A DNA stretch of 64,000 nucleotides from NCBI RefSeq assembly GCF_003111645.1, contig NZ_CP022187.1:310001-374000 (forward strand), written 5' to 3'. The stretch comes from Parazoarcus communis. Its GTDB lineage: Bacteria; Pseudomonadota; Gammaproteobacteria; Burkholderiales; Rhodocyclaceae. The notes under the pieces are model-generated. The model did not search any database, was not told the origin of the DNA, and saw only the letters and a list, made by a program, of their open reading frames with translations. Below, one piece after another: positions 1 to 64,000 of the stretch; positions within the stretch are counted from its first letter, which is position 1, and every line of letters begins with the position of its first letter. The position numbers were made by a program, and so were the translations under genes.

Positions 1-96
1 CAGCGTCGCAGACGTGTCCGTGCTGTCGGCAGCCTGAACGGGTGCGTACGCTTGCAGCGCAAAGACGAGGAAAAGCAGCGAAAAGAGCTTCGCCAT
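1..96 (-). CDS. Secreted protein of unknown function (N-terminus only)
   Basis: Only the first 32 codons lie in the window; the gene runs off the left edge. The reverse strand reads from an ATG at 94–96 as a textbook signal peptide: MAKLF, a Leu/Phe/Val core, then AYAPVQAAD with a likely Ala-X-Ala-type cleavage near residue 23. The product is therefore exported to the periplasm or beyond. No strong Shine-Dalgarno sequence is visible ahead of the ATG, so the start is provisional. It is divergent from the response regulator at 241, leaving about 145 bp for both promoters. Function cannot be told from this fragment. Confidence 0.6.
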   Translation of the reverse strand, partial: MAKLFSLLFLVFALQAYAPVQAADSTDTSATL

Positions 97-240
97 CGGA
101 CCCAACCGGCGAAAAGCGAAGGAGTCTATCGGGCACCGGGAAGGGCGTCAAACGGACTTACACATGCGGAAAGACGCAACACTTTGGGTGTTCCCTTGGT
201 AGGATTGCGGGATGCCCCTATTTCACGTCTTGCGGGAAAC

Positions 241-1215
241 ATGAAAGTTCTGGTTATCGAGGACACTGTCACCAGCGCGACGCTGGTCTGTCATCAGCTC
301 ACCAAGATGGGGCTGTCAGCGTCGCATGCGCGGGACGGGGCGAGCGGGATCGAAATGTTCAAGCGCGAACGCCCCGATCTCGTATTGCTGGACATCATCA
401 TGCCCGGCATGGATGGATTCGAGGTTGCGCACCGCATCCGTCAGCTCGAGCGGGACGGCGACTGGACGCCGATCATCTTTCTCACCGCGCGCGCGAGCGA
501 CGGCGACCTGCAGCGGGCCATCGAGGTCGGCGGAGACGACTATCTGGTCAAGCCGGTGTCCGAGGTCGTGCTCAAGGCCAAGGTCGGGGCGATGCAGCGG
601 ATCGCGCAGATGCGCTATTCGCTGCTGGTTCTCACACGCAAGCTCGATGATGCCAACCGGGAACTGACCCGCCTGTCCGCAGTCGATGGCCTGACCGGAA
701 TCGCCAACCGCCGTCGTTTTGACGAGAGTCTGCGACGTGAGTGGCGCCGTGCATCGCGCGCGGAGTCGCCGATGTCGTTGTTGATCGTCGATGTCGATTG
801 CTTCAAGCTCTTCAATGACAACTACGGGCATCAGGTGGGCGACGAATGCCTCAAGGCGGTGGCGCGTACGCTTGAACAGAAGTTGCGCCGCCCCACCGAT
901 CTTGTGGCCCGTTACGGCGGCGAGGAGTTTGCTGCCGTCCTGCCCGAAACCGAGCTCGAAGGCGCGCTTGGGGTCGCCGAGCTGATGCGCGACGGTGTCG
1001 AGTCGCTTGCCATTACACACCGCTTTTCGGTGGCCGCAAACGTGGTGACGATCAGCGCGGGCGTGGCGAGCATGGTGCCTGCCCGGGGTGACGAGAACGG
1101 TTTTGAGCGTTTGCTGAAATCAGCGGACGATGCCTTGTACCGGGCCAAGAAGTCAGGCCGGAACCGGGTTGCAGCGGGTCTGCAAGATGGTATGGAAATC
1201 GGATTGCAAGCGTGA
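241..1215 (+). CDS. Response regulator with diguanylate cyclase (GGDEF) output
   Basis: A 324-residue two-domain protein. The N-terminal receiver (about residues 1–120) starts MKVLVIEDT, with the phosphoacceptor Asp in LVLLDIIMPG and the conserved Lys in YLVKPVSE. A linker leads to a C-terminal GGDEF domain with an intact GGEEF active site. An RPTD motif sits five residues before it and matches the RxxD product-inhibition site. It should make cyclic di-GMP from two GTP when phosphorylated, in the manner of PleD/WspR-type regulators. The frame stays open upstream to 52, but ATG 241 begins exactly at the receiver's first strand, so it is preferred. The stop overlaps the next receiver gene, so the two are probably co-transcribed. 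No cognate kinase is in view. Confidence 0.9.
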   Translation: MKVLVIEDTVTSATLVCHQLTKMGLSASHARDGASGIEMFKRERPDLVLLDIIMPGMDGFEVAHRIRQLERDGDWTPIIFLTARASDGDLQRAIEVGGDDYLVKPVSEVVLKAKVGAMQRIAQMRYSLLVLTRKLDDANRELTRLSAVDGLTGIANRRRFDESLRREWRRASRAESPMSLLIVDVDCFKLFNDNYGHQVGDECLKAVARTLEQKLRRPTDLVARYGGEEFAAVLPETELEGALGVAELMRDGVESLAITHRFSVAANVVTISAGVASMVPARGDENGFERLLKSADDALYRAKKSGRNRVAAGLQDGMEIGLQA

Positions 1216-1595
1216 GGAGAGCGTCCAAGAAAATCATTGTTGTGGATGACAATGAAATCATCAGGATGGCGCTGCGTGCCATCCTGCGGCAGGCGGGCTT
1301 CAATGTCGTTGGCGAGGCCCGCGACGGCGAGGCGGTGATCGAGCTGGTCGAGAAAGTGGGGCCGGATCTGGTGTGCCTGGATGTGATGATGCCTGGGCGC
1401 AGCGGGCTTGAGGTCCTGGCCGAGCTGCGTGAGCGTTTCCCCACGCTGAAGGTGCTGATGATTACCGGTCTCAGCGATCGTGAGACGGTGGCCACGGTGG
1501 TCGATCAGGGGGCGGTGGGCATGGTGCTCAAGCCCTTCAACTCGGCGCGCGTGGTCGAGTCGGTGTCGCGCGTGCTCGGCCTGAGCATGCCGTAG
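1212..1595 (+). CDS. Stand-alone receiver-domain response regulator (CheY-like)
   Basis: A 127-residue protein consisting of one receiver domain and no output domain. It has the acidic pocket (VVDDNE), the phosphoacceptor Asp in LVCLDVMMPGRSG, the conserved Thr in MITGLSD and the Lys in MVLKPF. It starts at a GTG that overlaps the stop of the preceding diguanylate cyclase by four bases, which indicates translational coupling. It probably works as a phosphate relay or as a partner in the same pathway as its neighbour; the kinase and target are unknown. About 145 bp of apparently empty sequence separates it from the convergent gloB. Confidence 0.85.
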   Translation: MRRASKKIIVVDDNEIIRMALRAILRQAGFNVVGEARDGEAVIELVEKVGPDLVCLDVMMPGRSGLEVLAELRERFPTLKVLMITGLSDRETVATVVDQGAVGMVLKPFNSARVVESVSRVLGLSMP

Positions 1596-1742
1596 CAGGA
1601 CAGCGGGTGCTGCGGGCGCAAGGCGCCTGCAGCGGCGCGGCGGCCAGTGTGCGCCGACGCTGCCCGCATTGAGCCCAGGCCGGGCTCCGCGGCGCGCGAT
1701 CCGGACTTGGGTGGCGTGGCGTTTCCCCCACCCTTTGGGATG

Positions 1743-2504
1743 TCAGAAGGTGTCTTTCCAGGCGCGCAGCGCGCGCAGGCAGGCCAGTGGGCTTTCCGGC
1801 GTCTTCCCCGTGTGTTCGCTTACCGCCTTGATCACGCTGGGCTCGCTCACGCGCAGAAAGGGGTTGATGTCCTTTTCGAGCGCGATCGTGCTCGGCAGCG
1901 TGGGGCGACCCTTTGCGCGCAAGGTTTCGCAATGCGCGGCGTAGCGGTCACGCTCGGGGTTGTCGGGGTCGGCCGCGCGGGCAAAGGCCAGGTTCGACAA
2001 GGTGTATTCGTGGGTGCAATAGACCCGGGTGTCGCCATCAAGGGCGGCGAGACGGGAGAGTGCCTTTTCGAGCTGTTCCGCCGTACCCTCGAAGAGGCGG
2101 CCGCAGCCCGCCGAGAACAGGGTGTCGCCGCAAAAGAGCAGGCCGGGGGCGTGATACGCGATATGTCCGGCCGTGTGCGCAGGGACATCGAGTACCGTCA
2201 GCTTGAGGCCGAGTCGAGGCAGCGTGACACTGTCGCCATCGGACAGCGGGTCGCTGACGCCGGCAATGCGTTCGCTGGCGGGGCCGAACACGGGTACGGG
2301 CCAGGCTTTCAGCAGCGCTGCGAGGCCGCCGACGTGGTCGGCGTGATGGTGGGTGACGAGCACGGCGGACAGCGTCAGGCCATGCGCCGAAAGATAGTCG
2401 AGGACGGGCGCGGCATCACCTGGATCGACAGCGACCGCGTGGCGATCGTCGTGAATTAGCCAGATGTAGTTATCGCGGAAGGCAGGAAGAGGGATAATGT
2501 GCAT
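1743..2504 (-). CDS. gloB: Hydroxyacylglutathione hydrolase (glyoxalase II)
   Basis: A 253-residue metallo-beta-lactamase-fold enzyme that hydrolyses S-lactoylglutathione to lactate and glutathione, the second step of methylglyoxal detoxification in the cytoplasm. The N-terminus (MHIIPLPAFRDNYIW) is characteristic of GloB. The binuclear metal site motif THHHADH is intact at residues 51–57, with further ligands in AHTAGHI, GDTLF and CTHEYTL. The length is normal for the family. It is divergent from the methyltransferase gene at 2533, with only 28 bp between the two starts, so the promoters must overlap or lie inside the coding sequences. The pairing of gloB with this methyltransferase and rnhA is common in proteobacteria. 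Confidence 0.95.
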   Translation of the reverse strand: MHIIPLPAFRDNYIWLIHDDRHAVAVDPGDAAPVLDYLSAHGLTLSAVLVTHHHADHVGGLAALLKAWPVPVFGPASERIAGVSDPLSDGDSVTLPRLGLKLTVLDVPAHTAGHIAYHAPGLLFCGDTLFSAGCGRLFEGTAEQLEKALSRLAALDGDTRVYCTHEYTLSNLAFARAADPDNPERDRYAAHCETLRAKGRPTLPSTIALEKDINPFLRVSEPSVIKAVSEHTGKTPESPLACLRALRAWKDTF

Positions 2505-2532
2505 CTTCAGGATTTTGAAGCGCTGACGATTC

Positions 2533-3270
2533 GTGTCAATCCCCGGTTTGTCGGAATGGCTGGAAACACCCCCAGGACGCTATCTGCTTGAGTGGGAGCA
2601 GAAGCGGCTTGAGGCGGTGGTGGCGGATATCTTTGGCTACAACGCGGTCCAGCTCGGATTGCCCGGTCAGGATGTCCTGAGCGCGAACCGCATGCCGTTC
2701 CGTTTTCGCTGCGCGAGCCGCGGCGATGTCGCGGTTGTTGCCTCGCATGAAGACCTGCCCTTTGCCAGCGCCAGCCTCGATCTGGTCGTGCTGCCACACG
2801 TGCTCGAGTTTTCCGCTCGCCCTCATCAGGTGCTGCGCGAGGTCGAGCGCGTGCTGGTGCCGGAAGGCAGTGTCGTGATCAGTGGCTTCAATCCCTACAG
2901 CCTGTGGGGTGTGCGCCGGCTGGCGGCGCGCAAGGGCGGGGTCATGCCGTGGACCGGACAGTATCTGTCTGTGCCGCGGATCAGGGACTGGTTTTCGCTG
3001 CTCGGATTCGAAACCCAGGCAGGCGGTTTTGGCTGTTATGTACCCGCCGTCACCACGCCCGAATGGCTGGATCGGTGGCGCTTCATGGACAGGTTTGGAC
3101 CCCGCTGGTGGCCGGTGTGCGGGGCGGCATATGTGGTTCAGGGCATCAAGCGCGTGCAGGGCACGCGGCTGATCATGCCCAACTGGAACGAGCGGCGTGC
3201 CCGTTCAAAACGTCTGTCGGCCGTGGCCCAGCGTGAAATTCATCCGGGAAGTACAAGGAAAACCCAATAG
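2533..3270 (+). CDS. Class I SAM-dependent methyltransferase (methyltransf_11 type)
   Basis: A 245-residue soluble protein. Its core resembles the SAM-binding Rossmann fold: an acidic/aliphatic strand ([12 protein letters not shown]), then [21 protein letters not shown], a signature of Methyltransf_11 proteins found next to gloB and rnhA. The first glycine-rich SAM motif is weak. The start is a GTG at 2533; no ATG in frame fits better. It probably methylates a small molecule, but the substrate cannot be read from the sequence. Only two bases separate its stop from rnhA, so it leads an operon with rnhA and dnaQ. Confidence 0.8.
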
Positions 3271-3272
3271 AA

Positions 3273-3731
3273 ATGGAAGAAGTCGATATTTACACCGATG
3301 GTGCGTGCAGCGGCAATCCCGGTCCGGGCGGCTGGGGAGCGATTCTGCGCAGCGGTGGTCACGAGAAGGAAATCTGGGGCGGCGAGCTCCAGACCACCAA
3401 CAACCGCATGGAGATGATGGCGGTGATCCGCGCTTTCGAACTCCTCAAGCGGCCGGTTACGGTGCGCGTGCATACCGACAGTCAGTACGTGCAGAAGGGC
3501 ATTTCGGAGTGGATCAAGGGCTGGAAGGCGCGGGGCTGGAAAACGGCGTCCAAGGAGCCGGTCAAGAACGCAGACCTGTGGCGTACGCTGGATGCGGCGG
3601 TCGCCATGCACCAGGTGAAGTGGCTGTGGGTGAAGGGACACGCGGGCCATCCCGAGAACGAACGCGCCGACGAGCTCGCACGGCGCGGAGTCGAAGAGAT
3701 ACGCAAGACGGGCCGGACGGCGCAGGCATGA
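3273..3731 (+). CDS. rnhA: Ribonuclease HI
   Basis: A 152-residue enzyme that cleaves the RNA strand of RNA/DNA hybrids, removing primers and R-loops. The catalytic carboxylates are all present: Asp9 ([12 protein letters not shown]), Glu47 (NNRMEMMA), Asp69 (VHTDSQYV) and Asp133 (NERADELA), with the active-site His at 123 in KGHAGH. The length matches E. coli RNase HI closely. It follows the methyltransferase with a two-base gap and precedes dnaQ by about 20 bp. The rnhA–dnaQ order is widely conserved in proteobacteria. Confidence 0.97.
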
Positions 3732-3750
3732 AGCAGGAGAAAAAGTACTG

Positions 3751-4476
3751 ATGAGACAGATTGTTCTCGATACCGAAACCACCGGTCTGGACTGGCGCAA
3801 CGGTGACCGGGTGATCGAAATCGGCTGTGTCGAGTTGCTCAACCGCAATCTGACCGGACGCCATTACCACGTCTTCATCAACCCCGAGCGCGCGATCGAC
3901 GCCGAGGCTGAGGCGGTGCATGGCATTTCGCTGGAGTTCCTCGCGGACAAGCCGAAGTTCGCCGGCGTCGCGCAGAGCTTCGAGGAGTTTGTGCGCGATG
4001 CGGAACTGGTCATTCACAACGCCAGCTTTGACGTGGGCTTTCTCAATCACGAGCTGAACCTGCTGGGGCGGCCGCCTATCGACCAGTTGTGCTGCGGCGT
4101 GATCGACACGCTGAAGATGGCGAAAGAGCAGAATCCGGGCAAGAAGGCCTCGCTCGATGCCTTGTGCGACCGCTTTGCGATCGACAACGGCCATCGGACG
4201 CTGCATGGCGCATTGCTCGATGCGGAGTTGCTTGCCGAGGTCTATCTGGCAATGACGCGTGGTCAGGAGAGCCTGATCATGACGCTTGAGGAAGAGCCCG
4301 GTTCGGCGCAGTCCGACGCTGCCGGTGGCGGCTTCGAGCGGCCCCCGCAGCTGATTCAGCGTGCGTCTGTGGCCGAGCTTGAAGCCCACGATCAGTTGCT
4401 GGCCGATATTGCCAAGGCAAACAAGGGTTTGTGTCTGTGGTTGCCGCCGGAGCGGGCGGTTGAGGAAGCTGCCTGA
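3751..4476 (+). CDS. dnaQ: DNA polymerase III epsilon subunit (3'-5' proofreading exonuclease)
   Basis: A 241-residue DEDDh exonuclease that proofreads for the replicative polymerase. ExoI is seen as VLDTETTG near the N-terminus, ExoII as HNASFDVGFLNHEL and ExoIII as HRTLHGALLDAELLAEVYL. The C-terminal tail, rich in charged residues and ending VEEAA, corresponds to the region that binds the alpha subunit. A purine-rich AGGAGA lies upstream of the ATG. It is the third gene of the methyltransferase–rnhA–dnaQ cluster and is convergent with the CBS-domain gene. Confidence 0.96.
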   Translation: MRQIVLDTETTGLDWRNGDRVIEIGCVELLNRNLTGRHYHVFINPERAIDAEAEAVHGISLEFLADKPKFAGVAQSFEEFVRDAELVIHNASFDVGFLNHELNLLGRPPIDQLCCGVIDTLKMAKEQNPGKKASLDALCDRFAIDNGHRTLHGALLDAELLAEVYLAMTRGQESLIMTLEEEPGSAQSDAAGGGFERPPQLIQRASVAELEAHDQLLADIAKANKGLCLWLPPERAVEEAA

Positions 4477-4522
4477 GGACAGCGATCGCCGGCGTGCCCG
4501 CAATGGGCGCGCCGGGCAGATG

Positions 4523-4948
4523 TCAGCCGCGGATGCGGGTTGTCTTGTGGCTGATCCGGAGTTTTTCCAGACCTCTGAGAATGTCGCGACGCGAGATCTG
4601 TCCGATCAGACGCTGGCCCTCCACCACCGGCAGGCAGCGGTAGGTCTGTCCGAGAAAGAGTTCGATGGCGTCGATCAGACTGCTGTCGCCAGTGACTGAC
4701 ACCACGTTCTTGCTCATGTAGTCGCGGACGAGTCCGGCCTGTTGCTCGAAGTAGGAAGCATTGAGTGCGACCTTCAGGCAGTCCTTCTCCGACAGGAAAC
4801 CGATCAGATGACCGTTGCTATTGGCCACCGGAGCACCGCTCAGACCGTGTTCAAGAAGAGTGTGGATGGCATGCAGAACCTCGTCTTCGGGATGAAGCGC
4901 CAGGTGGTCGCCGATCATGTAGTCCTTGACGAGCAGTGAATGGAGCAT
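4523..4948 (-). CDS. Protein with two CBS domains
   Basis: A 141-residue protein made almost only of a tandem CBS pair (Bateman module). The first repeat runs from about residue 5 (VKDYMIGDHLALHPEDEV) and the second from about 75 (VRDYMSKNVVSVTGDSSL), each ending in the usual LPVVEGQRLIG- or APVANSNGHLIG-type strand. Such stand-alone Bateman proteins bind adenosine nucleotides and regulate partner enzymes or transporters. No partner domain is fused here, and the target is unknown. It lies 20 bp downstream of, and on the same strand as, the start of nqrM, so the two may be co-transcribed (nqrM is downstream in coordinates order reversed: CBS gene first, nqrM start at 5171 upstream). Confidence 0.85.
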   Translation of the reverse strand: MLHSLLVKDYMIGDHLALHPEDEVLHAIHTLLEHGLSGAPVANSNGHLIGFLSEKDCLKVALNASYFEQQAGLVRDYMSKNVVSVTGDSSLIDAIELFLGQTYRCLPVVEGQRLIGQISRRDILRGLEKLRISHKTTRIRG

Positions 4949-4967
4949 CGCGCCTCCTAAATGGTGA

Positions 4968-5171
4968 TCAGGTTTGTTGTTGTTCGGCCTGTGCCTTCAT
5001 GCGGGCCAGCCGTTTGGGGCAGGGTTTCTCGCAGCCGCCTTCGCAATCGAGGCCGACTGCGCCAAGCCCGCCGCAACTGCCGGCAATTGGCTTGCGCCCA
5101 AAAATGACGCCGATGGCCATCGCAGCAATCACGATGCCAACGACAAGCAGTGCAAGGATGAATGTACTCAT
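4968..5171 (-). CDS. nqrM: NqrM-like (DUF539) Na+-NQR maturation protein
   Basis: A 67-residue membrane protein. The first 22 residues form one hydrophobic helix (STFILALLVVGIVIAAMAIG), followed by GRKPIAGSCGGLGAVG and a cysteine cluster (CEGGCEKPC). This is the DUF539 pattern of NqrM, which delivers iron to Na+-translocating NADH:quinone reductase. The frame is open to 5213, but the ATG at 5171 places the helix at the N-terminus as in known NqrM proteins. The nqrABCDEF genes are not in the window, so the gene is separated from its usual neighbours here. The gene ends 19 bp before the CBS-domain gene and probably shares its transcript. Confidence 0.8.
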   Translation of the reverse strand: MSTFILALLVVGIVIAAMAIGVIFGRKPIAGSCGGLGAVGLDCEGGCEKPCPKRLARMKAQAEQQQT

Positions 5172-5233
5172 GTCGGTTCCAGTTGAAGTCGCAATGATAT
5201 ACGGGGTGGACAATACCGCGAGCGGCTGCGTTC

Positions 5234-6004
5234 TTAAAGAACGAGTGTGCCGCCCGGCAGGCTGCCGGCTTGCTCAAGGCGCGTGACAGTGGGCAGCAGA
5301 TCGAGACCTGTCGCTGCTTTCAGCAGACTGGCGCGTTCTCGCAACTCTGCGATCGGGCGGCGCAGACTGTCGCCAGCGGCGCCAAAAGCGACCACATTCC
5401 CGCTGTCGCAGGACGGGAAGGCAATGGCGCGATCGTCGAAAGCCGTCAGGATGCGCTCGAGGCTGGCCTTGTAGCCACGGGAGCGGCCGAAAAGGTTCAC
5501 CGACATCAGGCCCTGGTCCGTCAGTCGAGCCCGCACCGCCTGGTAGAAGGGCAGGGTGTCGAGCACGCCGGCACGGGCGTTGCGGTCAAAGCCGTCAACC
5601 AGGATGTAATCGTAACGGGTGTTCTTTTCCAGCACATACTGGGCGCCGTCACCAATGTGGATCGAGAAGCGCGCATCTTCCTGCGGCAGGCGGAAGAACT
5701 GACGGGCTGCGGCCACCACTGACGGGGCGATCTCGACCACCTGAATCCGGCTCTGCGGTAGATGATGATGGATGAAACGGGTCAGCGAGGCCGCGCCCAG
5801 TCCGATGAGCAGCACTCGTCGCGGCCACTCGCCCGCATCCTCGCTCAGGCCGTCGCGCAGCAGCAGGCCCGCCATCATCTCGCGGGTATAGGCAAGTTCG
5901 AGCGCATTGGGCTTGCGGATACGCATGGCGCCCTGCACCCACTCCGAGCCGAAATGAAGATAGCGGACGCCGGCTTCTTCGGAAATGTCGATCGGCGTGC
6001 TCAT
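5234..6004 (-). CDS. Spermidine synthase-like protein
   Basis: A 256-residue protein with the spermidine/spermine synthase Rossmann fold: [20 protein letters not shown] (SAM-binding loop), [18 protein letters not shown] and [16 protein letters not shown]. It lacks the N-terminal residues expected of a true polyamine-making SpeE, and many such genes encode methyltransferase-like proteins of unknown substrate. The ATG at 6004 overlaps the stop of mutS (ATGA arrangement), so translation is coupled to mutS. The longer frame up to 6343 lies inside mutS and is not credible. The product name follows the fold; the activity is uncertain. Confidence 0.75.
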
Positions 6005-8595
6005 GTACTCATCCGTTTCAGTGCATACAGTTGTTCGAGGGCCTCGCGCGGGCTGAGACTGTCCGGGTCGACGTCGGCCAGCGCGGTGAGCACCGGGTGC
6101 GACAGCGGGGCCGTCTCGGGTTCGGGAAGGGTGGCAAAGAGGTCGGCCTGGGGGCCGTTGCCGATCTCGCGATTCTCCAGTGCGCGCAGGCGGCGCTTGG
6201 CGTCGCGGATGACCGTGGCGGGAATGCCGGCCAGCGCGGCGACCTCGATTCCGTAACTCTGGCTTGCCGGGCCTTCTTCCAGTGCATGGAGGAAGACGAT
6301 GCGATGGCCGTGCTCGACCGCGTCCAGGTGCACGTTGGCGCACTCAGGGTATTCGGCGTTGAGTCGCGTGAGCTCGAAGTAGTGGGTGGCGAACAGCGTG
6401 AGGCTGCGGTTCTTCTCCAGCAGGTGACGGGCGATGGAGAAGGCCAGCGCGAGACCGTCGAAGGTGGAGGTGCCACGGCCGATCTCGTCCATCAGCACCA
6501 GGCTGTGTTCGGTGGCGCCGTGCAGGATGGCCGAGGCTTCGGTCATCTCGACCATGAAGGTGGAGCGGCCCGAGGCGAGATCGTCCGAGGCGCCGATGCG
6601 GGTGAAGATCGCATCGAGCGGCCCGAGGGTGGCGCTTTGGGCCGGGACGAAGCTGCCGACGTGCGCGAGCAGGCAGATCAGCGCGACCTGACGCATGAAG
6701 GTGGACTTACCACCCATGTTGGGGCCGGTGATCATCAGCATGCGCCGGGTGGGTGCGAGCCGGGCGTCGTTCTGGATGAAGTCCTCGACCTGGCGCTCGA
6801 CCACCGGGTGGCGTCCGCCTGCAATCGCAATGCCGGGTTGCTCGGAGAACACCGGGGCGACATAGCCGTAGCGCAGCGCGGCATCGGCAAAGGCGGCGAG
6901 CCCGTCGAGCGTGGCCAGCGCGCGGGCGATGGCCTGCAGCGGCGGGATGTGCTGGGCGAGGACGTCGAGGATCTGTTCGTAGAGCAGCTTCTCGCGCGCA
7001 AGTGCGCGCTCCTGCGCAGACAAGGCCTTGTCCTCGAAGGTCTTGAGCTCGGGGGTGATGTAGCGCTCGGCGTTCTTCAGCGTCTGGCGGCGGCGATAGT
7101 CTTCCGGCACCTTGTCTGCGTGCAGGCGGCTGACTTCGATGTAGAAGCCATGCACACGGTTGAATTCAACCTTGAGGCTGGCAATGCCACTGCGTTCGCG
7201 TTCGCGCACCTCGAGCGCCATCAGGAACTCGCCGCAGTTGGTCTGGATGTTGCGTAATTCGTCGAGTTCCGCATCGAAGCCGGTCGCGATCACGCCGCCG
7301 TCGCGCACCATGGCTGCCGGTTCGTCGGTGATCGCGCGGGCAAGGAGGTCGAGTGCGTCAGGCGAGATCGCCAGCCCGCCGGCGATGCCCGCCAGCAGTT
7401 CGCTGCGGGTCGAGGCCAGCGCTTCAGCAAGCTCGGGCAAGCGCACCAGGCTCTCGCGCAGGGCCGACAGATCGCGCGGCCGTGCGCTGCGCAGGGCGAT
7501 GCGGGCGGTGATGCGATCCACGTCGGCCACGCCGCGCAAGGCGCCGCGCACGGCGGATGCGATCTGGCCATCACCCTCGCCGACGAGTTCGGCAACCGCA
7601 TGGTGGCGGGCCGCGGGCAGCCTGCGGTCGCGCAGCGGATGATGCAGCGCGTGCCGCATCCAGCGCGAGCCCATGCTGGTGACGCAGGTGTCGAGCAGCG
7701 ACAGCAGGGTGGGCGCGCTTTCGCCGCGCAGGGTTTCGGTGAGCTCCAGATTGCGCCGGGTCGCGGCGTCGAGGCGGAGGTATTCCGACTCGCGCTCCAC
7801 GGTGAGGCCGGTGATGTGGGTCAGGCTCTGGCGTTGGGTGGTCTTGGCGTAGTCGTAGAGTGCGGCCGCAGCGCCGAGCGCCACCGGCAGTTCGTCCACG
7901 CCGAAGCCGGCGAGGTCGCGGGTGGCGAAATGGCCGGTGAGCAGTCGCACGCCGGTTTCGGCATCGAACTGCCAGTCGGCGAGGCGGCGCAGCGCGGGGG
8001 ACAGGCTCTCGATCAGGGGCAGGGCGAGGCCGTCGGGAATCAACACTTCGGCCGGACGCAGGCGCTCAAACTGGGCCTGCAGCGATTCGGCCGGACACTC
8101 CATCAGGCGCAGATCGCCATTGGCGAGGTTGAGCCAGGCCAGACCAAGCACGCCACGATGCATGTTGGCCGACAGCAGCAGCGCGTCGCGGCGATCGTCG
8201 AGCAGCGCCGCGTCGGTGAGCGTGCCGGGCGTGACGATGCGGCTGACGGCGCGCTCCATCGGGCCCTTGGTGGCGCCGGGCTCGCCAACCTGCTCGGCGA
8301 TCACCACGGATTCACCGAGCTTGACCAGGCGCGTCAGGTATTGCTCGACTGCATGGAAGGGCACGCCGGCCATCTTGATCGGCTTGCCGGCGGACTGGCC
8401 GCGGGTGGTCAGCGTGATGTCGAGCAGGCGCGCGGCCTTCTCGGCATCGTCGAAAAAGAGCTCGTAGAAGTCGCCCATGCGGTAGAAGAGCAGCGTGTCC
8501 GGGTGCTGCGTCTTGATGCGCAGATATTGGACCATCATCGGCGTGTGGCCGGGGAAGTCGTCTGCAGTGGGCGCGGTGTCTTGCCGGGTTTTCAA
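6001..8595 (-). CDS. mutS: DNA mismatch repair protein MutS
   Basis: An 864-residue mismatch-recognition ATPase of normal length. The mismatch-binding domain has the Phe-X-Glu wedge ([15 protein letters not shown]) near residue 38. The lever/clamp region follows, then the ATPase with Walker A GPNMGGKS at about residues 620–627, Walker B ([13 protein letters not shown]) and the [10 protein letters not shown] segment. The C-terminal helical tetramer segment ([14 protein letters not shown]) is present. The ATG at 8595 places the conserved PMMVQYL segment near residue 20. It is followed, with stop/start overlap, by the spermidine-synthase-like gene. It faces tssA across about 240 bp. Confidence 0.98.
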
Positions 8596-8802
8596 GGTCT
8601 GTATTCTTCCGTTGTGGTCCGGTCGGACGTCGAGTGCGACAAACCCGGCAGTTTACCGCATCACCGACCAAGTCCCGGCATTCGTCCCGGAAATCGGATG
8701 CCGGCGTGTGTGATGCAGGCTGCGACCCGTCATTGCCCCGGTCGCCAGTGTCGCCTGTCTGAGGCACTGCGGGCGTGACCGGCGCAGTCGGGCTGACGTG
8801 GA

Positions 8803-8808
8803 TATAAT
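8803..8808 (+). promoter_or_regulatory. Probable -10 element ahead of tssA
   Basis: A perfect TATAAT lies 29 bp before the preferred tssA start. No good -35 hexamer is found 16–18 bp upstream (the region is GC-rich), so the promoter may depend on an activator. Inference from sequence only. Confidence 0.4.
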
Positions 8809-8836
8809 CCGGATGTCATTATCTGAAGGCCGGAAA

Positions 8837-9934
8837 ATGGAGCTCGAAATTCTTCTTCGTCCGCTGGCGGGGCAATCGCGCTGCGGCCAGGACATGATGT
8901 TCTCGCCCGAATTTGACAGTGTTCAGGAGGCGCGTCGTTTCGATGACCCGTCCTTGAACCAGGGCGAGTGGGTGACGGCGCGCAAGGAGGCCGACTGGCC
9001 TGCGGTCGTGTCCTCGTGCACGCAATTGCTCGCTGTGCGCACCAAGGATCTCAGGGTTGCTGTGTGGCTGGTGGAGGGGCTTGCGAAAACCCGGGGCGTC
9101 GCCGGACTTGCCGATGGCTACAGCCTTCTTGCGCAGTTGTGCGAAGTGTACTGGTCCGACATCCATCCGCTGCCGGATGAGGGGGACCAGGCCTTGCGTG
9201 TGGGGAGTCTGGCCTGGTTGCTCGCTCAGTCGGTGCGGATGGTCGCAGAACTGCCGCTGACGGCGTCCGGGCCTGAGGCCTGTACGGGGATCGATCTCGA
9301 ACGTGTCCGTGCAGTGAGCCGTGAGATTGAGCGCACTCCCGCTCAGGCCGAGGCGATCCTGCGCGATGCGCCGCTGACCCCTGCCGCATTCGATGCCGCA
9401 CGAAGCGAAACGCCCGCAGCGTTCTATCGCAGCAGCCGAGATCATGCAGTGCGTGCGCTGGACGGGCTCGATGCACTGCAGCGGGTGATCGACGGCCACC
9501 TGGGCGCGGAGGGGCCGAGCTTCGAGCCCGCCCGGGAGGCGCTGCAGACGCTGATCGCCACCCTGCGCCGGTTTGCACTGGAAGCGGGTGATGGGGAAGC
9601 GGCTGAAACCGGGCAGGCGGAAGCTGGCGGCAACGGGGCTGCGGAGGGGGGGGCGCCGCTGACACCACTGACGCCTGCCTCGTCTGTGGCCGGCGGATCG
9701 CCCATCCGCAACCGGACGCAGGCGCTCGCTCAACTGCGCGAGGTGGCGTCCTTCTTCCGTCATACCGAGCCCCATAGTCCGGTGGCCTATCTCGCGGACA
9801 AGGCCGCGCACTGGGGCGAGATGTCCCTGCTGGAATGGTTGCGGGCGGTTGTCAGTGACGACGGGACCCTGTGTCGGGTCGAGGAACTGCTCGGGGTGAG
9901 AGAGGGTGGCGCGACGACCGACGGCAGAGGCTGA
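8837..9934 (+). CDS. tssA: Type VI secretion protein TssA (ImpA family)
   Basis: A 365-residue cytoplasmic T6SS component that caps and orients the growing tail. The ImpA_N domain is clear: LLRPLAGQSRCGQDM, then the segment from SLNQGEWV through DLRVAVWLVEGLAKTRGVAGLADGYSLL, then YWSDIHPLPDEGD. A Gly/Ala-rich linker (about residues 250–280) leads to a C-terminal helical domain (RTQALAQLREVASFFRHTEPHSP, split here only for display as a conserved TssA C-terminal motif). The frame opens at 8798, but ATG 8837 follows a GGCCGGAAA stretch and fits the family start better. It converges on the OmpA-like gene with no gap. The sheath, tube and baseplate genes are not in the window. Confidence 0.88.
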   Translation: MELEILLRPLAGQSRCGQDMMFSPEFDSVQEARRFDDPSLNQGEWVTARKEADWPAVVSSCTQLLAVRTKDLRVAVWLVEGLAKTRGVAGLADGYSLLAQLCEVYWSDIHPLPDEGDQALRVGSLAWLLAQSVRMVAELPLTASGPEACTGIDLERVRAVSREIERTPAQAEAILRDAPLTPAAFDAARSETPAAFYRSSRDHAVRALDGLDALQRVIDGHLGAEGPSFEPAREALQTLIATLRRFALEAGDGEAAETGQAEAGGNGAAEGGAPLTPLTPASSVAGGSPIRNRTQALAQLREVASFFRHTEPHSPVAYLADKAAHWGEMSLLEWLRAVVSDDGTLCRVEELLGVREGGATTDGRG

Positions 9935-10714
9935 TCAGCGGCCGATCCTGAACTCGATGCGCCGGTTCCGCGCCCGCCCCTCCGGGCTTGCATTGTCCGC
10001 AACCGGCCGGTCCGGGCCTGCGCCCAGCGCGGCGATGCAATCCGCTGCAACACCCTTCATCACAAGGTAATCGCGCACGGCGTTGGCACGCTCCAGACTC
10101 AGGCCGATGTTGGCAAGCCGATTGCCTGCACTGTCGGTATGCCCGACCACCTGAACGAGCGGCGTATCGAGGCTCACGATGCTGGCCGCCATCTCGTCGA
10201 GCAGCAGACGGCCTTGGGCCGTCAGTACAGCCGATCCGCTCTCGAACTCGACGACACGGTCGGCAAGGGTCCGATCGAGCACGGCCTGAGCGTTGGCGCC
10301 CACCTCCAGTGCGTTATTGACGACATAGGCCGGGGTAAGCGAGGCTGCCGTGGTGCTGACGACCTGTTGTCGCAGGGCTTCGTTGGCGACCTTGCCACGC
10401 AGCGTGACGCGTGTGCCGACGACCTGCAGTTCTCCCTGGTGAACATGTTTGAGATCCGGGCCCAGCAAGCGCTGGACGTGAGTGCTCCAGTTGGGTGGGG
10501 GCGTGACCCCGCCCACCTGCAAGCGATCGACGACCCGCTCCGTACCGTAGAGGGTGCGCGCACTTGCCACAATGGCGGCACGCGAGGATTCATCGGGGAC
10601 GGTGCCGCTGAGTATCACCGGTGCGGGCAGTGCTGACTGTGCGAGGCAGGAGAGCGGGTAGGAGAGCGCGAGCGCGAAGCCGATGCCGGCGAGCCGTCTG
10701 GTGATCGTGTTCAT
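9935..10714 (-). CDS. OmpA-family peptidoglycan-binding protein of the T6SS cluster
   Basis: A 259-residue exported protein. It has a signal peptide (residues 1–25, LSYPLSCLAQS), a middle region with two BON-like segments (ILSGTVPDESSRAAIVA; VTLRGKVANEALRQQVV), and a C-terminal OmpA domain with VVGHTDSAGN, LSLERANAVRDYL and NRRIEFRIG that binds peptidoglycan. It has no transmembrane anchor other than the leader, so it is probably periplasmic. Its ATG overlaps the tagF stop, making it the last gene of the M15–tssM–tagF operon. It likely anchors the T6SS to the wall, the job of the TagL/TssL extension in other systems (inference). Confidence 0.8.
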   Translation of the reverse strand: MNTITRRLAGIGFALALSYPLSCLAQSALPAPVILSGTVPDESSRAAIVASARTLYGTERVVDRLQVGGVTPPPNWSTHVQRLLGPDLKHVHQGELQVVGTRVTLRGKVANEALRQQVVSTTAASLTPAYVVNNALEVGANAQAVLDRTLADRVVEFESGSAVLTAQGRLLLDEMAASIVSLDTPLVQVVGHTDSAGNRLANIGLSLERANAVRDYLVMKGVAADCIAALGAGPDRPVADNASPEGRARNRRIEFRIGR

Positions 10715-11697
10715 GATCCGGTAAAGACCTCCTTGAACGTGATCAGCGCGGATTCAAGCGTGATCGCGGGTTGCGCAAGATAGGTGGAGAGCCGGGCGAC
10801 CCCGCGATCCACCGCGAGGTCGGGATGCCGTTCTATCCATTCGGGGTCGTCGAGGACAATCATGTGTTCCTCGAGACTCAGAGGTGAGAGCAGGCTCAGC
10901 AGTGGCCGTGGCGACGCACCGGTAAAGCCGATCAGCATCCGCTCCTGGCCATTGATTCGACCCAGCAGCAGTTGCAGTTCGCACGGCGTGTCGCTCAGCA
11001 CCAAGGTGACGAGGAACAGCCATAGCGCAGCGACGCGGTTGCGCTCGCAAACATTGGCGGGCAATGGGAGGCAAAGCCCTTTTTCGACCTTGAGGGTGTT
11101 GCGACCGAGCAGGGGCCGCATCAGCAGGCCGATGGCAAGAATCTGGCGCCGCACGGATTGTGGCGATGCGTGGGCGCCGAGGCTTGCGGTGAGCTGGCCG
11201 AGGGTGGTGCTGCGCACATAGGTGTCGAGCGGCCGGCGCTTGAGTGCGTGCTCGATGCTGGCGGCGCAATCGAGGGAGGCGAGTTCTCCAAGCGCATCGA
11301 TGGGCGTGGCAGCGTTGCATGCCTGACCAACGACGCGGCGCAGGATGCCCCATAGCGCGGTGAAGCCGACCGGGCCGCAGCGAAAGGGGAGCGGGTCGTT
11401 GCGTTCGACTGCTGCCGCAGCAATGAACGGGAAGCGCCGTCCGGCTGCGTCGCGGCTCGGCTTGAGGTGCCCGACGACGGACAGTCGGCTGTGAGCCCCG
11501 ACAAAGGCAAAGTCCAGCGCCGGGGCGCTGTCGAACAGCAGCTTCCAGCGCGGGTTCTCCGCAAAAGCTTCCATGCAGGCGGAGGTCCAGCGGTCGAGCA
11601 GCCCGATCAACTGCATCTGGTTGCCACCTCTGAGAAAATCGCCGCGCGCGGGCAGTTTGCCGAAATAGCTGACGCCGCAGGCCGGTTCGACGCTCAT
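10711..11697 (-). CDS. tagF: Type VI secretion-associated protein TagF
   Basis: A 328-residue cytoplasmic protein. The N-terminus (GVSYFGKLPARGDFLRGG) is the hallmark of the TagF/ImpM family, followed by LLDRWTSACMEAF and FDSAPALDFAF. TagF proteins repress T6SS assembly post-translationally, for example by binding Fha. Its C-terminal part (about residues 170–328) extends past the minimal family domain. No PppA phosphatase domain is fused. It overlaps tssM and the OmpA-like gene by ATGA junctions at both ends, so it belongs to a coupled operon. Confidence 0.88.
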   Translation of the reverse strand: MSVEPACGVSYFGKLPARGDFLRGGNQMQLIGLLDRWTSACMEAFAENPRWKLLFDSAPALDFAFVGAHSRLSVVGHLKPSRDAAGRRFPFIAAAAVERNDPLPFRCGPVGFTALWGILRRVVGQACNAATPIDALGELASLDCAASIEHALKRRPLDTYVRSTTLGQLTASLGAHASPQSVRRQILAIGLLMRPLLGRNTLKVEKGLCLPLPANVCERNRVAALWLFLVTLVLSDTPCELQLLLGRINGQERMLIGFTGASPRPLLSLLSPLSLEEHMIVLDDPEWIERHPDLAVDRGVARLSTYLAQPAITLESALITFKEVFTGS

Positions 11698-14600
11698 TTC
11701 AGGACCACCCGTGCAACGGCGGCGCGGTCTGTGGAGGGAGACTCAGGCGCTGCCACCGGATCGAGGCCGGCAACACGTTGCGGCAAGTGTTCGCCCAGCC
11801 CTTCCCGCGGCGTCGCGCCATTACCGGCCTGTGCCTGAGCACTGCTGATGATGCGCAAACCAACGCTGAGCTGCAGTTCGTCTGCGCCCCATGACAGCGT
11901 GAACGAGCCGTCGGGCTTGCGAATCCGTTGTGCGGAGTTGATCAGCTTTTCGAGACCGAAGCGGCCGGCAAAGGCTGCGACTTCGACCGTGCTGCCGTCG
12001 AAACGCGTGAGCACGATGCGCGCGCCCGGGTTGGCGTCGGGGTTGGGCCAGATGAAGGTCGCCCACTGCGCAGCGCCGTTGCGGTACTGCAGGCGCTGCC
12101 CGTCGATCTCGATCAGGTATCCGGTCGTGCCGGACACGGGGTGCGGCATCAGCATGAAGGTGGTTTGCGGGGCGTTGTTGGTGGAAGAGGCTGCAGCACC
12201 TTCAAGCGCGCCGACCCAGCGCGGAAAGCCTGCGACCAGGTCGGGCTGCAGGCGAATGCCGAGATCCCCCCATGTGCGTGGTGCAATCGTGTTGCCCCTG
12301 CGCACCACGAGCGCAGCCATCGCGCCGTCGAAGTAGTGCGCAATCGCCCCCTCGGGGCCGAATATCTGCGCAATCTCCGCCGGTGTGGCCTCGATATCGG
12401 CTTCAGCGGAGAACGGGTACTTGAGCGCGAGGCGGCGGGTGAATGGCTCATGGACCTGCGCCAGCCAGATGCGGTTGAGCTCGTCTTCCGCAGGCCTGGC
12501 ACTGGCGTCAAAGGTCTGCAGCAGCGGGCGGATCAGCAACGGCCGAAGCACCGCGCGCTGGGCATCTTCCATGCCTGCGAGCATCTGCTCATCCACGAAG
12601 CGCAGCGTGGCGGCGAGTTCCGAGTCTCCGTCATCGAGGGTGTCGCGAATGAGTTTGATCGAACCCGGTCCGGGGTCGCCCTGATTGGCGATCTGGTTCA
12701 GCCTCGAGCGAAGCTGTGACAGTTGCAGCAGATAGCGCTCAAGCAGGCTTCCGCCGTCATCGCGCGGGGCCTGCAGCCTGTCGACGCCGGCAAACGCCTC
12801 TCCGAGCTCACCTCGCGATAGCGGCATGCCCGCAGGCGGGGCCAGCGCATCGATCGCGTCGCTGGCGACGGGTGTGCGCAGAATCGTGCGTCTGAACCAC
12901 TCGCCGAGCCCGCGGGCTGCCTGCGTCTGACCCTGACCCTGACCCGCTCCGGCAGCGGGTGGGTTGTCCCATGCGGTCTGAGCGTGGACTGTGCGCATCA
13001 GCTGTCCGATTGGCGAGCGCTGGGGATCGCCAAGGCGGTCCATTGCCGCAACGGCCATGGGAAAGCTGTCGAAACTGCTGATGCTGACGCCTTGCAGCAA
13101 TTGCGCCCACGCCGCCGCATACTCCTGCTTGTACATCGTGGTGAGGGTGTTGCGGATCTGTGCGGGGCTGCCCTGGAGGGTAAGGTCGTCATGGCGGGCG
13201 CTCTGCAATACCCAGTCCGTGCTTTGCAACTCGCCTGTCGCTGCATCGTCAATGGCCTGTCTGACGTATGCCTTCCACGCATCATGCGTGAATGCACCCG
13301 ACACGACGTGGCTGCCGGTGAGCAGACTGTCTTTGCCCGCCCCGGTCAGGCCGGCGATGCTGACCGCCGGAAAGCGAGTCGACGCGCGCGTCCTGATGTC
13401 CGCATAGATGCGTTCGGTCGCTGGCAGCCCGCGGACGACCTTGCGCAGTCGTTCGCGCACCTGATCAGCCAGCGCCAGATTGTTTTCGATCAGCGGCCAT
13501 TCGGGTTTGCCGGTGTGGGCGAGATGAAACGAAAGGATCTTCCCCGCCCTGCGGATCATCTCTTCACGCCCCATTGTCCCGCGGTTTGCCTCCAGCCATT
13601 CGCGCCAGATCCGGGTCAGATGGTCCGAGAGATGACCTGCGTCGAGGTGCGCCCGGTCTGCGAGCATGAGATAGGTCTTCAGTGCCTTGTAGGCGTCTTC
13701 GACGCTGGACGGACTTGCGCTCACATATGGACCTCCGCCGCGGGGCGCGGGACTTGCTGCGGGATCGTGCGCGACCTGTCCCGGCTCGCCCTGGAAGGTG
13801 CTGACCTCGGTGAGGAAGGCTTCAAGCTGCTCGCGCACCGGTGTCAGCAGGATGCTGCGAATGCCGGCGTGATACTCGTCGAAAAGTTTGGCCTTCAGTG
13901 CCTCGCCCTGATAGAGACCCAGCCCAAGTGAAAGCGGGCGGTCGTGGTCGAAGTCCTCAAGCTGGGCGATGCGGTCCTGGATGAGCTCGAGCGCGGCCAG
14001 GCGGGATTGCAGGCCGGTATTGTCAGCCTGCATGGCTGCGGCGCTTTCGAGATCGGCGGTGACACCAGCGACCAGACTGCGGTTGTTCGAGTACGACCAG
14101 CTCCAGCCGCCAAACATCACGCCGAGCGCTGCGATGGCCCCGATGATCGCGACCTGACGCATCCGGGCTTGCCGCGTTACCGAATACTGGCGTACGAGCT
14201 GTCTGTCGGCGAAGATCACCTGCGAGAACAGGTCGCGGAGAAAGAATCCGTTGCGCGATCCGACGCGTTCGGGCAGCGGGCCTTCGCCCTTGAGTGAAAA
14301 GCGTGTTTCGATCTTGCGATCGGAAAGGCTCTGCGCCTCGCCGTTTTGCAGGGCGGAGGTGAAATAGAAACCGCGGAATACCGGCTCGAACTGATAGGGG
14401 TTGTCCTCGAACAGTGTCGCGATGAACACCCTCAGTGCAGGCTTCACCGCGGCAAATTCCAGCGGGAAGGCGAGCATGCCCGGTGGCATGCGCTCACCCT
14501 GGGCGCGCGCCATCTGGGCCACGCCGAGTTCGCGAAGCCCTTCGTGAAGGATGTCGAAGTGGCGGTCGAAGAGGTCGATGGCGCTGTCGCGCCCCGTCCT

Positions 14601-15464
14601 GTTGCAGGGCAGGGTGGCGCCCCACACCCTGTCGCGTTCGTTCCAGTCCAGATCCTGAAAGAAGTCGTTGAAGCCTGCGATCAGGTCCGCCTTGGAGAAC
14701 ATGACGTAGGCCGGCGCAAAAACCTGCAGACGCTCGGTAAGCTCCTGTACCCGCTGCCTCAGGCTGCGGGCAAGGGAAATGGCGAACTCGGGCGGGTTCG
14801 AGCTGAGTTCGGCAATGCTTGCGGTGATGATGATGCCGTTGATCGGCGCAAGCGGGCGATGCTTCCTGAGCTGCGAAAGGAAGTACAGCCATTCCTGCCT
14901 GTCGTCCTCGTAGACCGAGTAGCGCCCTGCGGTGTCGAGCAGGATGCCCTCTGTGGTGAAGAACCAGTCGCAGTTGCGGGTGCCGCCGATGCCCTTGACC
15001 ACGCTGCCGGTACCGTCCTCGAACGGAAACTGAAGCCCGGAGTTGATGATGGCCGAGCTCTTTCCGGCAGCGGGATTCCCGATCGTGACGTACCACGGAA
15101 GCTCATACAGCGCCGAGCGACCCGACGCGCGACCCAGTTTCGAGCGCTTGATGGTGGTCACGGCCTCCTGCATGCGCTGGCGCAGGGTTTCCTGCTCGAG
15201 CCGGGCCGCTGCAGTCGTACCGGCCTGCCTCTCGACCGGCTGATCGAGCATCTCGTGCAAGGCGTCAGCGTGCTGGCGTGCCTTTCGCCTGTGCAGGAAC
15301 GTGGCCAGAACCCAGGCTGAGACGAGCAAGATGCCCGCTGCAATCGCCCAGGATGCAGGAATTCCGAACATGTTGGTGGCGAAGACGAGGAAAGCGGCCA
15401 GGGCGACAAACCCGAGCAGGGTGAGAAATCGTGCGTCTGTGAGGGGGGCGCGCAATCGGGACAT
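11694..15464 (-). CDS. tssM: Type VI secretion inner-membrane protein TssM (IcmF/VasK family)
   Basis: A 1256-residue member of the T6SS membrane complex. Two N-terminal membrane segments (FLTLLGFVALAAFLVF and WAIAAGILLVSAWVLATF) precede a cytoplasmic GTPase-like domain with Walker A IGNPAAGKSSAI near residue 130. A third membrane segment (VAIIGAIAALGVMFGGW) leads to a long periplasmic part that ends in the IcmF C-terminal domain. The length is typical. The start at 15464 is chosen because it begins just before the first membrane helix; the longer frame to 15656 overlaps the upstream gene. It lies four bases downstream of the M15 peptidase stop and overlaps tagF. Confidence 0.93.
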   Translation of the reverse strand: MSRLRAPLTDARFLTLLGFVALAAFLVFATNMFGIPASWAIAAGILLVSAWVLATFLHRRKARQHADALHEMLDQPVERQAGTTAAARLEQETLRQRMQEAVTTIKRSKLGRASGRSALYELPWYVTIGNPAAGKSSAIINSGLQFPFEDGTGSVVKGIGGTRNCDWFFTTEGILLDTAGRYSVYEDDRQEWLYFLSQLRKHRPLAPINGIIITASIAELSSNPPEFAISLARSLRQRVQELTERLQVFAPAYVMFSKADLIAGFNDFFQDLDWNERDRVWGATLPCNRTGRDSAIDLFDRHFDILHEGLRELGVAQMARAQGERMPPGMLAFPLEFAAVKPALRVFIATLFEDNPYQFEPVFRGFYFTSALQNGEAQSLSDRKIETRFSLKGEGPLPERVGSRNGFFLRDLFSQVIFADRQLVRQYSVTRQARMRQVAIIGAIAALGVMFGGWSWSYSNNRSLVAGVTADLESAAAMQADNTGLQSRLAALELIQDRIAQLEDFDHDRPLSLGLGLYQGEALKAKLFDEYHAGIRSILLTPVREQLEAFLTEVSTFQGEPGQVAHDPAASPAPRGGGPYVSASPSSVEDAYKALKTYLMLADRAHLDAGHLSDHLTRIWREWLEANRGTMGREEMIRRAGKILSFHLAHTGKPEWPLIENNLALADQVRERLRKVVRGLPATERIYADIRTRASTRFPAVSIAGLTGAGKDSLLTGSHVVSGAFTHDAWKAYVRQAIDDAATGELQSTDWVLQSARHDDLTLQGSPAQIRNTLTTMYKQEYAAAWAQLLQGVSISSFDSFPMAVAAMDRLGDPQRSPIGQLMRTVHAQTAWDNPPAAGAGQGQGQTQAARGLGEWFRRTILRTPVASDAIDALAPPAGMPLSRGELGEAFAGVDRLQAPRDDGGSLLERYLLQLSQLRSRLNQIANQGDPGPGSIKLIRDTLDDGDSELAATLRFVDEQMLAGMEDAQRAVLRPLLIRPLLQTFDASARPAEDELNRIWLAQVHEPFTRRLALKYPFSAEADIEATPAEIAQIFGPEGAIAHYFDGAMAALVVRRGNTIAPRTWGDLGIRLQPDLVAGFPRWVGALEGAAASSTNNAPQTTFMLMPHPVSGTTGYLIEIDGQRLQYRNGAAQWATFIWPNPDANPGARIVLTRFDGSTVEVAAFAGRFGLEKLINSAQRIRKPDGSFTLSWGADELQLSVGLRIISSAQAQAGNGATPREGLGEHLPQRVAGLDPVAAPESPSTDRAAVARVVLK

Positions 15465-15468
15465 GGAT

Positions 15469-16341
15469 TCAGCTTTGGTCGTCCGTGGGGAGGTGAAGGG
15501 TGTTGCCGGCGGTGCGCGGCCTGCGGTCGTGCGCGGACGGATGGCGTAATTCGACATGGCCGAAGTCCTGCAGGGTCCAGCGCCCGCCCCAGGTGAGTCC
15601 GAGTTCCTCCGCGATGCGACCCAAGCGTTCGTAGGCCTGCATTGCCCATGGGTCACGCTCGGATATCACGAGGCGGCCTTCGCGCAGAAATGCGCAGTCG
15701 GCAGCCAGTCCGTACTGGTGGTAGCTCTGGTGTGCCGATGCCCGGGTGACACTGTCGCCGAGGGCTGCCAGCTGATTCTGTCGGGCGGGGCTCCGGTAGC
15801 CTTCGATCAGCACCGTTTCGTAGCCATGCCGGTCGCGCATGAGCGTGAATGCGGCGAGCAGGCGCTGGCGAAACTCGGTGTCGAGGCGCATCCAGTCGCG
15901 GTTCGCGTCCGGGGTGGCCGGCCGCAGGTGCTCGACCTCGCGGGTCGCGAAGATGTCGGGCGGCAATGGCGGGGGTGGAGAGAGTTGCTCACCTTCGAGA
16001 AGCGCTGCAATTCGGCTTCCGGATGTCGGGCCTCCGACCTGTTCAGGGTGCGGAAACGGCGCAATGAAGTGCGGGATGAGGAGGGCGGGGGCACTCATCA
16101 GCACGAGTGCTGCGAGCGTGAAAGTCATGCGGCGTCGGATCAGCCTGCCCGCTGCGAGGAATCCTTCGGTGGCGAATCGCCATGCGTCCCGGGCCTTCGC
16201 GCACCCGATCTGCCATGGTCCGCTCATTCCTCGCATCAGTGGCGGCACCCAGCCGAACAGCGCGCGTCGAAGCGAGGCGAATCCAAGCAGGCTGACTGCA
16301 GCGGCAATGCTCAGGAAACAGGCGGACAGGACCAGGGTCAT
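15469..16341 (-). CDS. M15-family (VanY-type) peptidoglycan peptidase, TagX-like, at head of tssM operon
   Basis: A 290-residue protein with two membrane segments (residues about 1–25 and 70–95), so the catalytic domain probably faces the periplasm. The C-terminal half carries the M15 zinc motif SYHQYGLAAD (SxHxxGxAxD) and the distal ligand in DFGHVEL, plus VLIEGYRSPARQNQLA. All catalytic residues appear intact. In Acinetobacter, the T6SS-linked M15_3 protein TagX is a peptidoglycan endopeptidase that opens the wall for the apparatus; the position next to tssM suggests the same job here (inference). It is the first gene of the M15–tssM–tagF–OmpA operon. Confidence 0.82.
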   Translation of the reverse strand: MTLVLSACFLSIAAAVSLLGFASLRRALFGWVPPLMRGMSGPWQIGCAKARDAWRFATEGFLAAGRLIRRRMTFTLAALVLMSAPALLIPHFIAPFPHPEQVGGPTSGSRIAALLEGEQLSPPPPLPPDIFATREVEHLRPATPDANRDWMRLDTEFRQRLLAAFTLMRDRHGYETVLIEGYRSPARQNQLAALGDSVTRASAHQSYHQYGLAADCAFLREGRLVISERDPWAMQAYERLGRIAEELGLTWGGRWTLQDFGHVELRHPSAHDRRPRTAGNTLHLPTDDQS

Positions 16342-16470
16342 TGCGTGTTTGGCGGCTGGTTGCGCCAGAACGACTGGCGCGAGGGCTAGGGAAAAAATCT
16401 TCTGCTGCGATGGGTGGAACCGGATTTTAAGACATTAGAATGTGCAAATGGCATACTCGGGTGCAAAAAA

Positions 16471-17157
16471 ATGACAAAGAAATGGATCGGGGGTGGCGAA
16501 TCCGGCCCGGCACTGGTCGCGAGCGGCACGAGGGCATCGAGCGCCGCCCCTTTCAGCATTCTCGACGGCCTGTCGCCGCCTCCCCGGGTGTCCGCTTGCG
16601 AGGCGCGCTGGCGTGTGTTGCCGGGCGCCGCACGGGGCCTGTTGGCGCTCGTACTTCTGGCGCTCGCCTTCTGGCTGGGGATGATCTACGTGGTGAGCGG
16701 GGATGAGGGGACGCGACTACCCGATGAGGGCGCAGCCGCTGCGGATCGCGTGGTGAGCGCTGTGGCGGGGGATGATTGCCGGACTACAGTGCCCGCAGGC
16801 GCTGCGCGAATCGCGGGTGCGACGGCCGCATGCGCCCCGGCGGCGACCTGCGATCCGCAAAGCCCTGTCGTCGATGGCGGTGTGGCCACGATCCGCGCCT
16901 TGCCAGTAACGCCAGCAGTCGACGACACGCGGCTGCCGGGGGCTTCCGCGGTCAGCGGATTGAAGGCCGCTGCAGCGACAGAAAACGGATCAGCGGCGAA
17001 ACGGGCGCGGCAGGGCGCCGAACAGAAGCGGAGTGCAGGGAAAAAGGCGGAAAAAAAGACGGACAAAAAGGCAGTGGCCGGTGCCCGAGCAAGCCGGCGC
17101 GATCACGATGTCGACATCATTGTCGCGATCGTTGAGGCGACAAGGCCGGCGCGGTGA
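16471..17157 (+). CDS. Unknown single-pass membrane protein next to T6SS genes
   Basis: A 228-residue protein not recognised from any family. It has an N-terminal cytoplasmic stretch of about 65 residues, one strong hydrophobic helix (GLLALVLLALAFWLGMIYVV), a long Ala/Pro/Gly-rich probably periplasmic segment with three cysteines, and a Lys/Ala-rich region near the C-terminus (KRARQGAEQKRSAGKKAEKK). The ATG at 16471 is preferred over the frame's opening at 16414. It is divergent from the M15–tssM operon and converges on a rhodanese gene, so a T6SS link is only suggested by position. Confidence 0.6.
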   Translation: MTKKWIGGGESGPALVASGTRASSAAPFSILDGLSPPPRVSACEARWRVLPGAARGLLALVLLALAFWLGMIYVVSGDEGTRLPDEGAAAADRVVSAVAGDDCRTTVPAGAARIAGATAACAPAATCDPQSPVVDGGVATIRALPVTPAVDDTRLPGASAVSGLKAAAATENGSAAKRARQGAEQKRSAGKKAEKKTDKKAVAGARASRRDHDVDIIVAIVEATRPAR

Positions 17158-17192
17158 ATGCAAGTTCCGGCGCTACGGCCTTGTCCCGAATG

Positions 17193-17220
17193 CACCAGAT
17201 GCGCGGCTGCGCATCTGGTG
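17193..17220. terminator. Perfect 12-bp hairpin between convergent genes
   Basis: CACCAGATGCGC and its exact complement are separated by a four-base loop. It lies between the stop of the unknown membrane protein and the stop of the convergent rhodanese gene, the usual place for a bidirectional terminator. No long T-run follows on either strand. Confidence 0.5.
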
Positions 17221-17236
17221 TGGCAACCCGTCCGTC

Positions 17237-17617
17237 TTACTCGAAGCTCGGCAGTTCCGGCTTTGCGACAGGCTTTCCTGCCGCCGCCCAGGCATCGAAT
17301 CCGCCTGCGATCGATTTCACGTCAAGATAGCCCATGTCCGCAAGCGCACACGCAGCGAGCGCGGCGCGGCCGCTGGTCTTGCAGTAAACGACAATTCTGA
17401 GGTCGCGGGACGCGAGCTCGGGCATGTTGCTGAGCTTGAATTCGAGCATGCCGCGAGAGATGTGAACCGCGCCCGGGATGTGGCCGGATGCGTATTCCTC
17501 AGTCTCACGGACGTCGATCAGAATGTCCGCGTCCCGAATCGCCTGATCGGCCTTCTCAAGCGGGGTTTCCTGAACTCTGGCCTTGGCTGCGGTGACGAGG
17601 TCGTGCGCGGTTTTCAT
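17237..17617 (-). CDS. Single-domain rhodanese (sulfurtransferase)
   Basis: A 126-residue cytoplasmic protein with one rhodanese domain. It shows ILIDVRETEEYASGHIPGAVHI and the active-site loop with Cys79 (VVYCKTSGRAALAA), then GGFDAWAAAGKPV. It should move sulfane sulfur (thiosulfate, persulfide or polysulfide) through a Cys79 persulfide. The extra 25 N-terminal residues form a helix typical of short bacterial rhodaneses. It lies 94 bp downstream of a 111-residue membrane protein on the same strand, whose upstream region holds an element shared with the sulfide oxidation operon at 37.6–39.9 kb. Confidence 0.9.
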   Translation of the reverse strand: MKTAHDLVTAAKARVQETPLEKADQAIRDADILIDVRETEEYASGHIPGAVHISRGMLEFKLSNMPELASRDLRIVVYCKTSGRAALAACALADMGYLDVKSIAGGFDAWAAAGKPVAKPELPSFE

Positions 17618-17711
17618 GGTGATTTATTCCGGTATTTGGGGGATGTCGCAGGGTTGCGTGCCTGCCAGACGCGAGGGCTGGCGGGCGCGGGGCGTCTGGT
17701 CAGGCATGTGT

Positions 17712-18047
17712 TCAGAGGGGCGCATTCTTGTCCGGCAGGGTGTAGCCGTCGGCAATGTAGCCTGGGCCCTTCATGACGAAAACAATGAAACAGAAGATGG
17801 CGACGGTCAGCACGACGGTCCAGTGCAGCACGACAGCGGCGATCACCCAGATGTCGATCATCTGTAATGCACGGAGCGTGTCGTCGGTCTTGTCGCCCCA
17901 CCAGGCCAGACGTGCGAGGAGTGAAACGCTCACGCATGCGGCAGTGCCGGCGAGTGCAATCATTGGCAGTTTGCGCAAGACCTTGCGCTCCTGACCTGCA
18001 GGCTCGGTGCGCGATCCGGGCAGGCGCTTCCAGTTTTTGGTCGTCAT
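17712..18047 (-). CDS. Small membrane protein of unknown function, upstream of rhodanese
   Basis: A 111-residue protein not recognised. It has a basic N-terminus (KNWKRLPGSRTEPAGQERKVLRK), one hydrophobic helix (LPMIALAGTAACVSVSLLA) and a second, longer one (VIAAVVLHWTVVLTVAIFCFIVFV). It ends in a Gly/Pro-rich tail (KGPGYIADGYTLPDKNAPL). This suggests two membrane passes with both ends in the cytoplasm. An AGGACAG sequence precedes the ATG. The gene probably forms an operon with the downstream rhodanese; a role in sulfur handling is inferred only from that. Confidence 0.65.
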   Translation of the reverse strand: MTTKNWKRLPGSRTEPAGQERKVLRKLPMIALAGTAACVSVSLLARLAWWGDKTDDTLRALQMIDIWVIAAVVLHWTVVLTVAIFCFIVFVMKGPGYIADGYTLPDKNAPL

Positions 18048-18102
18048 GGTCTGTCCTGTTCAAGTGCGGACGTTTCAAACGCGGCGCGTTTCAGCCTTTC
18101 GG

Positions 18103-18117
18103 TATTATATAAGCAAA
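18103..18117 (-). promoter_or_regulatory. AT-rich element with perfect -10, shared with the SQR operon
   Basis: The top strand reads TATTATATAAGCAAA; the bottom strand holds TATAAT at 18104–18109, 56 bp before the start of the 111-residue membrane protein. A copy with 14 of 15 identical bases lies at 39964–39978 in the same position and orientation ahead of the sulfide:quinone oxidoreductase operon. No consensus -35 is present at either place, suggesting regulator-dependent promoters. Confidence 0.5.
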
Positions 18118-18303
18118 CGATGATTGTCGTTGGCCGAGAAGACCGCCCTATACTCAAGAGAGGGTGCAGAGCGATCAAAAGTTCTGTGCTGTGCATCACA
18201 CTGCGTCGAGCGCTTGAAGCGAACGCGGTATTGTCGGCAATCGGGCACCCTGCGGCGTAGCTCGGGTAGAATGCAGTCTTCAAGCCGAACAGTCCGCTGC
18301 GTC

Positions 18304-18738
18304 ATGACAACCGAAACGCCCTCCGCGAAACCCGCCCTCGAACCCCGTGCCCTGTTGCAGAAGCTGCAGGAGCAGTCGCCGACGTTCCGCGATTGCAAGC
18401 CGCTGGCCATTCGCATCGATACCAATATTCTCGAACGCTTCCCGGAGTTCGAGAAAAAGACCCTGCGCAGTGCGCTGCGCATGCACACGGCGTCCACGCG
18501 GTATCTGAAGGCAATGGAAAAGGCGACAGAGCGCTTCGACTTTGAAGGCAACGTTGCCGGAGAGGTGACCGAGGAGCAGCGCGCTCACGCTTCGGCGACG
18601 CTCAAGGAGCGTTTTGCTGCAGCTGCCAAGCAGCAACGTGCGAAGCGCGAAGCCGAAGAGGTCGAGCGCAAGCGTGAAGAAGCTGAGCGTCGTCGCGGCG
18701 AGAAGCTTCAGCAGCTGATGACGAAATTCGGAAAATGA
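18304..18738 (+). CDS. proQ: ProQ/FinO-domain RNA chaperone
   Basis: A 144-residue protein with a ProQ/FinO domain over about residues 15–100: [39 protein letters not shown] and TSTRYLKAM-like helix (read [20 protein letters not shown]). A Lys/Arg/Glu-rich coiled tail follows (about 105–144). Such proteins bind structured RNA and help small RNA–mRNA pairing. It lacks the C-terminal Tudor-like domain of E. coli ProQ, as in short betaproteobacterial versions. ATG 18304 starts just before the domain; the longer frame to 18124 has no support. Its stop overlaps the creA start. Confidence 0.85.
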
Positions 18739-19223
18739 TGTCACCTGGCCGGCTTCTTCCCGCTGCAGCCATGGTCGCCGTGCTCGTCGCGAGCGCGCCG
18801 GCCAATGCGGAGCGGGTCGGGGAAGTGTCTACGGTGTGGAAGCTGATCGGCCCCAACCACAAGGTGGTTGTCGAAGCCTACGATGACCCGCGTGTGGAAG
18901 GCGTGACCTGCTACGTCTCCCGCGCCAAGACCGGTGGTCTCTCTGGCGCAGTCGGGCTCGCGGAAGATCTGTCCGAGGCCTCGATCGCCTGCAGGCAGGT
19001 TGGTACGATTCGCTTCCGTGAGCCAATCCCTCAGAAGGAAGAGGTGTTCTCCGAGCGGCTGTCTGTGCTCTTCAAGCGCCTGCAGGTAGTACGAATGGTC
19101 GATGCCCGCCGCAACGTGCTGGTGTATCTTACCTACTCGGACAAGCTGGTCGATGGCAGCCCCAAGAACAGCGTGACCGCTGTTGCCGTCGATGGCAGCA
19201 CGCCAATTCCATTGAGTCGCTGA
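18735..19223 (+). CDS. creA: CreA family exported protein
   Basis: A 162-residue protein with a signal peptide (residues about 1–26, cleaved after PANA) and the CreA domain. The domain shows [52 protein letters not shown] and [35 protein letters not shown]. CreA proteins are small, conserved in proteobacteria and periplasmic; their biochemical role is not established. Two adjacent ATG codons overlap the proQ stop, so translation is coupled. Confidence 0.88.
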
Positions 19224-19224
19224 A

Positions 19225-19243
19225 CCCGCCTTTCTTCGGCGGG
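19225..19243. terminator. Hairpin between convergent creA and the 53-aa gene
   Basis: CCCGCC and GGCGGG are separated by seven bases, directly after the creA stop and 12 bp before the stop of the convergent small gene. The flanking tract is CTTCC rather than a pure T-run, so strength is uncertain. Confidence 0.5.
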
Positions 19244-19254
19244 CTTCCTCAGCT

Positions 19255-19416
19255 TTACCACAGGCTGCGTTCCTGACCGGGACGCGTGCGCAACAGCCAT
19301 GCGCCTGTGGCACCTGCCAGCGCCATCGCGATTGCACCGCCGGTGTTTCCGGTTCCCAGCATCAGTCCGGCCAGCAGACCAAAGCTCATCAACAGTCGAT
19401 TGATTTTCGGTTCCAT
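19255..19416 (-). CDS. 53-residue membrane protein behind a LexA-type palindrome
   Basis: The reverse strand encodes MEPKINRLLMSFG, two hydrophobic stretches (LLAGLMLG and AIAMALAGATGAWLL) and a basic tail ending QERSLW. A strong ribosome binding site (GGAGAGAGA) sits five bases before the ATG, which supports expression. The family is not recognised. It is a separate transcript: convergent with creA and divergent from tRNA-Thr. A CTGT-N8-ACAG palindrome lies 52 bp upstream. The product could be an inner-membrane stress protein or a small toxin-like peptide; neither is shown. Confidence 0.65.
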   Translation of the reverse strand: MEPKINRLLMSFGLLAGLMLGTGNTGGAIAMALAGATGAWLLRTRPGQERSLW

Positions 19417-19467
19417 CGTCTCTCTCCTTGTGGGGAAATGAGACAGGGCTGAGCGCTGTCTCGATAG

Positions 19468-19483
19468 CTGTAAGTTTATACAG
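19468..19483 (-). promoter_or_regulatory. Candidate LexA (SOS) box
   Basis: CTGTAAGTTTATACAG matches the CTGT-N8-ACAG LexA consensus with an AT-rich centre and overlaps a TATAAA on the bottom strand. It lies 52 bp upstream of the 53-residue membrane protein. About one such match is expected by chance in 64 kb, so the call rests on its promoter position. Confidence 0.35.
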
Positions 19484-19554
19484 TTAGTCGAAAAATGGAA
19501 GTGCTTTCTGTCGTCTGAGGCATGCGCGCCACTGGCGCTGCGCGCGAGTTCGGC

Positions 19555-19560
19555 TATAAT
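19555..19560 (+). promoter_or_regulatory. -10 element of the tRNA-Thr promoter
   Basis: A perfect TATAAT ends 17 bp before the first base of the tRNA. The -35 region (CTGGCG) is a weak match. The GC-rich ATCCGCGACC just downstream resembles a stringent-control discriminator, as expected for a tRNA promoter. Confidence 0.5.
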
Positions 19561-19577
19561 CCGCGACCTGGTGTGTT

Positions 19578-19653
19578 GCCCTTGTAGCTCAGTTGGTAGA
19601 GCAGCGGTTTTGTAAACCGAAGGTCGCGGGTTCGACTCCTGCCGGGGGCACCA
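19578..19653 (+). tRNA. tRNA-Thr (anticodon UGU)
   Basis: A 76-base cloverleaf. The acceptor stem GCCCTTG pairs with CGGGGGC using two G-U pairs, and A plus an encoded CCA ends at 19653. The D-arm is GCTC/GAGC, the anticodon loop is TTTGTAA with TGT at 19611–19613, and the T-stem is GCGGG/CCTGC around TTCGACT. The first anticodon-stem pair is a G-A mismatch. It reads ACA and related threonine codons. Confidence 0.95.
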
Positions 19654-19669
19654 ATAGATTCAAGCGCTT

Positions 19670-19697
19670 AAGCCAGTTCTGTGGAGCTGGCTTTTTT
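19670..19697 (+). terminator. Rho-independent terminator after tRNA-Thr
   Basis: AGCCAG and CTGGCT form a stem around a ten-base loop and are followed by a run of six T. It lies 17 bp after the tRNA 3' end. Confidence 0.8.
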
Positions 19698-19844
19698 GCG
19701 TCCTGCGCCCGTGGGCGGGTGCGAAGCGCGTCGCGCTCGCTGTAAGAATGGTGGTTTGGCCCTGTCGAACCGGTTCCCTGCCAGGCGAACGACACCCGTA
19801 CGATGCGTCGTCCCCATACCCCGTCAGCGAAACACGCACCGCCT

Positions 19845-19951
19845 CCCCTCCGCGCTCTCCGCGCCTCCGCGTGAGTCATGCTCTTCCGGTGGTCTGAAGC
19901 ATCTCCCGGCAGAAACATTCTGCACGAGGAGCCGCGGAGGGCGCGGAGGGG
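19845..19951. repeat. 107-bp imperfect inverted-repeat element (CTCCGCG type)
   Basis: Two 30-base arms at 19845–19874 and 19922–19951 match as inverted repeats at 26 of 30 positions, around a 47-base centre. Each arm is built of tandem CTCCGCG-like units. It contains no reading frame and sits between the tRNA terminator and the zntA stop. It looks like a small non-coding dispersed element or a palindromic repeat relic. Whether it is multicopy cannot be seen here. Confidence 0.6.
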
Positions 19952-19969
19952 CAGTGTTGATCGTGCTTG

Positions 19970-22234
19970 CTACTTGCGCAGCAGCCGCAAACCGTTGCCG
20001 ACGACCAGCAGGCTGGCGCCCATGTCGGCGAAGACGGCCATCCACATGGTGCTCATGCCGACGACGGTGAGTGCCAGAAACACGGCCTTGATGCCCAGCG
20101 CCAGCGCGATGTTCTGCACCAGCAAGGTGTGGGTGGATTGCGACAGGCGGACGAAGGTCGCGATCTTGCTCAGGTTGTCGTCCATCAGCGCAACGTCGGC
20201 GGTCTCGATCGCGGCGTCGGTGCCCATCGCGCCCATCGCAAAGCCGATGTCGGCGCGCGCCAGTGCGGGTGCGTCGTTGATGCCGTCACCAACCATGCCC
20301 ACGGTGCCCCTCGCGGCGAGTTCTTCCACGGCCTTGAGTTTGTCCTCGGGGAGCTGGTTGCCGCGAGCTTCGTCGATGCCGACCTGTTGTGCGATTGTGC
20401 TGGCGGTGTGCGGGTTGTCGCCGGTGAGCATCACGGTTTTCACGCCGAGACGGTGAAGTGCGTCGATGGCGGCGCGGCTGCTGTCTTTCACCGTGTCTGC
20501 GACAGCGAGCAGGGCGAGTACCTGAAGATCGTCGAACAGTACGACCACCGACTTTCCGGCTTGCTCAAGTGCTTCGAGCCGGGCTTCCAGTGCAGGCGAG
20601 CAGCGTCCGAGGTCGCGCACCAGACGATGATTGCCCAGCACGTAGCGCGAGCCGTCGATCATGCCGCGAACGCCTCGACCGGGAAGGGCCTCAAACGATT
20701 CGACGTCCATGAGTGCGATATTGTCGTCTTCGGCGGCCTTTGCGAGCGCTTGCGAGACCGGGTGGTCCGAGCGTGCTGCCAGACTCGCAGCCAGGCGGCG
20801 GCAGCTTTCGCGATCGATCGTGCCAAGGCGTTCGAAGTCCGTCTGCACTGGCTTGCCGTGAGTGAGGGTGCCCGTCTTGTCGAGTGCGAGCCACTTCAGT
20901 TTGCGCCCTTCCTCCAGATATACGCCGCCCTTGATCAGGATGCCGTGACGCGCTGCTGCGGCGAGTCCGCTGACGATGGTGACCGGGGTCGAGATCACCA
21001 GTGCGCAGGGGCAGGCAATGACAAGCATCACCAGCGCCTTGTAGACCCAGTCGTACCAGCCTCCGCCCATCAGCAGCGGGGGCAGGATCGCGACGCCGAT
21101 GGCAATCGCAAACACGATTGGCGTATAGACGCGTGCAAACCGGTCGACGAAGCGCTGCGTCGGTGCTCTGGCGCCCTGGGCTTCCTCGACCGCGTGAACG
21201 ATGCGGGCGAGGGTGGTGTTGTTCGCGGCTGCGCTGACCCGGTATTCGAAGCCACCGGATTCGTTGATGGTGCCGGCGAAGACGCTGTCGCCGACGGACT
21301 TGTCCACCGGCAGGCTCTCGCCGGTGATGGGCGCCTGATTGACCGTCGAGCGCCCGGTGATGATGTCGCCGTCGAGCCCGATGCGCTCGCCCGGCCGGAC
21401 GCGGACCACACAGCCCACGGAAGCGGCAGATGCTGCCACCTGCTGCCAGCTGCCGTCGGCCTGCTGCACGGTCACGGTGTCCGGCGTGAGTTGCATCAGG
21501 CCCTTGATGGCGTTGCGCGCCCGGTCGAGCGAGCGGGCCTCGATCAGTTCGGCAATCGTGAACAGCACCATCACCATCGCCGCTTCCGGCCATTCGCCCA
21601 GAAGGAGGGCGCCGGTGACTGCAATGCTCATCAGGGCGTTGATGTTCAGGTTGCCGTTGCGAATTGCGACCCAGCCCTTTTTGTACGTGTCCAGGCCGCA
21701 AACGGCGATGGCGGCAATCGCAAGCACAGCCGGCACAGGGCCGGGCAGACTCATCCAGTCGGCGATCTCAGACGCGAGTGCCGCAGCGCCTGCGAGTGCC
21801 AGCGGCCACCAGGGGGCGCGTGGCGTTTCCGGAACCGGCGCGGGCTGCTCGCCCGTGGCGGGCAGCTCCGGTTCGAAACCGAGCGAGCGGATGGCCTCCA
21901 TGACCGGATCAAGCGTGTTCGGCGCGTGCACCACGGTCAGTACGCGCTGCATCAGGTTGAACTCCATGGTGCTGACGCTCGCCATGGCGCCCAGCTTCTT
22001 GCGGATCATCGCCTCTTCGGTGGGGCAGTCCATCTGCATGATGCGGATCGACGTGCGGATGCCTTCAGCAGTGGCTGCAGGCGCAGACAGCGCGCCGAGC
22101 TGGACGAGGGCGGGTGCGCAGCAATCGGCACCTTCCGTGCAATGACCGTGGGCATTTCCGTGAGCATGTTCGTGCTCATGCGCGTGTGCGCGCTCAGTGG
22201 GTTTTTCCGGTTTGTGGTCGCAGCAGCTCGACAT
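19970..22234 (-). CDS. zntA: Zn2+/Cd2+/Pb2+-exporting P1B-type ATPase
   Basis: A 754-residue inner-membrane heavy-metal pump. The N-terminus is Cys/His-rich (SSCCDHKPEK, HAHEHEHAHGNAHGH, DCCAP) and is followed by a heavy-metal-associated domain with MDCPTEE. Membrane segments flank the transport motif ACPCAL near residue 400. The phosphorylation motif DKTGTLTHGK is near 450, and GDGINDAPALARADIG near 650. The CPC motif and N-terminal ligands point to zinc, cadmium and lead. It is divergent from a CadR/PbrR-type MerR regulator, and the gap holds a textbook MerR operator, so it should be induced by those metals. cadA would be an equally valid name. Confidence 0.94.
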   Translation of the reverse strand: MSSCCDHKPEKPTERAHAHEHEHAHGNAHGHCTEGADCCAPALVQLGALSAPAATAEGIRTSIRIMQMDCPTEEAMIRKKLGAMASVSTMEFNLMQRVLTVVHAPNTLDPVMEAIRSLGFEPELPATGEQPAPVPETPRAPWWPLALAGAAALASEIADWMSLPGPVPAVLAIAAIAVCGLDTYKKGWVAIRNGNLNINALMSIAVTGALLLGEWPEAAMVMVLFTIAELIEARSLDRARNAIKGLMQLTPDTVTVQQADGSWQQVAASAASVGCVVRVRPGERIGLDGDIITGRSTVNQAPITGESLPVDKSVGDSVFAGTINESGGFEYRVSAAANNTTLARIVHAVEEAQGARAPTQRFVDRFARVYTPIVFAIAIGVAILPPLLMGGGWYDWVYKALVMLVIACPCALVISTPVTIVSGLAAAARHGILIKGGVYLEEGRKLKWLALDKTGTLTHGKPVQTDFERLGTIDRESCRRLAASLAARSDHPVSQALAKAAEDDNIALMDVESFEALPGRGVRGMIDGSRYVLGNHRLVRDLGRCSPALEARLEALEQAGKSVVVLFDDLQVLALLAVADTVKDSSRAAIDALHRLGVKTVMLTGDNPHTASTIAQQVGIDEARGNQLPEDKLKAVEELAARGTVGMVGDGINDAPALARADIGFAMGAMGTDAAIETADVALMDDNLSKIATFVRLSQSTHTLLVQNIALALGIKAVFLALTVVGMSTMWMAVFADMGASLLVVGNGLRLLRK

Positions 22235-22265
22235 GGCTGAGCCTCATCATTCGTCGTATGCTTGC

Positions 22266-22296
22266 ATTCGACACCTTGAAGCCACTTCAGGGTCAA
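22266..22296 (-). promoter_or_regulatory. MerR-type metal-regulated promoter of zntA
   Basis: On the bottom strand, -35 TTGACC (22291–22296) and -10 TCGAAT (22266–22271) are separated by 19 bp, the long spacer typical of MerR-family promoters. The spacer is filled by a dyad ACCTTGAAG-N3-CTTCAGGGT (22273–22293 on the top strand), the expected operator for the adjacent regulator. Metal binding would twist the DNA to align both hexamers. Confidence 0.85.
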
Positions 22297-22314
22297 GCGT
22301 TTTGAGGAGGTCGC

Positions 22315-22746
22315 ATGAAGATTGGCGAACTGGCGAGTGCGGCGAACTGCACAACCGAAACCATCCGCTATTACGAGAAGGAAGGTCTGCTTCTGGAGGC
22401 CGAACGCAGCGCAAGCAACTACCGCAGCTATGGTTCGGCTCACCTCGAGCGCTTGCGCTTCATCCGCAACTGTCGTGCGCTCGACATGACGCACGATGAG
22501 ATTCGGGCCCTGCTCACGCTGATGGACGGTCCGCTGGATGGCTGTGGTGCAGTCAATACCCTGCTCGACGAGCACATCGGTCATGTGGAAGCCCGCATCG
22601 AGGAGTTGCAGCAACTGAAGCAGCAACTGAGCACGCTCCGACAACAATGCCAGACCGAGCAGGGGCTGGACGCCTGCGGCATCCTGCGCGGGTTGGCGGC
22701 GATGGAGACGACGCCAACCGGCAAGCGGCACACCCACCTGGGATAG
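22315..22746 (+). CDS. cadR: MerR-family Cd(II)/Pb(II)-responsive regulator
   Basis: A 143-residue regulator. The N-terminal winged helix-turn-helix (MKIGELASAANCTTETIRYYEKEGLL, quoted in parts) is followed by the dimerisation coiled coil and a C-terminal metal loop. Cysteines at 77, 112 and 121 match the three-thiolate metal site of CadR/PbrR proteins, rather than the CueR or ZntR patterns. A GAGGAGG ribosome binding site precedes the ATG. It is divergent from zntA and controls it through the operator between them. The C-terminus ends with a short KRHTHLG tail that may add a histidine ligand. Confidence 0.92.
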   Translation: MKIGELASAANCTTETIRYYEKEGLLLEAERSASNYRSYGSAHLERLRFIRNCRALDMTHDEIRALLTLMDGPLDGCGAVNTLLDEHIGHVEARIEELQQLKQQLSTLRQQCQTEQGLDACGILRGLAAMETTPTGKRHTHLG

Positions 22747-22862
22747 CCTTTTCAGGCCGGTGTTGAGCGCGGTCCGCACCTGGCCCGAGCGCGGTGCGGA
22801 CGGCAGCCAGTGCGGGGTGCGTACAATGCGCTGTATCACTCCCGACTTTCGAGGTGCCGGTC

Positions 22863-23369
22863 ATGTCGATTCATTCTTTCCGTGCGTCCTGGTCCTGGCT
22901 GCATCTTGCGCTCGTCCTGCTGCTCGCGCTGTCGATCGGTGGTTGCGCCAGCGTGGTGGATCGTGATCCGGTGCGGATCAACGTGGTGGGGATGGAGTCG
23001 CTGCCCGGGGTGGGAATGGAGATCCGTTTCGGCCTCAAGCTGCGGGTGCAGAACCCCAACGACGATGCGATCGATTTCGATGGCGTGGCGCTCGAGCTAG
23101 AGCTTAACGGCAAGCCGTTTGCGACCGGCGTGAGCGACGCGCAGGGCAGTGTGCCGCGCTATGGGGAAACGGTGATCGTGGTGCCGGTGACGGTGTCGGC
23201 GATTTCCTTCGTGCGTCAGGCAATGGGCATGGTTGAGGACGAACCGGCTGACAGCGTGCCATACGTGCTGAGCGGCAAGCTGGGCGGCGGCCTGTTTCGC
23301 GGCATGCGGTTTCGCGACGAGGGCAAGCTGAGCCTGCCAGGAACCGGGACACCACCCAAGCCCAACTAG
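22863..23369 (+). CDS. LEA-type-2 domain lipoprotein
   Basis: A 168-residue lipoprotein. The leader ends in a lipobox (LSIGGC, Cys at about residue 29). The mature part is a LEA14/WHy-like beta-sandwich: MEIRFGLKLRVQNPNDDAIDFDGVALELELNGKPFATG. No Asp follows the lipid-bearing Cys, so it is probably sorted to the outer membrane. The family is seen in desiccation and stress contexts, but its role in bacteria is not defined. ATG 22863 begins the leader, and a TACAAT at 22822–22827 may be its -10. The gene lies downstream of cadR with a 116-bp gap. Confidence 0.8.
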   Translation: MSIHSFRASWSWLHLALVLLLALSIGGCASVVDRDPVRINVVGMESLPGVGMEIRFGLKLRVQNPNDDAIDFDGVALELELNGKPFATGVSDAQGSVPRYGETVIVVPVTVSAISFVRQAMGMVEDEPADSVPYVLSGKLGGGLFRGMRFRDEGKLSLPGTGTPPKPN

Positions 23370-23384
23370 TTGGCAGCAAGCTCC

Positions 23385-25061
23385 TCAGCGCACCACTTCG
23401 CCGGCCTTCAATGCTTCCACGATCTCTGCGGCGGCTACCGGCTTCTGGAAATAGTAGCCCTGCACCTCGTCACATCCGGCGGCGCGCAGATAGATGAGCT
23501 GTTCGCGGGTCTCTACGCCTTCGGCGATCACGGTCAGGCCCAGGTTGTGGCCGAGCGCGATGGTCGACGCGACAATGGCGGCGTCGTTGCTCTGGTTGCG
23601 GATGTCGCTGATGAAGCTGCGATCGATCTTGATGACGTTGATCGGCAAGCGCTTGAGGAAGCTCAGGCTGGAGAAGCCGGTGCCATAGTCATCGAGTGCG
23701 ATCTTCAGTCCGAGCCCGGACAATGCCTCAAGAGCCTGGCGAGGGCGTTCAAAGTCCTCGACCACGCAGCGTTCGGTGATTTCGATCTCGAGCAGGCTCG
23801 CAGAAATGCCGTAGTCGCTCACGACCTCGCGGATGTAATTGACAAAGGTCTGGTCGCGCAACTGTTTGGGTGATACGTTGATCGCCACGGGTACCACCGT
23901 GATGCCCTCAGCCAGCCATGCTGCAATCTGGCGGCAGGTCTCGCGCAACACCCAGTTGCCGAGCTCGACCACGAGGCCCTCCTGCTCGGCGTAGTCGATG
24001 AATTCACCGGGAAAAACCATCCCGCGCTCCGGGTGCTGCCAGCGGATCAGGGCTTCCAGGCTGGTAATGCGATAACCGTTGAGCGAAATGCGTGGCTGAT
24101 AGTGGAGAACGAACTCGTCCCCCATGATCGCGCGTCTGAAGCGGCTGCTCAGGTCGGCCTGCAGGATGGAGCGTGAGTTCAGCGACGGGTCGTAGAAGCG
24201 GAAGCACCCGCGCCCGGCACGCTTGGCTTCATACATCGCCGAGTCGGCATTGCGCATCAGCGCGTCAAGGTCGAGCCCGTCGCGGGGGTGCACCGCGATG
24301 CCGATGCTTGGCCGCATCTCGAGTTCGTTCCCCTCGATCTGCATTGGAGACCCGATCTCCTCGATCAGTTTGTTTGCCACCCTCGCTGCGTCGTCGATGG
24401 ACTCCAGTTCGGTCAGCAGCACCACGAACTCATCGTCGCCAAGACGGGCAACGATGTCCGCCTCGCGCACCGTGCCGATCAGGCGCTGTCCCACGCCATG
24501 CAACAGCAGGTCTCCTATGCGGTGCCCGAGCGTGTCGTTGATGAGCTTGAAGCGGTCGAGGTCGAGAAACATCATCACGAATGGCGCGTGGCTTCTCCGT
24601 GTTCTCGACAGGTGGCTGTTCGCCAGTTCGGTAAACAGCATGCGGTTGGGCAGGCCGGTGAGGTGGTCGAAGGATGCGAGCTGGTAGACAGCCCCCTTTT
24701 CTTCACGCAACTGGGCGTTCATCCGGGTGGTTTGCAGCAGCACTGCGCACTGCTCGAAATGGCGTCTGCGCCAGCGATCCACCAGGGCCACCATAACGGC
24801 CGTGCCTGCAAGCAGCATCAGGGTCAAGGCGCGCGCCAGTCCTGAGTGCGCTTCGCCCTGTCCGGCGACATGAAGTTCCCACACGCCAAGGATCTGCATG
24901 GCGCAGAAGACGACGAGCCCGAGGCTCGTCAGCGACCACTCGTTGAACAGGCGGCGCCAGGTGGGCGCAGGACGGACGTCTGCGCACCCGGCTCCCGAGG
25001 TGGTCGGCTGCGCGGGCGTGGCGAGGAACTGATGTGGCTCGGGCGAAGTGGTTTTGGTCAC
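23385..25061 (-). CDS. Membrane GGDEF–EAL cyclic-di-GMP protein
   Basis: A 558-residue protein. Two hydrophobic helices (LTSLGLVVFCAMQILGVWEL and ALTLMLLAGTAVMVALV) precede a GGDEF domain from about residue 130 and an EAL domain from about 300. The GGDEF signature reads GDDEF, with the second Gly replaced by Asp, so cyclase activity is doubtful; an READ motif five residues before it could still bind c-di-GMP. The EAL domain looks active: EALIRW, then EITERCVVEDF, DDYGTGFSS and VIKIDRSFI. It is most likely a phosphodiesterase lowering c-di-GMP. It is divergent from the HDOD gene across 319 bp. Confidence 0.88.
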   Translation of the reverse strand: MTKTTSPEPHQFLATPAQPTTSGAGCADVRPAPTWRRLFNEWSLTSLGLVVFCAMQILGVWELHVAGQGEAHSGLARALTLMLLAGTAVMVALVDRWRRRHFEQCAVLLQTTRMNAQLREEKGAVYQLASFDHLTGLPNRMLFTELANSHLSRTRRSHAPFVMMFLDLDRFKLINDTLGHRIGDLLLHGVGQRLIGTVREADIVARLGDDEFVVLLTELESIDDAARVANKLIEEIGSPMQIEGNELEMRPSIGIAVHPRDGLDLDALMRNADSAMYEAKRAGRGCFRFYDPSLNSRSILQADLSSRFRRAIMGDEFVLHYQPRISLNGYRITSLEALIRWQHPERGMVFPGEFIDYAEQEGLVVELGNWVLRETCRQIAAWLAEGITVVPVAINVSPKQLRDQTFVNYIREVVSDYGISASLLEIEITERCVVEDFERPRQALEALSGLGLKIALDDYGTGFSSLSFLKRLPINVIKIDRSFISDIRNQSNDAAIVASTIALGHNLGLTVIAEGVETREQLIYLRAAGCDEVQGYYFQKPVAAAEIVEALKAGEVVR

Positions 25062-25380
25062 GTAGTACGACTAAAGAATCAGGTGATGATGTTGCGTGCG
25101 CTGTTGCACGAAGGCCCTGATCCTCCGCCATCAAGATTGCACTTTCGTTAAACGTAACCACACTGACACACAAACCGGATTTTCCTGTGATGATGGCGTG
25201 CTATCGCCGACTCAGCGTCTCAGCAGCGCCTCAATGCTTTTCGGGTGAGGCTGTGCTCTGCAACGCGATGCCGACGGCCTGCCGCATTCTTTGGTACATT
25301 CGCCTAAAAACCGCAATTCAGGGCGCACTGCGTCCGCGCGATGGACGTCATGCGAAGGGTTGCAGCGAGGAGAGCGAGAA
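25062..25380. other. Intergenic region between divergent signalling genes
   Basis: About 320 bp without a convincing gene. It must contain the promoters of the GGDEF–EAL gene (left) and the HDOD gene (right). A TTGGTACATTCG stretch near 25292 is the only promoter-like sequence noticed; no repeats or hairpins of note were seen. Confidence 0.5.
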
Positions 25381-26241
25381 ATGAACGAGTTCGAACAACA
25401 GGCACGCGCGTTTACCGACACGATCAATGCCGAGTTGAATGACGGGCGCCTGGTCTTTCCGGTGTCGATGGAGGTGACGCTGCGCATCAAGCGCCTTGCC
25501 GATGACCCCGATTCCAGTCTCGACGAGATTGTCGCCGTCGTTCAGGCAGAGCCGGTGCTGGCCGCGAAGACCATCCGCATGGCCAACACGGTGGCGCTCA
25601 ACCCCTACGGCGCGCTGGTCGATTCGGTGGGCGTGGCGGTGCGGCGGATCGGGCTGTCGTCGCTGCGCAGCCTGGCGTTTGCGGTCGCATCCGAGCAGCT
25701 CGCCGGGGATCACCGCTCGCCCAACATGCGGACGCTGGCGCAGGGCCTGTGGATGCGCTCGCTGGATGTCGCCTCCTGGTGCTTCGCCCTGGCCCGCAGG
25801 ACCCAGGCAAGCAACCCGGATACCGCGCTGATGGCCGGCATGCTGACCCAGATCGGGCAGTTCTTCCTGATTGCGCGGGCGTCCGATTACCCGGCGATGG
25901 AGCGCAATATCGACCGCTTCGCCGAGCTCGTGGATCGACTGCACGTCGAGGTCGGGCGGGCCGTGCTCGACGTGTTCGACGTGCCGGAGTCCATTCTCGA
26001 CGGCCTGGATGCGGAAGACGGTTACACCGGAGCATGGCCGCCGGCTGACCTGCACCACATCGTGCAGATTGCATCCATGGTGTCCGAATTTCCCGATCCG
26101 TTCGACGGCCTGCTCGGCCGCCATCCGCAGCGCGGGCCTGCGACTACGGACGGGTTTGGCATCGATCCGGCCGAGCTCCAGTCCTTGCTGCATGATTCGC
26201 AGGATGAGCGGCGGCAGATTCTGGATGCCGTCAGGGCCTAG
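25381..26241 (+). CDS. HDOD-domain signalling protein
   Basis: A 286-residue cytoplasmic protein with an HDOD domain over about residues 20–220: LVFPVSMEVTLRIKRLADDPDSS (in parts), VQAEPVLAAKTIRMANTVA, SVGVAVRRIGLSSLRSLAFAVASEQL and TALMAGMLTQIGQFF. HDOD proteins are HD-related domains without nucleotidase activity that work in signalling, often next to c-di-GMP or chemotaxis genes. Here a GGDEF–EAL gene and a chemoreceptor flank it. A GGAGAGCGAGAA stretch precedes the ATG. The partner is unknown. Confidence 0.85.
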   Translation: MNEFEQQARAFTDTINAELNDGRLVFPVSMEVTLRIKRLADDPDSSLDEIVAVVQAEPVLAAKTIRMANTVALNPYGALVDSVGVAVRRIGLSSLRSLAFAVASEQLAGDHRSPNMRTLAQGLWMRSLDVASWCFALARRTQASNPDTALMAGMLTQIGQFFLIARASDYPAMERNIDRFAELVDRLHVEVGRAVLDVFDVPESILDGLDAEDGYTGAWPPADLHHIVQIASMVSEFPDPFDGLLGRHPQRGPATTDGFGIDPAELQSLLHDSQDERRQILDAVRA

Positions 26242-26306
26242 GTCGAAAGCGCTAAACTTTTTCCGACATGCGCCGTTAATCCTGGTTCCAGGACCGAGAT
26301 ACGCCC

Positions 26307-27947
26307 ATGATCAACAACCTCACACTCAGAACCCGGATTGGCTTGCTCATCCTCGCAGCCTTTCTAGGCATTACGCTCACCGACGCAATCGCTGCGTTTC
26401 AGGTCAAGCGTGAGCTCATGGAAGGGCACAAGCTGCAGATCAGCGCGACGATCCAGTCGGCGGTCCAGCTCGTTGCCGGGTTCCACGATCAGGTCGCAAA
26501 GGGGGAACTCCCGGAGGATGAGGGCAAGCGCCTGGCGCTACAGGTGCTGAGCACGATGCGCTACGGCGGTGAGGACGGAAAGACCGAGTACCTCTACGTT
26601 TGGTCGACCGGGGGGGCGTCTGTCATGCACCCGTTCCGTCCGGAGTGGCGCGGCAAGAACATGACCGAGGAGATCCGCGACGGGCAGGGGCGCTACACGA
26701 TCAAGGACATTCTGGCCGTTGCCAAATCGAGTGGTGGCGGCTTCGTTGATACCTCGTTTCCCCGCCCGGGGCAGAAGGAGGCGGTCGACAAGCTGCAGTA
26801 CGTGATGGTCTTCCAGCCTTGGGACTGGATCATCGGCACCGGCGTCTACGTCGACAGCGTGGAGGCTGAGTTCAACAACCGCATGATGCGCGATCTCGGC
26901 ATCGCGGCCCTGATCATGGCTTTCATCGTCAGTTTCGGGTTCCTGGTTGCGCGTTCGATTCTGCGCCAGATTGGCGGCGAACCGGCAGAGGCCGTGCGCT
27001 TGATGTCACGTGCGGCAGGGGGGGATCTGACTGTCGAGGTCGGGGCTGCGCCCGAGGGCAGCATGCTGGCGGCACTGTCGGGGATGTTGCGCGCGTTTCG
27101 CGAAATGATCGGCCAGATCTCGGGCGAAGCGAGCCGGCTTGCGAGCACGGCCGAAGGCATCACGCATGCCTCTGACCAGGTCGCGATTGCGGCACACAGG
27201 CAGGCCGACTCGACCTCGTCGATGGCTGCGGCAATCGAGCAGATGACGGTTTCGATCAACCACATCTCCGACAACGCCAAGGACAACGAACGCGACTCGA
27301 ACGCCGCGTCCGAGATGGCTGAAAGTGGCGAAAAAAAGGTGGCGAACGCCACCAGCGAGATGCATCACATCAGGGCGTCGGTTTCGGCCGCGGCAGATCA
27401 GTTGCGTTCGCTCGAGAGCCAGACCAACCAGATTTCGTCGATTGCGAACGTGATCAAGGAGATCGCCGCGCAGACCAACCTGCTTGCCCTGAACGCGGCG
27501 ATCGAGGCTGCACGGGCAGGCGAGCAGGGTCGCGGGTTTGCGGTGGTGGCCGACGAGGTGCGCAAGCTGGCCGAGCGTACGTCGAGTGCAACCGAGGAGA
27601 TCGGTGGCATGATCGGCGCGATTCAGGCCGATACCAGTCGGGCAGTGGGAACGATGGAGCAGGTGCTGCCGCAGGTCGAGCACGGCGTGGGCCTTGCGCA
27701 GGACGCAGGGCAGTCGCTGCGTGACATCCGGCATGGCGCGGACAACATGGTCAACCGCTTGCGCGATGTCGCCACAGCAACGCAGGAGCAGAGCGCCGCG
27801 AGCGATGCGATCGCGCAGCAGGTCGAGGCCATCGCCCAGATGGTCGAGGAGACCAGCGTATCGATGCAGAACACCTCGGAGTCGGCTCATACGCTGGAAC
27901 GTGTTGCCAAGGATCTGAGCGCCATGGTTTCGCGCTTCAAGCACTGA
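26307..27947 (+). CDS. Methyl-accepting chemotaxis protein with a Cache_2 sensor
   Basis: A 546-residue receptor. The first membrane helix ([19 protein letters not shown]) and second helix ([19 protein letters not shown], near 200) bracket a periplasmic single-Cache domain with [26 protein letters not shown] and [22 protein letters not shown]-like segment follows, then the signalling hairpin with the conserved tip [22 protein letters not shown]. Such Cache_2 domains often bind small organic acids, but the ligand is not readable. No CheB/CheR-binding pentapeptide is seen at the C-terminus (RFKH). It lies 65 bp after the HDOD gene and may share its transcript. Confidence 0.92.
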
Positions 27948-28003
27948 GGCTGCCATTGCAGCGCGGGAAGTGTCCCGCGGCTCGACCTGTCCCGTCGCAC
28001 GCC

Positions 28004-28579
28004 TCAGCCTTGGGCTGCGGTTGCGGAAGGCTGCGCTTCGAAATGAAGTGCGATGTCGCAGGTTCGCCCACCGCCAAACCAGCGGGCGACTGCGCGGGCG
28101 CCGCCTGCGAAACGGTAGGAATACTCGTCTGAAACGGGTTTCTGCATGTGGACGGCAGACTCGAAGGGGCCGAGACGTTCGCGCAGCGACGCTGCAAAGT
28201 CGCCTCCCAGTGCCTCGCAGGCGGCTGCACTCCCTGCCTTGGGCAGAGGCCCAAGCGGCACGGCGACAATCTCCTCGATGCGACCATCGGTGCCGGCCAT
28301 GGACATCACGCTCAACGCGCGATGACCGACTGTCAGCTGCACGGTGACCTGGTCGCGGGCATCGCAGCCCGGTCCGACATGGGCGGCGGCAGGGTCGAAG
28401 CGGAGCGCGTCGGCGGCTGCGTCGCGAAGCGGACGCTTCAGCAGGAAGGGGCTAACGCCTTGCGCCTGAAAATCCGGTGCTCGCCCCTCCATTTTTGCCA
28501 CCGACATGCCGCTACCCGTCATCAGCAGGCAGGAAGCTGTCACGCAAGCGGCCGGCAGCAGCACATGCCGGCGCATCAT
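28004..28579 (-). CDS. Exported protein of unknown function after sodC
   Basis: A 191-residue protein not recognised. It begins MMRRHVLLPAACVTASCLLMTGSG, a plausible signal peptide; the Cys near residue 16 could make it a lipoprotein. Three further cysteines (GPGCDAR, AAACEAL, RTCDIAL) may form disulfides, and a Gly/Ala-rich C-terminus follows. Two adjacent ATG codons lie five bases after the sodC stop, so it is in the sodC operon. A role in periplasmic oxidative-stress defence is inferred only from that position. Confidence 0.65.
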   Translation of the reverse strand: MMRRHVLLPAACVTASCLLMTGSGMSVAKMEGRAPDFQAQGVSPFLLKRPLRDAAADALRFDPAAAHVGPGCDARDQVTVQLTVGHRALSVMSMAGTDGRIEEIVAVPLGPLPKAGSAAACEALGGDFAASLRERLGPFESAVHMQKPVSDEYSYRFAGGARAVARWFGGGRTCDIALHFEAQPSATAAQG

Positions 28580-28583
28580 CCTG

Positions 28584-29114
28584 CTATTCGGCCTTGACCA
28601 CGCCGCAGGCGATGCGCGCGCCAGCACCCCCGATCGGCTGGGTCACGTGGTCGTCCCTGTTCTCGTGGATGACAATCGCTGCGCCGTCGGCGTCGAGCAG
28701 GGCCGGCCTGTCGCCTGCGCCGCGCAGGCTGGCAAGCGAGGTGAACATTTCGGCCTCGACCGAGCCGTCCGCGTGCACGAAAATGACCGGGAGGTCGCCT
28801 GAGTCCGGTCCCTCGGGGTTCATCAGACCGTGTTTCTTGCCGGTCGGGTTGAGGTGCCCCTTTGAAGCGACAAAGCCCTTGTCCGGGTCTTCGCAGGTGC
28901 CAACGCTGTGGATGTGAATACCCTTCGCGCCCGGCGCAAGACCCTTCGCAGACACCTGGATAAGGATTCCGGTGGGCGCTTCGGTCAGGGTGATGCTTCC
29001 GGTCGTCTTGCCGCTGCGGTCGATCAACTCGGCACTGGCGCGGTCGGCAGCACCTGCTGCGCTGACGGCGCCGGCCAGGAGCAGGGCAAGAATCAGTTGT
29101 GATGGCCTATGCAT
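28584..29114 (-). CDS. sodC: Periplasmic Cu/Zn superoxide dismutase
   Basis: A 176-residue exported enzyme that converts superoxide to hydrogen peroxide and oxygen. A signal peptide (residues 1–22, LILALLLAGAVSAAGA) starts at ATG 29114, after a GGGGAC-type ribosome site; the longer frame to 29234 has no signal sequence at its start. The copper ligands are in GIHIHSVGTCED, the bridging and zinc histidines in KGHLNPTGKKHGLMNPEG (in parts), and the last His in IHENRDDHVTQPIGGAGARIACG. The two cysteines form the conserved disulfide. It precedes a small exported protein on the same strand. Confidence 0.94.
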   Translation of the reverse strand: MHRPSQLILALLLAGAVSAAGAADRASAELIDRSGKTTGSITLTEAPTGILIQVSAKGLAPGAKGIHIHSVGTCEDPDKGFVASKGHLNPTGKKHGLMNPEGPDSGDLPVIFVHADGSVEAEMFTSLASLRGAGDRPALLDADGAAIVIHENRDDHVTQPIGGAGARIACGVVKAE

Positions 29115-29269
29115 GGTGGTTAGTCCCCTGTCTGAGTTGGCGCGTGATTTCAGCATAGGTGATGCTGCGCACTTCGCCCGCATTTCTTCCCTTGTCGCCG
29201 GGCGGATGGGGATTCTCCGTGAGGGCTTGCTCACTTGCCCGTTGATCGGCTACAAGAATCGAAACGGAC

Positions 29270-30184
29270 ATGAGGCTGGCTGCGATGATGGGGTGGATGC
29301 GTTACTGGTGGGGCGTGGTGAAGGCGACGGTGCGGATCTGGCTTGATGCGCAGGTGTTCATTCATGCGGCGGCGCTTGCCTTCTTCACGGTCTTTTCGGT
29401 AGCGCCGGTGGTGATCGTTGCGGTCAGCATCGTCGGGCTGGTGCTGGGCGAGAGCGCTGCGCAAGGACAGATCGCCCAGCAGCTCGAAGCGGCCATCGGG
29501 GCGGAAGCCGCCGCCGCGGTTCAGACCGCGGTGGAGGGCAGCCGGGTGGAGCGCAGCGGCATCCTGCCCACGCTGGCAGGCATTGGTGCCATGCTGTTTG
29601 GCGCAACGACGGTGTTCGCGCAGATGCAGAACTCACTCAATGCGATCTGGGGTGTTGCGCCGCGCCCGTCACGCAGCAGTTTGCGGGTATTCATCAAGGG
29701 GAGGCTGTTGTCGCTGACGGTGGTGCTCGGGATCGGATTCGTGCTGCTGGTGTCGTTGCTGCTCAGCGTCATCGTGCGTGCGGTGGTTGTGTTTGCCCAG
29801 GACTGGCTGCCAATCCCCCCCCCGTTGTTGCTCGGTGTCGATGGCGTAGTGTCCCTGGTGGTCGTCACGCTGTTGTTTGCGACGATTTTTCGCGTCTTGC
29901 CCGACGTGGTGCTGGCATGGCGGGATGTCTGGCTGGGCGCGGTGGTCACGGCGCTGCTGTTCGGCTTCGGACGGATGCTGATCGCGCTCTATCTGTCGAC
30001 GACTGCCACAGCCTCTACCTATGGCGCTGCGGGCTCACTGGTTTTGCTGCTGATGTGGGTCAACTACTCGTCCCTGATCCTGCTTCTGGGCGCTGCTTTC
30101 ACGAGGGCAAACCTGCAGGCACGAGGGTTTCCGGTGCGGCCCCGCATGACCGCTGTGTGCGTGGAACGTGCGGTCGTCGAGTAG
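29270..30184 (+). CDS. YihY/BrkB-family inner-membrane protein
   Basis: A 304-residue protein with about six membrane helices. The family signature is at the N-terminus (AAALAFFTVFSVAPVVIVAVSI), then NSLNAIWGVAPRP and the C-terminal YGAAGSLVLLLMWVNYSSLILLLGAAF. The old label ribonuclease BN for this family is wrong; the biological role of YihY/BrkB proteins is unsettled. It is divergent from sodC with a 155-bp gap. Confidence 0.85.
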   Translation: MRLAAMMGWMRYWWGVVKATVRIWLDAQVFIHAAALAFFTVFSVAPVVIVAVSIVGLVLGESAAQGQIAQQLEAAIGAEAAAAVQTAVEGSRVERSGILPTLAGIGAMLFGATTVFAQMQNSLNAIWGVAPRPSRSSLRVFIKGRLLSLTVVLGIGFVLLVSLLLSVIVRAVVVFAQDWLPIPPPLLLGVDGVVSLVVVTLLFATIFRVLPDVVLAWRDVWLGAVVTALLFGFGRMLIALYLSTTATASTYGAAGSLVLLLMWVNYSSLILLLGAAFTRANLQARGFPVRPRMTAVCVERAVVE

Positions 30185-30252
30185 AGGGAGCGAGCCGCAG
30201 GGGGCGCGCTGGCCGCATTGGCGAAGCCGATATACCATGCGAGCAGGATGGG

Positions 30253-30267
30253 GCAAATAATATTTGC
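30253..30267. promoter_or_regulatory. Perfect 15-bp palindrome upstream of proV
   Basis: GCAAATAATATTTGC is a perfect palindrome around one central A, inside the only strongly AT-rich stretch of the 296-bp gap before proV. It overlaps a TTGCAC that could serve as a -35. It looks like a dimeric regulator site for the betaine/proline uptake operon; the regulator is unknown. The remaining leader (to 30480) has a repeated ACCGGTTRCCC-type sequence and no gene. Confidence 0.45.
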
Positions 30268-30480
30268 ACAAAAATTTGTGTTACAATTACAGCTTCAAAA
30301 CTATTTATGCTGGCCTTCCAGGTACATATGACAAACCATGTGTGCCTGCCTGCGACCCGGCGTTACCGGTTGCCCTGAAGCCCCTCATATCGGACTTCCT
30401 CTCTGGCTTCAAGCAGAGGTAGAGCGCCACCGGTTACCCCCTGTATCCAAGTACCGTGTCGTGGCGCCAGCGCCCATTCG

Positions 30481-31689
30481 ATGCAGGCAAAACTCGTTGT
30501 CAAGAATTTATACAAGGTTTTCGGGGAAAATCCCCGCGATGCCATGAAGCTGGTGGAGGAGGGGCTCGACAAAGCCGAGATCTTCTCCCGTACCGGTCAG
30601 ACGCTCGGCGTCAACGATGCTTCGTTTGAAGTCTATGAGGGCGAGATTTTCGTCGTCATGGGCCTTTCCGGTTCCGGCAAGTCTACGCTTGTCCGTTTGT
30701 TGAACCGTTTGATCGAACCCACGGCTGGCCAGGTGGTGGTCGATGGGCAGGACATCGCCAAGATGTCCGATGTCGAATTGCGCGAATTCCGGCGCAAGCA
30801 CATGAGCATGGTGTTTCAGTCCTTTGCGCTGATGCCCCATCTCTCGGTGCTCGACAACACTGCATTTGGCCTGATGCTGGCCGGCGAACCCGAGGTCAAG
30901 CGCAACGAACGCGCCATGGTCGCGCTGGAGCAGGTCGGTCTGGCGCAGTGGGCCGCAAGCTATCCCGACGAACTGTCGGGCGGCATGCAGCAGCGTGTGG
31001 GTCTGGCGCGCGCGCTGACCAACGATCCTTCGGTACTGCTGATGGACGAGGCCTTCTCGGCACTCGACCCGCTGATCCGTGCCGAAATGCAGGACGAACT
31101 GGTCAAGCTGCAGGCGGGTCAGAAGCGCACCATCATATTCATCTCGCACGACCTTGATGAAGCCATCCGTATCGGCGACCGCATTGCGATCATGGAAGGC
31201 GGGAACGTGGTGCAGGTGGGCACGGCAGAAGAGATCCTGCGCAATCCGGCCAACGATTACGTGAAGTCCTTCTTCCGCGGCGTCGACGCAACCTCGATCC
31301 TGTCGGCCGCAGACATCGCGCGCCGCACCCAGATCAACATCATCGACCATGCCGGCATGGGTGTGCGCAGCGCGCTGGAGCGACTGCGCACCCACGATCG
31401 CGAATTCGGCTACGTGGTGAGCCACGATCAGCGCCTGATGGGTGTGGTGTCGATCGATTCACTGAAGAAGGCTGCGCGCGAGAGCGAGAACCCGAAGCTG
31501 CGCGACGCGTTCCTGTCCGATGTGCAGGTTGTCGCACAGGATCAGTCGATTGCCGAACTCTATGAGCCGCTGACCAAGTACCCCTACGGTCTGCCTGTGG
31601 TGGACGAGAAGGGGCGCTATCGCGGTTCGATCACCCGCAACATGATGCTTGAGTTCCTGCATCAGCAAACCTCGGAGGCGACTCAATGA
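30481..31689 (+). CDS. proV: Glycine betaine/proline ABC transporter, ATPase
   Basis: A 402-residue ATPase of the osmoprotectant uptake system. It has Walker [10 protein letters not shown], the Q-loop, signature [16 protein letters not shown] and Walker [14 protein letters not shown], followed by [18 protein letters not shown]. The C-terminal 120 residues form a tandem CBS module, which senses ionic strength in related OpuA transporters. The N-terminal extension [17 protein letters not shown] is typical of ProV. It overlaps proW by four bases. Confidence 0.96.
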
Positions 31690-32855
31690 GTGAGCAGAAC
31701 AGCGCCAATCCGTGGGCCGCGACAACGGAAACGCCGGCCGAAGCGCCGGCAGCAAACCCCTGGGCCGCCACGTCTGAAACCCCGGCTGCCGCACCTGCCG
31801 ACAATCCCTGGGCCGGTGCCGCACCTGCGGACGCGCCTGCTGCGCCTGCCGGCGGAGAGGCCGCGAACGACTGGCTTGCGCAGTCGGTGCCAGCCTCGGA
31901 TGTACCCGACAAGCCATTTGACTGGTTGCGTCCCTTCGACAATGCGGTCATTCCTCTCGACGACTGGGTCGACTCCGGTCTGACCTGGGTGGTCGATCAC
32001 TTCCGTCCTGCGTTTCAGGCGATCCGGGTGCCGATCGACGCCACGCTGACCGGCATCGAGCATGGCCTGCTCGCCGTGCCCCCGCTGCTGATGATTGCCT
32101 TGATCGGTCTCATCGCCTGGCAGGCCAGCGGACGGCGGCTGGCGATCGGTTCGGTCCTGTCGCTGCTGATGATCGGCTTCATCGGTGCCTGGAGCGAAGC
32201 CATGGTGACGCTGTCGCTGGTGCTGACCTCGGTTGCGTTCTGCATGGTCATTGGCTTGCCGTTGGGCATCGCCATGGCGCGCAGCGATCGTTTGGAGTCG
32301 GTTGCAAGACCACTGCTGGATGCGATGCAGACCACCCCCGCGTTCGTGTACCTGGTTCCGGTAGTGATGCTGTTCGGTATCGGCAACGTGCCCGGCGTGG
32401 TGGTGACCATCGTGTTTGCGCTGCCGCCGCTGATCCGTCTCACCAACCTCGGCATCAGGCAGGTACGTGCCGACCTGATCGAAGCCTCGCGCGCATTTGG
32501 TGCATCGCCGTGGCAACTGCTGACAAAAGTGCAACTGCCGCTGGCCATGCCCACCATCATGGCCGGTATCAACCAGACCCTGATGCTCGCGCTGTCGATG
32601 GTGGTGATCGCCTCGATGATCGCAGTGGGTGGTCTGGGGCAGATGGTGCTGCGCGGCATTGGCCGCCTCGATATGGGACTGGCGACAGTTGGCGGTCTCG
32701 GCATCGTGATTCTGGCCATCATGCTTGATCGCATCACGCAGGCAATGGCAAGTCCGGGTCGCAAAACCGGGCGCTGGTATCAATCAGGTCCGCTCGGTCT
32801 GTTCTTTGCGCCCCGGCGCACCAACAGCACCGGCAATGCGGCGAAGAGTGCGTAA
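31686..32855 (+). CDS. proW: Glycine betaine/proline ABC transporter, permease, with NPWA repeats
   Basis: A 389-residue permease. The membrane part (about residues 130–360) has the ABC permease loop [29 protein letters not shown] (in parts) and is very close to ProW. The first 60 residues are unusual: three NPWA repeats spaced by Thr/Glu/Pro/Ala stretches ([20 protein letters not shown] and so on), a flexible cytoplasmic tail. The protein is about 35 residues longer than E. coli ProW, and the extension accounts for the difference. It sits between proV and proX in the standard order. Confidence 0.95.
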
Positions 32856-32900
32856 TTTCGCGTCTCAATTCGTCACTGACCATTCACAAAGGAGTTACAT

Positions 32901-33917
32901 ATGCAAAAGAGAAATTTCCTGAAGCAGATTCTGGGCGGTGCAGCCCTCGTTCTCGCCACTGCCGTTCCGGTCCACGCCATTGCTGCGGAGATGCCGGGCA
33001 AGGGCGTCAAGGTCCAGCCGATCAAGAGCTCGATCGCCGAGGAAACCTTCCAGACCGAACTGGTAATGCGTGCGCTGACCGATCTTGGCTATGAAGTCGA
33101 GCCGATCAAGGAGATCGAATACGCAGCCGGTCATATCGCACTCGGCAATGGCGACGCGACCTTCATGGCCGACCACTGGAACCCGCTCCACGTCGATTTC
33201 TACGAGAAGGCCGGTGGCGACGCCAAGCTGTATCGTGAAGGCGTGTATTCCGGTGGTGCGCTGCAGGGCTACCTGATCGACAAGGCCACTGCTGACAAGT
33301 ACAACATCACCAGCATCGACCAGCTCAAGGATCCGAAGATCGCGAAGCTGTTCGATACCGACGGTGACGGAAAGGCTGACCTGGCCGGTTGCAACCCGGG
33401 CTGGGGCTGCGAAAAGGTGATCGAGCATCACCTCGATGCTTACGGTCTGCGTGATCGCATCACCCACAAGCAGGGCTCCTACGCAGCCATCATCGCTGAC
33501 ACCATCGCCCGTCAGAATCAGGGTGAGTCCGTTCTGTACTACACCTGGACGCCGTACTGGGTGAGCGGGGTGCTGGTTCCGGGCAAGGACGTGACCTGGC
33601 TCAAGGTTCCGTTCTCCGCACTGCCGGGTGAGCGCAAGAACGTTGATACCGCGCTGCCTGATGGTTCGAACTACGGCTTCCAGGCCAACAACCAGCACAT
33701 CGTGGCCAACCGCGCCTTTACTGATGCCAACCCGGCAGCGGCCAAGCTGTTTGCCATCATGAAGCTGTCGAACAACGACATCAGCGCTCAGAACAAGCGC
33801 ATGCGCGACGGTGAGAACAAGGCGGCCGACATCACGCGTCACGTCGACGCCTGGGTGAAAGGCCATGCCGACACCTACAAGAGCTGGCTTGATCAGGCTC
33901 GCGCCGCTGCCAAGTAA
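32901..33917 (+). CDS. proX: Glycine betaine/proline periplasmic binding protein
   Basis: A 338-residue binding protein with a signal peptide (residues 1–29, cleaved after AIAA). The mature protein carries [20 protein letters not shown] (start of the ligand domain), [15 protein letters not shown] with one of the aromatic cage residues, and the disulfide loop CNPGWGC, a hallmark of ProX. An AAGGAG ribosome site lies seven bases before the ATG. A strong terminator follows the stop, closing the proVWX operon. Confidence 0.96.
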
Positions 33918-33935
33918 GCGGCAAACGGCAAAATG

Positions 33936-33964
33936 AAAAAGGCGACCCGCGGGTCGCCTTTTTT
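33936..33964. terminator. Strong bidirectional terminator between proX and cysK
   Basis: GGCGACCC and GGGTCGCC form a perfect eight-base stem around GC, flanked by five A on the left and six T on the right. It serves proX on the top strand and cysK on the bottom strand. Confidence 0.9.
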
Positions 33965-33980
33965 GTCGCTGCTGCCCTGA

Positions 33981-34958
<978 letters not shown>

Positions 34959-35228
34959 TCTCGTGACTCCAGTTCTTCAGTGTTGATTTTTGGTCGTCGT
35001 GCATGCCCGCGCGCTCAGCCAGCGTCCGGGGTACAGCGCAGCTGCCTGCGGGACGCCATTGCGGGCAATCGCACATAGGTTAGCGAATCCAGCGGGTATA
35101 TCGAAGCAAGAAAATCGAATAACGATCGGAGTTGCTGCGCTGAACTTACCTGGGAGCGAGATACTCCGAATACAGAAGCACATCAAGGTTTTCCGTTTCC
35201 GGTACGCGCAAGATCGGGAGGTGGCTGA

Positions 35229-36758
35229 ATGATGCGAAGGTGGTTCTCGAGGGTTTTTCAGGCGGGGCTGTTGCTGTTGGCAGCACTCGTTCTTCCTGCC
35301 GGCAGCGCTGCTCAAAGCGCTGCGCCCGGTGGTGAGGTGCTGGTGCTCAGGATCGACGGCGTGATCGGGCCGGCGACGGCCGACTATGTGCAAGCCGGGC
35401 TCGCCCGCGCGGCTGAACGCAAGTCGGGGCTGGTCGTGCTGGAGATGGATACGCCCGGTGGTCTCGATACCGCAATGCGCTCGATTATCAAGGACATTCT
35501 TGCCTCACCGGTTCCGGTTGCAGGCTTCGTGTCTCCCGAGGGCGCACGCGCAGCCAGCGCGGGGACCTACATCCTTTACGCCAGCCATATTGCTGCGATG
35601 GCGCCAGCCACCAACCTGGGGGCGGCGACGCCGGTCGCGATCGGCTTTGGCGGCGCGCGTCCGGGAAGCGGTTCTCCGGACGAAGACGGCGAGTCCGCGC
35701 GTGGAGAGAAGGCCCTTGCCGAAGCAGCGAAGTCGATTCTGTCGTCCGCGTCGGACAAGGATGCCCCCGACGAGGCAACAGGGCAGGGTAGTGCTGTGCC
35801 GGGCGACGACGAAACCAAGGCGCCGGCCGCAAAGCCTGCAGCCAAACCAGCCGCCGGCGGCGACGCGATGGCGGCCAAGTCGGTGGCGGATGCGAGCGCG
35901 TACATTCGCAGCCTGGCCCAGCTGCGTGGTCGAAACGTTGAGTTCGCCGAGCGTGCGGTGCGCGATGCAGAGAGCATGAGCGCGGCGGAAGCGCTCGAGC
36001 AGGGGGTGATCGAGTTCGTCGCGACCGATCTGTCTGACCTGCTGGCTCAGGTCGACGGTCACGAGGTGAAGTTGGGTGAGCGCACGGTCGTCCTTTCTAC
36101 CGCACAGGTCGCCATCGAGCGTGTTGCGCCCGACTGGCGCAATCGCATTCTCGGCACACTCGCCAATCCGCAGGTTGCGCTGATCCTGATGATGATCGGC
36201 ATCTACGGTCTGTTCTTCGAGTTCACGTCGCCAGGCTTCGGGGTGCCCGGTGTGGCCGGCGCAATCTCGCTGATGATCGCGCTCTACGCCTTCCAGCTGT
36301 TGCCGGTCAATTGGGCCGGCGTGCTGCTGGTGGCGATCGGTGCGGGCCTGATGCTGGCCGAGGCCTTCGTGCCGAGCTTCGGTGTGCTCGGGGTCGGGGG
36401 CATCGTCGCCTTCGTGGTGGGCGGACTGTTCCTGATGGATACCGAGGTCCCGGGCTTCGGGGTGCCGCTGGCGCTGGTGGCCGGACTGGCGCTTGCGAGC
36501 GCGGCCGTGCTGCTCGCCATCGGCAGCTTTGCGGCACGCAGTTTCAAACGGCCGGTCGTCAGCGGGCGCGAGGAGATGGCCGGTGCGCAGGGTACCGTCA
36601 TCGGCGATGCCGGAGGCGGCGAGTGGTGGGTGAGGGTGCATGGCGAGAACTGGCGCGCGCACTCGGATGTGCCACTGGTGCCGGGCGCCCGGGTCCGGGT
36701 AGACCGTCTGGACGGACTCATCGTGAACGTGTCGCCCGCCGGCACCTCACAAAACTAG
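35229..36758 (+). CDS. nfeD: NfeD-family membrane serine protease (ClpP-class + NfeD OB fold)
   Basis: A 509-residue protein. It has a signal/anchor (residues 1–30), an N-terminal ClpP/SppA-like protease domain with [15 protein letters not shown] and the catalytic Ser in [11 protein letters not shown], then a Lys-rich loop. Four or five membrane helices follow ([17 protein letters not shown] onward), and a C-terminal NfeD OB-fold domain ends the protein. Residues about 150–215 are an insertion rich in Ala/Pro/Asp/Glu that is longer than in archaeal homologues. A GGGAGGTGG site precedes the ATG. It is 10 bp upstream of the slipin gene, its conserved partner and likely substrate, as in the PH1510/PH1511 pair. 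Confidence 0.9.
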
Positions 36759-36768
36759 GGGGAACATC

Positions 36769-37551
36769 ATGATTGACCTGCAACTGGGCCTTGGCCCGCT
36801 CATCCTGCTTCTCATCTTCCTGATCGTCGCGTCGATCAAGATTCTGCGCGAGTACGAACGCGGCGTCATCTTCATGCTCGGGCGCTTCTGGAAGGTGAAA
36901 GGCCCGGGTCTGGTGATCGTGATTCCGGGCATCCAGCAGATCGTGAAGGTCGATCTGCGGGTGGTCACCATGGACGTACCCTCGCAGGACGTGATCTCGC
37001 GCGACAACGTTTCGGTGAAGGTGAATGCGATCGTGTTCTTCCGCGTGGTCGACGCCGAGAAGGCGATCATCCAGGTCGAGAATTTCCTCGTCGCTACCAG
37101 TCAGCTGGCGCAGACCACCTTGCGCGCGGTGCTGGGCAAGCATGAACTCGACGAGATGCTGGCCGAGCGCGAACGGCTCAATCTCGATGTGCAGCAGATC
37201 CTCGATGCGCAGACCGACTCCTGGGGCATCAAGGTGACGAATGTCGAGATCAAGCACATCGACCTCAACGAGAACATGGTGCGTGCCATTGCTCGGCAGG
37301 CAGAAGCCGAGCGCGAACGGCGCGCAAAGGTGATCCATGCCGAAGGCGAGCGCCAGGCAGCAGAGGCGCTGAAGGATGCGGCCGAGATGCTGTCACGCGA
37401 GCCGGCGGCAATGCAGCTGAGATACTTGCAGACGCTTACGCAGGTGGCGGGTGACAAGAGTTCGACGCTGGTGTTTCCGGTGCCGGTCGACCTGATCGGG
37501 CAGTTGTTCAATCAGAGAGAGAATCGTGCAGCGCCGGTCAAAGCCGAGTAA
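36769..37551 (+). CDS. Slipin (stomatin/SPFH-domain membrane protein)
   Basis: A 260-residue protein with one N-terminal membrane helix ([16 protein letters not shown]) and an SPFH domain with [21 protein letters not shown] (in parts), [20 protein letters not shown] and [31 protein letters not shown] (in parts). A coiled-coil tail promotes ring-like oligomers on the membrane. Slipins are paired with NfeD proteases, and the 10-bp spacing to nfeD supports one operon. It probably organises membrane microdomains or protects the envelope; the exact role is unknown. Confidence 0.92.
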
Positions 37552-37562
37552 GGCGGGGATGC

Positions 37563-37593
37563 GCCGGCGTCTTCCGTACAAAAAGACGCCGGC
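37563..37593. terminator. Hairpin between convergent slipin and rhodanese operon
   Basis: GCCGGCGTCTT and AAGACGCCGGC form a perfect 11-base stem around a nine-base loop, 12 bp after the slipin stop and 10 bp before the stop of the convergent rhodanese gene. It has only short T or A tracts. Confidence 0.6.
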
Positions 37594-37602
37594 ACTTAAA
37601 GG

Positions 37603-38151
37603 TCAGCGCTTGTCGAGGCGGTAGACCGTTTCCGGATTCATCTTTGTGCTCCACGGCAGGCCGCTGTTCTGCCAGCCGTTCTGCAGGCGGAAGCCCGCCT
37701 GAGCGCCTTCCTTGATCGCTGCGCCCTGAAAGCCGTTGATCACGTACCTTGCATTCGGGAACCCGTTTTCGCGCAGGAATGCTGCACTCGGTTCGCCACG
37801 CTCACTGCCGGAACGGCACATGGTGATGATTTCGGAGTCTGCGCCGAGGCCTCGCTTCTCCAGTTCTGCCTTGATCTGTGCGACGAAGTCGGGGTTCTGG
37901 TACAGGCGGAACACACCGCGCTTCTCGTTCCACTGCGTACGGTCGACGAGCATGAAGGGCACGTTAACATGCACTTCATCGGTGAAGCCGATGAACATGA
38001 TTTCAACCGGGTCGCGGACGTCGACGAACAGCAGGTTCTTTTCCTGGGCCTGAACCCGGGTATGGGTTTCTTCCGCGCTGATGCCGATGTCAAGTGCGTG
38101 TGCGCCCAGGCTCAGCAGGCTGAGCGAGCAGGCCAGCAATAGTTTTTTCAT
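37603..38151 (-). CDS. Exported rhodanese
   Basis: A 182-residue protein with a signal peptide (residues 1–19, LACSLSLLSLGAHA) and one rhodanese domain. It has LLFVDVRDPVEIMFIGF and the active-site loop MCRSGSERGEPSAAFLRENG with Cys112, so it should act on sulfane sulfur in the periplasm. The long frame up to 38394 overlaps the neighbouring membrane gene; ATG 38151 begins the leader. It is the last gene of a three-gene operon with a small membrane protein and a sulfide:quinone oxidoreductase-like flavoprotein. Confidence 0.88.
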   Translation of the reverse strand: MKKLLLACSLSLLSLGAHALDIGISAEETHTRVQAQEKNLLFVDVRDPVEIMFIGFTDEVHVNVPFMLVDRTQWNEKRGVFRLYQNPDFVAQIKAELEKRGLGADSEIITMCRSGSERGEPSAAFLRENGFPNARYVINGFQGAAIKEGAQAGFRLQNGWQNSGLPWSTKMNPETVYRLDKR

Positions 38152-38183
38152 GTTGATTTCCTCCTGGTTGATGAGGCAGGCGG

Positions 38184-38522
38184 TCAGCGCTGGCGGCGCA
38201 GGGTTGCGGCCAGCGGCAGCGTGAGCGCCGCAGCGACAGCACCAAAGCCTGCGGAAATGGCGAACAGGTTTGCCCAGTCCACCCAGTAACCCATGTTTTC
38301 GAATGAGGATTTCGTCATCCCCGGGGTGAGCAGAAAGGCGCCGATGAGTGCGATCAGGCCGACCCCAATCGCAGGCTTTACCGCGCCACACCACGCCGGG
38401 CGACCGCGCACGATCGCAATACCGAAGAGGATGATCAGAAGGGCTGCGACGCTGATGACGACGGGCAGATACATCAAGCCAAGCTCGAAGACGATATTCA
38501 TTGCAAGCCAGATTTCATACAT
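38184..38522 (-). CDS. Small membrane protein in the SQR operon
   Basis: A 112-residue protein not recognised. It has three hydrophobic helices: LPVVISVAALLIILFGIAIV, PAIGVGLIALIGAFLL and FAISAGFGAVAAALTLPLAA. An MYEIWLAMNIVFELGL start and a short basic tail (TLRRQR) frame them. It lies 12 bp after the flavoprotein and 32 bp before the rhodanese, so it is part of the same transcript. It could anchor or pass electrons or sulfur for its neighbours (inference). Confidence 0.65.
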   Translation of the reverse strand: MYEIWLAMNIVFELGLMYLPVVISVAALLIILFGIAIVRGRPAWCGAVKPAIGVGLIALIGAFLLTPGMTKSSFENMGYWVDWANLFAISAGFGAVAAALTLPLAATLRRQR

Positions 38523-38534
38523 GGTGCGTTCTCC

Positions 38535-39890
38535 TTATACCCGGCCTTTGGCGACCGCCATGTAGGCGGGCTTGAGCAGGCGGTATTTCATCAGCCAGGC
38601 AAAATAGCTGTCCTGCAGCGGGTCGATCATTGGCAGCGAGGGGGTCAGCCGGTTTTCGTAGTCAAACTCGACCAGCAGGGCCGCGCCTTCTCGAAGCAGC
38701 AGCGGGCAGGAGGTGTAACCGTCAAAGCGCTGCGACGGCTCGCGCCCGGCGATCACGTCCAGCAGGTTCTGGGCGACGAGTGGTGCGCTCTTCTTGATTG
38801 TTGCGGCGGTTTTCCCCTTGGGGGTGCCGTTGATGTCGCCAAGCCCGAACACGTTGGGGAAGCGACGATGACGCAGCGTCTCGCGATCGACTTCGAGCCA
38901 GCCGCCGGCGGCGAAACCCCCTTCTTTCCACGACAGGGGGCTGTTCCTGACGACGTCGGGCGCGCTCATCGGCGGTACAACGTGAATGAAGTCGTAGTCG
39001 ACTTCGGTGCGCTCGCCCTCCGGACTGGCGAAGGTGGCGCGCTGGGCGCCGATATCAACCGCGACCAGCTTGCTGTTGAACGTCACCGGGATGTCGAGCG
39101 CAGCCCAGCGTTTCAGCACTTCCTCGTTGATGCTGGGAACGCTGAAGACGTTACCGAGCGCGGAGTGAAACAGCACCTTCGAGCTGCTGCGCGTTCCAGA
39201 CTGCTTTAGGCGGTCGGCTACCATGAAGGTCATCTTCAAAGGCGCGCCGGCGCACTTGAGTGCAGTGGCAGGCAGGGTCATCAGCGCGGTTCCGCCTTTC
39301 TGGCGGAAGGCATCCATCGTTTTCCAGGTGGTCTGAGCTGCGTCCGGGCTGGGGTAGACGCTGGTCAGCCCGTTCTGGCCAATGGCCTTCACGTCCATGC
39401 CCTCGATCTGTTCAAAGTTCAGCTGCAGACCGGTGGCGACAACGAGATAGTCATAGCCGATGCGTTTTCCGCTCTCGGTCACCACTTCGTTGGCCTCGGG
39501 GTCAAACTCGGCGACCATCTCACGCACCCACTCGACGCCTGCCGGGATCAGGTCGGCATTGCGATCGCTGACTTTATCGACCGGCCAGATGCCTGTTGCG
39601 ACAAGCGTGTAGCCGGGCTGGTAGTTGTGAATTTCCTTGCGGTCGACGATGGTGATGCTCGCACCCTCAAGCTCGCGTGCAAGCCGGTTGGCGATTGCCA
39701 GACCGCCGAGGCCGCTCCCTGCAATGACGACGCGCGCAGATGTCTGCAGCGCAGCCTTCGACTCCGGTGATACGACCGACAACCCGACACCCGATGCAAG
39801 AGGCAGGCCGGTCATGCCCAGCAGCAGACGACGCCGTCCTGCGTCATGCTCATCTGCGGGTACCTGAATGGGGTGGTTCTTTGTGTTCAT
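38535..39890 (-). CDS. Sulfide:quinone oxidoreductase-like flavoprotein with Tat-type leader
   Basis: A 451-residue FAD-dependent oxidoreductase. After a twin-arginine leader (GRRRLLLGM, then a hydrophobic stretch) comes the FAD motif VVIAGSGLGGLAIANRLA, VVATGLQLNFEQIEG and FGLGDINGTPKGKTAATIKK. Two Cys match the redox pair of type II SQR/SQOR: Cys213 in LKCAGAPLK and Cys395 in GYTSCPLL, and the C-terminus (VEFDYEN...KYRLLKPAYMAVAKGR) resembles that group. It should oxidise sulfide to a sulfane sulfur and pass electrons to quinone. The leader predicts export, unlike most cytoplasm-facing SQR proteins. The downstream exported rhodanese fits a sulfide or persulfide pathway. A flavocytochrome c sulfide dehydrogenase flavoprotein is the main alternative. 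Confidence 0.85.
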   Translation of the reverse strand: MNTKNHPIQVPADEHDAGRRRLLLGMTGLPLASGVGLSVVSPESKAALQTSARVVIAGSGLGGLAIANRLARELEGASITIVDRKEIHNYQPGYTLVATGIWPVDKVSDRNADLIPAGVEWVREMVAEFDPEANEVVTESGKRIGYDYLVVATGLQLNFEQIEGMDVKAIGQNGLTSVYPSPDAAQTTWKTMDAFRQKGGTALMTLPATALKCAGAPLKMTFMVADRLKQSGTRSSSKVLFHSALGNVFSVPSINEEVLKRWAALDIPVTFNSKLVAVDIGAQRATFASPEGERTEVDYDFIHVVPPMSAPDVVRNSPLSWKEGGFAAGGWLEVDRETLRHRRFPNVFGLGDINGTPKGKTAATIKKSAPLVAQNLLDVIAGREPSQRFDGYTSCPLLLREGAALLVEFDYENRLTPSLPMIDPLQDSYFAWLMKYRLLKPAYMAVAKGRV

Positions 39891-40191
39891 ACGTCCTCTC
39901 CTCCTGTCCGGAAAACCAGCTTCATGCAGGACACAGGATCAGCCACGCACTGAAGTTGTTTATTATTATATAAGTAAATAATTATTAAACGCCTTATGCC
40001 GGATGCTTGTGTAACTTTGGTTACATGAACGCGGCGAACTGGAGATGCAGATTGAAGCGCCCGATCCTTGAAACGGCACCGGATTTCGAGGGCGTCCTTC
40101 TTGCGCAGGCTTGATGCGGTTGGGACGGGCGCTTGCAAGTGCCGTCGGGATGCCACGGAGCGGACAGAACGCGTCCGCGGTGGGGCGCTCC
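39891..40191. other. Intergenic region with the SQR operon promoter
   Basis: About 300 bp without a gene. The left half is strongly AT-rich (39959–39990) and holds the shared element described separately. The right half, up to the stop of the NarL-type regulator, is GC-rich with no convincing reading frame. Confidence 0.5.
39964..39978 (-). promoter_or_regulatory. AT-rich element with perfect -10 ahead of the SQR operon
   Basis: The top strand reads TATTATATAAGTAAA; the bottom strand has TATAAT at 39965–39970, 75 bp before the SQR-like start. It matches 14 of 15 bases of the element at 18103–18117 upstream of the other rhodanese operon. The surrounding TTATTAT...ATAATTATTAA is partly palindromic, as expected for a dimeric repressor site. 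Confidence 0.5.
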
Positions 40192-40836
40192 TCAGGGCGA
40201 GGTCAGGCCATTGCGAATCGCGTATTTCGTGAGCTCGGCAACGCTGTGAAGTTCAAGCTTGCGCATGATGTTGCGGCGGTGAACGTCCACCGTGCTCGTT
40301 GCAATGCACAGGTGGTCCGCGATCTCGGGCGAGGTGTGACCTTCGGCAAGCAGCTGCAGCACTTCGCGTTCGCGGCGCCCGAGTTTCTCGTTGTTGCGGA
40401 GATCCGCGGGCGCCTGGGTACGCACGCTGTCGACCAGGGTCGCGGCGGCTTCATTGCACAGGTAGGTGCGGCCCATTGATACCGCGCGGATAGCGCGCAG
40501 GAGTTCGTCCCGGCCCGCTGACTTGACCACATAGCCCGACGCGCCGGCGTCGAGCATCTGCAGCACGATTCGTCGATCCGAGTAGGTCGACAGGGCGACG
40601 ACCCGGATCTTCGGCTGTTCGGCCAACATGCTGCGTGTCGCCTCGATGCCGCCCATCACGGGCAGGCCAATGTCCATCAGCACGACGTCCGGGTGCAACT
40701 CACGGGCGAGCGTCAGTGCGTCCAGCCCGTCGCTGCATTCACCGACCAGTGCAATGTCGAGCTCGCGCTCAAGGACGACCTTGAGCGCTTCACGCAGTAT
40801 CTTGTGATCGTCTACCAGCAGGACTCGAATCGTCAT
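40192..40836 (-). CDS. NarL/FixJ-family response regulator
   Basis: A 214-residue regulator. The receiver domain starts MTIRVLLVDDHKILREAL, with the phosphoacceptor Asp in DVVLMDIGLPVMGG and Lys in YVVKSAG. The C-terminal LuxR-type helix-turn-helix (LGRREREVLQLLAEGHTSPEIA, quoted in part, then STVDVHRRNIMRKL) binds DNA. ATG 40836 begins the first strand of the receiver. It overlaps the end of the CheR–kinase gene by 47 bp and is its obvious partner, since NarL-type regulators pair with HisKA_3 kinases. The target genes are unknown. Confidence 0.92.
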   Translation of the reverse strand: MTIRVLLVDDHKILREALKVVLERELDIALVGECSDGLDALTLARELHPDVVLMDIGLPVMGGIEATRSMLAEQPKIRVVALSTYSDRRIVLQMLDAGASGYVVKSAGRDELLRAIRAVSMGRTYLCNEAAATLVDSVRTQAPADLRNNEKLGRREREVLQLLAEGHTSPEIADHLCIATSTVDVHRRNIMRKLELHSVAELTKYAIRNGLTSP

Positions 40837-43687
40837 CCTGTTGCCCCTCCCTGAGTGTCTGCCTTTTTCTTGCGGGGAATATGATCCTGATCGTGGCGCC
40901 AGCCCCCGGTCTGCTGCTGACTTCCATCTCGCCACCGATGAATTCAATGCGCTCCCTGACGCTGATGAGCCCGAAACCACTTTCGCCTGCCGGACAGGAC
41001 ACCGCCTTCTCGTAGTCGAAGCCCCGGCCCTGATCGGTTACCGTAATGGAGAGCCGGTCGCCCTCCTGGCGATGGCAGTCGATGCTGGCGAGGTTGGTGT
41101 CGGCGTGCTTGGACACGTTGATCAGCAACTCCCTGATGGCTCGGAAGATGGTCGTGCGTGCGGGCTCTTCCAGAACGGGCAGGTCGTCCTCGCGCTCGAT
41201 GTGGACCGCCAGTCCGTACAGACGCTCCATCTCCTCGCTCAGCCATTCGAGTGCCGGTACCAGACCCAGGGTGCCCAGAATCGGTGGGCTGAGGTGCAGC
41301 ATCAGGGAGCGAACCGAGCGATGCGCCTGGTCGATGAGCTCCTCCATCTCCGACAGTGCTGCCTTGAGTACGCCCCGTCGCTCGCTGCCCTCGAGGGATG
41401 TGAGCTTGATCTTCACGATGGCCAGGGTCTGGGCAAGGTCGTCGTGCAGGTCCCGCGCCAGCAGCCGGCGTTCCCGCTCTTCACTCAATGCCAGCTCGGC
41501 CATCAGGGTCCGCAACTGCGCAGTGCGCTCGCGAACACGCCTCTCGAGCGAGGTCGCCATCGTGCGCATCGCAGCGGTGGCCTGTTCGGAGGAAATCCTG
41601 GCCTCGGTCACGTCGCTGTACGTCATCACGACGCCCTCGATGTGATGGCTCTCGGTGCGGTAGGGAATGATGCGACGCAGGTACCAGTGCTCGTCACGCG
41701 ATCTGAACTCGGTCTGAACCGGCTGCAGGGTTTTCAGCACCTGCTGGGCTTCTTCGACAATGCCGGTGCCGAGCCCGTCAGAAGAAAAATCCGTTATCGG
41801 GCGGCCAACGTCGGTCGCGATGATGTTGCCGACGGCCTCCATGCCCGGGGTCAGCCACTTGATGCGAAATCCATGGTCGAGGCAGATGGTGGCGATCTCA
41901 CTGCTGGCCAGCAGATTGCGAATGTCGGCGTTGCTCGTCTGAAGCTCTGTGACCTTTTCCTGCAGTGTGCGGTTGGTGGCGTTCAGCGTGTCGTTGAGCG
42001 ACTTCAGTCCGTCCCTTGATATCTCGAGTTCTTCATTCGCGGACTGCAGTTCCGCGTTCATCGCGGCAACTTCCTCGTTGGAGACCTGCAGCTCATGGTT
42101 GGACGTTGTCAGTTGCTCGATCACGCTCTGCAGGTCATCGCGGGTGGCGCGCAGTTCGTCTTCCAGCTGTTTTACCTGCGGGTCGCCAGTCTTTTTGCCG
42201 CTCGCCGGTGGATTGCCCGCGTTCTCGAACACGACCAGCAGATACCGGCAGTCGCCTCCGTCGGGCTCCGTAACCGGGACGACGCTGAAACGCACCTGCC
42301 GGTAGCCGTGGGCCTCGCGTATGCGCGCATCGTCGACAGTGACCGTCGTTCTCTGCTTGAGCGCCTGCCTGAGCGCGCATCCAAGCCGTGACCGAAGGCC
42401 TTCACGGGCTTGAGCGAGCAGGTCGAGGGTTGGTGCGCCGCGGGGCATCTGCAGGAAGTGCTCTGTCGGGCCGCAGAAATAGCATGTTTCGAAGCTGGTG
42501 CTGACCAGCACGGCCGTGGGCGGAAAATGCGCCTGCAGCAGTCTGCGGGTCAGGCTCGCCACGTCATCGTCCCGCGACGCGGACGGCCTGGCGTCGGGTA
42601 CGGTCACAGACCAGCTGTCCGGTTTAGTGGGCATGGGCACACCTGAAGTCTTGCAGCGATCCCGGTGACGGTAGATGCGCCATTTTCTGGAAACCGGCAC
42701 GAACAGATCCGTGTGCCGGCCAGGGGTTTCTGCGCAGCCGAGAAAGAGATGGCCGCCTGGGTTCAAGGCAAAGTCAAACGATGAAAAGAGCGCCTGCCGG
42801 GTGCTGTCATCAAGGTAGATCAGCAGGTTGCGACAACAGATCAGGTCCACCCTGGATATGGGCGGATCGCTGATGACATTCTGCACGCCGAAGACCACGC
42901 AGTCGCGCACTTCCGTGCGCAGCTGATAACGGCCATCCGGGTCGCACGGGACGAAGTAGCGCGCCAGGTACGCTGCGGCGACATGATCCTTTATCTCGTC
43001 AGGATAGATCCCGCGGCGCCCATATTGCAGGGCTGCATCGTTGATGTCGGTGGCGAACACCTGAAGCGGGCAGTGTTTCTTCGCACGACGCAGCGCGTCG
43101 AGGATCAGGATCGCGACCGAATAGGCTTCTTCACCCGTAGAACAGGCGGGCACCCAGACCCGGATCGCTTTGCCTGCCACCGCGGCCTCGATCATTGGCG
43201 CAAGGACGTCGGTGTCGAGCACCTTCCATGCTTCGGGGTCGCGGAAGAACACGGAGACTCCGATCAGCAGCACCTTGAACAGCGCTTCCGCTTCACCCGG
43301 GTCCGAATCGAGCATGCGTACATAGTCCGGGAGCGCATGCAGGGCATGCAGCGCCATGCGGTGGCGGATATGGCTGATCAGCATGTCCTGCCTGAACTGG
43401 CCGAAATTGCAGTCATGACGCCGGCGGATCAGATCGAGAATCCGATCCAGACATGCGCGATCATCCCAACCGGGCGGGACGGAGGGGGATCCCGTTTGAG
43501 CGGACTGTGCTGTGCGCGCAGCCTGGGCGTTCGCGGCAGAGCGGGCGCTGGTCGAAATGGTGAACGAAGGTGCAAACGGCGGTCTGCCGTCCCCATCCTG
43601 CCGGCGTCGTGCGGATGTGACGCCATCGTGCGCTGCCTTTGCTGTGGGTAGCGAGGCGGCAGAGGGCGCTGTGTTGTTGTTTGTCAC
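40790..43687 (-). CDS. CheR methyltransferase–PAS–histidine kinase fusion
   Basis: A 965-residue cytoplasmic fusion. The N-terminal half holds a CheR domain: N-terminal helices LISHIRHRMALHALHALPDY, the SAM motif VWVPACSTGEEAYSVAILI, FATDINDAALQYGRRGIY and VDLICCRNLLIYL. Next come a PAS-like region, a coiled coil (about residues 480–570, the NEEVAAMNAELQSANEELE motif), a second PAS (ATICLDHGFRIKWLTPGM), a HisKA_3 dimerisation domain with phosphoacceptor His in LLARDLHDDLAQTL, and an ATPase domain with GSGFGLISVRERIEFIGGEM. No CheB domain is fused. A GTG at 43687 with GGAAGGGA upstream is preferred to the ATG at 43723. It likely phosphorylates the downstream NarL-type regulator. Confidence 0.9.
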   Translation of the reverse strand: MTNNNTAPSAASLPTAKAAHDGVTSARRRQDGDGRPPFAPSFTISTSARSAANAQAARTAQSAQTGSPSVPPGWDDRACLDRILDLIRRRHDCNFGQFRQDMLISHIRHRMALHALHALPDYVRMLDSDPGEAEALFKVLLIGVSVFFRDPEAWKVLDTDVLAPMIEAAVAGKAIRVWVPACSTGEEAYSVAILILDALRRAKKHCPLQVFATDINDAALQYGRRGIYPDEIKDHVAAAYLARYFVPCDPDGRYQLRTEVRDCVVFGVQNVISDPPISRVDLICCRNLLIYLDDSTRQALFSSFDFALNPGGHLFLGCAETPGRHTDLFVPVSRKWRIYRHRDRCKTSGVPMPTKPDSWSVTVPDARPSASRDDDVASLTRRLLQAHFPPTAVLVSTSFETCYFCGPTEHFLQMPRGAPTLDLLAQAREGLRSRLGCALRQALKQRTTVTVDDARIREAHGYRQVRFSVVPVTEPDGGDCRYLLVVFENAGNPPASGKKTGDPQVKQLEDELRATRDDLQSVIEQLTTSNHELQVSNEEVAAMNAELQSANEELEISRDGLKSLNDTLNATNRTLQEKVTELQTSNADIRNLLASSEIATICLDHGFRIKWLTPGMEAVGNIIATDVGRPITDFSSDGLGTGIVEEAQQVLKTLQPVQTEFRSRDEHWYLRRIIPYRTESHHIEGVVMTYSDVTEARISSEQATAAMRTMATSLERRVRERTAQLRTLMAELALSEERERRLLARDLHDDLAQTLAIVKIKLTSLEGSERRGVLKAALSEMEELIDQAHRSVRSLMLHLSPPILGTLGLVPALEWLSEEMERLYGLAVHIEREDDLPVLEEPARTTIFRAIRELLINVSKHADTNLASIDCHRQEGDRLSITVTDQGRGFDYEKAVSCPAGESGFGLISVRERIEFIGGEMEVSSRPGAGATIRIIFPARKRQTLREGQQDDDSSPAGRRSQDTA

Positions 43688-43723
43688 CCGGAGTCCCTTC
43701 CTGCGCTGGTCTGTTATGCGCAT

Positions 43724-44249
43724 GAATCGCGACGCGGGCGATGCATGTGCTTGCGCTTATTCAACGAAAGTAACAAATCCAGACAAATAGCGCAGTACCT
43801 GAAATCAGGTAGCGCTTTTTCGGCCGGATTCGGACGTGCGCAGAGCCGCGTGCAGCAATCCGTGCTGCGATTTTCGCCTTGGGCTGGATGAGAGGCAGCT
43901 CGTCCCGCAACGCAGGTTTGGCGCGTGGGGACCGGGTTTGAGCACACTGCCGGTTGCCGTTGCAGATGATTTCGGCATGGCTTGCGGTCTCATGCCATGC
44001 AGGCATTGCCGCGGCGAGGACGAGGCGCAGCGCTTGAAGGGGCTGGCGCTCACTACCATCGTCCCGGTAGCCCGTATTCGACGATTCAGGTATTACCCGG
44101 GTCGGCAATGCACCGTAAGGTGAAGCTGACGGCGAGCCTGCGGGCGAGCACGCGCCACGGGGCGCCAAGCCTGCAAGGATGGGAGAGATCGGCCTGAGAC
44201 CGGTTCATGTCCCATATGGGTCCGTCCGCGGACAATGGGAGGTGAGCTC
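43724..44249. other. Apparent non-coding region
   Basis: About 525 bp with no supported gene. It contains the hairpin at 43789–43820 and, on the bottom strand, an open frame (43761–44168) whose middle looks like a leader, but with no usable start. Confidence 0.45.
43789..43820 (+). terminator. Hairpin with T-run, no gene upstream
   Basis: AGCGC/GCGCT and TACCTGA/TCAGGTA pair into one stem with an AG bulge and a two-base loop, followed by five T on the top strand. It looks like a rho-independent terminator, but no top-strand gene precedes it; the upstream gene is on the bottom strand. It could end an unseen small RNA or fold in the 5' leader of the kinase transcript. Confidence 0.55.
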
Positions 44250-44666
44250 ATGCGTTACGGAAAACGGTTGTTGAGGCTGCTGAAGGCGGGGCCCGCTCAG
44301 GTACTTGAGGCAGGGTGTCTGATGCGCGACAGTTCGCGTGTCGATGGTGCTGATCATGTGGCATCCGGACGGACTTCGATCAGGCAGGGCTTGGTGGTGC
44401 TGACATGCAGTTTCGCTCTCCTGGCAGGGCAGGCTGGTGCAGTGATCGCCAGCCTTGACGTGCCGCCCGCCGAGTCGTGTGGGCCGGAACATGCGGCGGA
44501 TGACCCCACGCGTGAGAAGGCGCCCGGGAGCGGGACGCAATGCCCGGCCCAGACTGCGGAGCCAATACCAGCGCCGACGCAAACTCCGAAAGATGTTGAG
44601 GAAGGGCGGCGCGTGGGCATGCTGATGCTCTTCCTGCACATGATCGGCGGCAGCAGGACGCAATGA
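44250..44666 (+). CDS. Hypothetical protein with one hydrophobic segment
   Basis: A 138-residue frame not recognised. A strong GGGAGGTGA site precedes ATG 44250. It has a basic N-terminus (MRYGKRLLRLLKAG), a hydrophobic segment (LVVLTCSFALLAGQAGAVIASL, quoted in part near residues 45–65), a Pro/Glu/Thr-rich middle with two cysteines and a short hydrophobic C-terminus (GMLMLFLHMIGG). It may be an exported or single-pass membrane protein. Codon use looks less biased than in neighbours, so it is only a moderate call. Confidence 0.45.
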   Translation: MRYGKRLLRLLKAGPAQVLEAGCLMRDSSRVDGADHVASGRTSIRQGLVVLTCSFALLAGQAGAVIASLDVPPAESCGPEHAADDPTREKAPGSGTQCPAQTAEPIPAPTQTPKDVEEGRRVGMLMLFLHMIGGSRTQ

Positions 44667-44692
44667 GCTTCAGTGACGTCTTGCGGTGAGCG

Positions 44693-44947
44693 TTACTCCC
44701 ACGCCCAGCTGTCTGCGGGAATCTTGAGAAAGACCTCTTCATCGGCGGCTGTGCTTGCCGAGAGCTCAAGCACGCCGCCTTCCTTGACACGCGCCCGCGT
44801 GCCGACCGCGTCGAGCAGTCCGGTCATTGTCGATGGACGCCGCACTGTCGTCGGCAGCCACCCGAAGTGCTCGCCCAGCAGCCCCAGCCAGGCGTCGAGC
44901 GATGGTTCGGACAGGCGGACGAGCTTGATGTCGATCTCACTGGTCAT
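44693..44947 (-). CDS. Small protein of unknown function
   Basis: An 84-residue acidic soluble protein not recognised (SLDAWLGLLGEHFGWLPTTV, then GVLELSASTAADEEVFLKIP). The frame is open to 45067, which would give 124 residues, but that ATG lies inside the hairpin at 45060–45085, so ATG 44947 is slightly preferred. No convincing ribosome site is visible for either. It is on the same strand as, and downstream of, the octaheme cytochrome operon, separated from it by two strong hairpins. Confidence 0.45.
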   Translation of the reverse strand: MTSEIDIKLVRLSEPSLDAWLGLLGEHFGWLPTTVRRPSTMTGLLDAVGTRARVKEGGVLELSASTAADEEVFLKIPADSWAWE

Positions 44948-45059
44948 GGTGTTCAAGGCAGGTGACAGGCGTTCGATGCCCGCGCAGGTGTGCGGGCTGA
45001 AAACAGCGGCTAGTTGGTTGGCTGTAAAAAAATACAGTATTTCGCTGTCGACTGCAATT

Positions 45060-45085
45060 CCCGGCATCTTCAGTCCGATGCCGGG
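45060..45085. terminator. Perfect 9-bp hairpin downstream of the cytochrome operon
   Basis: CCCGGCATC and GATGCCGGG form a perfect stem around an eight-base loop. It is the distal member of a hairpin pair after the cytochrome b gene. No long T-run follows. Confidence 0.45.
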
Positions 45086-45091
45086 CGTGAA

Positions 45092-45142
45092 AGCGCACTC
45101 GCCCCGGCGGAAAGACGAAGCTTCTGCCGGGGCGAGTGCGCT
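45092..45142. terminator. Perfect 16-bp hairpin after the octaheme cytochrome operon
   Basis: AGCGCACTCGCCCCGG at 45092–45107 pairs exactly with 45127–45142 around a 19-base loop. It lies 27 bp after the cytochrome b stop on the bottom strand and is followed there by TTTC. It probably ends or stabilises that transcript. Confidence 0.6.
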
Positions 45143-45169
45143 TGCGCGGGAATGGCTGCCGCCACAGGG

Positions 45170-45781
45170 TCAATGTGGCTGGTCGGACTCCTCCCATCCC
45201 GTGATCATGGCCTTGATGTGGGCGAAGACCGTATGTCCGGTGGTGGTGAGATAGACGTGGATGAAGAAGAAGGCCGTGATCATGAAGGCCCCGATCGTAT
45301 GCGCCAGCGCAACCGACTCGAGCGACAGGTATTGCGCCAGACCAAGCTGCCCCCAGTTGCCGTAGAACAGATACAGCAGGCCCGACACCCAGATCAGCGG
45401 TGAGATGAAGGCCAGCAAGGCCAGGTAGGCCAGGCGCTGCAAGGGGTTGTGCTTGTGGCGCGCCGTCTTGTGGAAGGGGTGCGGGCTGTTTCTGAAGATC
45501 CCGATGGTGTAGTAGTTGACCATCGCCAGCACGTTCTTCATCGATGGAAGGTACTGCCGCCATTCGCCCGTCGTGAACTGCCAGAAGATGGTGAAGGCCC
45601 ACAGTAACAGCAGCGACCATGCGGCCACGGTGTGCACGCTCACGGCCTTGCCAAAGCCGAGCAGCGCGTAGCTGCCGTGTATCTCGAAACCGGTGATCAT
45701 CATGATGATGATCAGCGCAGCCTGCGACCAGTGCCAGAACCGTTCATAGCGCTTGTAGATGTAGATGCGTCCGGTGCTCAT
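45170..45781 (-). CDS. Cytochrome b561-type membrane subunit, partner of the octaheme cytochrome
   Basis: A 203-residue protein with four membrane helices. The first carries a heme-ligand His in RYERFWHWSQAALIIIMMITGFEIHG (in parts), with others in AVSVHTVAAWSLLLLWA and VALAHTIGAFMITAFFFIHVY. It resembles di-heme cytochrome b subunits of hydrogenases and formate dehydrogenases. Its ATG overlaps the octaheme cytochrome stop, so it is the natural quinol-oxidising membrane partner that feeds electrons to the periplasmic enzyme (inference). Confidence 0.85.
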   Translation of the reverse strand: MSTGRIYIYKRYERFWHWSQAALIIIMMITGFEIHGSYALLGFGKAVSVHTVAAWSLLLLWAFTIFWQFTTGEWRQYLPSMKNVLAMVNYYTIGIFRNSPHPFHKTARHKHNPLQRLAYLALLAFISPLIWVSGLLYLFYGNWGQLGLAQYLSLESVALAHTIGAFMITAFFFIHVYLTTTGHTVFAHIKAMITGWEESDQPH

Positions 45782-47403
45782 TGTTCATGCCTCCTGCGAC
45801 GGGTGACGATGCGGATCAGGCCATGCAGCAGGCCTGCTCCGATGGAGCCGGCGATGAGCATGCCGCCCAGCATGTCGATCCATTTGTTGTGATCACGACC
45901 CGGAATGTAGATGTCCGTGATCTCGGCAAGGCGGCCGTCAGCGGAGCGGGTGTGGCATTCCTGGCACGGAACGGCTTTCTCCTTGGGCGCGACCATGTGG
46001 GTGATGAACCAGTTCATGCGGGTTTCGATGAAACCGAACTCGCCGCTGTAGGGAAGCTCCGCGTAATCCATGCCGGCCTTGATTGACTTGGCGTAATCGA
46101 AGTTGCCCCAGAAGGCAGTGTCGTCCTTGCCGTAGACATGATTGACGACCAGGGTCTTGTTGATCTTGTCGTAGGGCTGCTTGCCGTGCATGACCTTGAA
46201 CGGCCAGATGCGGGCATTGGGGTCCTTCGCCGAGCCCTCGACCGCGTTGAGCTCAAGGACTTTCGTGTCGTCGATCGTGTCGGTGATCGCGATCTGATGA
46301 ACCACGCCGTTGTACCACTTGTATACCGGGCGCACGTTCTCGCCGTACTCGAAGTCGCCTTTCTCGGCAGAGTAGATCAGGTGTCCATGGTCGTTCTTGA
46401 TGAACAACGGCTTGCCGTCTGGCCCCCGCTTGCCGGCAGTCGACCAGTCCCAGAGCATCTTGGTCCCCAGGCCACCACGTGCGAACTCTGGAATGTGGCA
46501 GGTCTGGCAGGCGAGTCTGTCGGCATGCCTGTTGATCCGGTCCTCCATGTGCGGCGTCACGCCATGGCAGGATTCGCATGTTGCGCGGTTGTGGTCGTCG
46601 ACGGGCAGATCGAGCCCGTGCGTATCCTTCGGGTTGGCCGCGTAACGACTGCCCGAGGGCTGGTGTGCATTGAAGGTGTGGCAGTCAGCACAGGTCATGC
46701 TGGCGCCATCGACCGCCATGTGCACATCGAGCTCGCGGCTTGGCTTGATCAGTGAGCTGTCCAGGTCCCCGTGTTTCACCGCGTCTCCGCCACCGCCGTT
46801 GAAGTGGCAGGCTCCGCAGTTTTCGCGCCCGGGCTGCCCGACATGCTGGGCGATCTTCGCCAGATCCGGTGGTTGCACGATATTGCCACTGCCCTTGGGC
46901 ATTTCGCGCGGTTCGTACAGCGGGTGCCCGGCGTCGGTGGCAATCTTCTTGTAGGTGCCCGTCGTATCGTGACAGGCGAGACAATCGACGTTCTCCTGAT
47001 TGGTGAAGTCGAAGTCCTTGTCCTCCCAGCCATAACCGGCGTGGCAGCTGGTACAGCGTGGCTCATTGGAGATCGGCGAACCGCAGAAATTGTTCGCGGC
47101 GAACTTCTTGCCGAGCTTCTTGCCGGTGGTCGGGCTCACCGCTTCCCAGGTCCAGTGAATGCTCTTCATCACCTGGTGCCCTGCCTTGTTGTGACAGCTG
47201 AGGCAGGCGCGGGTGACATCCGGGCCCGTCGCGAAAGGGCCCTTCAACGCTTCGAGCTGGCTATGGTCCGTGGTAACAGTCGAGGTCGAGGCGGACTTCG
47301 CTGGGTGCGCAAGCGGCGCTGTCGTCGCGAGTGCGGGTGTCGGGCCGTGGAGCAGGGTGACCAGCAGACCCGCTCCGAACAGTTTTTTCCAGTGGAAGTT
47401 CAC
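45778..47403 (-). CDS. Octaheme c-type cytochrome, tetrathionate reductase (OTR) family
   Basis: A 541-residue exported multiheme protein. A signal peptide (residues 1–26) is followed by eight CXXCH heme motifs: CLSCH, CTSCH, CLACH, CGACH, CADCH, CESCH, CQTCH and CQECH. A C-terminal membrane helix (MLGGMLIAGSIGAGLLHGLI) tethers it to the inner membrane. The pattern, with a lysine pair just after the third heme site where OTR has its active-site Lys ligand, matches the octaheme tetrathionate reductase family, which can also reduce nitrite and hydroxylamine. Start GTG 47403 follows AAAGGAG; the ATG at 47451 lies outside the leader. The physiological substrate is unknown. Confidence 0.88.
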   Translation of the reverse strand: MNFHWKKLFGAGLLVTLLHGPTPALATTAPLAHPAKSASTSTVTTDHSQLEALKGPFATGPDVTRACLSCHNKAGHQVMKSIHWTWEAVSPTTGKKLGKKFAANNFCGSPISNEPRCTSCHAGYGWEDKDFDFTNQENVDCLACHDTTGTYKKIATDAGHPLYEPREMPKGSGNIVQPPDLAKIAQHVGQPGRENCGACHFNGGGGDAVKHGDLDSSLIKPSRELDVHMAVDGASMTCADCHTFNAHQPSGSRYAANPKDTHGLDLPVDDHNRATCESCHGVTPHMEDRINRHADRLACQTCHIPEFARGGLGTKMLWDWSTAGKRGPDGKPLFIKNDHGHLIYSAEKGDFEYGENVRPVYKWYNGVVHQIAITDTIDDTKVLELNAVEGSAKDPNARIWPFKVMHGKQPYDKINKTLVVNHVYGKDDTAFWGNFDYAKSIKAGMDYAELPYSGEFGFIETRMNWFITHMVAPKEKAVPCQECHTRSADGRLAEITDIYIPGRDHNKWIDMLGGMLIAGSIGAGLLHGLIRIVTRRRRHEQ

Positions 47404-47638
47404 GATGTCTCCTTTGTTCCAGCGGCGTGTGCGCGTTGCGCATGTGCCCATCCCTCTACCGTCGTACAGAGGGTCCCGCGGGGGCGGTCAGCTCGCAGTG
47501 CCGGGCGGTCTGCAAAGCAGTAAATCGATCATTTCTGATTCATTGTTGAGCAGCAGGGCCTGAAACCGGAGGGCTGAGGCTTGCTGCAGTCTGAAAATGC
47601 TGGCGCTGTCGCACGATGCGGCAAGGCCAGCGCGGAAA

Positions 47639-47938
47639 TCAGCCGAGGGTGTACAGCCTTATGGCCGCCAGCGCGACGCCGCCCAGACACGCAAGCCCGG
47701 AAAACAGCCAGCGCCAGGCGAAAAAGCGCGGTCTGAAACCGACGCCCGTCACGAAACCGGCACTCATCGCCCAGAACAGCGCCATCGCGGCCCAATGGTC
47801 GGCTCCACCGCCGGGTGCGGCGAGCGCCCCCGGCCAGATGGTGATGCCGAGCATGATGGCGATGGCGGCGAGCAGCGGCAGCAACTGAATGCTGCTGCCG
47901 GGCTGGACAACCGCCGGGTCAGTTTGCCGGTCGGTCAT
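47639..47938 (-). CDS. ybgE: cyd operon membrane protein YbgE-like
   Basis: A 99-residue protein with three hydrophobic segments (IQLLPLLAAIAIMLGITI, MALFWAMSAGFVTGVGF and WLFSGLACLGGVALAAI). Its place at the end of the cytochrome bd operon, right after cydX, and the WPGAL-type motif (TIWPGALAAPGG) identify it as the YbgE-type accessory protein. Its function is not well defined. Its ATG overlaps the cydX stop by 20 bp. The 235 bp between its stop and the octaheme gene start hold no gene. Confidence 0.8.
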   Translation of the reverse strand: MTDRQTDPAVVQPGSSIQLLPLLAAIAIMLGITIWPGALAAPGGGADHWAAMALFWAMSAGFVTGVGFRPRFFAWRWLFSGLACLGGVALAAIRLYTLG

Positions 47939-48071
47939 TGTCGGCGCCCGTCGGGCGGGATCCGCCGCCCCGGGCCTCCTCGCGTGCGGCTTCGTTCTCG
48001 CCCCACATGGCGTTCAGAATTGCCAGCAGGACGGCAAAGCCAATGCCCAGTACCCATGCGAAATACCACAT
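47919..48071 (-). CDS. cydX: Cytochrome bd small subunit CydX
   Basis: A 50-residue membrane protein. The reverse strand reads MWYFAWVLGIGFAVLLAILN (one hydrophobic helix), then AMWGENEAAREEARGGGS and a polar tail ending RPAN. The MWYFAWVLG start and the MW-E motif are diagnostic of CydX, the stabilising third subunit of cytochrome bd oxidase. An AAAGGAG site lies just upstream. It follows cydB and overlaps the ybgE start. It is too short for most gene callers. Confidence 0.93.
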   Translation of the reverse strand: MWYFAWVLGIGFAVLLAILNAMWGENEAAREEARGGGSRPTGADNDRPAN

Positions 48072-48094
48072 CGTGTGCTCCTTTCTCTATTGGC

Positions 48095-49237
48095 TCAGTA
48101 GGCCGAGTGTTCGTTTTCGCGGATGTAGGCGGTCGTGACCTTGCCCGACATCACCTTGTAGGCCCAGCTCGTGTAGATGATGATCAGGGGCATGAAGATG
48201 ATCGTGGCCCAGAACATGATGCCCAGTGTGCGATGGCTGGAGACGCTGTCCCACACCGTCAGGCTGGCGGCCGGCATGGTCGAGGACGGCATCAGGAAGG
48301 GGAACATCGACACCCCGGCCGTACCGATCACGCCCACGATGGCGAACGACGATGCGACGAATGCGGTGAGCGTGCGGCCACGCGCCACCATCAGCATGCC
48401 AACGGCGGTGCCGAGGTAGGCGATTGCCGGCACGATCAGGGTCAGTGGCATGTCGCGGTAGTTCGCAAACCAGGCGCCGCTTTGCTGCACAACGGTCTTC
48501 GACATCGGGTTGGGCTGGGCTGCGGCATCAACGGCAGAGGTGATCACGTAGCCGAAGTTGCCTTGCGCCAGCCAGATGCCGGCACCAGTGAAGCCCACCA
48601 GCATCAGCGCACCGAATACCAGTGCGGCGGTGCGCGCCCGGTTCTGTATTTCACCCTCCGTACGGTGCGCCAGATAGATCGCGCCATGGAAGGTGATCAT
48701 CGCCGTGCTCACCACGCCGGCAAGCAGCGCAAACGGATTCAGCAGGCCCCAGAACGACCCGGTGTAGTACGACACCAAGTTGTTGTCGAAGTGGAAGGGC
48801 ACGCCTTGCAGCAGGTTGCCGAATGCGACGCCAAAGATCAGCGGCGGCACCGCACCGCCGACGAACAGGCCCCAGTCCCAGGTCGTCCGCCACGTGGCGT
48901 TGTGGATCTTGCTGCGGTAGTCGAAGCCGACGGGCCGGAAGAACAGGGCCCACAGCACGGCCAGCATGGCCCAGTAGAAGCCGGAGAAGGCGGTGGCATA
49001 CACCAGCGGCCAGGCGGCAAAGATGGCGCCGCCGCCGGTGATGAACCACACCTGGTTGCCATCCCAGTGCGGTCCTACAGTGTTGATCACGACTCGACGC
49101 TCTTCGTCGTTCTTGCCGACGAAGGGCAGCAGCGTGCCGACGCCCATGTCGTGACCGTCCATGATGGCAAAGCCCACGAGCAGTACGCCCACGAGAATCC
49201 ACCAGATGAGTTTCAGGGTCGGGTAATCGAAGATCAT
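48095..49237 (-). CDS. cydB: Cytochrome bd ubiquinol oxidase subunit II
   Basis: A 380-residue, multi-helix subunit of the high-affinity terminal oxidase. It begins MIFDYPTLKLIWWILVGVLLVGFAIMDGHDMGVG (in parts), with VGPHWDGNQVWFITGGGAIFAAWP (in parts) and DYRSKIHNATWRTTWDWGLF, all conserved in CydB. The length is normal. It lies 15 bp after cydA in the operon cydP–cydA–cydB–cydX–ybgE. Confidence 0.97.
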   Translation of the reverse strand: MIFDYPTLKLIWWILVGVLLVGFAIMDGHDMGVGTLLPFVGKNDEERRVVINTVGPHWDGNQVWFITGGGAIFAAWPLVYATAFSGFYWAMLAVLWALFFRPVGFDYRSKIHNATWRTTWDWGLFVGGAVPPLIFGVAFGNLLQGVPFHFDNNLVSYYTGSFWGLLNPFALLAGVVSTAMITFHGAIYLAHRTEGEIQNRARTAALVFGALMLVGFTGAGIWLAQGNFGYVITSAVDAAAQPNPMSKTVVQQSGAWFANYRDMPLTLIVPAIAYLGTAVGMLMVARGRTLTAFVASSFAIVGVIGTAGVSMFPFLMPSSTMPAASLTVWDSVSSHRTLGIMFWATIIFMPLIIIYTSWAYKVMSGKVTTAYIRENEHSAY

Positions 49238-49252
49238 GGTCTTGGCTCCTGA

Positions 49253-50821
49253 TCAGGCTTTGGCAGCAGCGTGGTGGGTTTCGTTGAGATAACGGCCAGT
49301 ACCGAGGCTGCCCGGCCCCTGGCGGGCAAAGCGAACCATCAGGTACATCTCGACCACGAGCAGCAGGGTGTAGAAGCCGATGAAACCGGCGAGCGAGCCA
49401 TACAGACTTTCCACGGTCAGCGTCGACACCGAAAGGTGGGTCGGCAGTACGCCGTAGATGGTCCAGGGCTGCCGGCCATACTCGGCGACAAACCAGCCCA
49501 TCTCACAGGCCAGCCAGGGAACGGGCAGGAACCACAGCGACCACTTCAGCAGCCAGGTGCGGGTGGCGAAATCGCCCTTGATCGAATACCACAGCGCAAG
49601 ACCGAACAGCGCGAGCATGGCAAAGCCCATCGCCACCATGATGCGGAAGGTCCAGAACAGCGGCGCGACGCGGGGCAGGGTGTCGCGGGTGGCGCGGTCG
49701 ATGATCTCCGGGGTGACATCATCCATCGACACGACGTACTTCTTGAGCAGCAGGCCGAAGCCGAGATCGGCTTTCACCTTGTCAAAGGCAGCACGGGTCG
49801 CGTCGTCGGCCGGCGCCTGACGCAGCTTCTCAAGCAGGCGAACAGCTTCGATGCCGGTGACGATGCGCTCGCGATTCTTGACCAGGATCTCCTTGATGCC
49901 GGGCAGTTCCTTGTCGAGCGAACGGGTGCCGATGATGCCCATCGCCCAGGGGATATGAATGGCAAAGTCGTTCTTCATCTCCTCCTGGTTGGGGATGGCG
50001 ATCACGTTGAAGCTGGCGGGCGCCGGTTCGGTTTCCCACATGGCTTCCATCGCGGCGAGCTTGGTCTGCTGGGCTTCGCCGAGTGCGTAGCCGGACTCGT
50101 CGCCGAGCACGATCACCGAGCACACCGACGCAAAGCCAAAAGCGGCCGCAATGCGGAAGCTGCGCTTGGCAAACTCGATATCACGCCCCTTCAGCAGGTA
50201 CCAGGCCGAGATCGACAGCACGAACATTGCGCCGGTGACATAGCCTGCCGACACCGTATGCACGAACTTGCCCTGTGCGACCGGATTGAACAGCACCGCC
50301 CAGAAGTCGGTGAGTTCCATGCGCATGGTTTCATAGCTGAACTCGGCCCCGACCGGGTTCTGCATCCAGCCGTTGGCGATCAGAATCCACAGGGCAGACA
50401 GGTTTGTCCCCACCGCCATCAGAATCGTCACCAGCAGATGCTGGCGGCGCGAGAGCCGGTCCCAGCCGAAGAAGAACAGACCGATCATGGTCGATTCGAG
50501 GAAGAAGGCCATCAGGCCCTCGATGGCAAGCGGGGCGCCGAAGATGTCGCCCACGTAGTGCGAGTAGTACGCCCAGTTGGTGCCGAACTGAAACTCGAGC
50601 GTAATGCCGGTGGTGACGCCAAGTGCAAAGTTGATGCCGAACAGCTTGCCCCAGAATTTGGTCATGTCCTTGTAGACGGTCTTGCCCGTCATTACATAGA
50701 CACTCTCCATGATGACCAGCATCCAGACCATGCCAAGCGTAAGCGGCACAAACAGGAAGTGGTACATCGCTGTTGCGGCAAACTGCAGCCGCGACAGGTC
50801 TACGAGTTGTTCACTGACCAT
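49253..50821 (-). CDS. cydA: Cytochrome bd ubiquinol oxidase subunit I
   Basis: A 522-residue subunit carrying hemes b558, b595 and d; it oxidises ubiquinol and reduces oxygen to water at low oxygen. It starts [30 protein letters not shown] (in parts) with the heme b595 His near residue 19. Conserved GWM-type segments and the long Q-loop follow ([20 protein letters not shown]). Length equals E. coli CydA. Three ATGs are possible; 50821 has a GGAG six bases upstream. It follows cydP with a 10-bp overlap. Confidence 0.97.
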
Positions 50822-51020
50822 CGTGTTCTCCATCAATCGAGATTTGTTGTTTTGCAGATGCTGACGGTGCAAACCTGGCTGCAACGCTGTCGGGCGCCAC
50901 GGGCACCTTCTCCTCGCGAACGAAAACCCACCACAGGGCGGTGATCAGAACAAGCTTGATCAGGACGACCAGGACGAGTTCACGAACGAGTTTGCGATCG
51001 GATGTGGCAGCTTGTGGCAT
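50811..51020 (-). CDS. cydP: Cytochrome oxidase small subunit CydP
   Basis: A 69-residue membrane protein. [20 protein letters not shown] leads into one helix ([20 protein letters not shown]) and a polar tail. This matches the CydP family found at the head of betaproteobacterial cyd operons. ATG 51020 follows AGGAAACTCC on the complementary strand; the longer frame to 51068 has no site. It overlaps cydA and leads the operon behind the FNR box. Confidence 0.85.
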
Positions 51021-51083
51021 AGGAAACTCCAGGTTTGCTTGAATCCTATCAAGATCCGTACCACACATAAAAGCAATAAAAAG

Positions 51084-51097
51084 TTGATTAAAATCAA
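51084..51097 (-). promoter_or_regulatory. Perfect FNR/ANR box upstream of the cyd operon
   Basis: TTGATTAAAATCAA matches the FNR consensus TTGAT-N4-ATCAA at every defined position. It is centred 70 bp upstream of the cydP start and 97 bp upstream of the divergent sigma-54 activator. It should activate cydPABX-ybgE under low oxygen. The region is AT-rich on both sides. Confidence 0.9.
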
Positions 51098-51138
51098 ATT
51101 GTTGGTTAAGTAATTGAATATTTTGATTGACCTGTTTG

Positions 51139-51151
51139 TGCCATAGTGGCA
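51139..51151. promoter_or_regulatory. TGCCA-TAG-TGGCA palindrome ahead of the sigma-54 activator gene
   Basis: A perfect 5-3-5 palindrome 35 bp before the activator's ATG. The same arms occur at 52575–52587 and, with a longer spacer, at 57259–57283 near sigma-54 promoters. It is probably the activator's own binding site used for autoregulation. Confidence 0.6.
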
Positions 51152-51186
51152 GATTGGTTGCGCCAACATGTCAAGAGTGACAGTCC

Positions 51187-52548
51187 ATGTCTGCCGACCC
51201 GCGACCACTGCCAGAACTCGTTTCATTCATAGAAACGCTGCCGGAACCCCACATCCTGTGCGACCGTGACTACCGGATCATCGCGGCCAATGCGGCGTAC
51301 CGAAGTTCGTGCGCCGACGGTCGCAGCGTGGTCGGTCGCACCTGCTACGACGTGTCGCATCACTACAGCGTCCCCTGCGACCGGGCAGGAGAGTCCTGTC
51401 CGCTGTCGCGAAGCCTGCAGTCCGGGCAGCGTGAGCGGGTGCTGCATCTGCATCACACACCGCGTGGCGAGGAGTACGTCAACATCGAGCTTTCGCCGGT
51501 CCGTGACGGCAGCGGGGAGATCGCCTGGTTCATCGAGAAGATGGAGCCGATGCCGGTTGCGCGCGGGGTGTCCGACAACCATGGCCTGATCGGCCGTGCG
51601 CCCGCCTTTCAGCGCATGCTGGAACTGGTGGTGCGGGTTGCGCCATCGGAGGCCAGCGTCCTGCTGCAGGGCGAGTCCGGCACCGGCAAGGAACTTGTCG
51701 CCAGTGCGGTGCATGAAGCCAGCCGGCGTGCGGATCGGCCCTTCGTGGTGGTGGATTGCTCCGGGCTCCCCGATACCCTGTTCGAGAGTGAAGTCTTCGG
51801 CCATGAGCGTGGCGCCTTCACCGGCGCGGTGGCGCGCAAGCCGGGGCTCGTCGAGGCCGCCAGCGGCGGCACGCTCTTCCTCGACGAGGTCGGCGACATT
51901 CCGCTGAGCATGCAGGTCAAGCTGCTGCGCCTGCTCGAAACCGGCACCTATCGTCGCGTCGGCTCAACCGAGTTGCGCCGCGCCGATATTCGTCTGGTGT
52001 CGGCGACCCACCGCCCCCTGCAGGAGATGATCGGCGACGGGTCGTTCCGGCAGGACCTGTACTTTCGCCTGAATACCTTTCCGATCATTGTTCCACCCTT
52101 GCGCGAGCGGCTTGAAGACTTGCCCCTGCTGGTCACTTCCTTGCTCGAACGTGTCGCGCCGAACCGCAAGCTTGAACTGTCCGCCGATGCCATGCAGGTA
52201 CTCGCGGCCTATCCGTTTCCGGGCAATGTGCGTGAGCTTCGCAATGTGCTGGAGCGTGCGAGCCTGATGTGTGACGGCGACATGATTCATCCTGAACATC
52301 TGGCTGAAGAGATCAGGCAGGGGGCTGCCGCCATGCCCCCACCGGGTCGGTCTGTGCATGAGAGCGCAGCGATTGCCTTGGGCGGGCATGCCGTGCCGGA
52401 TCTTGGCGAACTCGAACACCAGGTGCTGCGACAGGCGGTGATCAGCCATCGGGGGAGCCGGCGTGAGCTCGCTGCCAGACTGGGGTTGAGCGAACGCACG
52501 CTCTACCGGCGCCTGAAAGCGCTCGGGCTGGACAAGGCGCTGGACTGA
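51187..52548 (+). CDS. Sigma-54-dependent activator with cysteine-rich PAS sensor
   Basis: A 453-residue enhancer-binding protein. The N-terminal PAS domain (about residues 12–120) has five cysteines (25, 42, 53, 64, 71), three in a [20 protein letters not shown] stretch that could bind metal or sense redox state. The AAA+ domain has Walker A GESGTGKE (162–169), GAFTGA (209–214), the sigma-54 contact loop, Walker [10 protein letters not shown] and the arginine-finger region. A Fis-type helix-turn-helix ends it ([20 protein letters not shown]). It has no receiver domain, so the signal is sensed directly. It is divergent from the cyd operon and is the likely controller of the sigma-54 promoters downstream. 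Confidence 0.93.
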
Positions 52549-52591
52549 CGGCTGCCAGATCGATTGGCAGGTACTGCCATCATGGCAGCCG
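52549..52591. promoter_or_regulatory. Enhancer cluster of TGCCA/TGGCA palindromes
   Basis: CGGCTGCCA at the left and TGGCAGCCG at the right bracket further sites: TGGCAG at 52565, CTGCCA at 52574 and the 5-3-5 palindrome TGCCA-TCA-TGGCA at 52575–52587. The cluster ends 60 bp before the sigma-54 promoter, the distance expected of an upstream activating sequence. Confidence 0.7.
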
Positions 52592-52650
52592 TGGCAGCGC
52601 GGTGGAATCGGGGCTGTTTTGCATCTATCTGAAAAATATAGGTTTCCTGT

Positions 52651-52668
52651 TTGGCACGCAGATTGCTA
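52651..52668 (+). promoter_or_regulatory. Sigma-54 promoter of the Rieske operon
   Basis: TTGGCACGCAGATTGCTA fits the -24/-12 consensus (TGGCACG-N4-TTGCW) at every key base, with GG at 52653–52654 and GC at 52665–52666, ten bases apart. Transcription should start near 52677, about 165 bp before the Rieske start. The leader has no other gene. Confidence 0.85.
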
Positions 52669-52842
52669 ATTCGAATGTGAAGCGAGGCTGTATCGCAATC
52701 GTCGTCCGGTCTTCACCTCTGAGACCCCCCAACCCCTTGGTGCTGCGATTGCGTATGACAAGTGCCTGAATGGCACGACATCCGGCCTCGCTTCCTTTTT
52801 TCGAACGCATTTCAATCGCAAGAACCGAACGAGGGAGCGTCC

Positions 52843-53433
52843 ATGTCTGACTGCCTTAAGGACCGTCGTAAACTGCTCATTGCCACAGGCGGAGCTGGTG
52901 CCGTTGCAGCCGCAGCGAGTGCCGTCCCCTTTGTGGCCAGCCTGACGCCGTCCCAGCGTGCGCGCGCCGCAGGTGCGCCTGTCGAGGCGGATGTCAGCAA
53001 ACTGGCCGCCGGCGAGATGATGACCGTCGAATGGCGCGGAAAGCCGGTGTGGATTCTCCGTCGCACGCCGGAAATGCTGGCTGCGCTGGAAGGGCATGAC
53101 CAGGATCTCGCCGATCCCGGCTCCAGTGAAAACCAGCAGCCGGCGTATGCGGCAAACCGGCACCGCTCGATCAACCCCGAGTTTCTGGTGGTTGTCGGCA
53201 TCTGTACCCACCTGGGCTGCTCGCCCTCCGAGAAGTTCGCGCCGGGTGCGGAAAGCGGTGTCCGGGCCGACTGGCCGGGCGGCTTTCTGTGCCCGTGTCA
53301 CGGTTCCACCTTCGATCTGGCCGGCCGTGTCTTCCTGAGCCAGCCGGCGCCGACCAATCTTGAAGTGCCCCCGTACATGTGGCTGTCCGATGCGGTTGTC
53401 CGCATCGGCGAGGACGAGAGCGGAACGGCCTGA
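52843..53433 (+). CDS. Rieske iron-sulfur protein (PetA-like), orphan
   Basis: A 196-residue protein that resembles the Rieske subunit of cytochrome bc1. A twin-arginine-type leader/anchor (DRRKLLIATGGAGAVAAAAS) precedes the Rieske domain with CTHLGC at 121–126 and CPCHGS at 150–155; ligands Cys121, His123, Cys150 and His153 and the disulfide pair Cys126–Cys152 are all present. No cytochrome b or c1 gene follows, so this is not the usual petABC operon. A sigma-54 promoter controls it and a NifX-like gene follows about 100 bp downstream. It may replace the normal Rieske protein under a special condition or serve another electron path. Confidence 0.9.
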   Translation: MSDCLKDRRKLLIATGGAGAVAAAASAVPFVASLTPSQRARAAGAPVEADVSKLAAGEMMTVEWRGKPVWILRRTPEMLAALEGHDQDLADPGSSENQQPAYAANRHRSINPEFLVVVGICTHLGCSPSEKFAPGAESGVRADWPGGFLCPCHGSTFDLAGRVFLSQPAPTNLEVPPYMWLSDAVVRIGEDESGTA

Positions 53434-53537
53434 TCGGTCAGGTCCGCACCCTTTCCCCGGCGCCGGCGTGTGGCGCAATCGGCAAGGCGGGAGCGACCGC
53501 CTCATGTTTGAGGCAATGCACAGCAGGAGTACCCATC

Positions 53538-53939
53538 ATGAGAGTTGCAGTCACAAGCCAGAACTTCAGCACCGTCACCGCCCATGCAGGCAAGGCGAGG
53601 CGCTTTCTGATCTACGACATCAGCAATCCGTGTTCGCCACGTGAAGTAGAGCGACTGGATCTGCCCAGGGAAATGTCATTCCACGAGTTTCACGGCGATC
53701 ACCATCCGATCGACGGTGTTGACGCACTGGTGACCGGCGGCGCGGGTGAGGGCTTTGTCGCGCGTCTGGGACAGCGTGGTATCGAGGTCGTGATGTGTGG
53801 CGAGACGGATCCGCTGCAGGCGGTAAAGGACTACATCCAGGGCACAGTCAAGCCTGTTACGCCCGGCGAACAAGAGCATGGCCACCATCACCACCATCAC
53901 CACCATCACCACCACAGCCACGGCAATCATCAGCACTGA
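53538..53939 (+). CDS. NifX/NifB-type cofactor-binding protein with a His11 tail
   Basis: A 133-residue protein of the dinitrogenase iron-molybdenum cofactor (NifX/NifB-C) family: MRVAVTSQNFSTVTAHAGKARRFLIYD, FHGDHHPIDGVDALVTGGAGEGFVARLGQRGIEVVM and TDPLQAVKDYIQGTV (in parts). Members bind Fe–S clusters or Mo/Fe cofactors; no nif genes are here. The C-terminus is an exceptional His-rich tail with eleven consecutive His (HG-H11-SHGNHQH), likely a metal store or sensor. An AGCAGGAG site precedes ATG 53538. It follows the Rieske gene under the same sigma-54 promoter and is closed by a hairpin. Confidence 0.82.
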   Translation: MRVAVTSQNFSTVTAHAGKARRFLIYDISNPCSPREVERLDLPREMSFHEFHGDHHPIDGVDALVTGGAGEGFVARLGQRGIEVVMCGETDPLQAVKDYIQGTVKPVTPGEQEHGHHHHHHHHHHHSHGNHQH

Positions 53940-53960
53940 TCCTGATTGAACACCGCGAAG

Positions 53961-53996
53961 AAATACGGCGGCCTGCACAGACAGGTCGCCGTATTT
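53961..53996. terminator. Terminator between the NifX-like and CcdA-type genes
   Basis: AAATACGGCG and CGCCGTATTT, extended inward by CCTG/CAGG around one mismatch, form a long stem ending in A/T tracts on both sides. It can serve both convergent operons. Confidence 0.75.
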
Positions 53997-54020
53997 ACTT
54001 GTGTGGCGGTGGCGTCGGGC

Positions 54021-55244
54021 TCAGCTGAGCCATTCGGGTCTGAGCAGCATGATCAGGCCCAGGCCAAGCATGGCGATGCCGCTGAGCAGCTTGAGCGCCC
54101 GGCCACCCCTTTCGCCGAGTTTCGCACTGCCCAGCGCAATGACGGCCAGCGTGACCATCAGGGCATCGTCCGCGATGTAGCCGACGATGTAGAGCCCGAG
54201 ATAGGCATAGTGTGCGAGGGGGCCGAGTTGCTGCTGGGTGAGGACTGCCGTGTACAGGGCAGGCAGACCGGCAGTGCACAGGAGCTCGACGAAGTTGACG
54301 ATGACGGCCAGCACCGCAACGCCCACCAGCGAGGCGCCAAGACGCTCTGCCTTGAGGATGTCGCGGATCCGGGCATAAAGCCCGGGCTTCACCGAGTCGG
54401 GGATCGAAAGCGATATGCCGCGGCCCGCCGCGACAAAGTCCTTTACATTGATGATGCCGATCAGAATGGCCACGCAGGCAAGGGCGGCCCGAATCGCTGC
54501 CGACATGCCCACGAACAGAAATATGTTCAGCCACGCGGCCATGAACGCGTAGTACACCGCGCCGCTCACCAGCACGAAGGTGCCAGCGACCAGCGCCATG
54601 CGTCTGCGGCTCTTCAGACGCACCAGCAGCGACAGCAGGAACAGCAGCAACCACATTGCGCAGGGGTTGAAGCCGTCCAGCAGGCCCATGCTCAGCGTGA
54701 ACAGGGGCAGGCCCAGCTCCGAGGCGCTCAGGGTGCCGAACTGCCGGGTCTCGATTGCGTCGTTTATCGGTCGGTCTCCGATCAGCGCGCGCAGTTCGGC
54801 GCCCATGTGCTCGGCATCGTCGAAGCCAACCAGAATGCGGTCTCCGATCACGAACATGGGCACACCCGGCGGCCAGATCCCGGCGCTGCGGCTCAGCTCA
54901 ATCAGCGCGTCGCGCGCCGTTTCGTCGCGATCGACTTCGCGGAAGACGATGCGGAGATCAGGACGCTCGGCAGCCAGTTGCCTGAGGAAGTCCTTTGCAG
55001 CGGTGCAATGCGGGCAGCCCTCGCGTACAAAGACCGACAGCGCCGCAGGAGAGGCGTTTGTCTCCACGGTCTGATCGGCCACGCTGGCGGCGCTGGCAGA
55101 AACGGCAATGGCGGCCAGCACAAGAAGGAGCAGCACGTGTGCCATCCGGAAGAGCGCGTGCCACTGAAATACGCCGCGCCGCTTCAGGGACGTGGCGCGA
55201 TTTTCGTGGGGCGCGGATGGGGCGGCTCGACTCGTCGATTGCAT
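54021..55244 (-). CDS. Glutaredoxin–CcdA/DsbD-type membrane fusion
   Basis: A 407-residue protein. After an N-terminal membrane segment (VLLLLVLAAIAVSASA) comes a thioredoxin/glutaredoxin domain with CPHC in VREGCPHCTAAKDFL near residue 75 and cis-Pro in GVPMFVIGD. The C-terminal half has about six helices with FNPCAMWLLLFLL and a second conserved Cys in VELLCTAGLPAL, the paired cysteines of CcdA/DsbD transporters. It should carry reducing power across the membrane to the periplasm. ATG 55244 is preferred for its GGAGGTGA site. It is the last gene of the Prx–anion channel–CcdA set. Confidence 0.82.
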   Translation of the reverse strand: MQSTSRAAPSAPHENRATSLKRRGVFQWHALFRMAHVLLLLVLAAIAVSASAASVADQTVETNASPAALSVFVREGCPHCTAAKDFLRQLAAERPDLRIVFREVDRDETARDALIELSRSAGIWPPGVPMFVIGDRILVGFDDAEHMGAELRALIGDRPINDAIETRQFGTLSASELGLPLFTLSMGLLDGFNPCAMWLLLFLLSLLVRLKSRRRMALVAGTFVLVSGAVYYAFMAAWLNIFLFVGMSAAIRAALACVAILIGIINVKDFVAAGRGISLSIPDSVKPGLYARIRDILKAERLGASLVGVAVLAVIVNFVELLCTAGLPALYTAVLTQQQLGPLAHYAYLGLYIVGYIADDALMVTLAVIALGSAKLGERGGRALKLLSGIAMLGLGLIMLLRPEWLS

Positions 55245-55320
55245 GGGGGGTTCACCTCCGGCCGCCCTCCAGCTTGCAGACACCTGCTGCGCTTCCCGCT
55301 GGCCCGGCGGCGGGCCGCAT

Positions 55321-56307
55321 TTACTCGGGTACGCAGATCTGCTCCCGTTTCGCGGCGATCAGTGTTTTCCAGCTCAGCACGATCACCACCGCTGACAGCA
55401 AGGCGAGCAGGGCCCACCCAAGGCCGGCATAGAAAGCGAGGCCGCTGCGCACATGCATTTCGAAGGTGGCGATCGCCATCGCAGCCAGAGGGAAAGAGTA
55501 GGCCCAGGCCGAGATGAAGAAAGGCAGGCGCAGGAAGCGCAGGGCGTTGCTTGCCAGCAGCAGGGTGAGGAAGAGCGCAACGAAGTACAGCACGCGCGCC
55601 GCGCCATCGAGCGAATCGGTCAGCGCGAGGTAGGAGATGAAACCCACTGCCGGCGGTGCGATGAGGATGAACAGGGTGGGTGTGAGGCGTGCCGGAAGCG
55701 CTTCATGGAAGAACAGGCGATAGAGCACGATGGTCAGGAGCACCAGCCAGAACACCAGCCCGATGCTGAAGAAGAACCAGCTGATGTCGGGCGGTGCGTA
55801 GCGCACGCCGGCAATCGGCACCAGGATATTGCCCACCACCGGAATGAACCACGCGGGGTTGGCGTGCTTGATGTCGTAATGCGTATGGTGAATCCAGCTG
55901 CTCATCGCGGACAGCGTGAACAGCAGGTGGGCGATCACTCCCATGCCCCACATGTACCGCGCAACGCCGGGCGCAGTCGATGTCCAGGCGATCGACAGCA
56001 GGATGAGGCCGATGGATATGGCGGGAAAGAAGTTCAGCCGCACCGGGTGTGAGTGTTCGGCGGCGACGGCGTCCGGATGGCGGAGCAGCTTCATCGCGTA
56101 CACGATGAGCAGAAAGACGTACAGACCGCTTGTGAGCAGGCGCAGCGATTCGCCGATCACCGCGGGGGCGCCGCCGACATGGGCGGCCTTGATCCAGGCA
56201 ATGCTCAGTCCGGCCATCCCCATTACGGTGGAAAAAAGGGCAATCGGGAAGTGCTCAAGCCTTGATTCAGCGCCCGGATGTGGCTTGGCTGATGCAGAGG
56301 CGGTCAC
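55321..56307 (-). CDS. SLAC1/TehA-family (TDT) anion transporter
   Basis: A 328-residue inner-membrane protein with ten predicted helices, starting with FPIALFSTVMGMAGLSIAW, which matches the first helix and gate of TehA/SLAC1 proteins. Later helices include FFPAISIGLILLSIAW and WAYSFPLAAMAIATFEMH. Family members are anion channels; the fungal relative Ssu1 exports sulfite, while TehA was tied to tellurite resistance. The substrate here is unknown. Its redox neighbours make sulfite or another oxyanion a reasonable guess. It lies between the peroxiredoxin and CcdA-type genes on one strand. Confidence 0.85.
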   Translation of the reverse strand: MTASASAKPHPGAESRLEHFPIALFSTVMGMAGLSIAWIKAAHVGGAPAVIGESLRLLTSGLYVFLLIVYAMKLLRHPDAVAAEHSHPVRLNFFPAISIGLILLSIAWTSTAPGVARYMWGMGVIAHLLFTLSAMSSWIHHTHYDIKHANPAWFIPVVGNILVPIAGVRYAPPDISWFFFSIGLVFWLVLLTIVLYRLFFHEALPARLTPTLFILIAPPAVGFISYLALTDSLDGAARVLYFVALFLTLLLASNALRFLRLPFFISAWAYSFPLAAMAIATFEMHVRSGLAFYAGLGWALLALLSAVVIVLSWKTLIAAKREQICVPE

Positions 56308-56346
56308 GGTTCAATACTCCGATTCAATGTTGACGTTCGACCCCCG

Positions 56347-56378
56347 GCCGGTTCGCACACGGGGGCATGCGAACCGGC
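56347..56378. terminator. Perfect 11-bp hairpin after the peroxiredoxin gene
   Basis: GCCGGTTCGCA and TGCGAACCGGC pair around a ten-base loop, 10 bp after the peroxiredoxin stop and 40 bp before the SLAC1-type start. Without a T-run it may act as a partial terminator or mRNA stabiliser that sets gene ratios. Confidence 0.5.
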
Positions 56379-56387
56379 TTTCAGGGC

Positions 56388-57032
56388 TTACAAGGACTTG
56401 GTCGAGTAGTACCAGTCGACCGTGTCGTAACCTTCGGAAGCCCGTTTGTTCGCCGCATCTGCAGTCTTTGGCGGCGGCACGATGACGGGTTTGCCCGGAC
56501 ACCAGTTCTCGGGTGTGGCAACACCGTTTGCATCGGAGGTCTGCAGTGCCTGCAGCAGGCGGACGAACTCGTCGATGCTGCGACCATTGCTCATCGGATA
56601 GTAGACCATTGCCCGCAGAATGCCATTGGGATCAATGAAGAAGGTCGCGCGCACGGCCTGCGTGTCGGCTGCGCCCGGATGCACCATGCCGTAGGCCCGG
56701 GCGACGTCCATCTTGATGTCTTCGATGATCGGGAAGGGGATCTCGACGCCGAATTTTTCCTTGATGTTGCGGGTCCATGCCAGGTGCGAGAACAGGCTGT
56801 CGATCGACAGGCCAAGCAGTTCGCAACCCATTTCGTCGAACTTCGGCGCGGCATTGGCGAAGCCGATGAATTCCGTCGTGCATACCGGAGTGAAGTCAGC
56901 CGGATGCGAGAACAGGATCAGCCACTTGCCACGGTAATCCTCCAGCTTGCGGTCGCCGTGCGTGGTCTTGGCTTTGAAGGCGGGCGCGGGGGCGTTCAGT
57001 TGCGGGAAGCTGGCTTGTTGTTCGTTTTCCAT
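56388..57032 (-). CDS. Peroxiredoxin (Prx6/AhpC-TSA type)
   Basis: A 214-residue thiol peroxidase. The peroxidatic Cys51 lies in HPADFTPVCTTEFIGF; DYRGKWLILF and ATFFIDPNGILRAMVYYP are family-typical, and the length and C-terminal domain (GVATPENWCPGKPVIVPP, in part) match Prx6-group enzymes. Two further cysteines (DEMGCELLG; ENWCPGKP) could form a disulfide with Cys51. It reduces hydrogen peroxide or organic peroxides in the cytoplasm. ATG 57032 is preferred to 57038 because the GAGGAG site is correctly spaced from it. A sigma-54-type promoter lies upstream. Confidence 0.93.
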   Translation of the reverse strand: MENEQQASFPQLNAPAPAFKAKTTHGDRKLEDYRGKWLILFSHPADFTPVCTTEFIGFANAAPKFDEMGCELLGLSIDSLFSHLAWTRNIKEKFGVEIPFPIIEDIKMDVARAYGMVHPGAADTQAVRATFFIDPNGILRAMVYYPMSNGRSIDEFVRLLQALQTSDANGVATPENWCPGKPVIVPPPKTADAANKRASEGYDTVDWYYSTKSL

Positions 57033-57134
57033 GATCATTCTCCTCTAGGGGCAATGCCGGCTGTCTCATCTTCCGTGCCGGCGCCTTGCGATGGCCAGGG
57101 CACACGCGATGTGCTGTGCCTCCGTCATTCCAAC

Positions 57135-57151
57135 AGCAAGGCATGTGCCTG
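57135..57151 (-). promoter_or_regulatory. Sigma-54-type promoter toward the peroxiredoxin operon
   Basis: The bottom strand reads CAGGCACATGCCTTGCT: GG and GC are ten bases apart as sigma-54 requires, and TTGCT is a perfect -12. The -24 box (AGGCACA) differs from consensus at two bases. It lies about 105 bp before the peroxiredoxin start. Confidence 0.6.
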
Positions 57152-57258
57152 AATCCCCGAACCACGGCGGGGGTGCCAGAGCGCTTTGTTTCTGTGGGGA
57201 AATTCCTGAGACAGCTGACGCGCAACCCTTCGCGAGAACCGCCATCGCGCCTGATTTT

Positions 57259-57283
57259 CTGCCATTCGCTGCCGAAATGGCAG
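57259..57283. promoter_or_regulatory. Long palindrome between divergent sigma-54 promoters
   Basis: CTGCCATT and AATGGCAG form exact arms around a nine-base centre that itself contains a CTGCC. The arms match the TGCCA/TGGCA sites near 51.1 and 52.6 kb. It lies 75 bp upstream of one promoter and 110 bp upstream of the other, so one bound activator could fire both. Confidence 0.7.
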
Positions 57284-57358
57284 TGACAGCTTTCTGGTCT
57301 GTTTGCCCCTGGATTCTGCAAGTGTCTGTCGAAGAACATCTTTATCGATGACGAAGGA

Positions 57359-57376
57359 TTGGCACGAGACTTGTTA
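57359..57376 (+). promoter_or_regulatory. Sigma-54-type promoter toward the 130-aa protein and MBL genes
   Basis: TTGGCACGAGACTTGTTA has a perfect -24 (TTGGCACG) and a -12 with GT in place of GC, at the correct ten-base spacing. It lies 52 bp before the next ATG. Confidence 0.65.
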
Positions 57377-57428
57377 GAAGCCTGTTGCCTGGCCGATTTA
57401 CGCCGGTCTCTTTGACAGGAACCCAGCC

Positions 57429-57821
57429 ATGAAGAACACGCTCCTCGCAGACAAATACCCCATCCACGTTCTGGAGCTCGAAAAGGCCGAAACGCCTCGC
57501 GCCCACCTCGATGAACTGTTGCGAGCCCTGAAAGCAAAGGCGGAGGCGGATCCGGGCGTCGCGATGATTGCGATCTTCGATCACTTCGCCCACACCACGG
57601 TGCAGGGAGGCGAGATCCGTTCGGACATCCTTGCTGCGAAGAACCTGATCTTCTGTTTTGGCCCCAGGTTGCCCGATCCGGCAATGATGGCGGTCCGGCC
57701 GCGCTCGATCGGTATCGCCGAACTGCCGGACCGCTTCGTCATCAGCTTCCTCGAAGCGCCGATGCCGGAAGCCAATCGCAAGATGACGGAGTGGGTCCTC
57801 GGTCTGCGCGGTGCAGCCTGA
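57429..57821 (+). CDS. Unknown 130-residue protein of the sigma-54 cluster
   Basis: A small soluble protein not recognised. It reads MKNTLLADKYPIHVLELEKAE, then HLDELLRALKAKAEADPGVA, IAIFDHFAHTTVQGGEI, LIFCFGPRLPDP with its only Cys, and SFLEAPMPEANRKMTEWVLGL. The alternating helices and strands suggest a compact alpha/beta fold. It follows a sigma-54-type promoter and precedes the MBL-fold gene by 11 bp. A redox or sulfur-related role is suggested only by the neighbourhood. Confidence 0.75.
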   Translation: MKNTLLADKYPIHVLELEKAETPRAHLDELLRALKAKAEADPGVAMIAIFDHFAHTTVQGGEIRSDILAAKNLIFCFGPRLPDPAMMAVRPRSIGIAELPDRFVISFLEAPMPEANRKMTEWVLGLRGAA

Positions 57822-57832
57822 GCCAGACGACC

Positions 57833-58516
57833 ATGATCGCGCACGGTGTTCCCGTGATCTTCAGGCCGGTCGAGGGGCACGCGACCGGCCAGATTGGCTA
57901 TGTGCTGGGTGATTCCGCTGACGGAGTTGCTGTCGTTATCGACCCGCCTGCAGGCGAAACCGAACTGATCCTCGCGCTGCTCACCGAGAGCGGCCTGCGT
58001 CTGGTCATGGTGTTGCGCACCCATGTGCATGCGAACGACACCGGAAACTGTGCCGCCTTGTGCGAGCGAACCGGTGCTGTGCTGGTGAGCGGTGAAACCG
58101 CCCGGAATGGATCAGATGCGGTGCGTCGGGTGGGTCACGGCGATGTGCTGACATTCGGGGGGCAGGTCATACGTGTGCTTGCCACCCCGGGCCACACGCC
58201 GGATTGTGTCAGCTACCTGTGGCACGACCGGCTCATGTGTGGTGACACCTTCGACCTTGGCAGTTGTTCCGCTGAGGGTAGCGAGGCGAATCCGGCCGAG
58301 CTTTACGACAGCCTGACCCGACACATCTTCCCTTTGCCCGATCAGGTTCTGGTTTTTCCGGCCCACGCGATGAAGGCCCGCCGTGTTGCAATGCTGGCGG
58401 AACTGAGGGCGCGCCTGACGCCAGTGCTCGCCAGAGGGCGCGATGCCTTCATTACCGAAATGGCGTCGCGGCAGCGGAGCGGGTCGGCAGGGTCGGGATC
58501 GTCGCGCGCGTACTAG
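57833..58516 (+). CDS. MBL-fold protein with altered metal motif (ETHE1-like)
   Basis: A 227-residue metallo-beta-lactamase-fold protein resembling persulfide dioxygenases (ETHE1) and other glyoxalase-II-like proteins. The fold markers VVIDPPAG, TPGHTPDCVSYL (His121), MCGDTF (Asp138) and FPAHAM (His178) are present. The first motif, normally THxHxDH, reads THVHANDT: His64 and His66 are kept, but the Asp and last His are replaced by Asn68 and Asp69. This removes part of the canonical binuclear site while leaving a possible mononuclear iron site. Start ATG 57833 follows the 130-aa gene by 11 bp. It could be an active mono-iron dioxygenase or a binding protein. Confidence 0.8.
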   Translation: MIAHGVPVIFRPVEGHATGQIGYVLGDSADGVAVVIDPPAGETELILALLTESGLRLVMVLRTHVHANDTGNCAALCERTGAVLVSGETARNGSDAVRRVGHGDVLTFGGQVIRVLATPGHTPDCVSYLWHDRLMCGDTFDLGSCSAEGSEANPAELYDSLTRHIFPLPDQVLVFPAHAMKARRVAMLAELRARLTPVLARGRDAFITEMASRQRSGSAGSGSSRAY

Positions 58517-58528
58517 TGCAGTACGCCG

Positions 58529-59338
58529 CTACCAGTATTTCTCGAATGCCATCTGGCCGGGGGCGCCGCGACGGCTGGTGGCGAACCCGCGTGTGGCAAG
58601 CAATTGACGCAGCTCACGCGCCATCTCCGGGTTTCCGCACACCATCACGCGGCTGTCCTCCACCCGTATCGGTCGCTGCGCGTGCGCCTCGAGCCGACCG
58701 TCGGCAAGCAGGCGCGGAATGCGATCACTGAGTTCCGTGGCGTCGGCGTCCCGGGTCACAATGGGGATGTAGATGAGCGTTGCTCGCGCATCGGTACACA
58801 GGGCTTCGTCCGGCATCGCCGCGATCTCGTCACGATAGGTGAGTTCGTCGGCATGGCGCACGCTGTGAACGACGATCAGGCGCTCGAAGGCCTCCCACTG
58901 TGCCGGGTCGCGCAGGATTGAGATGAAGGGACCGAGCCCGGTCCCTGAGGCCAGCATCCACAGGTCGCGCCCCGGCGCGAGTTGCGGGGTGGTCAGGAAA
59001 CCGAAGCAGGCCTTCTCGACGGCGATCTCGTCGCCGACTCGAAGCTGTGCCAGACGCGCCGAAAATTCGCCGCCGGGCACCAGCACCGCGACGAACTCCA
59101 GGTAGTCGTGATAATGGGCCGACACCAGCGAGTAGGGGCGCCAGACGAGGTTGTCCGCTGTGCCGAGTCCAAGCCGGGCATAGTGCCCGGGCGTGAAGCG
59201 GAAAGCGCGGTACCGGGTCGTGCGAAAAGACAGCAAGGTCGGCGTCCAGTAGTGAATCCACGTGACCCGCTCGTTTGTCCATTTGTCGGTTGCGTCTTGG
59301 CCCGTGGGTCTCGTTTCGGGCTCTGCGATGGTAATCAT
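58529..59338 (-). CDS. fpr: Ferredoxin/flavodoxin–NADP+ reductase
   Basis: A 269-residue FAD enzyme that passes electrons between NADPH and ferredoxin. The FAD motif is WRPYSLVSA, the pyrophosphate loop follows, the NADP motif GTGLGPFISIL, and the C-terminus AFEKYW ends in the aromatic residue typical of bacterial FPR. ATG 59338 has GAGGAGG upstream on its strand; the longer frame to 59455 has no support. It is convergent with the MBL gene with 12 bp between stops, so it is not in the sigma-54 operon, but it adds a reductant source to the cluster. Confidence 0.9.
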   Translation of the reverse strand: MITIAEPETRPTGQDATDKWTNERVTWIHYWTPTLLSFRTTRYRAFRFTPGHYARLGLGTADNLVWRPYSLVSAHYHDYLEFVAVLVPGGEFSARLAQLRVGDEIAVEKACFGFLTTPQLAPGRDLWMLASGTGLGPFISILRDPAQWEAFERLIVVHSVRHADELTYRDEIAAMPDEALCTDARATLIYIPIVTRDADATELSDRIPRLLADGRLEAHAQRPIRVEDSRVMVCGNPEMARELRQLLATRGFATSRRGAPGQMAFEKYW

Positions 59339-59755
59339 GTCGCGCCTCCTCACAATACCGCCCAGCGGCCCCTGTCGGGCGGCGCCGCTGCCGCGCCACC
59401 ATGCCTCGCGCATCTGCGCTGGAACGAGGGTCGAGCCGGGTCTGACGATGCACACTCAAGGTGTGCATGGAATGTGGCTTTATGGTAAAGCGCTGCCGGG
59501 AATAAAGCAATATTTTACATGCAGCTTTAGGGGTGCAACGTCACCGGCCTTGAAGCCGTGTCGCTATCGATACGGATCGGGTGCGGCAGATTGCTGGCTT
59601 GTGCGGGTGCTCAGTGCCGATTCATCCGCAACGCGGATGCCGTGCAGCTGTGGCTGGTGTCAGGCGGCTTGCAGGGAAAGGTGGGAGAGAGACGAAAGGC
59701 GAGCAGGTGTTTGCTCGCCTGACTGTCGGTGCGGACCAACTGGGGTCACCCCGGA
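59339..59755. other. Intergenic region after fpr
   Basis: About 415 bp with no supported gene on either strand. It contains the promoter region of fpr (right of 59339 on the bottom strand) and the hairpin at 59697–59720. An AT-rich tract around 59500–59520 is the only other feature. Confidence 0.45.
59697..59720 (-). terminator. Terminator of the 89-aa gene
   Basis: AGGCGAGCA and TGCTCGCCT form a perfect nine-base stem around six bases. On the bottom strand it is followed by TTTCG, 36 bp after the stop of the small gene. Confidence 0.55.
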
Positions 59756-60025
59756 CTATTTGCTCCTGGAAATCCCGAACAGGCCAAGAACGCCTTCGAA
59801 CGCCTGCGCGCTGGCTTTGGGATCGTAGCGATCCAGCAGTTTTTGCTGACTGGCCCGGTTCTGAGGCGGCGTTGCATCGAGTATTGCCCTGCGCTCGAGC
59901 AAGATGGCCTGATGCATCTGCTCGGTGACGAATGCAAAAGCAATGGGCTGAAAAAGCCCGTCGCCACGCGGCAAATGAAACCGCGGATTGGCTGGAAGAA
60001 TGTTTTCGTTTGTATGGCTCTTCAT
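59756..60025 (-). CDS. 89-residue protein of unknown function
   Basis: A small soluble protein not recognised: MKSHTNENILPANPRFHLPRG, then QPIAFAFVTEQMHQAILLER, a Gln/Arg/Asp-rich segment and a C-terminal AQAFEGVLGLFGIS helix. Support comes from an AAGG ribosome-site-like sequence, a hairpin terminator just downstream and an AT-rich promoter region upstream. A 10-position near match to the FNR box (TTGAT-N4-GTCAC at 60084–60097) lies 65 bp upstream. Its function is unknown. Confidence 0.5.
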   Translation of the reverse strand: MKSHTNENILPANPRFHLPRGDGLFQPIAFAFVTEQMHQAILLERRAILDATPPQNRASQQKLLDRYDPKASAQAFEGVLGLFGISRSK

Positions 60026-60392
60026 GGCGCCTTGATGTTGTTTGTCCCGTACAAGTTTTTATCCCTGCCGGATTCTAATTGCTTTGATGCAGGTCACGTT
60101 TCATGTAATTATAAATATTATGTATCCGCCATCCAAGTTCGCGTTGTGCGCCCGGGATGCTCATCGTATTCAAACAGACCCGTTCCGGCCTGTGCTGCCT
60201 CACAGCAGTCGCCTTGCCCCGATCTGCACTGACCACTTCTGTCGCGAGCGTGGGCCGTTTCATCGCCCCTTGCGCGCCCATTTGGCGCCTTAACGCATGC
60301 GAAGGGGGGATTCTGTCCTGACCACGACTGCACTGCGGCCCACCATGAACGTGGGCCGCAGTGCAGCAACGCGAGGCAGCTTCCCGGCGTAC
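60026..60392. other. Intergenic region between the 89-aa gene and aceF
   Basis: About 365 bp. The left part (60040–60125) is AT-rich and probably holds the promoter of the 89-residue gene, with an FNR-like half-palindrome at 60084–60097. The right part ends in a large hairpin downstream of aceF. No gene was found. Confidence 0.5.
60328..60366. terminator. Perfect 16-bp hairpin downstream of aceF
   Basis: CTGCACTGCGGCCCAC at 60328–60343 pairs exactly with 60351–60366 around a seven-base loop. It lies 27 bp after the aceF stop on the bottom strand. The lack of a T-run suggests a stabilising structure or a Rho-assisted terminator. Confidence 0.55.
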
Positions 60393-61754
60393 TCAGCCGT
60401 CCAGGCTGATACGCCGAAAATCGCCGAGTATGCGTTGCAGATGCACGAGGAAGCGCGCGGCGAGCACCCCGTCGACGACGCGGTGATCCCATGACAGGCA
60501 CAGGGGCAGGATCAGGCGCGGCACGAACTGCTTGCCGTCCCAGACCGGTTTCGTCTGCGCACGCGTGACGCCGAGAATTGCGACTTCGGGGGCATTGATG
60601 ATGGGCGTGAATCCGGTCCCGCCGATGCCGCCGAGGCTCGATACGGTGAAGCATCCGCCCGACATGTCTGCGGGGCCGAGCTTGCCGTCGCGTGCCTTCT
60701 TCGCAAGCGCGGCAGCCTCTGCCGCGATGTCGTGGAGGCCCTTGCGGTCGGCGTCGCGGATCACCGGCACGACGAGGCCGTTGGGCGTATCGGCCGCGAA
60801 GGCGATATGGAAGTAGCGCTTGTAGACGAGGTTCTCGCCGTCGAGGCTGGCATTGAACTCGGGGAATGCCTTCAGGGCCGAAACGCAGGCCTTGATCAGG
60901 AAGGCGAGCATGGTGAGCTTCTTGCCGCTTTTCTCGTTTTCCGAGTTGAGGGCGATGCGGAAGGCCTCGAGGTCGGTGATGTCGGCCTCGTCGAAGTTGG
61001 TTACGTGAGGGATGACGATGGCGTTGCGCGATAGGTTGGCGCCCGAGATCTTCTTGATGCGCGACAGCGGCATCGATTCCACGGGGCCGAACTTCGCGAA
61101 ATCGACCTTGGGCCAGGGCAGCAGGTCGAGCCCACTGCCTGCGCTGGCTGCTGCCGGTGTCTTGCCCGGCACGATGCCGGACTGCATCGAGGCCTTGATG
61201 TGAGCGCTCACATCTTCCCGCGTGATCCGGCCGTTGCGCCCGCTGGGGCGCACTGTTGCGAGGTCGACGCCAAGCTCGCGCGCGTAGTGACGAATCGAGG
61301 GGCTGGCGTGTACCTTGCCGCCCGCCGGAAGGGCCGGCGCGGGCACGGCGGCTGGCGCTGATGACGAGACCGGCACGGCTGGCGCTGATGACGAGACCGG
61401 CACGGCTGGCGAGGACGGCGCGGACGGCGCTGCGACCACGGGCGCTGGCGCTGCGGGTGTGCTCGCCGGCGCTGTGGGGGCGTCCGTTTGCGCGGGCGCG
61501 GCGGCCGCGTCAGCGGAGGCGTCCATCGTGATCAGCAAGCTGCCTTTGGACAGGCGGTCGCCCACCTTTACCCGCACTTCGCGCACGATGCCGGTATGCG
61601 GAGACGGCACGTCCATCGTGGCCTTGTCCGACTCCAGGGTGACGATGGGTTCGTCGGCCCTGATCGAATCGCCAGCTTGCACCAGCACTTCGATCACCGG
61701 CACGTCGTTGTAGTCGCCGATGTCCGGGACAAATATTTCCAGGGCTTGGGTCAT
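60393..61754 (-). CDS. aceF: Pyruvate dehydrogenase E2, dihydrolipoyl acetyltransferase
   Basis: A 453-residue core subunit of the pyruvate dehydrogenase complex, transferring the acetyl group from lipoyl-lysine to CoA. It has one lipoyl domain (lipoyl Lys in VTLESDKATMDVPSP), an Ala/Pro/Ser/Val linker with a 27-bp tandem repeat, an E1/E3-binding domain (ASPSIRHYARELGVDLATV) and a catalytic domain ending with the active-site motif DHRVVDG. Many gammaproteobacterial E2s have three lipoyl domains; one is common in betaproteobacteria. It follows aceE on the same strand, 27 bp apart. Confidence 0.96.
   Translation of the reverse strand: MTQALEIFVPDIGDYNDVPVIEVLVQAGDSIRADEPIVTLESDKATMDVPSPHTGIVREVRVKVGDRLSKGSLLITMDASADAAAAPAQTDAPTAPASTPAAPAPVVAAPSAPSSPAVPVSSSAPAVPVSSSAPAAVPAPALPAGGKVHASPSIRHYARELGVDLATVRPSGRNGRITREDVSAHIKASMQSGIVPGKTPAAASAGSGLDLLPWPKVDFAKFGPVESMPLSRIKKISGANLSRNAIVIPHVTNFDEADITDLEAFRIALNSENEKSGKKLTMLAFLIKACVSALKAFPEFNASLDGENLVYKRYFHIAFAADTPNGLVVPVIRDADRKGLHDIAAEAAALAKKARDGKLGPADMSGGCFTVSSLGGIGGTGFTPIINAPEVAILGVTRAQTKPVWDGKQFVPRLILPLCLSWDHRVVDGVLAARFLVHLQRILGDFRRISLDG
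61354..61407. repeat. 27-bp tandem repeat in the aceF linker
   Basis: Two exact 27-bp copies in tandem (61354–61380 and 61381–61407) encode two identical nine-residue blocks in the Ala/Pro/Val/Ser linker between the lipoyl and E1/E3-binding domains. It stays in frame, so linker length can change without harm. Confidence 0.9.
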
Positions 61755-61781
61755 AACGGTTTCCTGATGTCGAATTGCGGC

Positions 61782-64000
<2,219 letters not shown>

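Follow-up and report, generated by a model that had tools for sequence, protein, structure and literature searches.

A cluster of redox genes in Parazoarcus communis is, in our judgement from its sequence, quite probably a sulfide and sulfane-sulfur regulon under an activator of the FisR type. The cluster lies in a 64-kb stretch of the chromosome (the window; Table 1), where a sequence-only reading had described a PAS-type sigma-54 activator with seven candidate target genes and suggested a role in reactive sulfur or peroxide stress. All eight genes were recovered by profile searches where that reading had placed them.

Table 1. Genes, sigma-54 promoters and palindromes discussed here, with positions in the 64-kb window
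Feature	Position	Strand	Evidence and remarks
Type III SQR-like flavoprotein	38535..39890	-	NF049943 204.4 bits, below cut-off 525; family in 19/103 loci
Cytochrome b adjoining octaheme gene	45170..45781	-	NF011582 108.7 bits, below cut-off 204; 15/103 loci
Octaheme c-type cytochrome, tetrathionate reductase family	45778..47451	-	TIGR04315 637.3 bits, cut-off 375; 19/103 loci
YbgE-like cyd-operon protein	47639..47938	-	PF09600 76.9 bits, cut-off 25.2; NCBIfam YbgE below cut-off
cydB, cytochrome bd subunit II	48095..49237	-	Named by likeness; 45/103 loci (clustering)
cydA, cytochrome bd subunit I	49253..50833	-	Start 50833 or 50821; named by sequence likeness and gene order
cydP, small cytochrome oxidase subunit	50811..51020	-	NF045611 57.1 bits, cut-off 29.6
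Putative promoter TGGTACGGATCTTGAT (cydP-cydAB)	51048..51063	-	Weak; score 12.0
Palindrome TGCCATAGTGGCA, candidate FisR site	51139..51151	.	Centre ~82 bp upstream of cydP promoter
fisR-like gene	51187..52548	+	PAS_4, sigma-54 AAA+ domain with GAFTGA, HTH_8; C53, C64, C71
Palindrome CTGCCAGATCGATTGGCAG	52552..52570	.	Genome 362552
Palindrome CTGCCATCATGGCAG	52574..52588	.	Identical in Cupriavidus metallidurans fisR locus
Putative promoter TGGCACGCAGATTGCT (Rieske)	52652..52667	+	Score 18.9, rank 1st in window
Orphan Rieske, bc1 type	52843..53433	+	TIGR01416 214.8 bits, cut-off 97.4
NifX-like protein with His11 run	53538..53939	+	PF02579 (Nitro_FeMo-Co) 38.1 bits, cut-off 26.3
Glutaredoxin domain fused to membrane part (Grx-CcdA)	54021..55283	-	PF00462 34.1 bits; start uncertain
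SLAC1/TehA-type (SLAC1/tdt) anion channel	55321..56307	-	PF03595 194 bits; below TehA equivalog cut-off
Peroxiredoxin (Prx) with 1-cysPrx_C domain	56388..57038	-	NF009668 289.8 bits, cut-off 211
Putative promoter AGGCACATGCCTTGCT (prx-slac1-grx/ccdA)	57135..57150	-	Score 14.5, rank 5th
Palindrome CTGCCATTCGCTGCCGAAATGGCAG	57259..57283	.	Between two divergent promoters; genome 367259
Putative promoter TGGCACGAGACTTGTT	57360..57375	+	Score 15.0, rank 3rd; TTGTT
DUF6858 protein	57429..57821	+	175.9 bits, cut-off 27; invariant D51, H52, H55, C76 (alignment of 10)
Persulfide-dioxygenase-like (PDO-like) MBL protein	57833..58516	+	Keeps H64, H66, H121, D138, H178; N68-D69 replaces Asp-His; C136

By profile search, the activator has the architecture of FisR, a sensor domain followed by a sigma-54 AAA+ domain and a Fis-type helix-turn-helix (PAS_4, Sigma54_activat at 222 bits, and HTH_8). 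It also carries three cysteines, C53, C64 and C71, at what we take to be the positions of the FisR sensor cysteines. This C-x10-C-x6-C triad is kept in 21/21 readable rows of the activator alignment, the window protein included, a count that omits L048, whose N-terminus is cut by a contig end, and the row of L033, whose true fisR orthologue stands outside the alignment and carries the triad as well. Work by Li et al. in 2017 (doi 10.1111/mmi.13725) reportedly connects FisR of Cupriavidus pinatubonensis with sulfide-oxidizing genes. According to an excerpt of PMC9774590, FisR senses RSS via three conserved cysteines, and the Cupriavidus protein is, like ours, a sigma-54 activator bearing them. 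Such a motif may also be widespread among PAS proteins at large, and the triad is not the sole route of sensing, since the FisR of Acinetobacter baumannii lacks it.

A close parallel comes from Cupriavidus metallidurans, where an activator 52% identical to ours lies divergent from homologues of the PDO-like MBL protein and of SQR, with sigma-54 sites and the same 15-mer palindrome, CTGCCATCATGGCAG. That pair directly adjoins the C. metallidurans activator; in P. communis the PDO-like gene is 5 kb and the SQR-like gene 11 kb away, and a canonical PDO or SQR is absent next to the activator gene. Here, by contrast, the likely targets are mainly respiratory (cydAB, Rieske and octaheme cytochrome), together with Prx, SLAC1 and DUF6858. 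Judged by sequence, then, the activator belongs to the known FisR type, and because of its triad and the Cupriavidus parallel the core of the cluster is not unknown. This corrects, for the activator, the earlier reading, which did not recognise the combination as a described system. A search of openly licensed PMC papers, which is weak evidence of absence, returned no description of FisR with cydAB, Rieske or DUF6858.

Gene company was compared across FisR loci. Of 80 named loci, 52 have the MBL protein, 45 Rieske, 42 CydA and 33 CydP, and none of the four occurs in any of 20 control regions, which disposes of the idea that these genes are never found together. Prx (8), SLAC1 (5), NifX-like (12), DUF6858 (9) and Grx-CcdA (3) are only sporadic partners, so we regard them as weaker members. 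The cluster has been rebuilt in many gene orders; two loci (L062 and L083) have no partner family and 19/80 only one, L062 and others being contig fragments. One genome is represented twice, as L032 and L053, with identical Rieske, and both are included in the promoter, 103-locus, Rieske, -12 and MBL counts.

These loci also bear on what is sensed. SQR, DsrE or rhodanese families occur in 33/80 named loci, and these or MBL in 50/80, which, with the triad and the Cupriavidus neighbours, lends support to the suggested link to reactive sulfur. The activator could instead respond to nitric oxide, or to respiration being blocked in general, with bd oxidase, octaheme cytochrome, globins and Prx as a nitrosative-stress set. 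As bd oxidases withstand several poisons, their presence fits this account, as do a truncated globin family in 17/103 loci (by clustering) and, at L047, a FisR-like gene immediately ahead of norCB that has a sigma-54 site scoring 14.7 close by. We nevertheless consider it unlikely: norB and norC match in 1/103 loci only, the sulfur families recur, and the activator falls below the cut-offs of the NCBIfam NorR equivalog model (292.9 bits; cut-off 476) and the NifA model (324.3 bits; cut-off 528.85). Moreover, its sensor is a PAS_4 domain, whereas that of NorR is a GAF domain.

Promoters were scored across the window with a hand-weighted sigma-54 matrix. The three that had been proposed are rightly placed, and a weaker fourth, missed earlier, lies before cydP. 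Matrix score alone proves little, because the window is hardly enriched by site count (5 sites of at least 14 vs 2.35 expected from simulated sequence, and 53 of at least 9 vs 58). Rather, it is sense-only conservation that supports the promoters. Sense sites scoring at least 14 stand within 350 bp upstream of 25/38 cydP, 27/51 Rieske and 13/61 MBL orthologues, with 0/38, 0 and 1 antisense, respectively; for Prx the figures are 4/10 and 2/10 antisense, and the background rate is 1.9% of 1030 random 370-mers. The form conserved before the cydP orthologues is stronger than the 12.0 site of the window. At -12, the exact FisR-linked promoters read TTGA, not TTGC, in 50/72 cases. The regulon is not captured by a strict consensus, since only one of the ten genome matches to TGGCACGN4TTGMW, that in the window, belongs to the cluster; by eye, several of the others precede nifH-like, flagellar or other genes or are intragenic. 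A plainer pattern, TGGCACN5TTGC with 3 mismatches, was useless (641 matches vs 679 by chance). The second-ranked site (55144, minus strand, 15.7) was discounted as lying inside the Grx-CcdA coding region, and another at 41460 (minus strand, 14.6) outranks the Prx promoter.

Another alternative is that the promoters are mere neighbours and answer to different activators, with only the cyd genes or only Rieske under FisR; cluster order does vary, some partners are rare, and 15 or more other genes of the genome resemble sigma-54 activators. The palindromes make this very unlikely. Within the window, TGCCA-N2-15-TGGCA starts only at 51139, 52553, 52575 and 57260, all in this locus, in agreement with the shared arms noted earlier near activator and promoters; this one class lies about 70-120 bp (71-121 bp) upstream of all four promoters and nowhere else in the 64 kb. 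Palindromes and promoters also co-occur across loci: TGCCA-N3-14-TGGCA is found in the 300 bp upstream of 47/111 unique promoter regions vs 20/1030 control stretches, and 34/57 palindrome centres fall 80-99 bp upstream of the promoter. Genome-wide, CTGCCA-N3-13-TGGCAG has 14 sites, 3 of them in this locus, and the reversed control pattern has 6. One further palindrome, at 1312893, is the same 15-mer as in the window and has no sigma-54 site of at least 12 near it.

The six minus-strand genes at 45170-51020, from cydP to cytochrome b, had been overlooked by the sequence-only reading. The sigma-54 regulon it drew around the activator is supported by the conserved company and promoters, but was too small: the divergent cydP-cydAB-ybgE genes very probably belong to it, and the octaheme cytochrome and cytochrome b genes probably, though not certainly, do so as part of the cyd operon. 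An annotated cydP/cydB/cydX/ybgE order also adjoins the Pseudoalteromonas activator. Because the activator adjoins likely respiratory and sulfur targets, and the set recurs in many relatives, sulfide tolerance appears to be coupled to respiration.

Gene content, conserved company, promoters and palindromes, triad and fold are direct observations; we infer what the inducer is, that the activator binds DNA and what the individual products do. On entry of sulfide, sulfane sulfur (persulfide, polysulfide) would form and react with C53, C64 and C71 in the PAS-type domain, whereupon the AAA+ ATPase would open sigma-54 RNA polymerase complexes; both of the latter steps are published for Cupriavidus FisR. 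Its predicted binding sites, CTGCCA-Nx-TGGCAG, lie some 70-120 bp ahead of the -24/-12 promoters. Switching on cydP-cydAB-ybgE would let bd oxidase respire while sulfide blocks the copper-haem oxidases, and the genes that follow, for octaheme cytochrome and cytochrome b, would probably be co-induced. In A. baumannii, according to a portion of PMC7315123, a sigma-54 FisR adjoins and activates a divergent pdo-sqr-tauE operon and sulfide induces cydAB; that FisR, however, is without the cysteines, and its cydAB lies at another locus, not linked to FisR control in that portion.

The window Rieske is 72% identical to that of the genome's own bc1 operon. A cytochrome b gene beside Rieske was found in 0/103 FisR loci vs 30/30 comparison Rieske loci, and in a tree the FisR-linked Rieskes (50) stand fully apart from the bc1-operon ones (30), although no alignment column splits the groups at 85%/80% thresholds. 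Rubrivivax gelatinosus has an exchangeable second Rieske, encoded away from the bc1 operon and redundant with the Rieske of that operon (Ouchane et al., 2005, as cited in an excerpt of PMC6256036); by that description it resembles ours in gene position, and its link to FisR rests on MAG loci with Rieske beside FisR (L084, L097, L101, L131 and L126). The window protein may likewise be a second, exchangeable bc1-type Rieske. The NifX-like protein, whose homologues have mostly His-, Asp- or Cys-rich tails of variable length, could be a metal or cluster carrier.

DUF6858 and the PDO-like protein would form a further induced pair. The former had been called an unknown 130-aa protein; its predicted model (pLDDT 85.6) gave only weak DcrB/DUF302-like matches in a fold search (E >= 0.003), a PDB search returned nothing credible, and openly licensed PMC literature yielded no mention of it. 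The MBL protein has no Pfam match and GloB/Blh/MBL matches in NCBIfam. Its closest sequences are persulfide dioxygenase and ETHE1, as are the top Foldseek matches (4ysb, 4chl, 5ve3, 9g8t; TM ~0.8), so the altered metal site noted earlier can now be placed in what is, by its model, a persulfide-dioxygenase fold. ETHE1 binds iron through 2-His-1-Asp, and H64, H121 and D138 are present here; the HxHxDH motif of those enzymes reads HVHAND in the window. It is kept in 5/64 FisR-linked copies. The other 59 have lost the Asp-His pair, 57 of them have gained a cysteine (Cys136 here), and D138 is Gly in 26/59 (26/64 overall).

Prx and the glutaredoxin/CcdA-like protein may reduce persulfides, and the SLAC1 channel could export sulfite; the CcdA-like half was judged a membrane part by eye and has no Pfam match. 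That Prx has its own promoter and the sensor is thiol-based might suggest a peroxide response, with Prx and glutaredoxin guarding against H2O2 and the sulfur link incidental. We give this hardly any credence: Prx adjoins the activator in only 8/80 named loci, the prevailing partners being bd oxidase, Rieske and the PDO-like protein, and it fits sulfur too, as S8 is reduced by a Synechococcus enzyme of this kind, peroxiredoxin I (PMC9426444, in part).

Returning to the FisR-type sulfur regulon, we tentatively entertain a broader form of it, which we think possible but less likely than not. FisR of Rhodocyclales and Burkholderiales might run a 'sulfide-proof respiration', and not sulfide oxidation alone, through bd oxidase, an ancient dedicated Rieske variant, a TTGA -12 class of sigma-54 promoters and a new thiolate-site MBL. 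With C136 (and H64, H66, H121 and H178) in place of the second-metal Asp-His pair, this protein could do non-canonical sulfur chemistry, such as persulfide transfer or sensing. Heterotrophic denitrifiers such as Thauera and Azoarcus encounter sulfide, a compound said to increase their N2O release (excerpt of PMC11782648), and the locus offers a genetic programme, open to testing, by which they may tolerate it. It would tie the sensing of sulfane sulfur directly to an oxidase that resists sulfide, offers a reason why some bacteria retain a Rieske gene separate from their bc1 operon, and draws attention to DUF6858 and to a PDO-fold protein whose metal site is new.

The SQR-like flavoprotein, remote from the activator here, lies within FisR loci elsewhere; among the 40 best window matches listed, no sigma-54 site of at least 9.6 stands upstream of it. 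A palindrome was sought near the genome's own PDO (957183) and 67%-identical SQR (3624054), and none was found there. A remote SQR-globin operon of the same genome does carry one, CTGCCATGAATGGCAG, with a sigma-54 site (12.3) ~110 bp downstream of it.

The activator combines PAS_4, Sigma54_activat and HTH_8 domains and carries C53, C64 and C71, which we take to be the positions of the sensor cysteines of FisR. This triad is present in 21 of 21 alignment rows with a readable N-terminus (the window included), with C25 and C42 variable. The activator is matched at E<=1e-100 in 20 of 61 genomes, its own counted, and its own genome holds no further activator above 47% identity to it. FisR, a sigma-54 activator, detects reactive sulfur via three conserved cysteines (PMC9774590). 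The core of the locus is probably FisR-type regulation. The sequence-only reading had seen no described system in this combination; that core is in fact of a known type, but our searches of openly licensed literature found no description of its extension, across Betaproteobacteria, to respiratory, Rieske, DUF6858 and rebuilt-MBL genes.

All eight genes and three sigma-54 promoters of the earlier reading are present at their positions. Sites scoring >=14 on our hand-weighted matrix are hardly enriched by count (5 in the window vs 2.35 by chance), though their scores are high; it is position and conservation, not count, that place them above chance. We scored 350-bp regions upstream of homologues in the window and 102 other loci. 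Sense-strand sites >=14 preceded cydP in 25/38 cases, Rieske in 27/51, MBL in 13/61, Prx in 4/10, NifX-like in 3/18, SLAC1 in 2/10, DUF6858 in 2/11 and Grx-CcdA in 0/7. Antisense sites numbered two each for Prx and DUF6858, one each for MBL and Grx-CcdA, and none for cydP, Rieske, NifX-like and SLAC1; random 370-mers reached 14 in 1.9% of cases (n=1030). Three families (cydP, Rieske, MBL) thus have strong promoter evidence; for the other five it is thin. The Prx and DUF6858 antisense matches (window and L031, a FisR-like locus elsewhere) are two divergent promoters sharing one spacer.

Sigma-54 promoters normally end in TTGC. Among exact TGGCACGN4TTG sites upstream of the eight families, the next base was A in 50, C in 13, T in 8 and G in 1 (n=72), and at cydP alone A in 22, T in 4 and C in 0 (n=26). 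As the matrix favoured C, this excess is no product of scoring. At matches in other parts of these loci A is also common (A 7, C 5, T 2, G 1; n=15), so TTGA there may partly reflect unrecognised sites or chance; the contrast between the two sets is suggestive rather than proven.

The window's four palindromes with CTGCCA/TGGCAG arms all lie at this locus, near activator and promoters as first read; their centres and the promoters are ~71-121 bp apart. In the wider set of loci, TGCCA-N3-14-TGGCA occurs <=300 bp upstream in 47/111 unique promoter regions vs 20/1030 control stretches, and 34/57 centres fall 80-99 bp upstream of the promoter, a usual location for sigma-54 activator sites. One 15-mer of the window, CTGCCATCATGGCAG, recurs identically at the Cupriavidus metallidurans locus; ~104 bp downstream of it, a sigma-54 site (15.4) precedes a gene judged by eye to be TauE-like. 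The other side of that activator holds homologues of MBL (26% identical, canonical HVHADH) and SQR (40%), with sigma-54 site TGGCACGGGTTTTGAG (12.1) and palindrome TGCCAACTTGGCA. In Acinetobacter, FisR is likewise divergent from a PDO, SQR and TauE operon (PMC7315123).

In the activator's own genome, palindrome CTGCCATGAATGGCAG is followed ~110 bp downstream by a sigma-54 site (12.3), which lies ~430 bp before an SQR-globin pair, a predicted remote regulon member. Ten other palindromes lie outside the locus. Elsewhere in this genome a PDO with intact HAHADH precedes a truncated globin, with a two-component system ahead (by eye); no palindrome was found near this pair.

Coordinates of features at the locus and beyond
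Feature	Location	Remark
cyd genes	window 48095-51020 (-)	divergent from activator
SQR-like gene, truncated globin, thioredoxin-like gene (by eye)	L178:4562-6705 = own genome 594561-596704	FisR-type palindrome and sigma-54 site upstream
PDO, truncated globin	L153:4684-5800 (own genome 957183-958299)	
FisR-like gene, norC, norB	L047:9298-12690 (another genome)	sole such case, 103 loci
SQR-like flavoprotein, small membrane protein	window 38184-43723	beside response regulator and large sensor-like gene
Cysteine-synthase-like gene (by eye)	window 33981-34958	17 kb away from activator

A GTDB genome scan with the PAS alignment gave at least 573 relatives. In the best 80 of these, partners (E<=1e-6, 40% coverage) were MBL in 52 loci, Rieske 45, CydA 42, CydP 33, NifX-like 12, DUF6858 9, Prx 8, SLAC1 5 and Grx-CcdA 3, some MBL and CydA matches being weak (23-33% identity). 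Twenty arbitrary 20-kb regions from nine relatives yielded none of the nine partner families, only AAA+ cross-matches and one SQR. Synteny with the activator, the check named in the first reading, is therefore conserved for MBL, Rieske and CydA. Clustering the predicted proteins of the window and 102 loci added CcoG (25 loci), YbgE-like (22), an SQR-like TAT flavoprotein and an octaheme cytochrome (19 each), truncated globin (17), cytochrome b (15), a second SQR-like family (14), a DsrE-like family (by eye; 11) and two rhodanese families (8 and 7). On a Pseudoalteromonas replicon, a triad-bearing activator is divergent from annotated cydP, cydB, cydX and ybgE. These counts and this gene order make the cyd genes, with Rieske and MBL, the most constant partners; the regulon as first drawn left the cyd genes out. 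In L047 a triad-bearing FisR-like gene directly precedes the nor genes. Upstream of the window's separate SQR-like group we found no strong sigma-54 site.

The own genome has two Rieske genes, 72% identical: one at 4216505 adjoining cytochrome b, and the orphan. In a FastTree of 80 Rieske sequences, the 50 FisR-linked ones (two from the same genome) and the 30 others are fully separated (branch support 0.72); cytochrome b adjoins 30/30 of the others and occurs beside the gene in 0/103 FisR loci. This clean split and contrast point to an old, dedicated paralogue. Functionally redundant Rieske genes outside the bc1 operon are known from Rubrivivax (PMC6256036).

By sequence and by fold alike, the closest matches to the MBL protein are persulfide dioxygenases (modelled fold, pLDDT 89.9). 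The Asp-His of HxHxDH is lost in 59/64 FisR-linked copies; these 59 keep H64 and H66 throughout, H121 in 58 and H178 in 55, and 57 of them carry C136, with Asp (33) or Gly (26) at 138. All 5 pair-keeping copies have Thr at 136; pair loss and cysteine gain thus occur together. The window protein retains what we presume to be the three iron-holding residues of ETHE1 and so may still be an oxygenase; Gly138 copies can hardly be one by an ETHE1-like iron route.

Roles of the other products were judged by family knowledge. The bd oxidase is sulfide-resistant and cydAB is induced by sulfide in Acinetobacter (PMC7315123, PMC8148161), a Synechococcus peroxiredoxin reduces S8 (PMC9426444), and Ssu1, the yeast sulfite pump, contains the SLAC1 motif (PMC6765260), which makes a sulfite channel a fair guess for our SLAC1 protein. 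Most of 18 homologues of the NifX-like protein have a His/Asp/Cys-rich tail, and invariant D51, H52, H55 and C76 of DUF6858 (10 sequences) hint at a metal site. In three FisR-like loci (L090, L114, L116) a Prx gene lies immediately behind the activator (74-76% identical); close by is a TPMT-like methyltransferase gene, assigned by Pfam for the L090 copy.
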